Positions 1 to 64,000 of a stretch of DNA of 64,000 bases are shown here, piece after piece. The stretch lies in contig JAKSYS010000294.1 in NCBI GenBank assembly GCA_022925895.1, positions 1 through 64,000 on the forward strand. The letters are read 5' to 3'. Every line of letters starts with the position of its first letter. Position 1 is the stretch's first letter. The position numbers and the translations under genes are program-made. The notes below the pieces were generated by a model. The model saw only the letters and a program-made list of their open reading frames with translations, was not told the origin of the DNA and searched no databases. Source of the stretch: Fragilaria crotonensis. Its lineage: Eukaryota > Bacillariophyta > Fragilariophyceae > Fragilariales > Fragilariaceae.

Positions 1-211
1 CATAGTATGACATACAAATTCCAGTGGGCTCCACTTCCAGTGTCTCTGTCCTCCTGTTCCATTCGAGGTGCCCCAGGGTTTCTTGGACAAAAGAGAAAAT
101 ACCGTGAGTCCTAAGCTGCAGATTCTGATTGGATAAAACAACATGCGTCCACGCATGTCGCATTATGTCTGACTGTATGACATATCAAGACAATTGGCAC
201 GTCACATGTTA
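1..211. other. Left edge, no gene seen
   Basis: No coding region, RNA gene or clear repeat is visible before the first MITE. It ends in the TTA that flanks that element. Confidence 0.5.
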
Positions 212-969
212 GAGCATGAGCACCGGTAGCGCTATTTTATAGCGTCTTTAGAAACTTAAGGTGTCTTTAGAAACCTATTTTGGATATTTCGGAAATGTCC
301 TGTGTGGGTCCTATCCCACACCCGTAACGCTATTTTTTCGTCAGATTCCAAAACTGGCGAGGACCCGTGCCCAAAATTACGAAGGTCTGACCCCCGCCCC
401 GCGCCTAATACGAAGTATGATCCATACTTCACTCCGTTCTTATAGTGGGCACTGTCGTCTCTCGACGCATCTTGTCTCGAACTTTTATCATGAGTACCAG
501 GTACAATGTACCACTACAGGAGCAGAAGACAATGGGGTTGTACCTGGTTTGCGTTCAAAATGTATGCCAAACTTCAGGGCTGAAGACATTGTCGTCAAAT
601 ATACAGGAGGAAAGAAGACCATCCATGTTGATTGGTGTCATTTTTCGTTTTTTGTTTCCTTCCCGAGATATGACATACGGCGCACGATCGCACGATCGAT
701 GGAAGCAAGTCAATCGAAGTGATCAAATAGAGGAAATGCTGCAATCGAACTAATCGAATAGGACATATTTCGACACGCTACAATCTGACATTTGGTGACC
801 AAACGCTATTCCAACGTCCACATGTAGACGTTGGAATAGCGTTTGGTCAGAAAATTGCGTCGCAAAAGTTACAATGTAGCGTATCAGGCCCAACCGGTGG
901 TTATAATTTTACGATTTTTCGGTCAGATCTGACCGAAATCAGAAAATAGCGTTACCGGTGGGCATGCTC
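212..969. mobile_element. Harbinger-type MITE, 758 bp
   Basis: The two ends are imperfect inverted repeats of about 28 bp. The left end reads GAGCATGAGCACCGGTAGCG and the reverse complement of the right end GAGCATGCCCACCGGTAACG. Both are flanked by TTA (209-211 and 970-972), the three-base TWA duplication typical of PIF/Harbinger elements. The inside holds no credible gene; small open frames at 261-753 are chance. It contains a strong hairpin (796-849) and several short palindromes around the word GCTATTTT. Without a transposase it would be a non-autonomous MITE. The family call rests on the duplication and the GAGCAT terminus only. Confidence 0.75.
796..849. repeat. Perfect 23-bp hairpin inside the MITE
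   Basis: Bases 796-818 (TGACCAAACGCTATTCCAAC and three more) are exactly complementary to 827-849, with an 8-base loop CACATGTA. It is a subterminal palindrome of the MITE and could fold as cruciform DNA or as an RNA hairpin. Confidence 0.85.
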
Positions 970-1118
970 TTACAGACCACAAAACGATGATGTAAGTTTG
1001 GATCGGTCTGCCATACTGTCCAAACCTGACGTGTCCAAGAATCAAATTCTGCAATGTTTTCTTCCTCCTCACATCTTCTATTTTCCGCATGGACGTATCA
1101 TCTTGCCCAGTTGGCCGA

Positions 1119-2550
1119 ATGAAGAAAATGAAAACGTCATTGCGCTTACTTTCAACAGCTCTAGCCCTTCTTCTTCTGTCTCAAATCCAGGTGGCTAACT
1201 CCTTTCAGACGCCTCGCCTCGCCGCAGTATCTTCTTCAAAGAGTGTTCTATCCAGTGCTCAGCCAGTGTTTCAATCCAGCATTGCTGACTTGCCAACTAC
1301 GGTACCACGTGAATCAGTTTCCAAGCAACCGACAACAGAGAATGACCTTCTTCCTTTGGGAACCATACTTAGGATGCTCCCAAGAGAGTCGTTTGAAATT
1401 GATACCAAGACCGGCCTTTTCTACTTTGGCGTGGATCTCGTTGCCGTGGGAGCAACGCTTGGCTTTCTGAACGCCGTAGTTACGTCTGATTTTTATCATT
1501 CGATTCCTGTCTTGATGCAAGCTCTCACAGTGGCGCCCTTGCAGGTTCTGGTAAGTGTGAGACATCGAATCATTGAGTCTCGACGATGTCGAGCGTGTTT
1601 TCTGAGATAATTTGTTTTGGTACTCTAGGCCGGTTTCACGATGTGGTGCATGTGGTGTATTACGATGCTGGACATGGGACTATTTCGAACAACAAATGGA
1701 TAAATAATGTGGTCGGAGAGGTTTCCCATTCCATGGTTTGCCTACACACCTTTCAGCCATGGGGCCAAGTCGCATCTTCTGTCATCATTTGAATCACAAT
1801 CACATCTCCAAGGACTACAGTCATCAATGGTTTGTTCGGGAGGAACGCGATGCATTGCCAACTGTATTCAAAATTGCTTGCGCGACACGAAACCTGCAGC
1901 TTCCATTTTGTACCTTGTATACTTGCTTTCGGTATTCCTGATGGCGGGCACGTTTTTCTACGGAAAGCTGTGGGACGGCGAACCAATGAAGGAGAAGCTA
2001 CGAGGCGCTATCTCAGTTGCCGTTTCCATGGCAACCGCGGGATCCCTTTGGATGAATATGGGCACCGCGGACTTCGCAGTCGTGTGCCTAGCCCCATGGT
2101 TGGTGTGTAGTTTCTGGCTCTTCATGGTCACTTACCTTCAGCATCACAGCGATGACGGCAAGCTGTATACTGACGATACATGGGCTTTCACCAAGGGTGC
2201 TTTCGAAACTGTAGATCGTGACTATGGAACTTGGATCAACCGAATGAGCCACCACATGATGGACGGACATGTCGTTCATCACTTGTTCTTCACCAAAGTG
2301 TGAGTTGGAATTATGAGATCGCATACGTGTTGCGTTCCATGATTATGATGAAACTGACTCTGCAGTTTTGCTTTACAGACCACACTATAGATTAGAGGCG
2401 GCGACAAAGGCCCTGCAGGCTGGACTAGAGGAGGCCGGACAGAGTCACTTGTACAAACGGGTGGAAACAAGAGATTTCACACAGGAAATCATCAGACAAT
2501 TCAACGACAACTGGTTCTTCATTGATGAAGCACAAGTTGTGCGCGAGTAA
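1119..2550 (+). CDS. Methyl-end fatty acid desaturase (omega-3/omega-6 type), frame disturbed
   Basis: Integral-membrane di-iron desaturase that adds a double bond to an acyl chain. The start at 1119 gives MKKMKTSL followed by a hydrophobic signal segment ending VANS|FQTP, like the plastid-import cleavage site of diatoms, so a plastid enzyme is inferred. Introns lie at about 1551-1628 (GTAAGT...TAG) and about 2299-2379. Three histidine regions can be seen: DAGHG after the first intron (about 1665), HHLNHNH (about 1780) and GHVVHHLF (about 2268-2291), followed by PHYRLEAATKAL. HHLNHNH recalls omega-3 enzymes, but the regiospecificity cannot be told. Between about 1655 and 1900 the reading frame changes several times around the first two histidine boxes. 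It is either a decaying gene or base-calling error; the well-kept boxes favour error. Confidence 0.72.
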
Positions 2551-3205
2551 CGGGTGCTCCGAATACTTGGAATAACGGATTTGATTTCAATTTACCGTCA
2601 ATAACCATGATTTAATAGCTACAACCCACAACCTACACCCATGTCATTGTTCATGGTTCATGGGCTAAACTCGGAGTATATCATGTAGTAGCAGGAAAAG
2701 GGATCTACTGTACTCCAGAACCAGAACTCTCTACTAATCCTCCCACCTCCCACCTCCCACAAAGTGTTACTGTAGCTACCACTGTAGTAAAAAAAAGCAT
2801 CGATCGAGGTTTTTTATGCATATAGTTTTGTACTCCGAGTACCAAGTACTACAGTACCACGTACTACAAGTACTTGTATTCTGTAAAATGTAGTACATTG
2901 TAGTACTCCGGTATGCATACTCGCAGTTCGGAGTAGTCCAGTACGACAGTACTCCAGTGTTCCCCGTCTTGTTCTTTAAAGAGAAGTGTCGAAGCAACTC
3001 GGCGACAGCTCAGATCTCAGATGCCCGAAGGATCGCAACATCAGCTGTACAGCAAGCAAACCTCTTCATTATCACAATAATTCAGAAGTGATGCACCAAA
3101 GTGCACTTTGATGCAAACCTCTATATAGGTTCAGAATTTGGCGCTGAAATACTCTGCTGAGATTGCAAAATTGATTTGATTGCTGAAACGTTTCTGTGAT
3201 TGAGA
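2551..3205. other. Intergenic, GTAC-rich 2690-2960
   Basis: No gene is seen. About 2815-2960 is crowded with overlapping GTACT, AGTACC and CCAGTAC words. The 250 bases before 3206 should hold the COX15 promoter, but no motif stands out. Confidence 0.5.
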
Positions 3206-4408
3206 ATGGCGTCCGTTCTTCAGAAGGGCTTTCCTATCATCACCAACGCCTCTGCTAATCAGTACGCGACAGTCGGAAAATGGCTTCTAGGTACTGGTGG
3301 CATGGTGGTGGGCATGATTCATGTGGGAGGCTTGACAAGACTGACCTCGAGTGGCTTGAGTATGACTGATTGGAGTGTCACCGGATCGCTCCCGCCAATG
3401 AACGAAGAAGCATGGCTCGCAGAATTCGATCGTTACAAGCAATATCCTGAATGGCAACAACGGCAGAGTATGACATTGGATGAGTTTCAGTACATTTACG
3501 CCTGGGAATACGGACATCGTATGCTTGGGCGTGTGGTTGGTTTAGTTTTCGTGGTGCCATGGATGTACTTTTCGGTGAAAGGAAAGATCCCTAAAGGCTA
3601 TCAAATGCGCATGATGGGATTGGGTCTTATGGGTGGTACCCAAGGCTTGGTAGGATGGTGGATGGTCAAGAGTGGTCTCACAGATGATCGTCGGGGAGAT
3701 CCCAATCAGATTCGCGTCAAACCAATTCGATTGGCTTCGCACCTTAGCATGGCCTTTGCAACCTACGCAGCCTTGCTTTGGACTGGTTGGGATGTCCTCG
3801 GAATGACGCATAGCAACGAAATGATTAAATACGTTAATGCCACCTCCAGAGAGGCGCTACGCCATGCCTCCCGGGTGCGGATGGCAGCTGCGGCGGTGAC
3901 GAGCCTTACAGCTGTTACTATCGTTTCTGGTGCTCTCGTAGCCGGGAACGACGCGGGGCGTACGTACAATACTTGGCCCAAGATGGGAGATGATTGGATC
4001 CCGGCGGAAGTTTTCAACGGAGTCAAGCCTTTCTCAAAGCGAGCTGTTGAAGACTCTGCGACTGTTCAGTTCAATCACCGTCTTCTTGGTCAGGTTACAG
4101 GCGTAGCTGCACTCGCAATGGTTGGCTTTGCCAGACCGCACCTCATGACGCCTCAAGCTCGTCGAGGTCTTACCGCCGTGGGACTTGCTACCACGGCACA
4201 AGTTGTATTGGGCATCACCACCCTCCTCAACTATGTTCCTATTTCGCTTGCGGCCGTTCATCAGCTCGGAAGCGTGGTTGTCTTTACGAGTGGACTCTAT
4301 CTCGTGCATAGTCTTCGGTACGCACGTCCAGCCCTGTTGCACCAGGCGGCACGTACATTTGCGAAGGAAGGTCCAATGGTGGCTTCAGTTGCGAAAAAGG
4401 TACCGTAG
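3206..4408 (+). CDS. COX15: Heme A synthase (COX15/CtaA family)
   Basis: Converts heme O to heme A by oxidising the C8 methyl group, needed for cytochrome c oxidase; expected in the mitochondrial inner membrane. The ATG at 3206 gives 400 residues, normal for the eukaryotic (type 2) form. Heme-ligand histidines lie in conserved blocks: HVGGLTRLTSSGLSMTDW near the N-terminus, EYGHRMLGR (about residues 97-105), ASHLSMAF, FNHRLLGQVTG (about 288-298) and AVHQLGS (about 350-356). Several membrane spans alternate with these blocks. The second half repeats the pattern of the first, as in the family. The N-terminus is short for a mitochondrial presequence, so an upstream exon is possible. The frame is open throughout and needs no intron. 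Confidence 0.95.
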   Translation: MASVLQKGFPIITNASANQYATVGKWLLGTGGMVVGMIHVGGLTRLTSSGLSMTDWSVTGSLPPMNEEAWLAEFDRYKQYPEWQQRQSMTLDEFQYIYAWEYGHRMLGRVVGLVFVVPWMYFSVKGKIPKGYQMRMMGLGLMGGTQGLVGWWMVKSGLTDDRRGDPNQIRVKPIRLASHLSMAFATYAALLWTGWDVLGMTHSNEMIKYVNATSREALRHASRVRMAAAAVTSLTAVTIVSGALVAGNDAGRTYNTWPKMGDDWIPAEVFNGVKPFSKRAVEDSATVQFNHRLLGQVTGVAALAMVGFARPHLMTPQARRGLTAVGLATTAQVVLGITTLLNYVPISLAAVHQLGSVVVFTSGLYLVHSLRYARPALLHQAARTFAKEGPMVASVAKKVP

Positions 4409-5447
4409 TGCCAGGCCAAAACTAATAAGGTTATGCAAGTTGGCTATTGTTGTGCTTCGACTTGCACAAGGTATACAAAATCGATGACAAAGGGTGGGAG
4501 CATACTATATTATACTATGTACTATGTACTCCGGAGTATGCATAGTACGTTTTAATTACTGTACACTGTAGTACCACGTACTGTAGTACTCAGTTTTCCG
4601 TGCAAAAGTCCAGTTTATGTACAATGGAGTATGGAGTACTCGTACTGCTAGGGAGCCTCCGAGCTCCGAGTACCAGGTGCAATGCATACTGGGCACAATG
4701 CGATTATCATGATTCACTTGTCCTTGGTGCAGCCACTGATGGACCGCATCAAGTAGCAACATCTTCAATGGCTCGCATGTTTGGTGTGTGGTGCATGCAT
4801 CCAACAGTGTTGTGAGCAATTCATGATGCCACCAATTGCATTCTTCCATTGATGGACACCTCAAATAGTATGATTGCAATCTTCATGTGTCAATGGGCAA
4901 CAAGGCCACCTGCACTTCCCTTTGTCCTTACAATTCTGCTGACTGTGGGTTGGGAGGATATGATGCAAGATCTTGATGTAATGAATTTGTCATGGAAGCT
5001 GCTTTCAGAGCGCACTTCCACGTGCTTGCCAATTGACGGATTCAACCATTGCAGATGAAATCGAAACCTAATAATGATTACTAATCGATAGCTCGCTGCT
5101 CCGAGCTCCGAGTCTCTGATGAGTGATGAGCAGGCATGATAATATAAGGATCGTTCCCGCCTCATGCTCTTCCTGAATTTAGGCTGACACGGCGCCTACC
5201 GGTAGAATAAGCATTTGCCCTCGTGCCTTATCGGAGCTTGATTTTGGCATAAATTAAGGACTTTTTTCTGTTTAATCTCCTACGTAACATACCACTCGAC
5301 CTATCAACGTAACAAATATATGTTGATGGCAGACCATTGCCTAAAATAGGGAGTCACATTCTAATTCGGTGCCTAAAAACGCATATTCTAAGGAAAACAA
5401 GGCTACCGCCGAGCCTGGCGATGGGTGTCGATACTCGTAGTCAACTA
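4409..5447. other. Intergenic, no gene recognised
   Basis: About 4500-4690 is another GTAC-rich stretch (GTACTATGTACT, CCGAGTACCAGG). The rest, to the MITE, has only short open frames without recognisable domains on either strand. Confidence 0.5.
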
Positions 5448-5810
5448 CCGTATTTCACGGAGATTTGTACCCACCAAATGTTCATCGAGGGTTTCCGGAA
5501 TCCCACCAAATTTTCATCTAAAATGTCAGATGGATAAAGGGAATCCGTGAAAAATTATTGTCGGGCGGCCGACGGGAAAAAAGGAAAATGAATATTAAAA
5601 CTCGTCTTCTGATCATTAGAGTTATACATGCATAGATAGCTTTCAGCCAGTGGAATTCAAATGACCTGACGTTTTGGTGAAATGCCAGGATTTATCTGCC
5701 AAAGGGAGAAAAAGGGCGTTCATTTTTGAGTCGAGTGGTTCGAAACTGTGCATAATTTTGGGAGGGGTGGGTACAGGAATGCGCGGGGTGCAAATCTCCG
5801 TGAAATACGG
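5448..5810. mobile_element. TA-flanked MITE, 363 bp, 20-bp perfect TIRs
   Basis: The left end CCGTATTTCACGGAGATTTG (5448-5467) and the right end (5791-5810) are perfect inverted copies. TA stands on both sides (5446-5447 and 5811-5812). This is the form of a Tc1/mariner-type non-autonomous element. The inside has no coding capacity. The TIR contains its own small palindrome (CCGTATTTCACGG). Confidence 0.85.
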
Positions 5811-6224
5811 TACTAAGTACTAAGTACTACCGGTAGTATTGTACTAGTACCTGTTGAACTGTCGTACATGCGGTTTAGTGGTGTATTGGAACTTTACCTG
5901 GTGTATGCATAACCCTTTCAGACGATTGAATTCGACGTCAAGGCAACCATGTAGATGACGTCACATCGTTAAACAATGTCATCGACGCGGATGCTGAGAG
6001 AGCGGACGTGGCATTTACCCGTATTGCCCTTTGACACTTGTGACATGAAGCTTCCGCACAGACATCAGATTATGTCATTTTTGTGAGTGTTCGCATATCA
6101 TTGTGGTTCGGTCCCTTTCTCCTTCTCCTTCACCTTCGCATCTTCGCATAACTAAAAGAACTCATTCCTTCGAACGTACAGAAGTTGCAATTTGTTCACA
6201 GTGAACTCACTTTCTGAAATAGAC
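5811..6224. other. Upstream region of the 6225 gene
   Basis: No gene is seen. Two CRE-like sites (5933-5963) and a pyrimidine-rich tract (about 6115-6145) lie before the start codon. Confidence 0.45.
5933..5963. promoter_or_regulatory. Two CRE-like motifs (CGACGTCA, TGACGTCA)
   Basis: CGACGTCA at 5933-5940 and the full palindrome TGACGTCA at 5956-5963, about 270 bp before the start at 6225. bZIP proteins bind such sites, and TGACGT cores act in CO2/cAMP-responsive promoters of diatoms. A role here is inference from motif and position. Confidence 0.35.
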
Positions 6225-6749
6225 ATGAGCAAATCAATCCCAACCATTGCAAAGGCTTTGCCCGCGAGGCTGAAGCTTCACCAGACTCGCAGCCTTTACG
6301 GCTTGTCGACTTTCCATGAACCACGGGCATCCCGCACGACGTCCTCCTTTAGTGAGCCTTCCAACTTTGTTTACAATGGGTGGCATCATAATCAACATCC
6401 CCAACACTTTCACAGTTCTTCTGTCTCACGAAGTGACTGCATGCAGCTTCCAGATTCACGCGTCATGTCTCCCAAGTCTGAATGTCACCATCAGGTAACC
6501 TGGGATGAAGACTACGACGAATACAACTTGTACATTTCTCCCCATCAAGCCACCATCCGTTGTGAGCAAGTGCAACACAGTTTCGAATCTCTGAGACATA
6601 ACGATTTGTTGGACTTGCAACAGCAGCATCAATACAATGCGCAACACGTTGGGGATTATTCCTGGAAGACGGTGGGGTCAGTTTCCGACATTGTCCCTGT
6701 CGACGACGTAGTTGAGTTTGACGATGGTGTTGGTGTGGCTGACTCTTAA
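6225..6749 (+). CDS. Hypothetical protein, 174 aa
   Basis: Not recognised. The first ATG is at 6225 (MSKSIPTIAKALPARLKLHQ); the frame is open upstream but has no earlier ATG. The protein is hydrophilic, rich in His, Ser and Gln, with a basic N-terminus, a region QQQHQYNAQ near residue 140 and an acidic end (VDDVVEFDDG). No signal peptide, membrane span or known domain is visible. The motif SWKTVGSVSDI (about 147-157) is the most ordered-looking part. It lies just outside the left TIR of the large transposon and has CRE-like sites upstream. It could be a regulatory or disordered protein. Confidence 0.55.
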   Translation: MSKSIPTIAKALPARLKLHQTRSLYGLSTFHEPRASRTTSSFSEPSNFVYNGWHHNQHPQHFHSSSVSRSDCMQLPDSRVMSPKSECHHQVTWDEDYDEYNLYISPHQATIRCEQVQHSFESLRHNDLLDLQQQHQYNAQHVGDYSWKTVGSVSDIVPVDDVVEFDDGVGVADS

Positions 6750-6830
6750 GGAAATGAGATACATGCTCTTCCTCTTCTACATACATACATACATGTGGAT
6801 CATAGACCATTTGATGCATTTCGCATGAGC

Positions 6831-6850
6831 TACATCTAAGAGTGCAGATC
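6831..6850 (+). repeat. Left TIR of the 13.8-kb transposon
   Basis: CATCTAAGAGTGCAGATCCG, preceded by TA. It pairs with 20574-20593 at 18 of 20 positions. Confidence 0.75.
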
Positions 6851-7302
6851 CGATGTCATGATGTTTATAATAACTCATTACTTCGTAATTCCGTACGAAT
6901 GTTCGTATTTTTGGAAAAAATCCTCCGACATGCGTGCATCACGTATGTTTTCCCTACGCTCCTCAGGAACTGAAAATATCCCGCTTTAGCATTTTACGAG
7001 AACAGTAGGCAATTCCCGTTCCCTTTTCAAAAGATCAGGGGTCTAAACCCTTTGTAATTACGAAACTGCAGCAAGTTCGTTTTTACTTTTGCGTTTTACG
7101 CACTGTTTCACCAATCAAAGCATTTGTTTCGTCTCCGAATTATGATCCTCAGTAAGTATACACTGTTTCGTCTGACGTATAGCGTGCTGGTATTATGTTT
7201 AGTGATCAGTACGATGTATGATATGATACGTGTAACATGTAGTACCAAATGTCTTCCTTGTCCTACAGGCATCACCGCCGTCTCTATTTTTATGAATGTA
7301 AC

Positions 7303-10191
7303 ATGTCGAAACGACGCCGGAAGCAACAAGGATGTGCTCCAATTTATTGCGAGAATCCATTTTGTCCTCAGGATGGAAAGGCGTACACCAGCATGTCGGC
7401 ATTTACTCAACATATTGGCAGATCAGCGTCATGCGAACAATATGTTCACGGTCATTTGAATTTACGTTCCATTACTCGCGAAAATGCCACCTCCTCTACT
7501 GTTGTAACAAACACCAAAAAGCCCTCTGTGTTACGCCGCGACATGGTAAACAACATACCGCCTCTTCCTGACGATGAAGAGGATTTGGGATTTGCAGTTA
7601 CCGATGCACACAGTTTGCCATGTGATGACGAAGACGCCATTTTCGACAACGAAAGCAATTGTCTTGACGTGCCTACCTTTGCTTTCCGGCCACCGCAAGA
7701 AGGTGCTGTTTTGTCCAGTAGTGGATTTATGTACACTACTCAACAAAAGTGGACCGTCGCATTGTTGAAATTACTGGACGACATAAATGCTCCTGATTAC
7801 GCATTTCGTTTGATTATTGAATGGGCTTTATCCGCTAAAGATGATGGATACAGTTTTCAACCACCTGGCGGTGTTACACGGAATGCAAATGTTGATATTT
7901 TATTCAAGTCTGTACCTAATGCTCCCCTTCTTCGCCCCTCTATTCAACCCGTGCGGCGTGTTGACGGTTCCTCAAGCAACGTGATTGTTTTTGATTTTGT
8001 TCCTCAACTTCTACGCCTGCTCCAAAACCCCAGTGTCATGAAGCCAGAAAATCTTGCTATCAACTTTAATGCTCCCCTTTTGCGTTATGAAAGTCCTGGC
8101 AATGTTCTTGGTGAAGCATTGTCTGGTAGTGTATACCGTACTGCTTATCAGCGCTTCATCAGCGACCCTTCTCGTCAGCTGTTTGTTCCTATTATTCAAT
8201 GGATTGATCGCACTTCCGTGACAGGAAATGATAGGTTTTCTTTAAAACCTTACATGTTTACGCCCGCAATTTTTACCGAATCATTTCGTCGAACATTCAA
8301 AGCTTGGGGGGTATCATGGATTTCTTCCAAAATCAAAAAAATCCTCAGCGCAAAACCAAACCAAAAAACAAGGTGTCAACATTGGCAACTATCACGCCGA
8401 GCTTCGTGTTGTCTTAAATACATTCCGTTCTGCCAACAATCGTCTTCGAAATATAACTCTTCCTATTGGACCTAATGGAAGCATTACGGTGGATATTGTT
8501 ACGTGCATTTTGTTTGTCATCCAAGACATGCAAGAAGGCGATATGTTGTGTGGTCGATATGGACCACACACCCCTTTAATTAAAAGGCATTGTCGCTCCT
8601 GTGATGTCAGTTACGACGACCTTGACAATCCAGAGGTTAATTGTACCTTTCTGCTTTCTCGCAATATGGATTTTATCGCTCAAAGTGAAGACAAAGAACT
8701 CCGGTCACGTTGGTCTCAGCACAAGTTGGATAATGCATTCAATCACATGCCACTGGCTGATCCTGTACGTGGAATATTCGGCGCAACTCCTGTGGAAACC
8801 ATGCACGCGTATCGTAAGGGTATGATTGAAATGGTAACCTTTCTTGTTTTGGATAATGTTCCGGCAAGCAAAAAGGCATTGCTTGACGATCTTGCATTAA
8901 AGTTTCACAAATCTCACCGTCAAACTTGGCGAGGTGAATACCCTGCTACTGACTTCACAAATGGCATTACAAATCTGACCAAGATTAGTGCTTCAGAGCG
9001 ACTCGGTTTGGTTTTTTTGTTTGTAATCTTGGCGCAATACCATGAAGGGTGGCAAATTTTGGAATCTGCGCTGAAACAACGTACAGATACATCTCTGACT
9101 GATGTAGTGGAATTACTCGAGGCCATGCTATGTTTTGATGCATGGCTCAACCGAGACACGTTTTGGAATTTAGAAGACGCTGAAACTGCCAAAGAATCAG
9201 CACAATTTTCTATCAAAGTACTGATGGAAATGTGCAGCAACTACCTACCCACAACAAAATCCAACCGCTGGAATTTTCCGAAATTCCACGAGTTACTGCA
9301 TATTGTTGATGATATGTCAAGGTTTGGTGCACCCACCAATTATTGTGCACAACGTCCTGAATCTCTTTTGATTGCCGCCGCAAAGCAACCAGGAAGGCGT
9401 GCCCAGAAACGTCATCAGGGAATTGATTACGAGCTCCAAGCTGCACAACGTTTGGCTGCTTCAGGTATTATTGAAACAGTTTATGAGAGAATCTTTGACA
9501 CTCCGTCGCTGTTGTCACACGAAAACATCACCCCACCAAGCACAAATTCAAACACTACGCAAGACAATAAGAAAACTGCGCAAAGCCCAATTTCGAGCAT
9601 TTCACAAAGTACGGACCTAGCTACCACTTGCACGATCCACCTCGAGCCATCGACCACTGAGCCTGGTAATGTTACTTATCGACAGTGCTGGTCAAGTACC
9701 ACTAAAGTTGAGCACTTGACTTTGCCAACCCCTTTGCTGATTTTCTTATGCGAAAAGTTTGGTCCCGAGTTCATATTTGCACACAGTACAAACGTGATGC
9801 ATTCACCTTTCGATGTCATCCTGCTTTCCAATCTGGAAATGCAATCTATGATTGGATGTTAGTCAAATTTGAAACCAAAGCAGATGGCAATCAAGAAGCT
9901 GGTGTTGATTACTTCCCATGCAAACTTGTGGCTGTCGTATTCAATAAGGATGCTGTTGTTCCAAACGATGACGACAAATACCGACTTGTTGTTCAATGCA
10001 CACTCAACCGAACTGGTGTTAAGTCTGTGTTGCTGACGGAATGGTGGTGGTCGCCTGAATATGTGATTATATCACCAGCCGCCATTTTCAATCCGTGTTT
10101 TGTTATCACCATAAAGGAAGACCAATCTATTGTGATGGAGACATTAGCATACGAGAAGTGGCCAGGAGAATTTACAAACACTAAGTATTAG
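7303..10191 (+). CDS. Plavaka/CACTA-like DDE transposase
   Basis: Predicted transposase of the 13.8-kb element, about 960 residues. The start at 7303 (MSKRRRKQQG) puts a C2H2-like finger first (CENPFCPQDGKAYTSMSAF then QHIGRSASC), as in Plavaka proteins. The middle has IIQWIDRTSVTGNDRFSLKP (about 8200), which fits the first catalytic Asp of this fold, then LCGRYGPHTPLIKRHCRSC, a Cys/His block, and PVRGIFGATPVETMHAYRKG. The C-terminal YKRDAFTFRCHPAF and YDWMLVKF resemble the end of Plavaka transposases. The frame changes twice: in the G6 run at 8306-8311, and between about 9750 and 9770. Both ends and all blocks are present. A more distant CACTA group is possible. Confidence 0.62.
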
Positions 10192-10222
10192 GCACTTAAA
10201 CAGAAACCGCAGCTTTTTATGT

Positions 10223-12397
10223 TCACTTAGCCCTCTTGGACGGGAGCGTCATAGCCTGAATTCGATTCTTCTTTCCTCCCACGTATCGGAACATAAATCC
10301 TCTTCGAAAATCAATGAAAGTGCTCTTTTCTGTTTCCGTACAAGTGCAATAGTCCAGAGCTTTTTGACATAATGGAATTGCAACAATTTCGTTAGCATCG
10401 TAAATGAATCCTCCATGAATGGTAACCGCATGATTACTGTTGCCATCAGAAGCAAGAAGCACACCCACGAATACCACAGTCTCGTTCAATTCATTTTTCC
10501 AATCGAAATGTCGTGGCTTCCAGGCTGGCTGTAACCACTTTGGAAGTACCTCCGAGGCGTAGGTCATAACCTTCTTCAATGCATTAACTGTTCCATGGGC
10601 CAACTTTTCTTTTCCATACTCAGCGATCTTCGTAGCTTCATTGACAAATCCCAGCTCGAATAATGCACTAGCAAAGGAATTTGATACGCATAGATCTTCC
10701 CCCTCGTTTTGGACAAAATGCACTTTTGGAGCGCCTGTTACCGTCAAATCAGGATGTTGGTCCAGTGATGACTTCTTCCAATCTCCAACAGGTATGTCAA
10801 CGAATCCTGTTCGAGTCTCTTTAAGTTCGTTCAGAAATTTTGTTGGAAGTACATTATCAAGAAAATCCAAGTCTTTCTTGACTCGTTTTCCGTCGGCGTT
10901 TACCACGCTCCAATGAGGAGGAACAGTTATATCTTTTCGTGGAACTTCTTTCTTTTTCGGTTTTTGTTTCTGTGGGGAGCGTTTGACGGGTAGGTCCTCT
11001 TTCTGTGTCTCTCTCATCTCTATGACTTTGTCATAATCAAGAATGTTTCGAGTCTGTTCTGGAACAAATTTTACTCGCGTGATTTTCTTGTTCTCCAGAA
11101 ACACTTCCATATCAGCTGGAATCGGAAAATACCTCCCATCGGACTCGAGGTTTAGCACATGGTTGATGACATCGTTAGCAAATCCTGCTTCCTTCCTGAA
11201 CCACTCTTCTGTGACTGGGATATGTTTTTCCACGTTATCACCCTCGTCGTCCGTGTACTGCACACGCGCCACGAATTTGTTTTCGGAACGCACATACTTA
11301 ACGCCAGTTACTAACATAGCCTCGTCCAAAAGGTAATCATTTTCGAATTGTCTACGGAAATGTCGTCTTTCTTTCTTCATTGCCTTGAGCAGTTCTGTGT
11401 AGTACAACTTGATGATTTCCTTCTGACTTGTAGATTTCGCTTCTTCCACACTCGAGGTCATGATCTGGCGATACCACTGCAGGTCCATTTGGTGTTGCTC
11501 ATTCGAACTCCAGTTCCATTCAAGGAACCGCTTTTCAACGTACACATCCATTGCATTTGTGTCAATTGGTCTAACTTCATTGCATTTTTCCCACTTTTCG
11601 TAATATGCAACAAGCAATTCCTGAGCAAACGGAGGCGACTCTTGTTCCAATAAGTTTGCTTGACTTTTCGGTTCCATTTCGAGTACTTCTTGAATTCCGA
11701 AAAATGATTAGGATCACCACGTCCGACATCTTTCCAGTTTGCTTCCCACGTATTGAATTCCAGCATATCATCTGTTGGTATTTCTAACCAAGGAAGATCT
11801 TCTCGTTTCAGCTTCGTTTGCTGGAACGATTCATGTGCATTTTGTTGAATGGAATTTGTCAACTCACGTCCACTCAACTTTCTCTTCTTGCTTTTTTTTA
11901 CGATAGCTTTTTTCTTGCTCGTGCACACTGTCTGATTCGGTAGGAAGTTTAGTTAGCTCCATTTGCCCGTCTTCGTGCATGGGATCATCTGCGTCCTTCG
12001 GAAATTGAGATAGCTCCATTTGCCTGTGTTCTTGATCGTGCACACTGGCTGTGTCGGGAGCAAAGTGAGATAGCTCGGCATCTGTTGGAAATTGATATAG
12101 CTCCATTTGCCCGTCTTCCTGCACGGGATCATCGGTGTTTGTCGGAAATTGAGAATGTTCTATTTGATCCACAACAGTTTCACCTTGTTGTGGACCGTTG
12201 TCCTTGGTTTCTGTACTTTCTTTTTCATCCGCAAGCTTCACTTCAAGGTCAATGAGGAAATCCATTTCGGATCCATTTCCAACTTCAGGAACTTCATTTT
12301 TTCTCAATTCCTTTTTGGTCCACATATTCTTTGTTCGACGATTCTTCATCCTCCGAATCCGACGAATCAGTTGATGGGTCCTCATTTGTTTCTTCAC
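10223..12397 (-). CDS. Acidic-repeat region and C-terminal cysteine-protease-like domain
   Basis: Probably the C-terminal part of the leftward gene that starts near 15197, since coding continues across a frame change in the A6 run near 12300. From the N-terminal side there is an acidic region with repeats of the type DDPMHEDGQMELTKLP (about 11940-12170), then a charged helical region, then a domain of about 200 residues. That domain has a Cys in LCVSNSFASALFELG, a His in NHAVTIHGGF and an Asp-Ala-Asn in IYDANEIVAIPL. This Cys...His...Asn order is that of papain-fold proteases, so a second protease is inferred but not proved. Frame changes lie near 11900 and 11690. The reading frame from 11677 to the stop at 10223 is clean (484 residues). 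Confidence 0.55.
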
Positions 12398-15197
12398 TAT
12401 GTGTCCCTAGCAGTTCTAAAAGGGTTGAAGCTGCCCTGTCCTTTTCCCCTTCTTCGTGATGCTGAAAATCATTGTGAGGCCATCTGAGCAAGGCTTTTGT
12501 TTTTTCGTAGCCAGTTTGATTGCTGTGCATCTCTTCAGTGGGACGAACTGAAACCCTTCTTGGTATAGTAATCCAATACAATTCTGCAAGTCGATCAAAA
12601 AGTACAAAGAATTCCTCCCGCAGATTTGCCAGGTAACAATCTTTTCCTGAATTACCGGTCAATTTATTGTTGTGTAATGTTCTTGGAAAATCGATGAAAA
12701 ACTCAGGCTTATCGTCTGCTGCCACACCCTCAATCTCCTCAATAAATATATTGTAACGAGCAAAGGTTTTGCAGTACCTTTCATCATGCTCATTATTTTT
12801 CCCAACAACGTCACGGAGAATTGTGGCAACTGCAGCAAGAACACCGAACGCACAATTGTGTGTATCTATCTGCTTTGGTAACCAGCGCCGCCCAGTAATC
12901 CTCATGGCCGGGAAGTACCGAGTACCCCTCAAATAATGTTTTGAAGACGAATGAAAAACTTCGAGCATTTTCATTGGAACATCTTTAAATGAGGGCAGTT
13001 TGCAATGTTGCGAGAATGAATAGGCGAGATTCAACAGAAACAAAATGCCATGTTTCATTGGCATATCCCCAGATCCGCTTGGTTCATAAGGACAATAACG
13101 CAAAAATGTCGGAACTAAGTTTCGAGATTCAACAGGGGTTTCCGGGCCAAACGTATCAATACGGTTGCCGTCCAGTGATTTTCTGCGCAGAAGGGAAATA
13201 CGATCAATTTCTTGGTGAGTATGCATGGGTTTGACCGAAGTACTTTTTCGACCACAAAATTCATAGTCTTGTAATGCAATTCTTCCTTTTCGTGAAGCTT
13301 CAACGATATTTCAAGCTCTGAACATAGTTTCTGAGTGAGTGCATCGTGTTCCTTAAGTCGTTCCTTCACGTTACAATATTCTTCCCACTTGGGGTGATCC
13401 TCATTTATAGAAAAAGTGAAGTCATTCACATTTCCTTTTGATGTGCGAAGGGTAGCACGTTGTGTCTTCAAAATTGTAATTGCAATCTTGCATTCACATA
13501 ATCCGAGTACGCTTCAGAAGCCAATGACACATTCTTTGTATAACTGCATGGAATGATGGTAACATGATCATTGTATCGTCCATCAGCCATGATGACAGCA
13601 AGCATCATGTCCAATTCACCGAGGCTGATGTAATCAGTTCCATTCTTCTCGCTATGCTGGATGCGCCGAATGGACAACATCTCGCCACCGACACAAAATG
13701 CGTCAGGTGGGCATAAAGGATCCTGGAGGGGGTGTGGTAGCAAGACACGGATGTGACTAAGCCCGGATGTCGCCGCAACAAAATCATTGTACAGTAACCT
13801 CGTGGTTACATCTCTTTGCTGCTGTGCTGTCGGCGGGTAACGGCACCACATGACAGGCAGAGCAGTGGCATCACCATCAATACAAACAGCAGCATCAACA
13901 TCAATAACTGATGTTGAACCTTTCACTGGCGTCAGAATGGCATCAGGGGCATCAACATCAATAACTGATGTAGAACCTTTCACTGTCGTCACAATGGCAT
14001 CAGGGGCATCAACATCAATAACATCAGCAGGTGGAGCTTCAGTTCCTTTTGATGTTGAAACTTCAAATGTTGCTATAGGAGTCTCGACGTCAATGGAATC
14101 TGCATGTTCAGTTTGCACTTTCCTTGCAGCTTCCAGAGCATCACCGTCTTCTGTCGCTGGTGTGTTTGTGTTCCCTTGGAGACGAGACGATACAGGACAT
14201 TGTCGAAGGTGGCACAGGTACGGTAACCATTCTTTTTCCAAGTTAGAGATACCTTGAAAAAAAAATTTTGGGTGGAGAGTGGACCAAGTTGTTGCGCAGT
14301 CCCACTTCGTTGATATCAAGGAAACCAATCGATTTGATAAATGCAAATGAGATGGAATCAATTGCATTTACCTGCATGAAAATGTCAATCGTAATTTCAC
14401 TGTTTTTTTGTTGCTGTTTGCGTTTGCACAGTACGCAGTTCCGTATCCAGCGTTGCTCTCCGATTATCAAAAGCGCACCTTTTGATAATTAACTTCATCA
14501 GGAAAGAACCAATTCCTTTTCGACGCCACGATGAGAATAGGTGTGCGGGGAAGGGTCCCATGTCACGGACACCTAACCATCGAACGAATGCTGTCCCTGG
14601 TTTCTCATCATAACAAACACGGAAAGTCGTTGCTGCCACAACAATTGTATTTTTGTTACGCACAAAAGAATTAGGCAACAGTGATTTTGCCTTTTGCCTG
14701 AAAGCAATCAAAGCAATTGTCTGATCGACTTTCAATCCGTCGGATACGATGACCTGTTGTTCCTCGTTTAGTGAAAATGTCGTACTGTAGAAATTGAATA
14801 ACATGCGATGCGCCCATTCTTGTAAACTCTCGTGCTGCTTTGACGGTGGCAGTTTTTTCTCGCTCGATTGATTAGGTTTGTCCGGTACAGAGCTTGGGTT
14901 TAAAAAAATAACATCGTAGCCCCACCGGAATTGCTTGTTTTCTGGCTGTTTGTGAATAACCTCCAACCAGTTGAGGTCAGTCGTCAATTTTGAAAATACG
15001 GAAAGGCGCATTGCTGTCAATGGGGTTTTGTGGATGTTTGCGTATACATCGTGGCTTTTTTGAGGCGTGGGACTGGTCCCATTTCGCACTTTACATGTAT
15101 GCTCCCTAAATTCGTCAGCCTCCAAATACTGGTACAAATTCTCAAGGTGATCATTTGTACTAAAAATGTCCAAGGGCAATCCTTGATTCGAAATCAT
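12294..15197 (-). CDS. GNAT acetyltransferase and Ulp1/C48-type protease gene of the transposon
   Basis: Leftward gene. The start at 15197 gives MISNQGLPLDIFST. A GNAT-like acetyl-CoA site is seen as SWRRKGIGSFLM (about 14530), followed by VNAIDSISFAFIKSIGF, which fits the last strands of the fold. After a linker with 19-residue repeats comes a Ulp1-like domain: ISLGELDMMLAVIMADG, the catalytic His-Trp in CAENHWTATVL (about 13160) and the Gln/Cys block PKQIDTHNCAFGVLAAV (about 12850). Ulp1 enzymes cleave SUMO-like tags, and such proteases recur in large eukaryotic DNA transposons. Several single-base frame changes (near 14400, 14300, 13470 and 13150) split it. It shares a divergent upstream region with the SANT gene at 16011. 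Confidence 0.6.
13892..14030. repeat. 57-bp tandem repeat, about 2.4 copies
   Basis: Units start at 13892, 13949 and 14006 and share GCATCAACATCAATAAC. On the minus strand each encodes 19 residues of the kind DVDAPDAIVTTVKGSTSVI. The unit length is a multiple of three, so the repeat can grow or shrink without breaking the frame. Confidence 0.85.
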
Positions 15198-16010
15198 AGC
15201 TTTGTGCTGCTTCGTCAGCGTTGATTGAGGAACGGTACCAGCACACAGTTTGTGTGTAGATTCAGCTGAATCTAGTTTCGGTTGCCTATGAACTCCGTGG
15301 AGACAATACGATCTTGGTGATCCACTGGTGAGGCACGACTGGTTCGGAAAGCGCTATTACTGCGCAACCTCTCGCAGGTGACCAGGTGGAAGCACTTCAG
15401 AAAGCGGCAAGGACCCTGTTACCGCTTCACAACTAACGATACGAAGCACACAGCTTGAACGGAAGGCGTGATTGTACTATTGATCTGGGGGATCAAGCGG
15501 AGGCTTCGGAATTGACGAACAAAAGAGATGAACACGCGTTCGTGTGATCGATGAAACGAAGTGTGAAGTGACAAAAACCATTTCGTACTACGGAGCGGTG
15601 TATGCATAGCTCGAATTCATGAAACGTAGAAACCTGGTATATTCGCCAATAAAAAAATCTGAACTGTCGACTTGCTAAACCGGCGTATGTACTGTTGCAG
15701 GACATATGTACATCGTACATCAATGATGTCGTATCGTACCATTATCCTAGAAAACATACGGCGACCTATGTTCACAAATATCACGCTCGGCGGCCGGCGG
15801 CGGCTGCCTTGGATCTCGCAACTAGTACAGAATGGTACTGGACCTACTGGTGATTTACGTCGACTCCATGATCACCCTCACTCGTAAAAAAAAGCTCATT
15901 TCGGTGTGCTATCGAAGTTCAAGTTTTTGAAGATATCACGTGTGCATTCTTCAACAAAGGAGAAGGTATCAAACTGCCTTTGCGGTGATCGTTGTCGTTT
16001 AAATTTGATA
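15198..16010. promoter_or_regulatory. Divergent intergenic region inside the transposon
   Basis: It separates the leftward GNAT/Ulp1 gene from the rightward SANT gene and should hold both promoters. No core motif is certain. Around 15690-15730 there is a run of GTACATCGTACATC-like words. No gene is seen; the frame is open from 15906 but the first likely ATG is at 16011. Confidence 0.4.
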
Positions 16011-17078
16011 ATGCCACCAAAGGAGAAGCTTGCTAGAGGGAGAGGTTCTGCCTTCAACACAGACGAGTTGACTTTTTTATTGACGAATGTCGAAAAGGTA
16101 ATTCCTGCAGGCATAACTGGGTGGGACACCATTGAGAGATTGCACAAGGAGCAGTACCCGGCTAGGAACAGCGAAGCGTTGAAGAGAAAGTTCGAAGCAT
16201 TGCACAAGAGCGATGTTCCAGCAGATGAAAACAATGTGATGTACACACACATCATAAGGGCAAAAGCAGCGCGAAACCTCATTGTTGATGCGTTGAGGGC
16301 GGAGGAGGTCAATGGAAGCATCAAAATAAAAGAAGCTGGAGATGGTACAGAACGGAAGTTGGTAAAAAAGGACGTCTCCTCTGACGTGAATGCCGACAGC
16401 AAGGCGGAGTTTAAAAAACAAAATAAATCACTGGCAGATGACGGGGAAAAAACAGAGGCAAATGAAAATCATTCTTCAAACAATGTCAAGAAAAAGGAGG
16501 GAGCGCGTCCATTCCAAAACGACGAAATTAAATGCCTCTTGCAGCTCGTGGCAGGCGCTTTACCAGTGAGGTTAAACGATTGGGATGCCATTCACAATGC
16601 ATATAGACAGAGCTATGGTTACAGGACGAGGAAGCTCTGAAGAGGAAGTTCACATCTTTGCTACGAACACCCGTTCCAGAAGGCGCAAGTAATCCAAACT
16701 GCGTGGTGGCAAGACAATTAAACGACAAAATCAAAGAAAAAGAATGAAGAACACCATCGAAAAGGCTGCCTCAGAAAAAGCTAGAAAACACAATGCAGTG
16801 GCTGCCAAAACCAACGCAAGTTCCAAACTTTATAAGGGTGCGAGGAAGAAGGATAACAAGAAAGACCAAGACAAGGAAAATGACGGAGATGATGACATGG
16901 TGGACAATGGGAAGGAAAACCAGGAAGAAAACGAAGAAGAAAAGGGGGAAGACGACGAGGACGACGACGAGGATGACAAGGAGCATGACGACGAGGATGA
17001 CAAGGAGCATGACAACGAGGAAGAAGTGGGGGACGACGAGGACGAGGACGAGGACAAGGACGAGGATGACGACGACGA

Positions 17079-17111
<33 letters not shown>

Positions 17112-17653
17112 TGACGACGACGAGGACGAGGATGACGAGGACGAGGATGACAAGGACGAGGATGACGAGGACGAGGATGATGAGGACGAGGTTGACGACG
17201 ACGAGGAAAAGAAGTGGAAAAGGGTTGCGAAGACTTCACAAAAAGTGAGAAGAGCGCAGGACTATGAGGTACGAAGGACGGGACGGAAGTTTGGTTTGGT
17301 TCGCAAGAAGAAGACGTCAGAGGTGCAACAAATGAAAAATGAACATGTATTGTTGTTGAAACAACAGACACACAAGCTGCTTCAACATAAAAGAAAATTG
17401 GAAAAGGAAATCGGCAGCGTAAAGTCAAAAAAAATCAAAGTAGGTAAGGTGATCGGAAAGCAAAAGGAAGATAAGCTTGCTATGGTGCTTGGCGAGTTAG
17501 TAGACATGTAGACATCCACAAATTATTGCTGAAAGAGCGGAAGATTGAGAAACGGGTGAGAAAAATGGAATTGAAAATACAGTCCGAGTGCATGCTGTCG
17601 TTTATGAATTGGATGCAAGCAATGCTAGAGAGAAATGAAACAAAAAGAAAATA
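16011..17653 (+). CDS. Double SANT/DUF6818-like protein with acidic tail
   Basis: Predicted DNA-binding protein of the transposon. Starting at 16011 (MPPKEKLARGRGSAFN), the first module has FNTDELTFLLTNVEKVIP, GWDTIERLHKEQYP and LKRKFEALHKSDVP, the pattern of the MYB/SANT-like DUF6818 family of diatoms and oomycetes. A second copy follows at about 16505-16740 (RPFQNDEIKCLLQLVAGALP). Then come a basic stretch, a 115-residue Asp/Glu region (16870-17210), and basic and coiled-coil segments ending near 17653 with LSFMNWMQAMLERNETKRK. Single-base frame changes lie near 16618, 16735 and 17510. Family members are often carried by mobile elements. A role in TIR binding or in expression of the element is inference. 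Confidence 0.62.
16860..17215. repeat. GAC/GAG low-complexity tract
   Basis: Nearly pure GAC, GAG and GAT triplets, read on the plus strand as Asp/Glu. It also leaves long meaningless open frames on both strands (poly-Ser, Arg-Pro, Thr-Arg), which are not genes. Confidence 0.9.
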
Positions 17654-17785
17654 ATTTAGGGCCGTATAAGGTAGTAACTAGATGTATTTTTTTTACCAAC
17701 GCATCAGCTACATAAATGTTATTTGTTGCTTATAAACGAGACACGAACATGCACAATTTTCTTAGTCATCTTTGGAATGAGAGAT

Positions 17786-18213
17786 TTACTTCGGTGAAAA
17801 AACCCAAGATGTGACATTAGGATCGTATGGAACAGAATAATCGTACGAGACAATGCACTCGCGTTCCTCTGTACCAGGAATAGTCTGCCATGTAAAAATA
17901 GGAGGAGGCCAAAAGGCGTCGCGAACGTCGAAGTTTGCGTATTCCGACAAGTTGTCGTCGAGGCGGTGATTCTCGAGTACGTCGGATCCACATTTGCAGG
18001 CAACGACGCTACGCATGGGTTGCCATGTGTTGTACAATTGGAATTGTTGGATGGAGCAGTCTTGTCATGAGCCTTGTAAGAATTGCAATCGATCTCGTTT
18101 GTTGTAGTTGAATCGATCTCGTTTGTTGTAGTTGATTTGTCAATTGCAGAGATTGTTTGAGATGGTACGGAGCTTTTTGGAGGAATAGAGGAAGATGCCG
18201 GAGGACGGGACAT
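17786..18213 (-). CDS. Unknown Ser/Thr-rich protein of the transposon
   Basis: Not recognised. The start at 18213 gives MSRPPASSSIPPKSSVPSQ, a low-complexity N-terminus with two copies of STTTNEID. Near 18045 the sensible frame changes by one base. The second half, with MRSVVACKCGSDVLENHRLD, AFWPPPIFTWQTIPGTEE and NVTSWVFSPK, has the composition of a folded domain and ends at 17786. There are about 140 residues in all. It lies between the SANT gene (convergent) and the spliced gene at 18536 (divergent). It may be a small accessory protein of the element. No catalytic motif is seen. Confidence 0.4.
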
Positions 18214-18535
18214 GATGATTGGGGTATGGTTGGGTTAGTAAGTGGAATTGTGATTTATTTCGCGCACAACACAAGGGAAAACACAAATGATTCAAATGCA
18301 CAAATGCTGTACTTGTATGCTTTGGTACGATGTACAACGAATGCAAAATATGCTCATGCAGAATTTACCGCCTTGATTTGAAAATTAAATACTGTTAACA
18401 GTCGACGAAAGTAAATAGTACCGCGGGAAGCGGCGGCATTTAAATTTTTGAAATCATAGCACTTTATACAAACCGTAATGTCATATAATTACAAACAACC
18501 TCCAAGTAGAAAGTTTCTCTACTCTGTTTTTTTAC

Positions 18536-20036
18536 ATGCCAAGAACGAGCACAAAATCAGTCACCATGAGCGAAGCAAAAACAAGAAAGACAAAGCGTAT
18601 GCCACCATTAAACTTGCGTACTGATTCTAATGCTATTGTTGAACAAGGTAAAGTTTCAGACAATGCATGTTTTGTGTATGATGTTCAGAATACAACAAAG
18701 CAAATTCATTTGCCAGATGAACAAAAATCAATTGCTGTGGAGCGGGTCGTTCACATTCCAAAAAACAAAGGAGGTAAGCCTTTGTTCACGGACAACAAAA
18801 AAACCTTGAACATGAGTATGACGGCAATTTCCGTGACAAACATGACGAGCATTGTGAAAACATGTGTCAAAACAATTATTTTTCGTAAATGCAAGTTTTA
18901 TTACAGAGATGTGCATGGACGTTACAGTACGAAAGAAAACACAATGTGTGGTCAGATTGTCAAACACTGCAATATCACCGATCCAAACGAGGACTGGTGG
19001 TACCAGATTCGCCCGATTGTTGTCAACACCATTACGGATCATCGCAACAATTGTATTAAAGCTATACAAAAACGATTTAGCGGTACGTTTTCTTGGACAT
19101 AATGCTGATTGGGCTTTTTCAAAAGAAAATACTAAACAAAACTTGAAACAGGACCTTACAATTACCGTGGAGGGCGACCTATGTATGTTTATATGAACGG
19201 GACGCAGATTGATATTGATAAGCTGTTGATGATGCGTAAGAATTGTGGATTTTACTGTGAAATTATTGATATGTACGCACCAGCAATCGTATCCTCCAAA
19301 GAATGGAACAACAAAAGCAAGATGAAGGCGTATTGTGGAACTGACAATCCAAAGGAATTCGGAAAACATATTTTGACTGTTAGTGACGAGGCATTCCTGT
19401 TAATTGTGCTGATCAATTACTCTGCGCACTGGTATAGCGAGATTCAGAAGAAGGCAAAAGTGGTACGTTTGCCAATGTGAACCTTTATACGATGTATTAT
19501 TTCAGGAAACTAATGCCAACGTACAAACACTGGACAGGCACACAACGCATGGACTGCTCAAGATGAACAGGAACATGTGGTGAGTAACTTCAGAAGGTAA
19601 CAAGATAATTTCAAACTTGACTAACGATTGGTATTTCTACAGATCGCAGCAAAATATACATATTCACGAAAGAAGGGGCAGAAGAACAGTTTACGCCCAG
19701 ATAACGGAGGCGGAAGTGGCTGGTCTGAAGAAGGCAAACAGTACTTTGACTTTTTATACCGAGCTGTACAGGCAGACAGAAACCAACAGGCAGGAGTAGG
19801 TGGATCCAGAAAGGACGGCATTTCATTTAACAAAGAACTGTTGAATTTCTTTTTTGGGCAGACAATTTGCTGAAGAAAACACATCGCATTCAGGGATGGA
19901 AAAGCCCGTGAAAAAGAAAAAGGTAACACATCACACGTGCGATGATTTCACAGACTCCGAAGATGAAAACGACAACATCAACGACAATTACTGCAGTGCA
20001 GACCCAAGTCGCATTAACAACATAATTGCAATGTAA
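18536..20036 (+). CDS. Unknown spliced protein of the transposon
   Basis: The start at 18536 gives MPRTSTKSVTMSEAK. Exon 1 runs to 19082. The intron 19083-19151 (GTACGT...CAG) joins cleanly in phase to PYNYRGGRPMYVYMNG. A second intron at 19463-19505 (GTACGT...CAG) also keeps the frame. A third (about 19580-19642) has good splice sites but needs a one-base change to stay in frame. The next exon has YTYSRKKGQKNSLRPDNGGG and GWSEEGKQYFDFLYRAVQAD, a charged helical region seen in other diatom repeat proteins as I remember it. A T6 run near 19850 shifts the frame before an acidic end (DFTDSEDENDN). Further exons up to about 20530 are possible. There is no catalytic motif. Confidence 0.5.
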
Positions 20037-20573
20037 AGCATTTCAGCAACCACAAGGAATACGAGACGAGAGAAGCAGAAACACCGTCATAAAAATAAGA
20101 GAATACTTAAATCAACATTCAGGTAAATGCAAACGACGATATATTTTTAGGAAGACTTCGCAATGCTTATTTACCAGACACGAGCAAAGTAAAAACAAAC
20201 ACTGGCCACTCGTGTTGACTGGGACGCTGCTCGGTTAAACCAGCATCAGTTAAACATACTTCATGTCAGAGGTTACGTAAACACTTACTTGCTTGTGCTA
20301 GTAGGGTCCGAAACAAATACGTCGGAGAAAGAAAAAAAAGAACCGACAAATACGTATTGTACACATGGTAGTAATGAGCCTAAGACCATGTTTTCTGACC
20401 TTGTTTGTTACAGAAACAATGAAAATATTACACGATTTTACTGATGGACATTTTCAGAAATACGAACAAAAAGCTCGTAGGTGGAGAAGATCGCTGAGCT
20501 GTATATCTCGTGAGTACCCGAAAAAACAATCCAAGAACCTGAACTAATTTTTTTCGAATTTACGTCTTGTAGA

Positions 20574-20593
20574 CGGATTTGCACCCTTAGATG
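20574..20593 (-). repeat. Right TIR of the 13.8-kb transposon
   Basis: Reverse complement CATCTAAGGGTGCAAATCCG, followed on the plus strand by TA. It matches the left TIR at 18 of 20 positions. Confidence 0.75.
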
Positions 20594-20759
20594 TACCAAG
20601 CTGACAAGGTTCGAGGGGTGGCGATGCACTGTATAGTTTCTTTCGATAATAGATTTGAGATGCAGGAATAGATAATAAGACCGTATTTAAACGCAAGTAT
20701 GTGACCTTTTAACTTCTCTATCATTTCTTATAACAAACACATACAGGACGTAAACATCA

Positions 20760-22668
20760 TTATCCCAACTCGTACAGCACCATGTACGCCGTTGTTGCAG
20801 CGCCCATAGCGCTGTCCAATCGACTCACGTTATCGTCATTAAATCGTGTCAAGCCCTCTCGCCCATTCCGTACAGACGATTGGCATCGGCTGTATAATGG
20901 CCGCAGGATGCCGATGACCCAATATGGTTGCAAATACTGCGAATTTGGTAGCATGACGCTTGCGTCGCTTGGGCGGGAATTGTGACATCGTCGGTAACAA
21001 ACTCTCCGAGTACAGAGCGAACATCGAGACTGAGTGATGAAGGAAACTCCACGGCAGATTGATTCTTTCGGTACGTGATACTGCTGTAATCTGGACTGAT
21101 ATCGACGATGAATCGCTTGAAATGAAAAAGCAATGCTGGCGGGAGTTTGGTGATTTCCGTTGTTTGGGTGGCTGATTCACAAAAGCACTTCTCGCATTTC
21201 AGCTCGCGTTTTTCTGGAGAAAAGAACTTTCGCAAACCCTCTTCCACACTTGTACCTTCGCTTGAGCCAACATCAATCGATAGGTGGAGGTATTTCTCTA
21301 TCTGTGTACGTGTGTACTTGCATGAGTCACATGTCAGACGTGATCGAACTTCGGTGCAGAAGTAATCACCGATCGGTGACGAATTTGTGACCGCCTGAGG
21401 TCGAGCGGGTGACGATGATTCTGTGGACGCCGAGGATGCATCACCACTATCATCCTGAACTTGAAGAGGAGACGAAACACCCGGTACCACCGCCCTTCCT
21501 CCAATCAGTTTGCATTGAGGGTGTTGCTCTTCCGTTGGTCGATGAGTCCTCGGCTTCAATGATTCACTTGTAATTTCATGCTTTTTCGTCGTCGCCGTAG
21601 AGCAGCATGGAAATTTCATCCACTTTGAGGTCGCAGAAGGAAGGGAGGCGTGATAACCACCCATCATCACCCTCGCCGGAGTTGGAGTCATTATGAATAC
21701 CGCCGGTCTGAGGTCCGGTTGATGATTCTTCGTTCTTTTGCTGACCCTCTTTTGATGGATGCTTTGTATCATCACCATCCGCCACTCTGCTAATGGCGTT
21801 TTCATCCACTGAACTTGTACCATTACTGTCAGTAGTCCCTTGATACACTTCATCCAACAAGTCCAACAACGTCGTTAGAAACTCATGGGCGTCCTGTTGC
21901 CGAAATCCAACGAACAGAGGCGATCGTTCGTCGACAGCCTTTTTTGAAAGCATCAGGACGGACGGTTTCTCCGCTTCGCAATGTTTCCATAAGTGACAAA
22001 AATTCAAGTCGTAATCTCAATTTTGCTTCGTCTTGCGATAGCGGCGACGCCTCTTCCAATGCCGACAAGAAATGATCCAAGCTCGCCAGCATCTGTGTAG
22101 CAGAATTCAAATAGCAGGTGTTCCCCAAGTTGACGAGGCCACCGAGCGCTGTGGGGATGTCGTCCTCCACATCTTCCATGACAATATCGTCTGCCAACGA
22201 AGGAACTGAGGAGTCGTCCGCCAATGATTTGCCATCATTTTCTACAAACACGAAATCTTCATCTTCATCCATACCAAGCTTAGGAATAGTGCTGATGGGG
22301 TCGAGACGAGGTGAAAGGACAGCTGTTGACATTTGAGGCTTGGTGAGAGGCAGCTTCACACTATGGCAAACGCCGTTCGTGGTTTCCTCAAGCGTGGTCT
22401 TTGGTTCACGAGTGGATGAAGAAAAGGAAAAGGGGAAAACTACAACACGTCGTGAATTTTCGCAACGCCAACGAGTCAGGGCAGGGCGACGTACTCCCGT
22501 ATTTTGATTTTGACCAGTCAATCTCATCCACGAATCTTGCGACGAATCTCGTGGACGGTCATCGAACTTCAAATTTTTGCACTCCTGCAACGCAACGTAC
22601 GAGCCTACACGAATGGAAACTGGTACTGTACCGGAACACAGTGACTGGTACTTGGCTTTAAGCTCCAT
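20760..22668 (-). CDS. Ubiquitin-specific protease (USP, peptidase C19)
   Basis: Removes ubiquitin from proteins by a papain-type Cys-His mechanism. The start at 22668 gives MELKAKYQSLC; the true N-terminus is uncertain. The catalytic Cys box is GGLVNLGNTCYLNSATQML (about 22100), followed by GFRQQDAHEFLTTLLDLLDE. Then come a disordered acidic insert, a zinc ribbon (CDSCKYTRTQIEKYLHLS with CEKC near 21200), ALLFHFKRF and the His box SCGHYTADAN (about 20900), ending TRFNDDNVSRLD. Three one-base frame changes are seen: an A6 run near 21945, an A5 run near 21590, and near 20880. All are compatible with missing bases, and all family blocks are kept. USP subfamily cannot be assigned. It is just right of the transposon end. 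Confidence 0.88.
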
Positions 22669-22837
22669 CTACCTTTGTTTCAGTATCGTCCTTCCTAATG
22701 TACTACAATACAACTTAACTGGTCTACAACAGTCTACCGTAGTAGAGTGAGACGAGCAGACGAACAATCCTCTCGAAAAGAAATGCGTTTCCTAGCATTC
22801 ATAAACCTAATTTTCACTCGCACTGGTGCTGGTCCAG

Positions 22838-22909
22838 GCATCACTGGCGCAATGGTAGCGCGTAGCACTCCTAATGCTGAGGTTGTGGGTTCGACTCCCG
22901 CGTGGTGTA
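22838..22909 (+). tRNA. tRNA-Arg (anticodon CCU)
   Basis: A full cloverleaf can be drawn. The 7-bp acceptor is GCATCAC/GTGGTGT (two G-U pairs), the D stem GCGC/GCGC, the anticodon stem TAGCA/TGCTG with loop CTCCTAA (anticodon CCU, reading AGG), and the T stem GTGGG/CCCGC with loop TTCGACT. The discriminator is A. Box A (TGGCGCAATGG) and box B (GGTTCGACTCC) fit RNA polymerase III. No intron; CCA is not encoded. Confidence 0.92.
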
Positions 22910-22915
22910 AATTCC

Positions 22916-22921
22916 TTTTTT
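22916..22921 (+). terminator. Pol III terminator of the tRNA
   Basis: A run of six T starts seven bases after the tRNA end. Confidence 0.75.
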
Positions 22922-23096
22922 ACCTTTTGATCAGTTCCACTTCCACGAGAACTACTACCTGGTACCGGTAGTACAGTACATTATACACTACTCAATCACT
23001 CACCATCTCACCATCACATCATTCGTCATCTGATCAGCAGCAAAAGCAATTATTGAAAATACATCGAGTACACTCGCAGTAACCCCTAAAGTTGAC

Positions 23097-24338
23097 ATGC
23101 CACAAAATGAGCAAGCAAACGACCCCCTCTCATCTAACACCATCGAAGACATGAATGAACGCGACGACGATGATTCGTTGATGGATTACGATGGTGATTC
23201 CTTCGATTCTGAGGATGAGAACTACGATTCCGACGAAGATCTCGATGATGCGTTCACCCTTTACATGGAAGCTGCATGTGGAGGTAACCGGGTGATAGAA
23301 ACAAAAAAATCTTCAGCGGAGTTATGGACAGAATTCTTGGCCGATCAAGATTCGAAAGTCTTGAAACTAACGGATGAATTTGTTGAAAAATTTGAACTCA
23401 GAGACTCAACAACAGCGAACCAAGTCATCCAGGCAGTCAATGGGAACCGTGGCTTGACGCATGTGATACTCGGCCACCAGTTTCTGCAACTGGTAGATCA
23501 AGATAGGCTATTTGATGCTATTTCTACCCACCACGCAAGCACATTGACTTACCTCAAACTCACCCCTGAATTTGGAGGATCGAGATTGCATGTGGAAGCC
23601 TTGCTCGCGACCTTGGCCAAGGCATCGCACCTTACTGAGTTGGAACTCCATAATCTCATCCTGCAACACACGGAAGGAGAAGTTGAGGCGCTTGCAGAAT
23701 TACTCAAGGCAGGTTCATTACGGCAAATTTACATCTTCGGAGTTGGCGTTGAAGGCATGGAAAGCATGGAAAACATGGGAAAGCTCGATTCCATCTTGCA
23801 AGCGTTGAGCACACTGGAACCGCTCGACGAATTGCGCCTCGAGGGTCTGGGCAGCCCTGCTGTTGGGTCTTTAGTATCGATATCCGCTCTCCAAGAGCTG
23901 CTCCTACGGAAGCAGAAATGGTGGAGACTTGGGTTGGACAACATGGGTTTGTCTGACGATCATTGTTTTGTGATTGCTGACATGTTTGCACGCAATGAAA
24001 ATTGCAGGGCTGGTGATCTGCTTTCATTGAAATCCAATCCTGCCGTGACGCAAATGGGCTACCAGAGAATGTTTACAGTTTTTTATAGGAGAGGTAGGAT
24101 GGGGCTCGTCAAAGTGGACGACCAGTTGTGGGAGGCGGAATTCGACCTCGTTCGATCCATGAACAATTTGCATGGGCGGTTGGAGGTTATTGTTGATGGG
24201 ATGATTACTTCAAGGGAGGACTGGGTAGACTGGGCATCAAAAATTGGAGCAAGTAGCACCTGGGAAGCCGACAGCAAGAAGTTGAATTATATTTGGTTTG
24301 CGCTTCGTGAACACCCAGGCATCGTTGAACAAGATTAA
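23097..24338 (+). CDS. Leucine-rich-repeat-like protein, 413 aa
   Basis: Intronless. The start at 23097 gives MPQNEQANDP. The first 60 residues are strongly acidic (DDDDSLMDYDGDSFDSEDEN). From about residue 120 to 300 irregular leucine-rich units follow, such as LTHVILGHQFLQLV, LTYLKLTPEF, LTELELHNLIL, LRQIYIFGVG, LDELRLEGLG and LQELLLRKQKWWRLGLDNMG. These resemble the ribonuclease-inhibitor-like LRR proteins that are numerous in diatoms. LRR folds bind proteins. No signal peptide or membrane span is seen, so it should be cytosolic or nuclear. The C-terminal 100 residues (RMFTVFYRRGRMGLVKVD) are not repeat-like. The partner is unknown. Confidence 0.72.
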   Translation: MPQNEQANDPLSSNTIEDMNERDDDDSLMDYDGDSFDSEDENYDSDEDLDDAFTLYMEAACGGNRVIETKKSSAELWTEFLADQDSKVLKLTDEFVEKFELRDSTTANQVIQAVNGNRGLTHVILGHQFLQLVDQDRLFDAISTHHASTLTYLKLTPEFGGSRLHVEALLATLAKASHLTELELHNLILQHTEGEVEALAELLKAGSLRQIYIFGVGVEGMESMENMGKLDSILQALSTLEPLDELRLEGLGSPAVGSLVSISALQELLLRKQKWWRLGLDNMGLSDDHCFVIADMFARNENCRAGDLLSLKSNPAVTQMGYQRMFTVFYRRGRMGLVKVDDQLWEAEFDLVRSMNNLHGRLEVIVDGMITSREDWVDWASKIGASSTWEADSKKLNYIWFALREHPGIVEQD

Positions 24339-25142
24339 GAGCCGTCGCTCTGAGTAGCTACACTTTGCAATCATTAAATCGCCTTGGGGATAGGGAAGCC
24401 ACCAGTAGGCGTTTGTTCTGGCAGGATGGCAAGTTTCGCCACCGCGCTCCATTTTTCGACGGCACTTGAACGAAAGAAAGAATCGAATGGCATGCATATG
24501 CCGCGATGTCTACCGTCGACTCAAGGTTCATGGACAATTAGCAGTACGCTTGAGCATATATGATGGACAGAGTCTACCTCTAGTGATCACTCAGGAGACG
24601 ACGAGCTTGCTGCGACATTTAGATACCCTGGTACCACCGGTGGTGCGTGTGGTTGCAGAAATCTGTGCTGTCGTGTATGTATGCATAGTTGCCTAGTATG
24701 TAGCCACCGTGTGTCGTGATTTACGCGACGACGTCCATGCCCCTAACCCCCAACGACGCAGAGCTCAGGATCTTAGGATACACAGGATACAACATAGACA
24801 CAACATAGTAGTAGTACTAGAGACTACTCTCGAGTCCTATGATACTCTACTTGAGTACAACATATATCATATATCACTTATATTGGGAAGTGAAATCTGT
24901 GACTGAACGGTGACTCGATTTTCTACACCATTTGGTACGTACGCTGAAATCAACGAAATGTTGTACTAGCGTAAACCTCCTCAAGTACTTACGACAACCG
25001 TGAATGAAACATTTGGGAGCACCACAATAAAGCATCAGACCATAAATCCAAGTTCTGCGCCTAACATCCATTAACGAGTCACGCCTTATTCCATCGCTGG
25101 GATATCTTGTCTTGTCGTTGAAAGAAAAGAAAACGAATAAAG
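24339..25142. other. Intergenic, no gene recognised
   Basis: About 24775-24880 is rich in TAGTAC/ATACTC words. Short open frames on both strands have no recognisable content. The last bases are the leader of the zinc-finger gene. Confidence 0.5.
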
Positions 25143-25684
25143 ATGGGTAGGTATTGCAGTCAATGCGGTCAGTTCGAAAATGACTACAGCAACAATCAAT
25201 GGGCGAAGGGTGAAGGGCAGTCTCGCTGCCGACCTTGCGTGGATGAAGGTCAGGCACAGAGGTACAGCCGTGTCGCCACTCCCTACTTCGGATGCGCTAC
25301 ATGTGGACGCGAGTTCGGCAGCCAGAATGAAGTCAACATGCACATGCAAGTGCACCGTCCGAAAGAGGTCGCGTGCCCTATTTGCGGAGACCGTCGATTC
25401 GGTTCTGGTGCCAACGCTGTCCAGCATGTTGAGAGCGGTTCCTGCACTGGATGCAGGGGACAAGCCAATGCGAGGATCAGATCTACAAGTATGCTTCTGC
25501 TAAGGGACAGATGCAGCAATTCATTAGCACTCCGATGTTGGAATACCAAGGATATACCAATACCGGAACTCCTGAGTTTCCTTACCACTGCCAACCATGC
25601 AACAAGAAGTTTCGCCAAATGAGCCAGTTGCTTCAGCATCAGGACCAGAAACATAACAATCTCATGGCGCTCACCAATTACTAG
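25143..25684 (+). CDS. Zinc-finger protein, tandem copy 1
   Basis: The start at 25143 gives MGRYCSQCGQFENDYSNNQW. The first module (CSQC...NNQWAKGEGQSRCRPC) resembles the Stc1-type cysteine module. A classical C2H2 finger follows (CATCGREFGSQNEVNMHMQV then H), then CPICGDRRFGSGANAVQHVE, a C2HC-like unit, then CTGCRG. At about 25473 the meaningful frame moves by -1, and the rest (DQIYKYASAKGQMQ ... a third finger CQPCNKKFRQMSQLLQHQDQ with KH) reads on to 25684. The paralogue at 26532 has the same move at the same bases. Without it the protein would lose its last finger and end near 25622. A role as a nucleic-acid-binding regulator is inferred from the fingers. Confidence 0.75.
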
Positions 25685-26531
25685 TCGCAACAAAAACCTG
25701 AAGCAATCCATGTATGGAGTGTGTAAGGTCAAACATGCTCACATACATATTCGCACACGGATTGCATAACTTATAAGCCTGCGTATTCCAAGATTCATAT
25801 CTCCGACGCCATTATCGTTGATGCTATTTTTGCTCTTCAGTTGAAGTTCACATAATTGTCTCTGCTACTACTAGAGCTTCTACGATCAATTTAGGAGTAA
25901 TGTTTTGCTGTCACACTCAGTGCCTCATTGTACTACCTGGCTACTCAGTACCCGCTAGCCGGAGATTGAACTTGACGAAGGGAGTCTAGTAAGTAAATAG
26001 TCTACTCATTTTCGAATTACAATCGGATCGTCGTTAACAAGGACCACCCGAATAGCTCCAAAGTCCGGAGTATAGTACCTGGTAGCTTACTAAAACAGTA
26101 CCGGTAGTAGAGCTGGAGGATACAAATAAACTACAGGTACTGTAGTAGAATTCAATGTAACGCCATACTCCAGTACCCAAGAAGACGGCTAGTAAGGCGG
26201 AAATGTTGTGACAGTATTCCAACGATACCGGTGTAGCATCAGGAACGAGTAGTGGTACTGATACGAGGTTATTTCAAGGTCCATTTCAACATTTCAACAC
26301 GATCGATCGTTTGAAGTTTGAAAAAAAACAGACCTCGAGCCTATGATAAGTTTCTGCAACATTCTGGACTTTTCCTTCGGACCCGAAGGACTTCAGAATT
26401 TCAGAACACATATGTCATATGTCACATATGGGCAAATGTGTCACCGGGTTACGTGTCGAGTCGAAATGTAACAAAAGAAACGATCATACCATTAAAAAAC
26501 CCGATCCATGCGTACAACCTTTGCGTGTACC
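25685..26531. other. Spacer between the zinc-finger paralogues
   Basis: No gene is seen. About 25920-26190 is GTAC-rich (CCGGAGTATAGTACCTGGTA-like words). Near 26405-26432 lies ATATGTCATATGTCACATAT, a short direct and inverted repeat. Confidence 0.5.
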
Positions 26532-27148
26532 ATGGGTAGGTATTGCTGTGACTGTAACACTTACTGCCATGCTGATGAGTTCAGCAACAACCAGTGGTCC
26601 CGTGGCGATGGATACTCGCGTTGCCGCTCTTGCGTTGGACGACCATGTGCTGAATGCCGACGTTTGAAAGGAAGTGACGAGTACAGCAACAATCAGTGGT
26701 ATAAGGGAGAGGGGCTGTCGCGTTGCCGATCCTGCGTCGATTCCTACAATTGGGAATGTGCTACATGTGGACGCAATTTTCGAAACCAGAATGATCTAAA
26801 CATGCACATGCAAGTGCACCGCCCAAAACAGGTTGCGTGTCCTGTTTGTGGAGACTGTCGATTCGGTTCGGGTGCCAACGCTGTCCAGCATATTGAGAGT
26901 GGCTACTGCACTGGATGCCGAGGACAGGATAATGCGAGGATCAGATCTATAAGTTTGCTTCTTCCAAGAGACAGATGCAGCCGTACATCACCACTCCCAT
27001 GTTGGAGTACCACGGATATGGCAATTCCGGAACTCCAGACTTTCCCTACCGTTGCCAATCTTGCGACAGAATGTTTCGCAATTTGAGCCAGTTGCTCCAG
27101 CATCAGGATCAAAAGCATAACAATCACTTGGCACTCACGAACTATTAG
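26532..27148 (+). CDS. Zinc-finger protein, tandem copy 2
   Basis: Paralogue of the gene at 25143. The ATG at 26532 aligns with the start of copy 1 (MGRYCCDCNTYC). Here the N-terminal cysteine module is doubled: DEFSNNQWSRGDGYSRCRSC, then CAECRRLKGSDEYSNNQWYK with RCRSC. The C2H2 finger CATCGRNFRNQNDLNMHMQV, the C2HC unit CPVCGDCRFGSGANAVQHIE and CTGCRG follow. At about 26937 the frame changes by -1 within the same 18 bases as in copy 1, and DQIYKFASSKRQMQPYITTP and the last finger CQSCDRMFRNLSQLLQHQDQ read to 27148. The downstream part is well conserved between copies in the shifted frame, which argues that it is translated. Confidence 0.75.
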
Positions 27149-27356
27149 TCTTGGAAAGAAACGAATTTGAAGCGAAGCTTTCCTGCATGAGGGACACGCC
27201 TTACAAGTCCAGTGACGTTCATGCACTGAAGTTGTAAGATGCATGTCGACAAAATTTAGCATTAGTTAGTTATTAGGATATTCATTTACAACTCTTCGAT
27301 CGTAACCGTAGATTGTGCATACAGTGGAAGAGGATTGCCGCTGTTCGCCGGCGCGG

Positions 27357-28700
27357 CTAGGTGCGGAGGTCTCGACTCGATACCTCGACCTTCTTTGCTT
27401 GATTTTCGTAGCCACCATTCGGAGGCTGGTAACCTTCATACTTTGTCGATCGTGTGGGATCCTCGAAGCGGTAGTCGACTGGCTTTGTATCGATGCTCCA
27501 GTGATTAATGCGGAAGCCAAAGATTGGAATCAATTTCTTGAGTTCATCCGCGGCTGGTTGGAGATGAGCGTTGGTATGCCATTGCAAGGGTCCGATGTTA
27601 ATCCACTGACCACCCATACGCAGAACGTTGGACAAGACAGCGAAGTATTCCAGCACATTTGTTGCCGTATCGAGAAAGAAGCAAGTTACTACCACGTCGT
27701 AAGATGAGGATTGTTGAGATCCATAGATTCGAACAAAATCACCGATTGTGTACGACAAGTGACCAGCAACAGAGGTGTTCGGACGATTGACTTTGACCGA
27801 TTGAAAGCGCAACTTGGAGTTCACTTCATTGACAAAAAAATCTGTTGCAAACGGGTATATAACAAAACGTGGAGTATTCTGAAACAAGTGGTATGCCACT
27901 GCTGCCATTGTGACGGATACTTCATTGGCTTCCACCCAATGGCCATCCTGGGACAGATCCCATGCTAAACGTCCAAGTCCAGCTCCCGGAACTAGGATGG
28001 ATCTTTTCGTTCCCTTGACTTGCTTCCGACACCAATCATATACAGAAGACCTTGCTGAGGCACCCTCCAGGGTCCAATCACGGACCAAATGCGCCACAAT
28101 CTGATGAACCGAATCGTACGAGGACGGAACCGAAGGTGCCATTCGTCTCCGCGGCGGTGGACTGGCCTTTGATGTCGTCGATGCGGGAACAGGCTCCTCA
28201 TCCGCCGTATCGAATTTGTTAGCATCATTATTATTATCATCATTTTGACAAAACGCGCGCTCGGGAAGCATCTTTTGCGTTGGAAATTCCTCCAGCATCT
28301 CTTGTAACAGCTGAAAATTGTGATCATGAAGTTTCGACAATCTCTCGATTTTGGTTTGCAGCGATCGCGACAGAAATTTATTCGTTAGACCCAACACATC
28401 TTCAGATTGAAGGCAGACTTCCAAACTGTTGCTCAATCCTCCCAAAAAAGCGGATAACTCTCGTTCATACAATGCGATGGTTTTGCTCATTAGGTTCCAG
28501 TCCGGTTCGTCTAGAACCAGAAATGGGACTCTGGATGGTGTTGAGGTTAACACATGTGACGACACCGATAGGGAGGGAAGGGTGGCACCGATATCCGATG
28601 ACGTAATTGATGTCCATCGCAACAATGACAAAATGCACGTCACCAGGACGAATAGGAGCAAGACAGAGAGCACCGCAAAGGACGAATGGTCGTTCTCCAT
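27357..28700 (-). CDS. Carnosine N-methyltransferase-like protein with membrane anchor
   Basis: SAM-dependent methyltransferase of the N2227/CARNMT1 family; 447 residues, one open frame. An N-terminal hydrophobic segment (FAVLSVLLLFVLVTCILSLL) would anchor it in a membrane or act as a signal, which is not usual for the family. Residues 70-200 are a helical family-type N-terminal region with an Asn/Asp-rich insert (NDDNNNDANK). The SAM site is SILVPGAGLGRLAWDL (about residue 237), then WVEANEVSVTMAAVAYHLF. Family blocks VVVTCFFLDTATNVLEYF and GGQWINIGPLQWH follow at about 340-385. Known relatives methylate carnosine at histidine. The substrate here is unknown and diatoms are not known to me to make carnosine, so another His-containing peptide is possible. 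Confidence 0.87.
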   Translation of the reverse strand: MENDHSSFAVLSVLLLFVLVTCILSLLRWTSITSSDIGATLPSLSVSSHVLTSTPSRVPFLVLDEPDWNLMSKTIALYERELSAFLGGLSNSLEVCLQSEDVLGLTNKFLSRSLQTKIERLSKLHDHNFQLLQEMLEEFPTQKMLPERAFCQNDDNNNDANKFDTADEEPVPASTTSKASPPPRRRMAPSVPSSYDSVHQIVAHLVRDWTLEGASARSSVYDWCRKQVKGTKRSILVPGAGLGRLAWDLSQDGHWVEANEVSVTMAAVAYHLFQNTPRFVIYPFATDFFVNEVNSKLRFQSVKVNRPNTSVAGHLSYTIGDFVRIYGSQQSSSYDVVVTCFFLDTATNVLEYFAVLSNVLRMGGQWINIGPLQWHTNAHLQPAADELKKLIPIFGFRINHWSIDTKPVDYRFEDPTRSTKYEGYQPPNGGYENQAKKVEVSSRDLRT

Positions 28701-29801
28701 TCACGCCATGGACTGAGCTGCGAGACTGGCAAAGACGAAGCGCAAGGTGCCAGCCCGGTGAGTGAGGGCAACAATTGGAATGACAGAGTTGGCAAATGGA
28801 TTGTGATAGCTATCAGGGTATCAGGGTATCAGGGTATCAGGCTATCATACACGGTGAGGTGCCTACGTACTCAGGTGTGATTTATGTGTGATGGTGCGAT
28901 GTGCGATGTGCGTGATGTGTTCTGACACTGTCTCTCGGTATTGATGTCGCATAATAAAAGCGTCCCTAACGTCTACTCCGAGTACTGTGCTAGTTCAAAC
29001 AATGCCAGTACTGTCAAGCATTCCTCCTTTTTGGTCGTCCGTGTAAATGTGGTGATGATGGATGGATATGCATAGTGCTTGGCGAGGGCGCAATAAAGAC
29101 CGCCACTAATGGAACCCTCAGGATGCTGACACCAGGTCTCGGTGCGTTCATGATTTCAGGAGTTGAATGCCTCGAAGATAAAAGCTTGGACGTTGACAGA
29201 GCCACAATACCGTAAAAGAATCGGTCACCAGAATATGCAATTACCGCAATCAGGAACAGAGGATCGACAATGCCGTCGTCATATCTGCGAGCTTAGCTTG
29301 TTATTACGCCTGGTCTATTGATTGATTGGTTGTGCTGTACTCCAGTACCAGGTAGTGCCAAAGAATAGAACACATCATCCTTCGATGTAAACGATCGTCC
29401 TCACGAAGGTGACACTGTCATTCTGGTACAGGCTGTCATAAATGACATATTCAAGACAAGAGCTTGGAGGAAACTTTTTCTGTGTAGCTGTTTATACGTA
29501 AATCAGGATCATCTGCACACAAGGAGTCACGAGGCGACTGAACGAGCAAGCAATAGCTTTGAGAAGAAAAGGGCTTAGATGCCAGATGATCCAGTGAATT
29601 TTTCCATACAAGTACGTTCTCGATAAACGTTTTGAATGAAGGCTGCATCTTTTCTCCAAGAGATCGCAATGGACTGATAATATCGATCGCATGGTAATGT
29701 GGATGCGGTATTGGAGGCGGAGAACACGCGACCAATACCCAGGAATGCCTTCTCACCGAATGGCGTAATCAAAGGAATATCTGGCAAAGCAATTGAAAAA
29801 G
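28701..29801. other. Intergenic, small 8-bp tandem repeat
   Basis: Between the methyltransferase start and the cupin 3' end (tail-to-head, both minus). At 28811-28846 the unit TATCAGGG is repeated about 4.5 times. No convincing gene; short open frames at 29014-29780 lack any domain. Confidence 0.55.
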
Positions 29802-30419
29802 CTATCGAACAAACTTTTGTACGTAATCCTCCCCCAATCCAATTGCGGCGTAATGTTTCTTTGCCAATTCCAGTTTCGAAAAGACATCTTCGGCTCCAAC
29901 TACCTTGCCATCCGGATCGCAGTATAAGAGAGCACCGGTAACGTGGAACAAGGTAATCATTTCCTCCACTCCTTCTGGTACTACAAGCGTATGAATTTCA
30001 CCGGGTGGTTCGAACACATAGGATCCTTCCTCCGCCACCCAATCGTGTTCCAGATACCTCCATTTGCCCTTGAGAACATGTCCGTGCACTGGCCCAGGAT
30101 GGCGATGTTGGGAAAGCATCCCAGAACCCTTGACGCGAAGGAGATTGACATAGTAGCCACCACTGGTGCAGAAGCAGAGCGGTCGGAAGGAAACTGTGTC
30201 AGTTTGAGGAACCCACAGCAATTCGTCGGGAACGTCGTCGGGAATGGCGTTACGAATGAAGATCTCGGACAGTGCATCAGGAGGTTGCGCTCCTCGATAT
30301 GGTTCGTATGCATCAGCTGGAGATTTCATTTGTTTGCACGTTTCTCCTGTTGGGAAACTGAGAGCAGACGTCGGTATCAGCAGAATGACGAAGGATGCGA
30401 GTCGCCATGTCGACATCAT
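29802..30419 (-). CDS. Cupin dioxygenase-like protein (DAD family)
   Basis: 205 residues resembling 2,4'-dihydroxyacetophenone dioxygenase-type cupins, non-heme iron enzymes that cleave a C-C bond of aryl ketones. The N-terminus (MMSTWRLASFVILLIPTSAL then SFPTG) is a signal peptide ending S|F, so secretory or plastid entry is likely. The cupin core has VNLLRVKGSGMLSQHRHPGP with the HxH metal ligands, VHGHVLKGKWRYLEHDW, then EGSYVFEPPGEIHTLVVPEG with the last His. The real substrate is unknown. The start codon overlaps the CATGT duplication of the copia element, so its former upstream region now lies 13.6 kb away at 44003 and beyond. Transcription is probably changed or lost. Confidence 0.8.
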   Translation of the reverse strand: MMSTWRLASFVILLIPTSALSFPTGETCKQMKSPADAYEPYRGAQPPDALSEIFIRNAIPDDVPDELLWVPQTDTVSFRPLCFCTSGGYYVNLLRVKGSGMLSQHRHPGPVHGHVLKGKWRYLEHDWVAEEGSYVFEPPGEIHTLVVPEGVEEMITLFHVTGALLYCDPDGKVVGAEDVFSKLELAKKHYAAIGLGEDYVQKFVR

Positions 30420-30421
30420 GT
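30417..30421. repeat. Left target-site duplication CATGT
   Basis: CATGT here and at 44003-44007 flank the copia element. The left copy contains the reverse complement of the cupin gene's first start codon. Confidence 0.9.
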
Positions 30422-30737
30422 TGTTGAATATGGCTGACGGGACCAGTTACGAAATGACTAACGGACATTTCGATAGTGATGGTGGGTGGGTCACAAACGG
30501 AAAGCCATCTAAACGTGAGTCACACGGGGACGAACAGTCTCCGACTGTTAAGCGTGTGGGACTCAAGAAGAATAATGGATCCCACGTAAACTGGGCGAAG
30601 TTGTCCACGGCCGAACGGAACGAGATTATGGAGTGGAAGCGAGACGAATAGATAGTCTCACTTTAATTTAATTTTCCGGTTTACAAGCGATTTGACCTCC
30701 CGGTAGTTATCGCAGTACTGCACCGTTGTCTGATTGA
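30422..30737 (+). repeat. 5' LTR, left part
   Basis: Matches 43651-43966. Interrupted by the nested DNA transposon; the LTR resumes at 38714. Confidence 0.92.
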
Positions 30738-30743
30738 AGAACG

Positions 30744-30784
30744 GAGTCCGCGGCATGCCTTTTGCGTCACACCATGACGTCACT
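30744..30784 (+). repeat. Left 41-bp TIR of the nested transposon
   Basis: Begins GAGTCCGCGGCATGCCTTTT and contains the CRE palindrome TGACGTCA at 30775-30782. Confidence 0.9.
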
Positions 30785-31740
30785 CTGTCGTAACGTCAAA
30801 CACGCCGTTGTCGTTTCCTCCGACCTCAGTTTTGAAAAGATATTGTGCCAGTTCTGTGTGTACGTGTGAATTTTTTGTACTGAGTATTGCCAGATCTCAC
30901 GTATCACACCATATTTATCACGATTCTCGCTCTTGGAATCATCCCGTATACCTCTGATGATGGCACTCGCACCACTTCTGAAAGGTTTGCTTGATCAGTA
31001 AAACCCGATGACAAATGTCATATGAGGTAGTGGTGAGTTTGAGTGTGAGAGTGCTGTTGCTGTTGATGTGAGAATTTGTGCTGTCCTTGTCGTGTTGCAA
31101 AAGGACATGATGACTGAAGTGTTGTTGAATGTACGACAATATACGATACACCAGTACAAGTGTACTCGGGTACACTGCTACTTATCTCTGAACTTACATT
31201 TGTCTCTGCATTTCTTTGACAATACAAGCAAAACATTTTGGTGATGGAAATTTCAGCACCATTAAGATGTATGGGATCCTCGGTGTGAAGAAGGAGAAGA
31301 ATTGGGAGTACTCGAATCATCGTTTCCCATATCATCAAGCGAGTTCGCTGAGTCATGATTCATTCACCCATCCCTGTCACTGAAGCAAGAGCCTTTTTTC
31401 ATCTATCTCAGTAATTGAAGCAAGGGCCTTTTGCAACTGCTACTATGCCCTAAAAGCAACCATTGGAGAACTAGTAGCCTTCTCTGAATGGGCAGATGCT
31501 GAGCAAATTTAACAAGTAATGGTTCACGGCATGAATCCCCAGGCCACCGATGCCCCACCTTAGTAAGGCACTGGCTCTCACTGCTCTGAGAATGTAGTCT
31601 CCCCGTGCAATCAATTCAATGATCAGTCAGTAAGTTTGTGTGGTCTCGCAAAGATCCACTGCTAAACATGACTACTAAACCTTGTCTTTCCCTCCTTTCT
31701 TGTCGCGCAGGTTTTGTTTAATGTATTTAGGGTGCGGTTT
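30785..31740. other. Subterminal, non-coding part of the nested transposon
   Basis: No gene is seen. About 31375-31435 holds two diverged copies of a phrase with GAAGCAAGAGCC / GAAGCAAGGGCC. Confidence 0.5.
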
Positions 31741-34700
31741 TTATTGGTGTTGTTTTTGCCTTGTATGAGTGTGCTGCACTCGGTTGTTTGGCGCGAGTGC
31801 CGAAACGAAGTTGCCCACTGATTTTGTTTGCATGGCTGCATTTTCAGCTTTGCCCTGCTGGATAAACTGATCTAAAAGGGCAGCAATCTCGATCAGCTTA
31901 TCGGCTCGGTGTTCGTACACACTAGCCAATTCCTTGAGGCGCGGACCAAGAATTTCATGTGAGGTCATGGTCCGTGCAGAAGTGGATTGCCACGCTGAGA
32001 AGGATGCCTTGTTCTGTTCATCGAAGTCAAGAGGAACCACAGATTCAGATACATCATGGTGTTCGTGGAAGTTGATGTCAAATTCATTCTGGTCATCTGC
32101 GTGGTAGGTTTCTTGCGACAATCCAATGGTGGTATCTGTTGCCATGGCAGCCACAGCAGAGTCAACCATTGCTTGACTGTAATTGACCACAACCACATCA
32201 AGATTACGATGAAAATATGCCAATGCCTGAGTTCCATCCATGCAACGGAACTCAGCAGTTGAATTTCTTCCCGCAACAAACTCCACAGCATGCTGGTATG
32301 GATTGAAGCCTCCGGGGATGTATGTTCCATTGGACTGTTGGCATCGAGCTTGCCACAGCTTGTTACGTATTCCTAGTTGGAGAGAATCCATTTCTGACAT
32401 CTCGCCGACAACAACAAACTTGTCGAATGCTCTCCAAAAACGGACAGCAACCTGGTGGTGTGTAAATCCCTCAAAGCTGATTCCATAGTTGATGGCAACA
32501 TGCATGAGGTGACGGTCAGGCACCCCATTGCGCTCTGTATATCCACAGGAGCACCGCAGTTGTCCAGATTTACTAAGGGTAACAATGCGAACTCGGGAAA
32601 ACATTGGCTTTGGGGATACCTCAGAGGAGGAAAGTGTTCGCTGTGCAGAGAAACCAACAAACCATTGTGTTGTAGAGATGCGGACTGATGCATAACTCTC
32701 AGCCAAAGTAAGTTGCTCTTGTATCATTGTCTCTGCCACTGCTTGTATCTGACGACATGTTGCTGTGGCAGTGTACAAGGGGACACCATTGAAGGCTGCG
32801 GAGGAACTACGCTTGCGATGGCTCGCCTTGCACTCATCTTGATTGATCATGCATTTTCCTGCTTTTGCAAGGCCCATGGAAGGCAGCACAGATTCTGAGT
32901 TGTACTTCAGTCCATTGTTTGTACCCTCAAGGCATGTATTGGAGTACTCGTTGAAGGAAAAGGTGACGTGGAAGTGATGAGCGGCAAAGTTGTCCTCATG
33001 TGGAAAGACATTAGTGCGGAGGAACTTTAAGATGATGTTACTTCCGTTAGTGCTTACAACATCCCGGACAGCATTGGATTGTACGTATGCAACCAGAAGG
33101 GCCTTTGAGCTTAATGAATGAAGTAGAGAAAGATGGTAAGGGCATACTTACTAATGCACGAATACACATATCAGCAATCACATACATGCGATACTCAACA
33201 GCTGTTTCGATGTCCTTCATCAGACTGTAGATCCATTGTTTAACCACTGATTCAACATGCTTTGCTTCTCGGGTTCGGCCAAGTCCTGAGACATTTCTCT
33301 CCCATCCTTTTTCAATGATGTGCCAACCACAGCGACGGCGCTTTGAATTCTTGAAAACAGTCTTCAGTGCCTGGTCTAGTTGCGACGTCTCTTGTGAGTC
33401 ACCATCTGTGATCTGCAACTGGACAGACTCACAAGCAGCAGTGCCAAGCAGTGATGGAGTGGCAACTTGAAATAGCCATCGAAACAGCCAAGCTCTCTCA
33501 TTTGGGACAAATGCACGAAGAACGATTTGCATTTTTCCAAAGCAGTCCTTCACAGCCATTGTAATAAGGGGCCTGTTTTCTTTGTTAGTCTTGTGAGTTC
33601 CATCGATGAACATGACCTCTGAATAGGCTCGGAACAACTGTTTCCCATGAGGAAGCACCCAGACGATGGCAAGTAAGACATCTTGGTTGTCGTCAGCATT
33701 CACAGAGACTCGGCTCTCACGGGCATATTGCATCATATCATCTCCTAGAACACCAGAATCATCCCTGACTATCTCACACAGAGTTTCCTCGGCAACAGCA
33801 CTGCCAGTTTCAGTAAAGATCATATCGACCTCAGGTGAAGCACTTTCATTTGTTGTTGGTTTCTTGAGTTTTGGAAGCTCAGACTCACTTGCTTCCTTGC
33901 TGCGATGGTAAAGAGCACAGAAACTAGCTCCTTTTTTCTTTAATATAGAGATCAAGACATCAAGATCGCTCGACAAGGTACTTGCTTCTTCAACCTCAGT
34001 GGCATCAGTCAATGAGGACGCCAACTTGGCAAACCCTTGGTGATATGCTACCTGGCGACGGGTCAAGCGTATGCCAAATTTTGCGTTGACAGCTGCTGCA
34101 GTCTTTCCAGGTTGGATGTTGGCAATCGCCAATTCCTTTTGGTAATCAACCATCTTTTCATCAATAAATTTCGAACGGATGGACATCTCGGCAGCATCAA
34201 TTCTCATGTGATTTGTGTGAGTGCCTTGTCCAACACCGCATCTGAAAAAGTACGTTTCACAATCATACTCGAGAATGAGATGGACCTTGCAGGTCTTGTC
34301 AGCAAACAAGGGGCGGTTGGTTACTGTTCGTCGTTTCATTGATTTTCCAAATTTCCCGCGAGTATTTGTCCTGTCGCAGTGATATGTAGTGGACCGCACA
34401 GGGCCAACTGGCTGAGGTGTGCCTGCCTTCACTGCCTTTCTTGCAATGCTCAAACTGTCATACTGGCGGTGCTTTGGGCAATAAATGCACTTCTTCCTCC
34501 CGCCCTTTCTCGTACCTCCATTGCACTTTAGGTCACAGCCTCCTGACTTCTGAGAAGCTATGCAAAGTGCAGTTATAAGCTTCTGACCGCCACTTCTTTT
34601 GTCCCATCCTCCATCGATGGGGTAGGTCCCGGGGTCAAATCGAATAATGATGTTTTTGAGCAACACATTTCTTACATCTTCAAACAAATCAACATTGTCT

Positions 34701-34906
34701 TTATAGCAGCTGTGCCCGGCTGGTGGTACATCGTTGTCGCTTGGAAAGCACCGAAAACCATGAAATGGCAGCAATGCGGACCACTCACGTTGACAGTAGG
34801 TATCAATTTCATTGTCAATTGATTCAAATAGTGATAGCTGTGGTGCCAACGTCATTGCCGGCGAAGTCATGGTAGCAGCCCAGTTCGAACAGATACCACA
34901 GTACAA
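31741..34906 (-). CDS. Mutator-like (MULE) transposase, one intron
   Basis: Exon 1 runs 34906-33152, a 49-base intron 33151-33103 (GTAAGT...AAG), and exon 2 33102-31741. Splicing keeps the frame (IRAL|ALLVAYVQ) and gives 1,038 residues. The N-terminal half has Cys-rich zinc-binding parts (GGCDLKCNGG, CIYCPKHRQY) and a DNA-binding-like helical region (RLTRRQVAYHQGFAKLA). The catalytic core shows EVMFIDGTHKTNKENRPLI (first Asp) and LQITDGDSQETSQLD (second Asp), then RRCGWHIIEKGW and EYSNTCLEGTNNGLKYNSES. A SWIM-like finger follows (LRCSCGYTERNGVPDRHLMH), in which the third metal ligand is Asp rather than Cys. The C-terminus has NKASFSAWQSTSARTM. With matching TIRs outside, this is the likeliest mover of the element. 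Confidence 0.82.
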
Positions 34907-35300
34907 ACGCTGTTGGAAGATGATAAAAATGAATCCTGAGGATGATACGCCAGAGTACAGTACTCAATATCTCGGCACACCGACTTATATCTTGGCGCGC
35001 AAGTATTTCATCTTTTGAAATGCCACAATATCCTGGCGCGCAGACATGGTATCATGTATAGCTGGTTTTGTGTAGTGAAATCCTGGCGCAGCACCCAGTA
35101 CAGAATGTACGTATAGCCAATAGGAAATGAGGCTGAGACATTGCTTCGGAATATTGTCTCGTGTTGGAAGCCAGCGTTCCACAATGAGATTGAGCACCGC
35201 CGTTTGAAACATATTCATTCCTATCTATCGACTTACCCCCTGCAGTTGCCCTCCAAACTCTCTCAAGAACTGTGTTGCCGGGGTTAAGTCGATAGATAGG
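34907..35300. promoter_or_regulatory. Shared upstream region of the two transposase genes
   Basis: It separates two head-to-head genes and ends in the palindrome at 35219-35299. It may drive both genes. No TATA box is certain. Confidence 0.4.
35219..35299. repeat. Palindromic pair CCTATCTATCGACTTA
   Basis: CCTATCTATCGACTTA near 35219 and its inverse TAAGTCGATAGATAGG near 35284-35299 are separated by about 50 bases, followed at once by the ATG at 35301. It could be a binding site for a regulator, a short hairpin, or the relic of a small element. Confidence 0.7.
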
Positions 35301-38300
35301 ATGTCTGACAAAGGTAGATACTCTATCTTGACCGGTGCTATCATGCTCATGCGATTGGACATCACGTACGGACCAAGATTATCAAATTGCTGGCTCCCAG
35401 CATCAACATTCGTTGAAGCATTAACCAAATTGAACCTCATTGATGTTTCCCTCGCCATTGATGTGAGAAAGTTCAACAGCGCCATGTCCAAGTCCCCCTT
35501 GTTTGGAGAAGCAATCCATCAATTTGATGGATCCAATATGACGGGTGTATTCAGAATTACATTTCAAAAGACCTTCTTTTACTATTTCACTGAAGAATCA
35601 AGGCAGGTTCGGTACCCATTTCCCCTTAACAGTGCATGGAGGGGCAAGGTAATGGAAGCAGCATCAAATGTGCTAGTCGTTCCAAGTACTAGATCGTGCA
35701 GAGCTGCTCCTGATATGACGACTACAACTGCTATTGACATCGGACAAAACACTGAAGGGCAAGATGCAGAATCTCCAAACAAACGGCCGAGGGTAGGGGA
35801 TCAAGATGCTGAGCTGCTTGTTGATTCTACTTCGGTTGGTCTACTATCAGGCTCGTACTGGCCCTGCAGTCCTGAGGCATATCAACTGTTCAAACTGAAG
35901 AAAACATGTACTCGGCTTAACGACAACTGCGAAATTGACTGCGTTGATGATCTGGATTCTGAAACTCCAATGGAAGCGGTCCAGAGGCGAATCCTGTTGC
36001 TTCAAAGTGTTCACGAGAGGGAAGATAATTGGAGAAACGTTGTAGTTGGTCGCGATGATAACGATGTATGCACCAAGGCCGAGATCTGGGAAATTTGGCA
36101 ACGAGCAACATTTCTTTGCTATGCCTACCAGTTGGCGCTCGAAAAAATGAATGAGTGGACGTGGCAAGACTGTTGTTCAAGCGCTTGTCAGCTTTTGAAT
36201 TCCTTCGGGATGAAGCAAGCAAGCTTCTATAAAACAGTATCGAATTGGAACATTGCATTCAGGAAGTACGAAAGCTTCCCGCACCCAAATCTGTCGGTTC
36301 AGTGTGGAAAGCAACCACTCCCTCGACTTCTCGAAGTGTATCCCTGTGCAAAGGAGCAGATTGTTTCATTCGGTTTGAAGAACTTAGCACATCTATCAAT
36401 CGAAGCAGTGTATCAGTTCATTCTTTCGACAGTTGTCCCGAGACTTGCAGCTTTGTGGATAAAGGAATCACATGACGATGCTGCTACTACTAGTAGTACA
36501 CCATCTAGTAGCAACAACTCTACCACCGGTGCAAATGAAGACAATGATGTGGTTTCCTTATTTCTTCGTGCACATAGACTTAAGAAATTTAGCTTCTCAA
36601 CATCGTGGCGATGGATGCGACTGCTAGGCTTCGACTACAACAACAATCGAAGAAAAAGCTATTATGTCGACGGCCACGAACGCGAGGATGTTGTGGCACA
36701 TTGACACTCGTTCTGCAAGAATTACCTTACCATGCTTGAACCCTATTGTCGGCGTTGGATACAGGTTCCTCTGAGTGAAGCTGCAACGATGAAAACATTG
36801 GACGCGGATATTGGACACCACTATTTTGATATTTTATCTAACGAATCACGCGTTGAGTTTCACGTTGACTACTGGCGAAGCTGCCTTGCAAGACTCAAGG
36901 CTTCAGAAGAGACACTGCCACATCGGGAAATTGAAGCAACAACCAGCATTCGAAAGCCAACGTCAGTAAGGCCACTCATGATAATTGGTCAAGACGAATC
37001 AGTCTTTTTGCAATACCTCATGACGTCAAAACAATGGATGGGACAGAGGGGACAGGTGGCACTATTGCCGAAGTCTGAGGGTGACGGGTACATGCTTTCT
37101 GCAGCATTTGTATCCCGTGAGTTTGGATTTGGAAGACAGATGACAGAAGACGAGTTAGCAGAAGTCAATATGAGAAGGCAAACGACAGCACTTGGTAGCG
37201 GGACTTACCGAGACACGATTGCGGCAATGGAAATATTGGGAACAACGAGGAAACCCACTTTAAAAGAATCGCCGTTTGTAAAATCCTTGTTCATTGGTAA
37301 CAACAATGAAGGATATTGGAACTCATATCATATGAGCTTACAGTTTGAGGATGTCATCGATTGCGTACGAGTTTTGTACCCCACCTTCGATTTCGTGTTC
37401 CTATTCGATCATTCTCAAGGCCATGCTCGCAGACGCGACGGCGCACTCAATGCCCTCAGCATGTCAAAGAACTTTGGAGGAGTAGGCGCACAGCAACGAA
37501 TGAGAGACACGTGCATAGCATCACAAGAGGGTTATCTCGGTTCACACTCACCGTCACTGTCTGTTGGCGATGTCCAATCAATGGTCTTCAAAAATGACGA
37601 TGACGGCCCTTGGTACTTATCACCAGAGCAAAGGGAATTACAACGGCATGATAGAACCACAGGGAAAAGTAAGATGGTTGAGAAGACGAAGAAGATACTT
37701 CTCCAAGAACTCAATGATAGGGGTGTGACGCTCCAACAGAAACGGGGATACACGAAAGCAGAGCTCCAGGGATTGGCGAGAGAAAACGGAATTGAGACCG
37801 CCAATCAGGTTGACAAACTCCTACCAGGGTGGCAAGGAAAAGCTAAAGGTCTACTACAAGTTCTGCACGAAAGAGGTCTGTTAGATCCATCGATTTCAGA
37901 CAAGCACACATTGGAAGGGAAGAAAGATGTCATTTCGGGAAAGTTTGACTTACAGTTATCGCTTCGCAGAATAATGTCTGAATGTTCGGATTTCAAGAAT
38001 GAACAGACTGCCCTGCAGCATCTGGGATCACAGCTTGGAGTGCAGGTGCTTCTGACTCCAAAGTTTCACGCCAAATTGGCTGGGGAAGGCGTTGAATTTA
38101 GTTGGGGACACGCGAAGGCATTCTACCGGCGTATTCCTCTTTCTAAAAAGCGGGGACGAGAGAATTTTAAACAATGTGTGAGAGATTCAACTTGTCCCAT
38201 CAATGAGTTGACTCAAGGAAGAATGGAAAAGTTTGCAGCACGAGCACGCGCTTATATTTGTACTTACCACCATATATATCAGCAGTCTCAACAGAGAAGG

Positions 38301-38504
38301 CAACAGGATCATGCAAACGCAAGCATCCCTGCATTTTCAACGTCATGTGACGATCCCGTGCTTCTGTCGTACTCAGACAGCATCCAACATGTTTCGAAGC
38401 GATTCAAGACACACAGATGTGTCTTGGACTTTGATACTGGCTTCATCTATGGTTCACTGAAAGAGGCAAAGCCTTGGAAGGATCATGATGTTGATGCTTC
38501 GTGA
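35301..38504 (+). CDS. Second DDE-type transposase-like gene, in-frame TGA
   Basis: An open frame of 1,068 codons interrupted once, by TGA at 36702-36704, in the phrase DGHEREDVVAH*HSF. The N-terminal 460 residues hold basic and helical regions. The C-terminal half has a DDE pattern: IIGQDESVFLQYL (first Asp), FVFLFDHSQGHARRRDGALN (second Asp) and GVEFSWGHAKAFYRR (Glu), the order of Tc1/IS630-like endonucleases. Between the second Asp and the Glu lies a SAP-like helical insert (RGYTKAELQGLARENGI). Without the TGA the protein would be complete. The stop may be a C-to-T change in an Arg codon, or a second start at 36732 may give a shorter catalytic protein. It is unrelated in sequence to the Mutator gene beside it. 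Confidence 0.65.
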
Positions 38505-38668
38505 TGTAACGAAGCTTTTATGGAGTGTCGGGGGCATCTGTATCTTTTCCTTGATTTTAAGTATAGGATTTATTGTATGTAGTACAAATTGTACACAACG
38601 TACGCGAGGATGGTTGACCAAGAAACCAGCCGTATCATGTGAAAACACATCACGCTTGGTCAATTTCT

Positions 38669-38709
38669 AGTGACGTCATGGCGTGACGCAAAAGGCATGC
38701 CGCGGACTC
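38669..38709 (-). repeat. Right 41-bp TIR of the nested transposon
   Basis: Inverse of 30744-30784 with one mismatch; TGACGTCA lies at 38671-38678. Confidence 0.9.
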
Positions 38710-38713
38710 GGAT

Positions 38714-38745
38714 CAGGTACTGGCGATAATACTGTGGTCTCAACA
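38714..38745 (+). repeat. 5' LTR, right part
   Basis: CAGGTACTGGCGATAATACT and on to TCAACA; matches the end of the 3' LTR with one difference. Confidence 0.85.
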
Positions 38746-38772
38746 AAATTAAATTAAAGGCATTCACGCAGG

Positions 38773-41700
38773 ATGTCGGCCTCTACAAGTAAGGTGGAAA
38801 AAGCCGACAGCGCAACGAAGGACAAGGGGACTGGAGAAGCCAAGAAGAAGGGCGGCCAGGTCTCAAGGTTCTCAAGCCGTATCTCCGTTCCTATCACCAA
38901 GTTTGAAGGAGCATGTGATGGCCTCAAAAGGTCATATCTACGATTGTACTGATGCAAAGCAGGCAGATCTTTTCATCAAGACCACATCAGCGATCTCGAC
39001 ATACGTCGCAACCAACTTCAGCAAGTACGGTGCAGATATTAGTATTGCTGTGGAAACCCTGTCGCTTCCAATCTTTGATGATCCAATGGACCCTCCACCT
39101 GATGCGAGCGAGACCAGGAAGAGAATGTGGGCCAAGGAAGTTGACGATTACATGAAGCGTATCGGAGCTCTAGCTGAAAATATCAGGGCAATGTATTCCC
39201 TTGTGTGGGGACAATGCTCCGACATCATGCAACAAAAGATAGAAGCATGCGACGGGTTCAAGGAGATGAACATGAAGCGTGATGGCTTGAAATTGCTTGA
39301 AACCATCAAGAACTTGTCCTACCAATATCAGAGTCAGAAATACGTCGCGCAGTCTCTCCTCGAAGCGAAAAAGAGGTTTCTCAACTGTTCTCAGGGTCGT
39401 ACTGTGACCGTCAAGGAGTACCAGACAAAGTTCAAAAACCTGTACGATGTGATCAAGTACACCGGCGGAACCATGGTTGATCCTGCGATTGAGAAGATCG
39501 AACTGGGCAATCGGAAGAAGGAGGATCTCAGCGAGGAAGAACAAATCACCATGGCGCACAATGCTGAGGAACGCATGTTGGCCATGGCCTTCATCATCGG
39601 AGCGGATAAGGCGCGTTTCAGTCATCTCATGGAGAATCTCGAAAACGATTTCTTGCAGGGCCACGACAACTTCCCGACTGACCTCAACATGGCTTACAAC
39701 CTGTTGAGTAACTGGAAGCAACACGTGGATGTCAACTACGTGAAGAACGCAGGAGCCAACGGAGAAGTGTCCTTCGTCAACGCTGATGCCGGAAAGAAGG
39801 ACAAGACGCCAAAGGCCCAGATCACATGTCACCGCTGCAGACAGAAGGGACACTACGCAAGCGAATGTGACAACGAGAGGGTAACGGATGACAAGCCAAA
39901 AGATGCCAAAGCCAAGAGCCAGACTGGAACAACACTACTTACCGATGGGGCGCATGAGTATGATGCGGACTTCCTTGACGATCAGCCGGATTATGATGAT
40001 TTTCAATTCATCAATCATGACGAGACCGGTGTCGCGATGCAGATTGGGAAGGACGGCCGATTGCCACAGACGTGGATTTTGCTTGACAATCAATCGACTG
40101 TCGACGTGTTCTGCAACAAAAAGATGTTGACCAACATTCGCGAACACACAAACGCCATGGATATTCACTGTAACGCCGGAATTACCAGCACTAAATGGAT
40201 CGGCGAGCTAAAAGGCTACGGAACAGTTTGGTACAATCCGAATGGAATTGCAAACATCCTATCTCTTTCTCGTGTCAAGGAACGTGGGTACCGCGTGACA
40301 TTCGATACCTCCGACGGAAATGCCTTTCACGTGCATAAATCGGATGGTGATGTTCGGGTCTTCGCACAGTCTGCCAGGGGCTATACTACTTTGACGTTGG
40401 CAAGCACAACAAGAGGTGAGCCTTATCAACACAGTAGCCGATAACGCTACTAAGTATTCTGAACGGGACTACTCGAAGGCCAAATTGGCACGCTCAGTGC
40501 AGAAGATTATCGGACGGCCAAGCACCAGGACTTTCATGTCTATCGTCGAAAAGAACCTGCTTCCCAATTGTCCTGTGACTCGAGATGACATAATCGCTGC
40601 GGAACGTATCTTTGGACCCGACATTGGGTCATTGAAAGGAAAAACAGTGCAAAAACGTCCAGACCCTGTGAAGGTGGACTATGCAAATATCCCAGGATCT
40701 ATTATGTCGCGATATCAAAAGGTCGTGTTGGCCGGCGACATTATGTTCGTCAATAAGTTGCCATTTTTCATGACAATTTCCCGACATATAAAATTCAGTA
40801 CCGCAGAGCTACTCATCAATCGTCATATCGAAACGATTTTCAGCGCAACAAAACGAGTGCATCAGCACTACCTGAAGCGCGGTTTCAAAGTCACCAGCCT
40901 CCTCATGGACGGAGAATTTGACGTCGAAGGATATCGAGGTGACCTATCGACAATCGGAATCACTCTGAACGCGGTTGCCGCGAACGAACACGTTCCCGAA
41001 ATCGAGCGTCATATCCGCGTCATTAAGGAACGGGCACGCAGCGTTGTCAACATGTTGCCATTCGAAGTCATTCCTGCCCGTATGATCGTCGAGCTCATAT
41101 ATTACTGCTGCTTTTGGTTGAACAGTTTCCCGGCAAATGGCGGCATTTCCGACACGTTGAGTCCACGAGCAATTGTTGTCGGTTCCACCATTGATTACAA
41201 CAATCACGTCAAGCTTGAATTCGGACAATACGTCCAAACACACGAACCACACAACAACAGCATGCAGACTCGCACGGTTGGAGCTCTCGCCCTTCGTCCC
41301 ACCGGAAACGAACAAGGAGGCCACTACTTTTTCAGTCTAACGACAGGTCGACGACTGAACCGCAACCATTGGACATCCATGCCCATGCCCGCGGAAGTCA
41401 TCGAACGCGTCCATGATCTCGCTAAACGGGCACCAGGTACCCCCATGATTGAGTTTGCCGATCGCGCAGGAGTGCCTTTTGACGAAGATGATCTCCAAGA
41501 CGACGTAATATTCCATGAAGATGCTGAACCCGAAGACGCCGACCCCGATTACGATCCCAACGACGACGCCGTCGAAATCGCAGGAGTGAATGATGAAGAC
41601 GAAGCGGAAGATCAAAACGAGAGCGACGACGAAGCGGAAGATCAAAACGAGAGCGACGAAGCGGAAGATCAAAACGAGAGCGACGACGAGGGCAACGAAG

Positions 41701-43650
41701 AAGAAAATCGAAACGACGACGAGGGCGACGAAGAGGAAAATCGAAACGAAGACGACGACAACGAGAACGACGAAGATGATGATGATTTCCCAAATGATGA
41801 CGAGGATGACGTCGACCCCACAAATAACGCCGACGCAGAAAACTTTAATGACGAACCACTCGTCGAGGCCAATGATGTCGACAATGTCGAAGACAATCTT
41901 GAAGCTCGCATGGATGAAGCCTATGGACCTCGAACAAGTAAACACAACCTGCGACCTCGCAAACCAAGGGACTATGGACATATCCACACAATTCTGGAAT
42001 CAACTGTCATGACACAACATAGCGTAAAAAAAGGACTCAAACTATTCGGAGAGAAGGGGATCGACGCCATCATGAAAGAGCTTGATCAACTACATACTCG
42101 AAAAGTACTGAAGCCGAAGAAGAACCTGAATTGCAAGGAGAGAAGGGACTCTCTCCAGTACTTGATGTTTCTCAAAGAGAAACGCAATGGAATAATCAAA
42201 GCACGTGGATGTGCAGACGGACGGAAGCAGCGCGAGTTCACAACGAAGGAAGAGGCAAGTTCGCCAACAGTCGCCATTGAATCGGTGATGCTATCGTGTG
42301 CCATCGACGCCAGAGAACGACGTGACGTTGCAACTGTCGATCTTCCCGGGGCTTTCATGCAAGCCGACATGGAAGATACAGTGCACATGAAGCTGGAGGG
42401 CAAGATGGCCGAACTTCTCGTGAGATGCGATCCTAAACTGTACCGCAAGTATATTCAAATCGAGAACGGAAAGGAAGTACTGTACGTACAACTCGAGAAG
42501 GCACTCTATGGAACGCTCAAGGCGGCGCTACTATTTTGGAGGCGGTTGAGCGCGCAACTGATCAAATGGGGTTTCGAGCTTAACCCGTACGATAGCTGCG
42601 TCGCAAATAAAATCATTGACGGGAACCAATGCACCATCCTTTGGCATGTGGATGATTTGAAAATCTCACATAAGGACCCGAATGTGGTTACCGACATCAT
42701 CACGATGCTTGAGTCGGAATTCGGAAACGAAGCACCTTTGACTATCACTCGTGGAAAAGTCCACGAATATCTCGGGATGACCATCGATTTTAGCATTGAT
42801 GGGAAGGTCATGTTTACAATGATTGACTACATTAAAGGAATGTTGGAGGAACTACCCGTTGATTTCAACGGTACAGCTCCGAACCCCGCGAGCCCAAAAC
42901 TTTTCGATGTGGATCCGATTGCGGCGCAATTGCCTAAGAATTTGGCGACCCTGTTCCATCACAATGCCGCGAAATTACTGTTCCTTTGCAAAAGGGCTCG
43001 ACCAGATGTGCAAACAGCCACTGCTTTCCTATGTACTCGCGTAAAGGGTCCGGATAGCGACGACTATAAGAAGTTGCGCAGAGTCATGCAATACCTTCGG
43101 TCGACAGCATACATGCCACTCACGCTCGAGGCTGAGGACATGTGTGTGATCAAATGGTGGGTGGACTCATCATTTGCGGTTCATCCTGACATGAAGGGTC
43201 ATACAGGAGGAATGATGACGCTTGGTAAGGGTACCATGTATGGTACATCTACTCGCCACAAAATCAATACAAGAAGCTCTACGGAATCAGAGTTGGTGTC
43301 CGTTCACGATATCATGCCGCAGGTGTTGTGGACAAGGTATTTTCTTGAGGCTCAGGGTTATGATGTGAAGGACTCAGTTATCCATCAAGACAACAAAAGC
43401 ACTATTCTATTGGCTGAGAACGGCAAGGCTTCTAGCAGCAAACGTACACGCCATATCAATATTCGCTATTTCTTCGTGAAGGATAGGATTGCATCTGGCG
43501 ACGTGACAGTTACGTACTGTCCAACCGAGAAAATGATCGCGGACTATTTCACGAAACCCTTACAGGGTGCGCTGTTCTTGAAGATGCGAAACGAGATTAT
43601 GAATGTCAATCCTGACCACATGGACTATGCACTCGAGGATTGCAGGAGTG
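38773..43650 (+). mobile_element. Copia gag-pol coding region
   Basis: The gag part (about 38.8-40.4 kb) ends with a CCHC knuckle (CHRCRQKGHYASEC) and a protease-like region. The pol part (about 40.4-43.65 kb) follows in another frame with a 29-base overlap, a form that Ty1/copia elements can bridge by ribosomal frameshifting. The order integrase, acidic linker, reverse transcriptase (DLPGAFMQADM, WHVDDLKISH) and RNase H is that of Ty1/copia, not Ty3. It looks nearly whole. Confidence 0.9.
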
Positions 43651-44002
43651 TGTTGAATATGGCTGACGGGACCAGTTACGAAATGACTAACGGACATTTC
43701 GATAGTGATGGTGGGTGGGTCACAAACGGAAAGCCATCTAAACGTGAGTCACACGGGGACGAACAGTCTCCGACTGTTAAGCGTGTGGGACTCAAGAAGA
43801 ATAATGGATCCCACGTAAACTGGGCGAAGTTGTCCACGGCCGAACGGAACGAGATTATGGAGTGGAAGCGAGACGAATAGATAGTCTCACTTTAATTTAA
43901 TTTTCCGGTTTACAAGCGATTTGACCTCCCGGTAGTTATCGCAGTACTGCACCGTTGTCTGATTGACACGCAGGTACTGGCGCTAATACTGTGGTCTCAA
44001 CA
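43651..44002 (+). repeat. 3' LTR, 352 bp
   Basis: Begins TGTTGAATATGG and ends GTGGTCTCAACA. The pol frame runs open into its first 230 bases. Confidence 0.93.
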
Positions 44003-44007
44003 CATGT
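44003..44007. repeat. Right target-site duplication CATGT
   Basis: Pairs with 30417-30421. Confidence 0.9.
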
Positions 44008-44468
44008 GTTGACGATTTTATGTTCGGGATTTTGAGACGTGAGAAATGTCTATCGGCCGCTCCATACTGTATGCATAGTGCATAGTACTCGAGTGCTTGT
44101 ACAAATATTCTTGCCTCTCGCTAATTTGGTACAGTAGCGTAGTATTATAGTTGTACCAGGTACATAGCACCTAGCACATAGCACTACGCAATTTACTGTC
44201 TCCCCACTCACACAAATAGTAGTACATGTTTCCAGTACCAGGTACCGTTGCTAGCTGCCGGTAGCGTGCCGAGAATCCGAACCGCGACAGTTGACCAGCG
44301 CACCCGCGACATGCATTATTCGTTTTGCTCATCTACAGTACTGTGTAGTTCCTGGTATACCCTCCCTCCGTAAATAAGTAGAAGTACTTTAAGTTCGAGT
44401 ATGTTAACTGTGTCAACACATCTGGCGTCGACCTCGCCAAATCGCAGAAGGTTCATACGAAAGGTTCG
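44008..44468. promoter_or_regulatory. Former shared promoter of cupin and proton channel
   Basis: The region before the proton-channel start, GTAC-rich at 44075-44260. Before the copia insertion it was the only sequence between the cupin start (leftward) and the channel start (rightward). Motifs are not recognisable. Confidence 0.5.
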
Positions 44469-45376
44469 ATGGTCGAAGAAACAAGTGGCGAAATCGGCAG
44501 AAGAACAATGGACGCCGACGAACAATCCGGTCCGTATGCGTTAGTGGCGGAAACAAGGGCTATAAACAATTCAGATTCAGCACATGCTGAACGCCCAGGC
44601 ATTCAGCGTCGCCAAGGGTCACTGCATGTTAACACCTTTGTGAAAGTGCCCACGAGCTCCAATGAGCGACAGCACGTGCATAATGTTCATGGAGACGATT
44701 CATGGCAAGCAAAGATCTTGCACTTTGTTCACAAAGTTCTGTGACCTACTTTCTCGTGGGTCTTTTGCTGCTGGATGTTATAATACTGTTTGTAGAGCTC
44801 TTCCTCACTGCCGAATTTCCCGAGTGTCGAATTGTGGAACGCGACTCCGTTTCGTGTTGCGAGGCGATGGCTGGTGATGACGATCATGCTCGATTCCTTT
44901 CTGAGGAAGGTGAGCATAATTACTGCGAATTCAGGTACCCAGGTGCCTATCCATCAGGATGTGACCCCCACAAATATCCAGGAGTTCATATCGCCCATCA
45001 AGTGCTGAGATGGATAACAGTTCTCATCCTGTCAACATTTTTCACCGAATTGTTACTCCTCATCGTCGCGTTCGGTCCTTGCGTGTTTTTCTCGCATTTT
45101 TTTTACTGCTTCGACTTTTTCGTCGTGACGGTTTCGCTGGGTCTAGAGATATCCTTTTTGATTTTGCAAGAAGCGCAAGTGGAATTTTTGGTGGGATTGT
45201 TGATTTTGGGACGACTGTGGCGCTTTGTGCGCATTGGACACGGGATCTTCGAAGCCACGTATGAGTTGTCGACGAGGGAACAACACGAGAGAGCCGAGTA
45301 CACCAAAAAATTAGAGGAACTATGTCGTGCAAATGGACTGGAGCTGCCAACTATGCCAGAGGCGGAACAAACGTGA
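44469..45376 (+). CDS. Voltage-gated proton channel (Hv1 type)
   Basis: Conducts H+ out of the cell upon depolarisation; expected in the plasma membrane. It has four voltage-sensor helices and no separate pore. S1 is SVTYFLVGLLLLDVIILFVE with the selectivity Asp, S2 LRWITVLILSTFFTELLLLI, S3 CFDFFVVTVSLGLEISFLIL and S4 LLILGRLWRFVRIGHGIFEA. The RxWRxxR pattern of S4 equals that of animal Hv1. A short charged helix (REQHERAEYTKKLEELCR) follows and could form a dimer coil. Between S1 and S2 is a long Cys/His/Glu-rich loop. The N-terminus starts at 44469 (MVEETSGEIG). The frame changes by one base near 44728 just before S1, as if an A were missing from an AAA; an alternative start at 44702 would avoid it. 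Confidence 0.88.
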
Positions 45377-45545
45377 TACATATGCGGCAAACACTGCACG
45401 GATTGCTCGATACGTCGGTGGTGAAAATCGCAGGTCGCATGCGTCGATGCGGACTTGAACCTATCCGACTTATTTCAATGTGTTCCTAGAACTACGTACA
45501 ATTTACCGACCAGGAAGCTGCTCAAAATGTTACATCCATCCCACT

Positions 45546-46367
45546 CTACAACTCCTCACCGTTCGCTATATGTCTTTGCTTCTTCTCCTTGAAGGCCTTA
45601 ATCGATCTCGCGATGTCAAGTACCGATTCGTTGATCTCTTTAATTTTCGTTTCCTTGTCAGCCAATATTTTATTGTACTGGTTTTCCATTTCCTTGCTCC
45701 TCAATTTAAACTCCTTATTCGCATCCTTCAACTTTTTCCGTTCCTCCGCTATCAGCGCTTGTATCTCCTCATCCGACTTGAAAAGGATCGCTTGCCATTC
45801 CTGTTTAACTGCTTCATCTGTACAAGAGTCCAATGACAGCGGCGAACACGGTGGTTTCAGATTTGCCTTGCAAAAGGCGGCGAGATCTCGATACGTCCGA
45901 CCTCCGTTGTACTGCAGCAAGTCCTTGGGATCGCCATACCGAATGGTGGGGAATCCAGTGATACGATGCGCGGTACACAATTTTTACCTTCGGGAGATGT
46001 ACAATCGACCTCGGCGACCAGACCCATCGGACTGTCGACCCAATCGGCAACAAGTTTGTCCCATTCGGGAGCGAGTTTTTGCAATGACCACACTGGAATA
46101 TAGTTGCGAGAGAGGGGAGGAACAATATGAATTGATGGAGTAAACGAAAAATGAGACACTTGACAAGTGGACATACGGTAGTAAACATTTACAGCCATAC
46201 CAGGTACATCATTGCACATGGACATTGCTTACCCAAGGCGCATAGTACTTTATAAAGACTGATTTATCAGCCGTCAATAAATCATAGTTGTCAGCTGTCA
46301 GATGAAGGCCATCACCAGACACGACAGTCAAGACGGAAAGAAAGACAAGAAAGGCCTGGAGCATCAT
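45546..46367 (-). CDS. PDI-like thioredoxin protein of the secretory pathway
   Basis: Exon 1 (46367-46233) encodes a signal peptide (MMLQAFLVFLSVLTVVSG) and the start of a thioredoxin fold (FIKYYAPW). An intron at 46232-46093 (GTAAGC...CAG) splits the active site exactly between W and CGHC. Exon 2 gives CGHCKKLAPEWDKLVADW, AEVDCTSPEGKKLCTAHRIT, GFPTIRYGDP and YNGGRTYRDLAAFCK. A 100-residue coiled coil follows, ending NGEEL, a weak ER-retention-like end. The redox pair CGHC suggests disulfide exchange in the ER. Frame changes at two A5 runs (near 46077 and 45986) would each be cured by one more A; these look like homopolymer errors in a host gene. Confidence 0.85.
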
Positions 46368-49131
46368 GGGAATCACTATTTCAGCGACGCCACAGCAGTG
46401 GGCTGTCCATGCAAGATCCGAGATCCGTCATTTGTTTTCGTCGAAGTGCCATCTCTGTGTTTACGTAGAGTAAATGCGTAGTATATACTGTACAGCATAC
46501 CATGCCCAATCGAATTGTCATTAGCAGTACCCAGTACACGGTGAACAGCTTACAGGGCTCCGTGCTCCGTCCAACAGTGGATCAGTACATCAAGGCATCA
46601 TCATGACTGCACACTGCACAATGCATTATTGGCAAACAAGCTGCATTTCCAATGTCTTGTGATGTTTGGATGCAGAAGAGTTCCCGCTAAAATATATTTG
46701 CTTCCCAGTTCATTCCTTCCCCTCCGGAAAAATTGGCAACAATGTTGCCAGCAAGATCTTCTTGACTTGCATTGCCCCAGGCATATTTCTCTAGTGAGAT
46801 GGCAGAATCAACAGCAACAGGCAGCACACTTCCCGCCTACTGACAAATTGAAAACTCAGGTCAATTTGCAAATGAAATCTCCCCATTGCCTTGCCACTTT
46901 TCTGTCATTAACTGAACCGGGGATATTTTTGCAACAACAGTGTCAGCATGGGCGGTATGCTGGTCCAAAGGGCACACCAACACAAATATTGGTGACTGCA
47001 GAAGTTGTTTCGATACTGTTGCATCACCCATCAGCTGTAGGAATAGCTTTAGCCAACCCATGCAGCACCACATCTTCCAAGACAGGATGCTTCCCCAGAT
47101 AACGGCCTGCTTGTAGATGTTGATACTGTCAATGCTCGGAGCTCTGATGGCAGCAAGTGACTGGCATTTAGCAGCATTTCTTCACTAAGAATTTGTTGAC
47201 CAAACCAAAAGCAAAGGCTGACCTGTGTTACAGTTTTCTAAGGATGATCTACAGCACTGCCATACCATTTGACCCCTGGTCCAGGTCAAGCATGACAAAC
47301 TCCTCCAAGGCAGTCTGCAGCATTTATCCTCCTTGGTTGATCAGCACTGGACCAATTGCAGATTGCAATGAGCACATCATCAGGGTTGCCCAAAGGTGAA
47401 TACATATCATTTAATTCACAATACTTCAATGGTGAAGCATGGTGCCTGACGTTGGCTGAGTGCACCAGAATCTCACATGCACTTTGGGGCACCTTGAAGA
47501 AGCAAAACATGAGGAATATGTTGTTGGCACAATATATTTTTACAATAACGAGTGGACTACCGTTGTAGAGCAACAAGAAGTGCAACATAATGTCAAGTTC
47601 ATCCTGATAAATTAACCTTGAAGTGTTGTGGATTGTCTGGTGCTGCCACTTGTCTTGTGCTGGACATACCAATGCCGTTGATGGTAGGCTTTTGAGTTTT
47701 AGAACCCTTCATAAAACAGGCATACCATTTAGTCAAATGCCTTTATCCATTTCCAAATGCTGCAGAGTTGTGTTGCATGTCTTATGCAAGGAAACGTTCT
47801 TTAATGCATTGACAAAGAATGGGTACCTGATACTAGTATTATTTGAGAATTAGGGGTTTTGTTGATCGCTCCAATGTGCATTACCCAAAAGTGAGAGGTG
47901 AGAGCATGTCTGTTAGAATTCTGGAGTGCTGTCCAACAGTACTGGTATTTCATGCTGGTTGTTCTTTTGATTTGTGCCTGTGCATGTGCTCGAGGTCCTC
48001 CGGTACATGAAACAGGTCAGAACTCAGAACAGTCCTGTTCCTCTTGTAGCATCACTTTTAACTCAGCAAGAACCGACTCAGGTTGTGCAGGAAAATGGAG
48101 TCCACAGTGATCTTCTTATCAGAAGTTGCTCGACGTCGTCATTCCTACGTCTAATAGTGATCGAACCGTAGGCGAAATAACGTTGAAAACTTTTCTGGAT
48201 CCCGTGATTGTGTGTCACGAGTCACAATTGTTGTAACCAAAGTGTGTCACAAGGTACAAGTACAAGTACCAGGTACACCATATGTCATACAAGTACGTCT
48301 TACTCTGATACACTGGACAATGCATATTATCATACCAGGTTCCAGGTACCAGGTACCTGATACCAGGTATGTTACCGTATGTTCATACAACTCCGAGCTT
48401 CAGTACGAGCAGTTCCAATAGATGCTCCGACTCTACCATGCAAATACAATTACATTATTATATTTATGCATGTGTATTCTCCATGATTCCATTGAGCAAT
48501 ACCAAGAGATCGGAATCCGTAAAATAGAAGACATATCATATGGCAACTGCGGGCTTCTTTTTTTGTGTGTACGATTGATGTTTTAAGAGGAAAAACAGGA
48601 ACACCAGAACCTTCGCTCGTTTTTGAAACCGTCATCTGCCCGACCATACAGACAGCTGTGGTTTTTTTTGTCCACCGGTTACGCACTTGGAGTACACTAC
48701 CGGTGTACTACAGTACCGACTACAACATCGCTGTGAGACCTGAGGCCGTGAAACGTCAAACTTGTGTCAAATCTTTTTTCCAAGGTGATGGGTAGGGTCG
48801 TCCCAGACCAACCAAGAACTTGGGTACAAGTCCTGTTACACACAAAATCTGATCGACAACAATCCCGACTCTTTGTTGGCATACGATCGAAAAGTACCTT
48901 TATCCCCTCTCTGAGTTGCTTAGAAGGTTTCTGACGAGCATAGAAGGATCTGTGTGTCGAATCTACCAGTGATCGATAAACCAGACAACTAGCCAAGTCA
49001 AGAGAATGATTTCCCCAGGCGACAATGCAGGCGCTATGCCTTCCGAGATGACTCCTCTCTCGGCCACCCTTCTCCTTCTCCTTCCACGGACAGATCTACG
49101 TACTCTATGTTGAAATCTGATCACGGATCGG
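46368..49131. other. 2.7-kb stretch without a recognised gene
   Basis: Only short open frames on both strands. From about 46600 to 47850 the sequence is unlike the GTAC-rich spacers (many TGCA, GCAAC words). The minus strand holds a coherent-looking piece (VCPLDQHTAHADTVVAKISP, about 46980) of unknown origin, perhaps a decayed repeat. About 48240-48420 is GTAC-rich. No RNA gene is seen. Confidence 0.5.
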
Positions 49132-52100
49132 ATGAGCATTACAGGATCTATCGACTTCGAACAAAAACGTCCCACTCACACAGGTTCAACATCGTGCTAC
49201 AGCAGGTACTCAATGTGGCTCAGAATCCTTTCTGTGATTCTCATCCTTGCCATAGCATGCATGTTCATGCGTTCCAAATCTTCAGAATCCACGTCCATAC
49301 CTCCTGCCAGTGACATGACATACACACATCCAAAACCCTTCTCTAAGCTTGATCCCGTCTACGACTTGCACTTGTATGGGTTTGACAGGAACGCCGATAC
49401 CTCACCACCTCCTTATATTGATCGTCCCAATGCCGATGCGGCAGTTCCGACTAATGAATGGTACCAAAATTTGCTTCTCAATCATGCCGAAACGACTGAA
49501 CTCCAACGTGTCTATGCCGTCCCGTACATGGTCGACCTCGCCGGTCCTATACAGGCCTTCAAATTCATCCGAATCATATCGATGCTTCTAGCAATGTTAT
49601 TCAGCTGTCGTATGTGATTCCCCATGGATTGACTCTTGGGGCTGCGGAGAACTCGAAGCAGGCGACCAGTGTGAATACAATGACCAACGAGTATTCTGTG
49701 CTCCAGATGACTCCCAGGAATTACGTTGACGTGGGTACGTATCAACAACGACATCTGCCTGCCCTTGTTTACTGCACTTCCTTGATTCTAAGGCACTAAC
49801 TTTCTTTTGTCCCCGGACAGAATTCGTCGGCTATGACGTCGTCAATTGTCCGCGGCATGCCCTACATGACAATGAAGTACCCGCCATCCTCTCTCAACAC
49901 GGATAACGTCCTCCCCACCATCGCAGGTCATGGGCCCATCCGAGGAAGTTTACTTATTGATAATGAAGCGCTCGCGCCCTGCGACGGCAAGAAAGTTCTT
50001 ATTCAACGTGAAGTGAAAATGACTTTGGAAAACACCGATTTCACTTGGGTTGCCTTTTTCTCGCATCCCGTCCTGTTGCACTGCGTCAATTCCCATCCTT
50101 CTTGGGAAGGTGCGGCTTTGCAATTCAAGCCTCATCCGCATGACGACGACATTGAATTGGTGGCCCGCGTGGCGCTGGTGACCAATTGCACGTCGGGAGC
50201 GAATCCACTCTATTGTCGCGATTTTGATCGTTCCAAGCCCGCTCCCACGTACGAGGATTTCGTCGATCTCTTGCGTCAGCATGCCAATGTGTACCCAGGC
50301 CCTCTAACCAATGTGAAATATGACATTGACCATGAGCATGATGAGGCAACATTGACTTTGGATTGGGATGCTCAGCTAATGACTCCTCAGAACGAAGGCG
50401 ACGAACCGCTCGAACTCATTTCGTTTGCGCTTCCCCATCATGTCGATTTCCTTGGGAAAGCTGCAGATTTCTGTCGCCCCGTCATGCTGGGACGCGCCTG
50501 TATCGTGAGAGGATCCAAGTGGATAATACCCTGCCGCCGATTGGTCTCCGCGCACCTCGCCCACCAAAGGCTCAGGCGTTGCCCGCATTGTCGAGTGCGT
50601 TACAGTCGGACATGGGATTCCATGGCCCAGAATACTATTTGAGGAGTCGGCGATACCTACTTTTCTGGCAAGATTCTGGCCAAGACTGCCAGGATCCTTG
50701 TCATTGCGGACGAGGTGAGAGAAATTTGTGCCAAACCTAGCAAAGCCTATGATGTGGCATGCAAGAATTCGACCTTGCCGACCTCGGAAGAGACAACCGC
50801 GATGTTGGATTTGCTGCGCGCTGGAGTCGAGATTTGGATCAATGGTACTGCAGAATCTCCTTTTGTGTATGATAAGGGTTGGGGCGGATTGGTCAACTGT
50901 GGATGCTATTTCAACGGCAAGACCACATCTTGCGATAACACGTTTCCCGACTGTCCTGCATTTGTTGATCAAGGACTCAATTTTGGCAATGGATTCTACA
51001 ACGATCACCACTTTCATTACGGTTATCATATCTACGCGGCGGCTGTTGTGGCGAAATTCGATCCAAATTGGGGTCGCGCTCACTTTGAAGGAGTAAATCT
51101 GCTCATTCGTGATTTTGCTAATCCATCTCCTGATGACAGTCGCTTTCCAATGTTCCGCCAAAAGGATTGGTATGAGGGTCACTCGTGGGCCAGTGGAATC
51201 CCCTTCCTGCTTTTCTTAATGGAAGAAATCAAAGTCCTCCAGTGAGGCCATTGCTGCCTATGAGGCTGTCGCTCTCTTCGGTAGTGCCATGATTGACGCC
51301 TGGAACGAATGCCCGCACTGTAAAGATAGTGCGGAGCATGCCGGCGTTTCCGCTGAAATCAGAAACGTCGGACGACTTCTTCTTGCCACTGAAATTAGAT
51401 CTACCGATCGCTACTGGCATGTGCGGCTCAAGAATGAAAGTCTCGCCGTCTACCCAAAACAGTATGTTCAGAATGTGGTGGGCATGCTTTGGAATTCTAT
51501 GGCCCAGTTTCAAACATGGTTTGGAAATGCACCATACCTTCCATATGGAATCCAGCTTCTGCCGATTACTGCCATTTCAGAACAACGTGATGATCCTGCT
51601 TGGTTGGAAGAGATGTACCATCCTTTCGCTGACGCCTGCAACCAAGCGATCGCGTGCGAAACTGATGGATGGTCCGTTTTGCAGCTAGCAATACTGTCCT
51701 CGGTTGGTCATTTTGAGAAGGCACTCGCGCGAGCCGAGGCCTTGTCTTCGGAGGTTTTCGAGTCTGCCGGTGGTAATGGACACTCTCGCTCCAACACTAT
51801 CTGGTTTATTGCGACCCGGCCTGACATCGAACCGATTGTGCTCCCAGAATCAGATATGGAAACCACGGAAGTCTCGACCGTGTCAGACGATTTTGTCTTT
51901 GAACTCGTTGACTGTGGTGTGCCTGAGACATGCACAGCTGCAGTACTTGACATGGATGCTGGAGGGTTCACCTGCAAAGAACGCATCAACTGGCTTATTG
52001 AAACCATGGGCAAATCTCAGTCGGTCGCATGCGCGACTGTGGGACGACTCGAATACCCAAGCGAGTGCGGTGGCTGCAACCCAACAGGCACCGACGAAGT

Positions 52101-52509
52101 CGTCGTGGTGAAAGAAGACAGTCACTGCCCTCCTTGTTCCAACGAAGTATGCAATAGTATCTTGAATCGTTGTCCTGTCTACGAAAGGACCTTCCTCTGC
52201 ACGAAAGGGCCAAGTAGTGGTGGATGCCAAGAAGACCCATGGCCCGAAGAACCACAGTGTTCCGAATGCTGCGAGACGACACGATGTCCAAGGAAGGTTG
52301 TGATTCCTGTGAAGACTGTGGTTGACCCATCCGCGTGTCCTCCGTGTACCCAAGACGTTTGCCGAAAGAGTTTGTGCCCAGTTGACATTGACCCTTACTT
52401 TTGCACGTTGGGTCGAGCTAAGGGTGGTTGCTCTCCGCGTCCTTGGGATCCGACTTCGGGCGATTGTAATGAATGTTGTACTGTGACGGAGGGATGTCCT
52501 GTCCCGTAG
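49132..52509 (+). CDS. GH81 endo-1,3-beta-glucanase with Cys-rich C-terminus
   Basis: Hydrolyses beta-1,3-glucan; the diatom store chrysolaminarin is the likely substrate. The start at 49132 gives a short cytosolic tail and a membrane anchor (WLRILSVILILAIACMFM), so a type II membrane or secreted enzyme. GH81 blocks in order: VPTNEWYQNLLLNHAE, PHGLTLGAAEN, RGMPYMTMKYP, NTLPPIGLRAPRPPKA, YNDHHFHYGYHIYAAAVVAK (about 51000), GHSWASG and SSSEAIAAYEAVALFG (about 51230-51270). An intron lies at about 49735-49820. Frame changes near 49555, 49735, 50510, 50640 and 51220 look mostly like missing bases; the last falls in the catalytic Glu block. The C-terminal 200 residues are two to three Cys-rich units (CPPCSNEVCNSILNRCP and CPPCTQDVCRKSLCP), not part of GH81. 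Confidence 0.86.
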
Positions 52510-52919
52510 AGGGCGAGAGGTGGGGTCCGATGGATTTAGCGGTTGCCGTGCAACGAGTTTTGGGTAAGTTAAAGGCATATAATGATGTATAGACTCAAAA
52601 TCACCAGTCCTTGTGTGCACTAGTGGATTAATCGCTGTGTTTTTGTATTCGAACGATTTCGATTGTCGTACGCGCACTGCAAACTTCCATATGTGGCGTA
52701 GGTACACCCGCGTAACCGAGACCGAGCAATTCTTGGGATCCAAAAGTGTCGAATGGAAGTTACTAGGCTTTCCTTGGCCGTTTTCGATAAGTGCAAAGGA
52801 GATTCGGTGAATCAGTTCGGCACATGGCCATGCATAGAAAGAACGCCTCAACGTAACAGACATCCTTAAATAGCTAAGCTTCTTCGTTTCACGTATCCAT
52901 TAAGGTGAGACTAGTACGG
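52510..52919. other. Convergent 3' spacer
   Basis: Between the GH81 stop and the 3' end of the leftward Pro/Gln-rich gene. Nothing else is seen. Confidence 0.5.
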
Positions 52920-53956
52920 CTAGTTAGAATGAGGATGTTGGTGCTTGGGCTGATCGCCATGATGCAGGGAAGGACTACCATAGTATTGATTTTGAGGATG
53001 AACAAAGGCTGCGGCTGCTGCTGATGTTGCGCGTAATACGGCGAAGGAATCATGGGTGATGTCGGAACATGAACTGGAATCACCATGCCAGGTGGCACGC
53101 CATCGGGAATCAGAATCTGTACAGGATAACCAGCCGGAGAATGCACCACCAAGCGTCTGTCGGGTCCCAGAATGGGTGGAACTTGAACCTGCATCGTCAC
53201 ATAACTCTGAGGCAGCTGTTGTGGAGGTGGTGAACTGAAGTGACCGTGAGAAAGATATCTCGGTGGAAGTTGTGGTGACGAGAAAGGGGTGGGAGGCGGC
53301 GCCAGTAATCCAGCCCCGTGGACCCTTGGAGGGTACTGAGGGTTACTCGTAGGAGATGCTGCGAGTGCTGCAAGGTTGATTCCTTTTTCGCTCACTGGTT
53401 TGGCTTCCTCCTGCAGTGCTTGTTCGTTCTGGGTGTTGGCATCAAGTTGCGATTCCACTTGAGGAGTAGCTTCTTTCGCCTTTTCGGCTTCTGCAATCTG
53501 CTGTGCCTCAAGATCTTCGGCCCGAGGAGCATTGATGATTTCAACCGGAACAGGATTTAGCTGCTGATCTCCCGATCTCGAGAGCAGGGAGATTAATTGG
53601 CTGGGGTCTAACTGGGCCGAAGATTCGTCACCTGTAGCCGAATTAACAGGAGATACAAAGGCAGGGATAGGCAATGCTGACGCATCTGGTGAGGCCTGGA
53701 AGGCAGACCAGGCAAAATTTTGTTGCGCCTTTGTGTTGGAACCTCCACCAGGCCGGGGGTTGCTTTCACTTCTATCGTTTTGTTTGCTGCCACGCTTTGG
53801 AGTCTCTTGATTCCCCTTCCTTCCTTGTTTTCCACCCTTCGGTTTCCCTCCTGCGCTTTTACTGGGTGTTGGGCCAGCACTTCCGCTCCCGATACCTAGC
53901 ATGCCTTTAAGAGCAGCGGTCGCTTCATTGACGTCATTGTCAGATAGATTGCTCAT
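52920..53956 (-). CDS. Pro/Gln-rich low-complexity protein
   Basis: Not recognised as a family. The ATG at 53956 gives MSNLSDNDVNEATAALKGML; an upstream ATG at 53995 is also in frame. A basic Gly/Lys region (KPKGGKQGRKGNQETPKRGS) is followed by NFAWSAFQASPDASALPIPA, a helical Glu/Ala-rich part (RAEDLEAQQIAEAEKAKEA) and a long Pro/Gln-rich end (PPPTPFSSPQLPPRYLSHG). The last 30 residues make better sense one base off (HPQNQYYGSPSLHHGDQPK, stop at 52920) than in the main frame (stop at 52889). NFAWSAFQASPDAS resembles the short motif by which PNRC-type proteins bind decapping factors, so an mRNA-decay role is possible but speculative. Confidence 0.6.
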
Positions 53957-55526
53957 GATGAATTCGTTGCCTTTGTCTGTTAGCTTCAAATTCAATCTTC
54001 AATGCTGCGTTTTGAAATTCGATCAGAAAGCGACCTTTCTTGCGTCAAAATTCTGGCCGTCGAATCGCTCGTGCTGCTTGCTGCTTGCAATGAATCCACA
54101 CAACTGTACCAGTACTTCCGTACTCCAGTATCAAGTAGCTGGTACTCCAGGAAGTCCGAGCAATGGAGTATGAAATATGAATACTACATCCTCTTGCAAT
54201 ATATAAGCTACAGTCGTAATAACAATTTCTCTAAATTGTGCCACAAGTATCGTTGGACAGGGGAAGCAATGGCGTAAGTCTGTCTATGTTTACACGAGTG
54301 GGTGGGTGTTTATGAATGGCTTAATGGATAGTTGGCGCTTGTTCGGTTAAAGACAAGAACAACGAGAAGCAATCTCTGCATGGAAAGGTTTTCTGTTGTG
54401 TATCCGTGGTACAAGTACCGGTACTGGTAAGATAGACCATTGACACTGTACAGTATCATAGAATCCTACTCCGAGTACTGTCCAATTTTTGGCTCATCGT
54501 CAAAAATGCTGTCTCATTTCTCATTATGCATACATCTTTCGATTGCCCTCTCCAGTCCACATAAACGTACCGTACGAAGGTAGGAATACGGTACTGTACG
54601 TGGTACGTTGTCCATACACGGGACCCTCTACCGTCTACTGTACTTTGGAGTATAGTACTCGGACCTTGGAGGATTCTATACTCCATACCACTGTAGATTC
54701 TGATGTATCGGTATGTACTATGTACACTACGAGGATCCAACCAACCCGGTTGGCATGGACCACCAGGTTTGATGAATGATGCTATAATGGCGTATAGTGT
54801 TGTCAACAATGAAATTTATTGAATGGCTCCGATTGGGTTTCTAGTTCAGTAGATATGGCGGTAACCAAAATCCTTTTATAAATGCTGCTCTACTTGGTAC
54901 TTTTATTAGTGGAGGATACAGTACACTTCAGTATAATATGTATAATGTAAATCTTGTATTCATTGACAATCCGCTTCGTCGTACTGGTTGCTTTAATTGT
55001 GGCGATATTAGAAACACATGAATTGTGCTTGGGGGGGGGGGGGGGGGCAATGGACTGTCAATTTCGTCATCGGTGAAGTAATCTAGTTTAGTGTAGTGTA
55101 GTGTTATGCGTTCTACGTAGTCGTTGTATATTTCCCGATCCGCGACGCCGATTGGATTTAATGTTAAAATCTAGAATGTGGAGTTGTAGTCTACTCTACT
55201 CATAGCTAGACTAGAGCGCCTCTCTAGTTCTGTACCTGGTACTACAAGTAATAATAGCATGTTTGCATCCATCACAAAGTTGACCACCAGCTACTCAGAT
55301 CTCATTTTTGAATAATTTTGGTATGTGCTTGGGAGGTGGGAAACATGTCCTCCGCCTCACTTGCCGCCTCGTAGTATACAATCTACGTGGATTGCACGGA
55401 ACAGTTTTTATTTCACACCGACTCGAGAGAAAATCTCTATTTTCGTGCAGCAAGTCTAACGGAGGAAACGCGAGACAAAGGATTTGACAAACGCTTTCCA
55501 TTCTCTGCAAGACACAATACCAAGTC
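53957..55526. other. Intergenic, GTAC-rich, with a G17 run
   Basis: No gene is recognised. GTAC-rich at about 54100-54150, 54410-54730 and 55230-55250. A run of 17 G lies at 55031-55047 and may stall polymerases or reads. The last 150 bases are the leader of the large chromatin gene. Confidence 0.55.
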
Positions 55527-58500
55527 ATGACAACCTTGGCTGGGAATCTGGACGAATCAGCAATGGAAGAGGTGAGGGAAACGGAATCGAACGGAAACGA
55601 GAAGGAGGATACGTCAGGCGATTGCGACACCAGCGACGATGACGCTGAGAATCAAGAAGAGGATGTGGATGATGATGACGAGGGGAGCGAAAAGGCGATG
55701 GCGATGATGATGATGACATTGCGAGCCAATCAGAGGATTCTGATTCGTCCGACGACGACGAAGCTGGTGGAGGTCTTTCATCATTGGAAAAACGTCGATT
55801 CGAGCGCATTCGGAGAAACAAAGAAGTCCTCTCGAGACTAGGACTTGGGGATCTTAAGCCTATGGCTAAGCCCAAGCAACAACGAATTCGTGACAAGAAG
55901 GAAATTGATCCTGGAGACGTTCGCAAGTCTTCGCGCTCGAAGCAAGACGTGAACTATGCCGATATGCCTGCCAGATTTCTGGTGGAGGATCCTGAGACAG
56001 TCAGTGATCCACCACCAAAAAAAAATAGGAGTGGGGAGAGAGACAAGGATAAGCGGATGGAGCGCTTTATCTATGACGAATTTTTACGACTCCGGTCCTC
56101 ACAGAAAAACGACTTGAAGATGGCAGAGAAAAAATTCCGGTTTGCCCAGCTGGAACATAGATTCGCGGCGAGGGCTGCAAGCGCCGCATCAAGACGGGTC
56201 ACGCGCAAGCAATCGGTACAGAGCATGTGTGCGGCGCTCGAATCGGAGAAGCTTCAATATGGAAAGTCATTGCGAGAATTGCTGCAAGATATCGACCGAC
56301 GCCAAGTTGAAATAGAAGTGGCCCTAAATGATTTCGATTACAAATACATGGTAAGCAGATCATGCATGGGTGCTTATATTCTCTCAGTCATAACCTTTGC
56401 TGACGCTTCGTCGTAAAAGTCTCCAGAAAGGCTTGAACACATTGAGAAACAACGTTTGGAGCAAGAAAGGAAACTGGAAATGATTGACGCAATCAATGGC
56501 TTTCCAAATGCATTGACAGTAAGTTCACGTCGCAAACATTTTCTTCTATGAAAAGCGCAACTTATCCCTTTACTCATTATCCTCAGGAAGCGGTGCATCA
56601 TCTCAATCACCTATTGGTTGAACGAGCCCCAAAGATCCGCCTCCTCCTCGACAAAGCGATCGCAAGCGACGCGATTCGAGCGAAGGTAAAGGAAGCACCG
56701 CGGTACCGGTATCTCCTGAAAGCGACGACAAAACGGACGCGGACGAGTGGCAGAATCTGGCAGCGCTTATTGCTGCTGAGCAACCTACCAAAATAATTGA
56801 CAGTTCTCGAGGTGCCCCTGACGACGCCGACGACATTAATGCCGATCCTGCTCGTGCCAAGGTTTCAAAAAAAGGAGGACTAAAAAGGAAGAGTACAAAT
56901 GTGGGAGGTTGGGTTTCCCCAACTTTCGCTAGCCAAATCGACCGATCCTGGTTAGCGAGCGACGCATATGACTCGAAACTGAACTTGTCAACCTATGTAC
57001 CCCAAGCTGGTGACATTATCTTGTAAGTTTAGGGCAACCTTCCCGATTGACTCAATCATGAGAACCTGCTCACACTTTTCCCTGTAGATACTATCCATCA
57101 GGTCACCGAGATTTCTTGAGGCAGCACCCAGACGTGTTAGGCAAGAAACTACGGAGCAAAGCCAGGATGCCACTTTGGGAACGAGCAAGAAAGGAGAAAG
57201 CCAAAGGAAGGAGTTCAGACGACCCCCAAACGAATGCACCCTCCGAAAAAGTTGAATCGACCACTCTTAGTCAAAAGCAACCCGAATGGTTCAACGACGA
57301 GTGGCTGGCAGGAGTTGACACCAAGCTCGGAGACTATCCATTGATTTGTCGTGTTGAGCGCACCCATGCGGAGTTTCCACCGCACCCAGAGGTAGAGAGC
57401 ATGGTGGTTGCGGAGGAAGGGGTACCTAAAGTTGTCTTCAAACAGTCAAAATCCAACAAAAAAAGCAAGAAGTGGAATCCTCCTCTCTGTCTCGTTGTTG
57501 CGTTGAAGCCCATGACTCCCCTGATCCCGCCGGATCGGTATGACAACAGTTGCTGCCGCCATGCGCTTTCCCCACCGCCTGTCTTTCACGTAGTCACGTT
57601 TGCTTCAAGATGCGCGCCCTTTATAGTTCCTTTTGGCTTTGGATATAGGATTGCTCACTCACTGCGCCTGGGCGGGATGGTCAAGTTGCGAGGAGAAAAC
57701 CAATTTTGTGGTTTCGTTACCTCGTTTCTTTCCATGGACAGGTATGGCAGTGGACGCATTGAGGACAATGCCTCACGAATTGCTGGAATGCTTGCTTTCT
57801 TCAAAGGAGAAGGTGCTGCAACGCTCCTTTCCTCCCTTGAATCATCTTTACTGCAGACAAGCGGCCCGAAATCGACTTTGCCCCTTGCTGAGGCCGGGAT
57901 TGTGATTGACACCATGGCAACGAGGACATCCAGTTCGGCATCGACAACTGCTGCTCTCACCAAGAATGAGGTAGAAGGTTGCCTGATCACTCTTATCAGG
58001 GAAACTTTACCGCTTTGGAAAGGTGTATCGGTTATGTTAGAAGGCGGACGTTACGTCAGTGTGTCACCTTGGGACGTAGAATCTTCCACCCTATTGACAC
58101 CATCAGGTGGGGCGTATGCTGCACTTACAAGTCACATTCTTGCCGGGAACGGCCTTATGTACTATATTGATGAAGCTCTAAGGGCGAAGATTGAGTGCTC
58201 ACTGGAAGACTTCGCGAAGCGAAACGAGGAATCATATGTTTTCTGGGATTCGGTGACGGATGATTTGGCGCCTTCCTATAGTTGTGCCGTTCCACAAGGA
58301 ATGTGCTTCCAGAAGATTATGCGTCGTTTGTCACATCGGAAAGTGCATGGTCAGGAGAGGGCCTACTCCTACTACAGAACACTGGATTCTCTGCTAAATG
58401 ATGTTGGGTCCATCCTCGACAATTGTCTGCTTTACAATAGCGCCGACTCGGATATTGTTCTGCAAGGCTTTCGAGTCATAGCTGATGCCACAAAACTGAT

Positions 58501-61500
58501 CGATCAGGTGGTCAGCCGCCATCAGAAAGAGCAGGCGGCGAGAGAGAAGGCCGACGAAGAGAGGAGGAGGAAGATTGCCCTTCAATACAACGCTGCCGCT
58601 TGCATTCAGTCGAATCCTTCAATTGGGCATTTCGCGGAGGGCAAACTCCCAAAATCCCGACGGTCCTCCCATTTTGCAGATGTTCAGACAATGCAAGGAC
58701 CGTATACGGTGGCATTAAATCGAAGTTGGATTGAGCGTATTGATCGCGACAGAAGTTGGAGCTTAAGCGCTGACTCTACGCAGACATCGGTCGCGAACAG
58801 TACAGCATGGGTACCGCAAAGTGGGGACGCAGTTCTGTACTCTCGGCTCTTGCACTCTGAATTCATCAAAGGCCACCAGGAGTCGCTGCTCACCGAGCAG
58901 TGCAATCTACCACAATTTGTGCTGCAGTCAGGGACTGCGATCTCTGATGCAACCGTCCCTCCTGCTGGGCGTGCACCTACGATCGTGGAAACAACGGCGC
59001 CTATCATGGGACATAACGTAGCAAGTCAGCTTGATGTTGTGGAGAAAGTACGTTTGCCTGGTGGCGATTCATCAAGGCTGTCGGCCTCAGGTAGACCACG
59101 GGCTCATCGCCCGGTGGCAGAAATCAGACTAGACGAAAAATCGTCTCAAACAACAGTGCGCATGGACGTCGTTTCAAGCCCAGTACCTGGGAGAACTGCT
59201 GAGGCCGCCCTTAATGACAAGCTAGAAGCTGAGACTAACAATGCCACTGATCTTGATGAGTCCCTCGCAGATTCGATCCACTCTCAGCTTCTTGTCGGGA
59301 GGATTGTGTGGGTAAGTTTCCGTCTGTCTGTGAATGGTTCAAACATATAATTCAGAGCTGACACCAGTTTCGACTTGTCCGCAGGTGAGACGTGTGTTTC
59401 CTCGGAGCCCGTCGAAGAGGGACGTGGAGAACGATACGTTTGACGTGCGTTCACCTTTGCTGTCCCTGGGTATTTGCTTCGACTACCCGTGGTCCCGCGG
59501 GCAGCAGACTCATATGGTGTATTGGAGGCCCTGCATGTTATCAAATCCATCTGGAGCGCCAGATGATTGCATTTGTCCTTCTTGCGGGTGCCAATCATCA
59601 TTTGGATTTCTTCTCCCCGCATGGTTGTATCGTTCTCCACAAGCAGAGTCATTCTCACGACACTCAGTGCTGCTTCCCGGCAAGGTCTCTATCGATTCAC
59701 AATCTTTCTTCTCTCCTCCGAGTGGACTTGACCGCGATACTGTTTCCGCAATAAACAGATGCTTTAACGCCTTGAAACGAAGATGCCTTGCTGGAATCCC
59801 GAGTGATTTCGTTCCGGAAAACCTCAACATCATGAGCGTGAAGGAGGGCTGGCGCCCTCCGAGTAAGACATCATTGAAAGCGTTACCTACATTCGAGTAT
59901 CTGTTCGGAAACGATGCAATCGGAGACATCGACAGAGCAAGTAACCGAGCAGTAGCACAGAATAGGAAGTCCGAAAATCTAGAAGAGCAGGAGAAGTCTT
60001 TCACAGCCCTTGCGGAGATACATTACATTCCTCCTTACTCGAAGGGTCCTTCTGCGTCCAAATCGAGCACGGTCAAAGGTCGAGAGAAGAAAGAACCTGG
60101 AATATCATTTGAAGAAAGTATGTGCCCGTCACCCAAGCTCTCCCTCGAGCTTATTCAACAACGCCTTCGAAACGGCTACTACAGGCAGAAGATGGGACTC
60201 GTTGATGACATGCAGGAGGCGTATGTAAACTCCGTTCTTCTCGTCTTATCAAAACAGTCCAGTAGCAAATTCGGTCCTTGTTTTTCTTTGAAGAAATTTA
60301 CCAAGTCCTTGGTTAAGTTAGGCATGATGAAGACTTCACGTTCAAAAAAGGAAGGAAAGACGCCCGTTAATGACGGAGCACTCGACGGATTTTCCCAGGG
60401 AAGCTACGAAGATGGTCGAGTTCGGAGCGTCCTGTTGGTTCGAAGCCTGTACGCAATGGCGTTGGCGTCGGTGTCGGCGACAAGATTCTTTGAGTGCATC
60501 TTTGGAACATCTCCAAAGAAAGGAGCGACCCCTAGACGTCGGGAACCTTCAGCGCAGCACCATCGCTTTATGGCGGCACGTCAAAAGCTGTCCCTAATAC
60601 TGACAGCTCTACCCCGTGACCCAGGTTTCAATCGGGGTAGGGCGAAGTCTCTTCGGGGAGCAAATGTATCTGGCAACCAGGAGGGTAATGTGTACCCTTC
60701 GGTGAAAATCAAGATTGTCAGCAGTTTGTCGTTGGTCGACAAAATGATGATCTGCCGCCGATTGTGTTCTCACATCAAGATTATGCCAACCTGGATGGCC
60801 TTGTTCGTTGCTTCTTTGGCAAACCTGGACGTATGAATGCGTGTGGCCGTTGCCAAGTCTCCCGGCGTTCCATGTTGGCATGCAGAGTTCAGAGAGGTCA
60901 CTTAAACCAAGATTTCAACTGGGATGATATCATGACCGGCGTTGGTGGGATTGAGGGCCTTCTCTACACATTGAGATACGGTAATCCTCCACCCCCGAGT
61001 TCCTCCGAAGCGCAGCCTCAAGCAGTCCACGTCTCCGAAGAACCACCAAGCGACCTGGCAAGCAAATCCGAAGCATCTTTGCAACATGATGCAGCAAAGG
61101 CGGAGGAAGATGCTGCCAAAGATACGCAAGCGCTGCGGTTACTTGCTTCAGCCTCTAGGGCATTGCTTCTTGCGGAAACGCTGCTTGCCTCCACAAAGAA
61201 AGCTGCGGAACTCCCACCTCGATTGTCCGACGAATTTATCCGCAATTCCTTCCCTATCGACCCAGCGGATGGTCACTACAACTATTGTTCAATTTGTGGC
61301 TTGAGCGGTGACGTCATCTGTTGCGAGAAATGCCCCGTTGTCATGCATGCACCTTGCGCAGGATCCGACCGTGTGCCGGAAGGTGACTGGTTCTGTTCGA
61401 AGTGCAATGCTTCAGACACCAAGGAATCGAAATTAGATGAGAAAACAGAGGTACCCGGACAGATGAAAGCAGTCATGATTCCTCTGGACGACGCGCGAGC

Positions 61501-63886
61501 TCGATCTGGTGAGTTGTGTAAGAAGGAGCCAAGCTTTCTCAGTAAACGACAGCACGCAAGGAGAAGAGGATGCCGCGACAGGTTTTGGAGGAAAACTGGA
61601 ATTTCTGGAGAAGCTAGGAAGGGTAAGGGGCCAGAGGATACAGCCTCCGATGCTTTGAATCAGACGCTAGACAACGACGACAAGAAAAACTAAATCTCCC
61701 ACTAGAGGACATGCAAAGTGAACTGGACACTCTCCTCTGTGAACTGCGGGATTATCGGCTTGCGCAAAATCCGGCAAGGAACAGAAAGAAAGATGATAAA
61801 AAAGAGGAGCAACAAGACAAAATCACTGAAAATGTAGCTAACGAAAAAGAGTCGGTTCATGACCGTGAACAAGAGACAAATGAGGATAATGTGATTGCAG
61901 GAAAAATGTCGACGACCACGATGCTTCGGAGAACAAGTGTCATTGCGTCTGAAAGATCAGATGAAGAACACCCACAAGTCTCTGAAAAAGGCGATGAACC
62001 CCAAGCAATTGGGATAGGGTCAAAGGTTTCCAAGGATTTCGGAGAGAATGGGCGTTTTCTTGGCGTGGTTAAGGCGCTTCCTTGTGAAGACTACCCGTTC
62101 TACAAAATCAGATACGAAGATGGCGATGAAGAAGACATGGACGAAGGCGAGCTCGAGAAGTTCTCATATTCATTAAACCACCGCGGAAGAGGAAGGCTAT
62201 CCATAGTGATGAGGAGACTCCTCGCAAGCGAGAAGGACTTCAACTCAAGGTGGTTCAGCGGATTATTCAGTTGTGAAAAGTGAATCAGCGAGGTCCTCTG
62301 CTTCATTGAATGAGACAAATTCACCGCCTCGCCCAGCTGGTAAAGTTGAATTCAAGCCAGGCTTTCGATCATTTAAGCCTGGCGTTCGAGTTGTACCGAA
62401 GAAGCTAAGGCGTCAGGGCAAAACTGGAACAATCGTTCGATCAATCGATCGACACACTTGGGAAGTACGATTTGACGATGGGAGAAAGCGCGCACCGTTT
62501 AAGTCTCAGCAACTGTCGTACTTGGAAGATGTGGCAGATGGTTTCGACGAGTTTGTTGAACCCTCACCAGCAGCGAACGTGATTCATCTTCATGAGGGTG
62601 TACGCGTTTTCCCCAGGAAGGGAAAATGGCGTGACAAGATCGGAACGATAGTAAAGGAGGTTTCCAAATTCACTTGGGAAGTTAAGTTTGATGATGGAAT
62701 AGATCGCGGTACATTCAAGTCCTTGCAATTAACTTTTGCTGATGCAGGGGCGTCGAGTCAGGTAGAGACTGCCGTCGAAGACAACGACGACGACAACCAC
62801 ACGCGTTCTTCAAACAGAGGGCAGAGCGTCGAATTCAAAGCAGGCGTCCGAGTCGTGCCCAAGAAAAACATCTACAAATTCAAAGGCGCAACGATTGTAA
62901 GATCAGCCGGGAGGCATAAATGGGAACTTAAATTTGACGATGGAGTCGACCGCGGACTGTTCAAGACTCAACAATTGTGCGTCCTCGACGACAATCAAAT
63001 CTTACCATCGCTGGACGTCGACACCGCGGATGGCGTAAAGAAAGAGTTCAAAGTGGGCGTGCGAGTCTTGCCGAAAAGAGAGTCTACCAAGGCAAACTTG
63101 CCACGATTATCAGGTCCTGTAACCACACAGGGATTGAAGTTTGATGATGGTGTAGATCGTGGAACCTTTACGTCCCAGCAATTAGCTTACATCGCGGATT
63201 CTGAACGAGATGCTGTCGCTTCGAGTGCCAATGCTCACATGGATTTCAAAGCTGGCGTACGAGTTGTGTCGAAATCGAGGATATACGAAGGAAACTCGGC
63301 ACAATCGTCAAGTCAGTTGGTCCAGAACAGTGGACTGTGCAGTTCGACGACGGTGAAGAGCCTGCTACATTAACATCTCAGCAACTTGCTGTGGCCCACT
63401 CGAAACCTGGTAATGCCAATTCTGATTGTGACGAAACTGGACAAGCGGATGACGTGGCGAAGACTTCTTGTGAGGTCGAAGGGGTTCAAAAACGTCGTAG
63501 GGACGGCCCCGCAAGGCTGAAATGCTGGCTGCAATACAAGCGGTGCCTGCCATCGACAACGATGCCAAATCTGATGGCTACGACACTGGACAAGTGGATG
63601 ACGTGGCGATTACTTCGCATGGGTTCGACGGGGCTCAAAGACGTCGCGGGGACGACCCGCAAGACTGAAACACTGGTTGCATCGACTGAAGTGTTATCCA
63701 AATCAGGAGAAAAGTCTCGCGTCCAAAACTCGCCAGCTGTCGTTGAAACGCGGACGACGCCACAGAAGCGAGAACGAGCGCGCGACCACGACCGAGACAT
63801 CTATTGGTCTGGGGGCGAAGCGCCGAGGCAGCACAACGGACAAAACGTCTTCGAACTCGAAGATCCTTGAGCTAAACTACAACTAA
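55527..63886 (+). CDS. Large chromatin reader: PHIP-like Tudor, bromodomain, PHD, six Tudor-like repeats
   Basis: A gene of 8.4 kb, about 2,600 residues, probably nuclear. Introns: 56351-56419, 56519-56586, 57023-57087 and 59312-59384, all in phase. Order: acidic start (MTTLAGNLDE); coiled coil; PHIP/BRWD-type Tudor (YVPQAGDIILYYPSGHRDFL); bromodomain (about 58180-58530, with the acetyl-lysine Asn in ILDNCLLYN); a second such Tudor start (WVPQSGDAVLYSRLLHSEF); a Cys cluster (NACGRCQVSRRSMLACRVQR); a PHD finger (about 61284-61420, YCSICGLSGDVICCEKCP); a Tudor-like unit (YKIRYEDGDEEDMDEGELEK); then six tandem units of the form GVRVVPKK...GTIVRS...WEVRFDDG...FKSQQL (62370-63400). No WD40 repeats, unlike animal PHIP. 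One-base frame changes lie near 55720, 56700, 60770, 61690, 62270, 63100, 63300 and 63500-63670. It reads acetylated and methylated histones by inference. Confidence 0.8.
62370..63400 (+). repeat. Six tandem Tudor-like coding repeats
   Basis: Units begin near 62376, 62596, 62840, 63055, 63253 and at an additional diverged end near 63330. Each has a GVRV(V/F)PK start and a (K/R)FDDG(V/R)xR(G/A)xFKSQQL end. Spacers are acidic and variable. Confidence 0.8.
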
Positions 63887-63939
63887 ATTCGGCAATCGTT
63901 GTTCGTATACTACTATAAGATGCACCCTCTATTCCCTCA

Positions 63940-64000
63940 TCAATTCTTCTTCTTCTTTGTCTTCTCACGAGCGGGCGTTTGCTTCTTCAAAGGTCCAAGC
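63940..64000 (-). CDS. 3' end of a convergent gene (partial)
   Basis: The minus strand reads LGPLKKQTPAREKTKKKKN and a TGA at 63942-63940. The Lys-rich tail suggests the end of a nucleic-acid-binding or nucleolar protein, but 19 residues are too few to name it. It lies 53 bases from the end of the chromatin gene. Confidence 0.4.
   Translation of the reverse strand, partial: LGPLKKQTPAREKTKKKKN

Follow-up and report, generated by a model that had tools for sequence, protein, structure and literature searches.

The comparative analysis conducted here indicates that the genome of Fragilaria crotonensis (assembly GCA_022925895.1, 62.1 Mb) very probably harbors a recently active Plavaka-type DNA transposon. 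In the window, the whole 64,000-bp stretch analyzed here (positions 1-64,000 of contig JAKSYS010000294.1), it would occupy positions 6831-20595 (13.8 kb, including a 2-bp duplication on both sides), and this high confidence, derived from sequence comparison, extends to its nature as a mobile unit, its ends, its target duplication, its transposase family and the conservation of its cassette. An earlier note on this DNA had delimited the element as 6831-20593, with 20-bp terminal inverted repeats (TIRs) and TA outside; the TIRs and the copies described below agree with it, but the right TA had been omitted. The features of the element are:

6831-6832, no strand: left target-site duplication TA (2 bp); the element is flanked by TA on both sides, the empty sites by a single TA
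6833-6852, plus strand: left TIR, CATCTAAGAGTGCAGATCCG, from an inverted-repeat search
7303-10191, plus strand: transposase gene, Plavaka type, from the PF18759 match of a read-through and the order of catalytic motifs
10223-15200, minus strand: long multidomain gene (GNAT-like, then Ulp1-like, then second cysteine-peptidase-like domain); continuity suggested by the C872 relative, start codon not fixed
10223-11707, minus strand: second cysteine-peptidase-like domain, with ...DLCVSNS... and ...NHAVTIHGGFIYDAN..., from motif reading
12294-13513, minus strand: Ulp1/C48-like peptidase domain, from a pairwise alignment of the C408 and C872 sequences
14397-15197, minus strand: GNAT-like acetyltransferase domain, motif SWRRxGxG
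16011-17654, plus strand: DUF6818/SANT-like protein with a long acidic tail (PF20681 at 21.3 bits, below the cut-off of 27)
17719-18213, minus strand: short ORF, uninterrupted in the window as well as in the column-majority reading
18536 to about 20033, plus strand: gene F, with GT-AG introns (e.g. 19083-19151, our own reading), intron ends checked
20574-20593, minus strand: right TIR, CGGATTTGCACCCTTAGATG, from an inverted-repeat search
20594-20595, no strand: right target-site duplication TA (2 bp), from the element flanks and the empty sites

The TIRs (CATCTAAG...CTTAGATG) are enclosed by the 2-bp duplication and are complementary at 18 of 20 bases in the window copy. The earlier note had proposed searching the assembly for the same ends and genes at different sites, and the whole assembly did yield further copies, amounting to seven in this family (family 1, window counted) plus one older partial copy. 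Since six other loci start with an identical left TIR and four (C572, C839, C408 and C733) share the right one, all with unrelated flanks, the TIR pair is taken to be real; these copies and the empty sites rule out a chance pairing. The right TIR carries one inserted base in C733, where the contig stops exactly at that point, and one change in C7. Two paralogous loci, C216 and C252, present the exact empty site (...GCATGAGC-TA-CCAAGC...) with the element absent, and the 2-bp flanks match left and right in all five copies with both flanks readable (TA in four, TC in one). The notion of TA as the flank holds for the window, but C839 (TC on both sides) and C264 (TC on the left) rule out a strictly TA target. 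Substitutions among six compared copies amount to 0.17-0.46%, and indel events exceed substitutions in all 15 pairs, though narrowly between C408 and the window (59 versus 58); hence, the frame breaks of the window copy cannot be trusted. This richness in indels, together with the contig edges that cut the C733 and C408 copies, is what an assembly artefact, or a host gene cluster taken for an element, might produce, but exact empty sites, matching 2-bp flanks, surroundings that differ from copy to copy and a second family with paired ends make such an origin extremely improbable. As for internal repeats, 7-mer counts in the 450-bp ends never rose above those of shuffled sequence, and a scan of the element for tandem arrays located them in reading frames (13892-14022, 16910-17207 and 18087-18135) and none outside.

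Judged by profile match and motif order, the transposase is a DDE enzyme of the Plavaka type, within the CMC/CMCT clade, in line with the Plavaka/CACTA-like assignment made before. It spreads over three frames (7243-8475, 8246-9862 and 9712-10191), with one frame change at a G run, and the 852-aa protein read across one frame break matches PF18759 (Plavaka) at 41.1 bits against a cut-off of 26.3 that no single ORF of the window passes. The C839 and C570 copies exceed this cut-off in a single frame (26.7 bits), and positions 8857-10188 are open as one frame in the C572 copy. Motif reading places the putative catalytic residues in the order D302-(D408 or D413)-C430xxC433-H662xxxH666-E686, which corresponds to the D-D-C2C-H3H-E order that defines Plavaka.

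The earlier note listed an acetyltransferase, an Ulp1-type protease and a second cysteine-protease-like domain among the accessory genes; the three are probably best read as one long protein. The C872 relative contains a single ORF of at least 1123 aa that covers the GNAT part, the Ulp1-like part and the start of the third, and the open frames holding the GNAT and Ulp1-like matches are equal in length at eight loci (907-1414 aa in seven, 819 in the eighth); on these grounds a single multidomain gene replaces three separate ones. Of the five or six genes proposed, the element would thus probably retain about five: the transposase, the multidomain protein, the DUF6818/SANT-like protein, the short ORF and gene F. 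GNAT acetyltransferases possess an RxxGxG/A-type motif, and SWRRxGxG is present in both the window-family and the C872 sequences. The window domain reaches 16.1 bits with PF00583, under its cut-off of 20.7, and PF13673 is matched by the excised C872 domain (24.2 bits versus 23.6) and, below cut-off, by the whole C872 ORF (21.2). For the Ulp1-like part, PF02902 (Ulp1, Peptidase_C48) yields 16.7 bits against a cut-off of 20.7 in C872 only, the C408 copy being unmatched; in the alignment of these two sequences His-Trp, Gln and Cys are invariant and the acid position is D or E. The second peptidase-like domain matches nothing in Pfam or the PDB beyond what chance would give, and it weakly resembles a caulimovirus coat domain (14.4 bits, cut-off 27). 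A PDB profile search with the Ulp1-like domain found nothing, and PDB sequence searches with the element proteins returned nothing usable: the hits, with E above 0.09, were taken as chance, including farnesyltransferase and, over the GNAT part, NAA50 acetyltransferases (E about 0.37). PHROGs matches are weak, the best being to an acetyltransferase family (E 0.011). In IMG/VR the transposase has one relative, on an apparent chimera contig of eukaryotic transposons and phage DNA, and the second peptidase, GNAT part, multidomain ORF and gene F have none.

The remaining genes differ in their distribution. The SANT-like gene, open in one frame in the C733 copy (16240-17651), is placed outside the shared set because it is found only in family-1 copies, apart from genome matches that reach only 33-40%; these figures rule out the double SANT gene as a core component. 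Gene F has 103 matches genome-wide and is widespread in the clade; its PHROGs matches, to phage head-tail and tail families, are weak (E 0.06-0.07). The short ORF has no Pfam match. Comparison of the window with the C7 partial copy, which is too short to decide on selection, gave dN/dS values of 0.56 for the first exon of gene F, 0.26 for its next exon and 0.74 for the short ORF, compared with 0.77 and 1.34 in the out-of-frame controls.

The broader distribution of the cassette was surveyed next to 66 distant relatives of the transposase in the same genome, about 43-70% identical to that of the window. Downstream of the transposase and on the opposite strand, the second-peptidase part is found in 48 relatives and the Ulp1-like part in 45, while the GNAT part occupies its expected place in just 26. 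Gene F lies downstream in 28 cases and upstream, in inverted orientation, in 20, and 16 relatives have no cassette part or gene F alone. Gene F excepted, the layout of transposase and cassette is constant across the clade; it appears in none of 43 matches to another kind of Plavaka in this genome. A second family comprises ten loci with both ends, all five markers being present in the six longest, and one of its members (C131) has identical 2-bp flanks on both sides. That the genes form one mobile unit, as the earlier note had proposed, is shown by further copies at other sites with matching ends and gene content, by the second family, which shares the core genes within paired ends of its own, and by the empty sites; neither these genes in the same place without the TIRs nor genes that never occur together elsewhere, which had been named as refuting it, were encountered in the F. 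crotonensis genome.

Transposons frequently capture host fragments, and a plain Plavaka transposon might have acquired neighboring host genes in this chance (Pack-type) manner, carrying them as passengers without a role in mobility. The restriction of the SANT-like gene to family 1 and the lack of demonstrable selection in the short C7 comparison would suit such a process, but the multidomain protein turns up again and again, at one position and in one orientation, next to transposases as divergent as those surveyed, does so within the independent paired ends of the second family, and keeps its long open frames at all eight loci, so that we deem chance capture improbable. Polintons, in turn, carry cysteine peptidases of the Ulp1/adenain kind, and the sub-threshold caulimovirus and phage matches could also hint at an element of composite or viral origin (resembling Polintons, Teratorn or giant viruses) to which the Plavaka transposase was a late addition. 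The accessible part of a study of Amoebidium likewise describes Plavaka-flanked 'giant repeats' adjoining endogenous giant viruses (PMC11244446). Nonetheless, the ORFs scanned contain no above-cut-off match to a capsid, DNA polymerase, packaging or recombinase protein, a single layout prevails throughout the clade save for gene F, and the ends are 20-bp TIRs, which renders a viral origin even less probable than chance capture.

For a Plavaka-type transposon, the transposase would be expected to bind the CATCTAAG ends and the element would then be joined into a 2-bp target, mostly TA, so that this target is duplicated. Beside the transposase stands a cassette that a large clade of relatives in this genome has conserved, made up of gene F and the multidomain protein, read toward the transposase. 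It is conceivable, though less likely than not, that the latter strips SUMO- or ubiquitin-like tags and acetylates a chromatin or transposon protein, host silencing or the transposition complexes being what it acts on; a role of gene F and the SANT-like protein in binding element DNA or helping the transposase is rather doubtful. Perhaps the extra genes serve to evade host control of mobile DNA. We put forward, tentatively, the broader notion of a whole Plavaka clade that has evolved a protein devoted to disarming host silencing or tuning the transposase and combining three enzymes (an acetyltransferase, a deSUMOylase-like part and a second peptidase). It would play in a protist the part that TET/JBP plays in fungal Plavaka and VANC/KIU in plant VANDALs, and gene F would be a partner whose place flipped between two sub-lineages. 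An abundant, recently active Plavaka clade with a fixed accessory enzyme set resides in a probably non-fungal genome. Were its cassette to counter silencing, the clade would rank with TET/JBP and VANC as one more independent instance in which transposons carry their own anti-silencing function, probably aimed at SUMO-like and acetyl marks, and could be tested in a cultured microalga. For annotation, the 91 PF18759 matches of the genome (E up to 0.01; 76 above cut-off) and its roughly 45 multidomain genes are likely to be transposon genes.

The accessible text of PMC12730594 gives Plavaka a D-D-C(2)C-H(3-4)H-E motif and defines PlavakaB by CATCA..TGATG termini and a 2- or 3-bp target duplication. 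The present element is akin to these fungal transposons in its D-D-C(2)C-H(3)H-E transposase, its CATC start and its duplication, which at 2 bp (five two-flank copies and the empty site) falls within their range; its CATCT..AGATG termini equal theirs at four of five bases, the fifth being T instead of A. Some fungal PlavakaB carry an accessory TET/JBP dioxygenase gene (PMC12730594), whereas the accessory set here, in a probably non-fungal host, consists of the GNAT/Ulp1-like/second-peptidase protein and gene F, and the ORFs scanned gave no TET/JBP match. By the same account, EnSpm/CACTA elements have CAC..GTG termini and a 3-bp duplication, in contrast to CATC..GATG and 2 bp, and ESTA elements duplicate a TA target, from which C839 departs with TC/TC. 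Titles and abstracts in the literature covered, from which most subscription papers and apparently Repbase Reports are absent, disclosed no diatom Plavaka. The 'giant repeats' of Amoebidium are likewise large, gene-rich and endowed with a Plavaka transposase outside fungi, but they form tandem clusters of up to 50 kb in which many genes are tyrosine recombinases, and the accessible part of their description does not mention a GNAT/Ulp1 cassette (PMC11244446). Plant Mutator-like VANDAL/KIU elements, in the portions consulted of PMC13317346 and PMC10398659, share an Ulp1-domain accessory protein alongside the transposase, there linked to silencing loss, yet they belong to another transposase superfamily and are non-TIR, unlike the element described here. 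VANC targets tandem repeats in the non-coding regions of its element, and the 450-bp ends and tandem-array scan revealed none here. More generally, deSUMOylase- or deubiquitinase-like domains (Ulp1 or OTU) recur in unrelated transposons such as Ginger1, Crypton and Mutator, according to the consulted parts of PMC2836005 and PMC3212892; Ginger1 is described there with one of the two, never both, as opposed to the Ulp1-like, second cysteine-peptidase-like and GNAT parts combined here. Plavaka and Ulp1/OTU-bearing transposons are known, and what the earlier note took for an undescribed system narrows to the fixed cassette and its clade-wide spread, which appear to be new as far as our searches reach.

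The earlier note had described matching 20-bp ends with TA outside them, and these proved genuine: the terminal inverted repeats (TIRs) of the element, at 6833-6852 and 20574-20593, agree at 18/20 positions with TA outside each, and copies elsewhere begin and end with the same TIR.

Features of the window
6831-20595: the element, a Plavaka-type DNA transposon
16011-17654 (+): SANT-like gene
18536 to ~20033 (+): gene F, an intron-containing gene of unknown protein
20760-22668: host gene for a ubiquitin carboxyl-terminal hydrolase (UCH), at the right border of the element
22838-22909: one tRNA gene
31741-38504: MULE transposase and neighbouring long ORFs
38753-43880: Copia-like element (zinc knuckle, RVT_2), directly after the MULE region

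A further element with several genes may lie in the MULE region, and the UCH region has relatives of 95-98% similarity in contigs C216 and C252 of the same assembly.

The search of the assembly with the element ends that had been proposed was run on the genome containing the window (62.1 Mb, 881 contigs), with left and right ends as queries, and recovered copies with the same TIRs at further loci. The left end matched C264, C733, C408, C839, C570 and C572 at 98-100% identity, the same TIR starting all six, and the right end matched C572, C839, C408 and C733 at 96-98% and C7 at 81%. The same terminal TIR closes C572, C839 and C408; that of C733 has one extra base, and the contig ends immediately past the TA. 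The near-identical copies (family 1) are full-length (13.7 kb) in C733, C839 and C408, full-length with interrupting insertions in C572, and partial in C264 and C570, while C7 retains the right part alone, at 88-91% identity. Among the insertions nested in C572 and C264, two are LINE-like, with repeated flanks of ~17 bp and a run of A or T, and a further two are LTR-like, carrying internal repeats of 151-157 bp close to each end. C267, C446, C95, C181 and C214 have right ends with 73-76% identity to that of the element; the first four, which were the ones read, have termini CATCTAAGGGTGCT..., and short matches to the GNAT frame, in its upstream part, lie nearby. These loci form another family, perhaps a shortened one.

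The flanks of the window copy are found joined without the element (...CATGAGC-TA-CCAAGC...) at C216, which matches 5811-6833 at 97.6% and 20594-22834 at 96.4%, and at C252, which matches 6150-6833 at 95.3% and 20594-21255 at 97.6%. These matches identify both as loci, paralogous or allelic, that preserve the state before insertion. In each of the five family-1 copies with both 2-bp flanks readable, the two are equal, being TA in the window, C408, C572 and C733 (C408 and C733 at contig edges) and TC in C839; one-sided flanks are TA in C570, TC in C264 and GA in C7. TA is a favoured, and not an obligatory, target.

Family 1 has moved recently. Over the 15 pairs of six copies, compared after removal of the nested insertions, substitutions amount to 0.17-0.46%, a range that excludes C570, the far end of which is unrelated, misaligned sequence (8-11%). 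Each pair also differs by 51-81 indel events, mostly of 1-2 bp, and we infer that this surplus of tiny indels reflects assembly error in a long-read genome, so that the frame breaks of the window copy tell little about its functionality. Between the window copy and C7 (88-91%), dN/dS is 0.56 in the first exon of gene F (182 codons), 0.26 in the next (104 codons) and 0.74 in a short ORF (60 codons), against 0.77 and 1.34 in shifted frames of the first exon; these data are too small for inference on selection.

No single ORF of the window matched the Plavaka profile PF18759, but two frames joined at a G run yield a protein of 852 aa that scores 41.1 bits (cut-off 26.3). On our reading of its motifs, D302, D408 or D413, C430-x2-C433, H662-x3-H666 and E686 follow in the D/D/C2C/H3H/E pattern that PMC12730594 assigns to Plavaka and to the CMCT clade at large. 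By transposase score, motifs and duplication, the family-1 element is of the Plavaka kind. A relative on an IMG/VR contig scores 43.8 bits with the same profile. The 'viral' contig IMGVR_UViG_3300049043_000356 carries a DDE_Tnp_1_7 transposase, which we take to be piggyBac-like, and a Plavaka transposase broken off mid-domain; from ~7.4 kb onward its other ORFs are phage-like by eye, and the whole has the look of a chimera.

The accessory cassette comprises gene F and what is probably one multidomain gene with GNAT-like, Ulp1-like and second cysteine-peptidase-like domains. In a relative, C872, a single open frame of at least 1123 aa contains the GNAT-like and Ulp1-like domains and the start of the second peptidase, its end matching the start of the corresponding window ORF (BLASTP E 1e-5). 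GNAT and Ulp1-like matches share an identical open-frame length at eight loci (C872, C874, C449, C2, C454, C686, C347, C106), of which the frame was read in C872, where it reaches only the start of the second peptidase. The GNAT domain cut out of C872 scores 24.2 with PF13673 (cut-off 23.6), and 21.2 within the whole ORF; that of the window copy falls below the Pfam cut-off. The Ulp1-like domain scores 16.7 bits (cut-off 20.7), and between C872 and C408 its His-Trp, Gln and Cys are invariant, whereas the acid differs, D against E. The second peptidase had no match in the databases searched, and is presumably cysteine-peptidase-like by its motifs, read against those of papain-like enzymes.

The cassette recurs beside transposases genome-wide. 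At least 101 transposase matches were listed, with 80 of 400 candidates scored, and all counts are lower bounds; the neighbour table holds 66 loci and omits 35 rows, of which 18 belong to family 1 and 17 are second fragments of loci already entered. The marker lists likewise leave out family 1 and most second fragments, and neighbours were counted up to 15 kb away. Downstream on the opposite strand lie the second peptidase at no fewer than 48/66 loci (one 9.7 kb off, the others within 3.4 kb), the Ulp1-like part at 45 or more and GNAT at 26 or more. At no fewer than 28/66 loci gene F follows the transposase on the same strand (one 14 kb off), and at 20 or more (e.g. C156, C647, C361) it is upstream on the opposite strand, so the order has been altered at least once. 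All four markers occur within 15 kb, on any strand, at 22/66 loci, three at 22, two at 4, one at 11 and none at 7, counts in which second transposases on C106 and C518 are credited with a neighbour's genes. At the 16 loci with no marker or gene F alone, 14 transposases are just 36-41% identical to that of the window. This third transposase group (C137, C170, C650, C43, C471, C261, C230 and others) had no multidomain protein beside it among the matches listed, and several members have gene F ~5.5 kb downstream. PF18759 has 91 matches in the genome (76 above the cut-off) and none in 14 control genomes. When these are divided by match start within the profile, a second peptidase on the opposite strand, at most 4.5 kb downstream, accompanies 31/48 of the first kind and 0/43 of the second, which starts at 37-46; for one of the latter, C253, a second-peptidase match is present on the same strand at a distance of ~4.1 kb. 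In C295, C108 and C279, sequences that match the SANT-like gene in its acidic part are situated ~2.4 kb from weak Plavaka matches, and may be mere low-complexity similarity.

A second family, typified by C131, has ends CATCTAAGGGCCAAAAATCG and CATCTAAAAAGCAAAACCTG, alike at 13/20 positions with TA on both sides. Its left end finds 12 loci and one 40-bp match, its right end 12 loci and two weak internal matches, and both ends occur on opposite strands at ten loci, spanning 5.3-12.5 kb. The six longest (C131, C147, C106, C620, C474, C200; 11.7-12.5 kb) enclose five markers, namely transposase, second peptidase, Ulp1-like part, GNAT and gene F; the shorter C339, C710, C527 and C874 lack at least one among the matches listed. 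Paired ends thus enclose the cassette in two families.

The family-1 element inserts with a 2-bp duplication, has moved repeatedly and belongs to a recognized transposase family. From that family, its DDE transposase would be expected to act by cut-and-paste. The domains of the multidomain protein suggest that it might strip SUMO- or ubiquitin-like tags and acetylate a target, which could lift host silencing or regulate the transposition complex. Ginger1, Mutator and Crypton elements repeatedly carry Ulp1 or OTU domains (PMC2836005, PMC3212892). Plant VANDAL VANC proteins (PMC10398659) and their Ulp1-bearing relatives, KIU (PMC13317346), are associated with loss of silencing, and an accessory TET/JBP enzyme of fungal transposons is proposed to serve anti-silencing too (PMC12730594). 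The family-1 element yielded no subterminal repeats and its tandem arrays are confined to reading frames, which argues against a VANC-like mode. Among titles and abstracts of the open-access literature, we found no report of a Plavaka element with such a cassette. PlavakaB has termini CATCA..TGATG and duplications of 2 or 3 bp according to PMC12730594; the family-1 element ends in CATCT..AGATG and duplicates 2 bp. The family-1 element is a Plavaka variant, set apart by its cassette.
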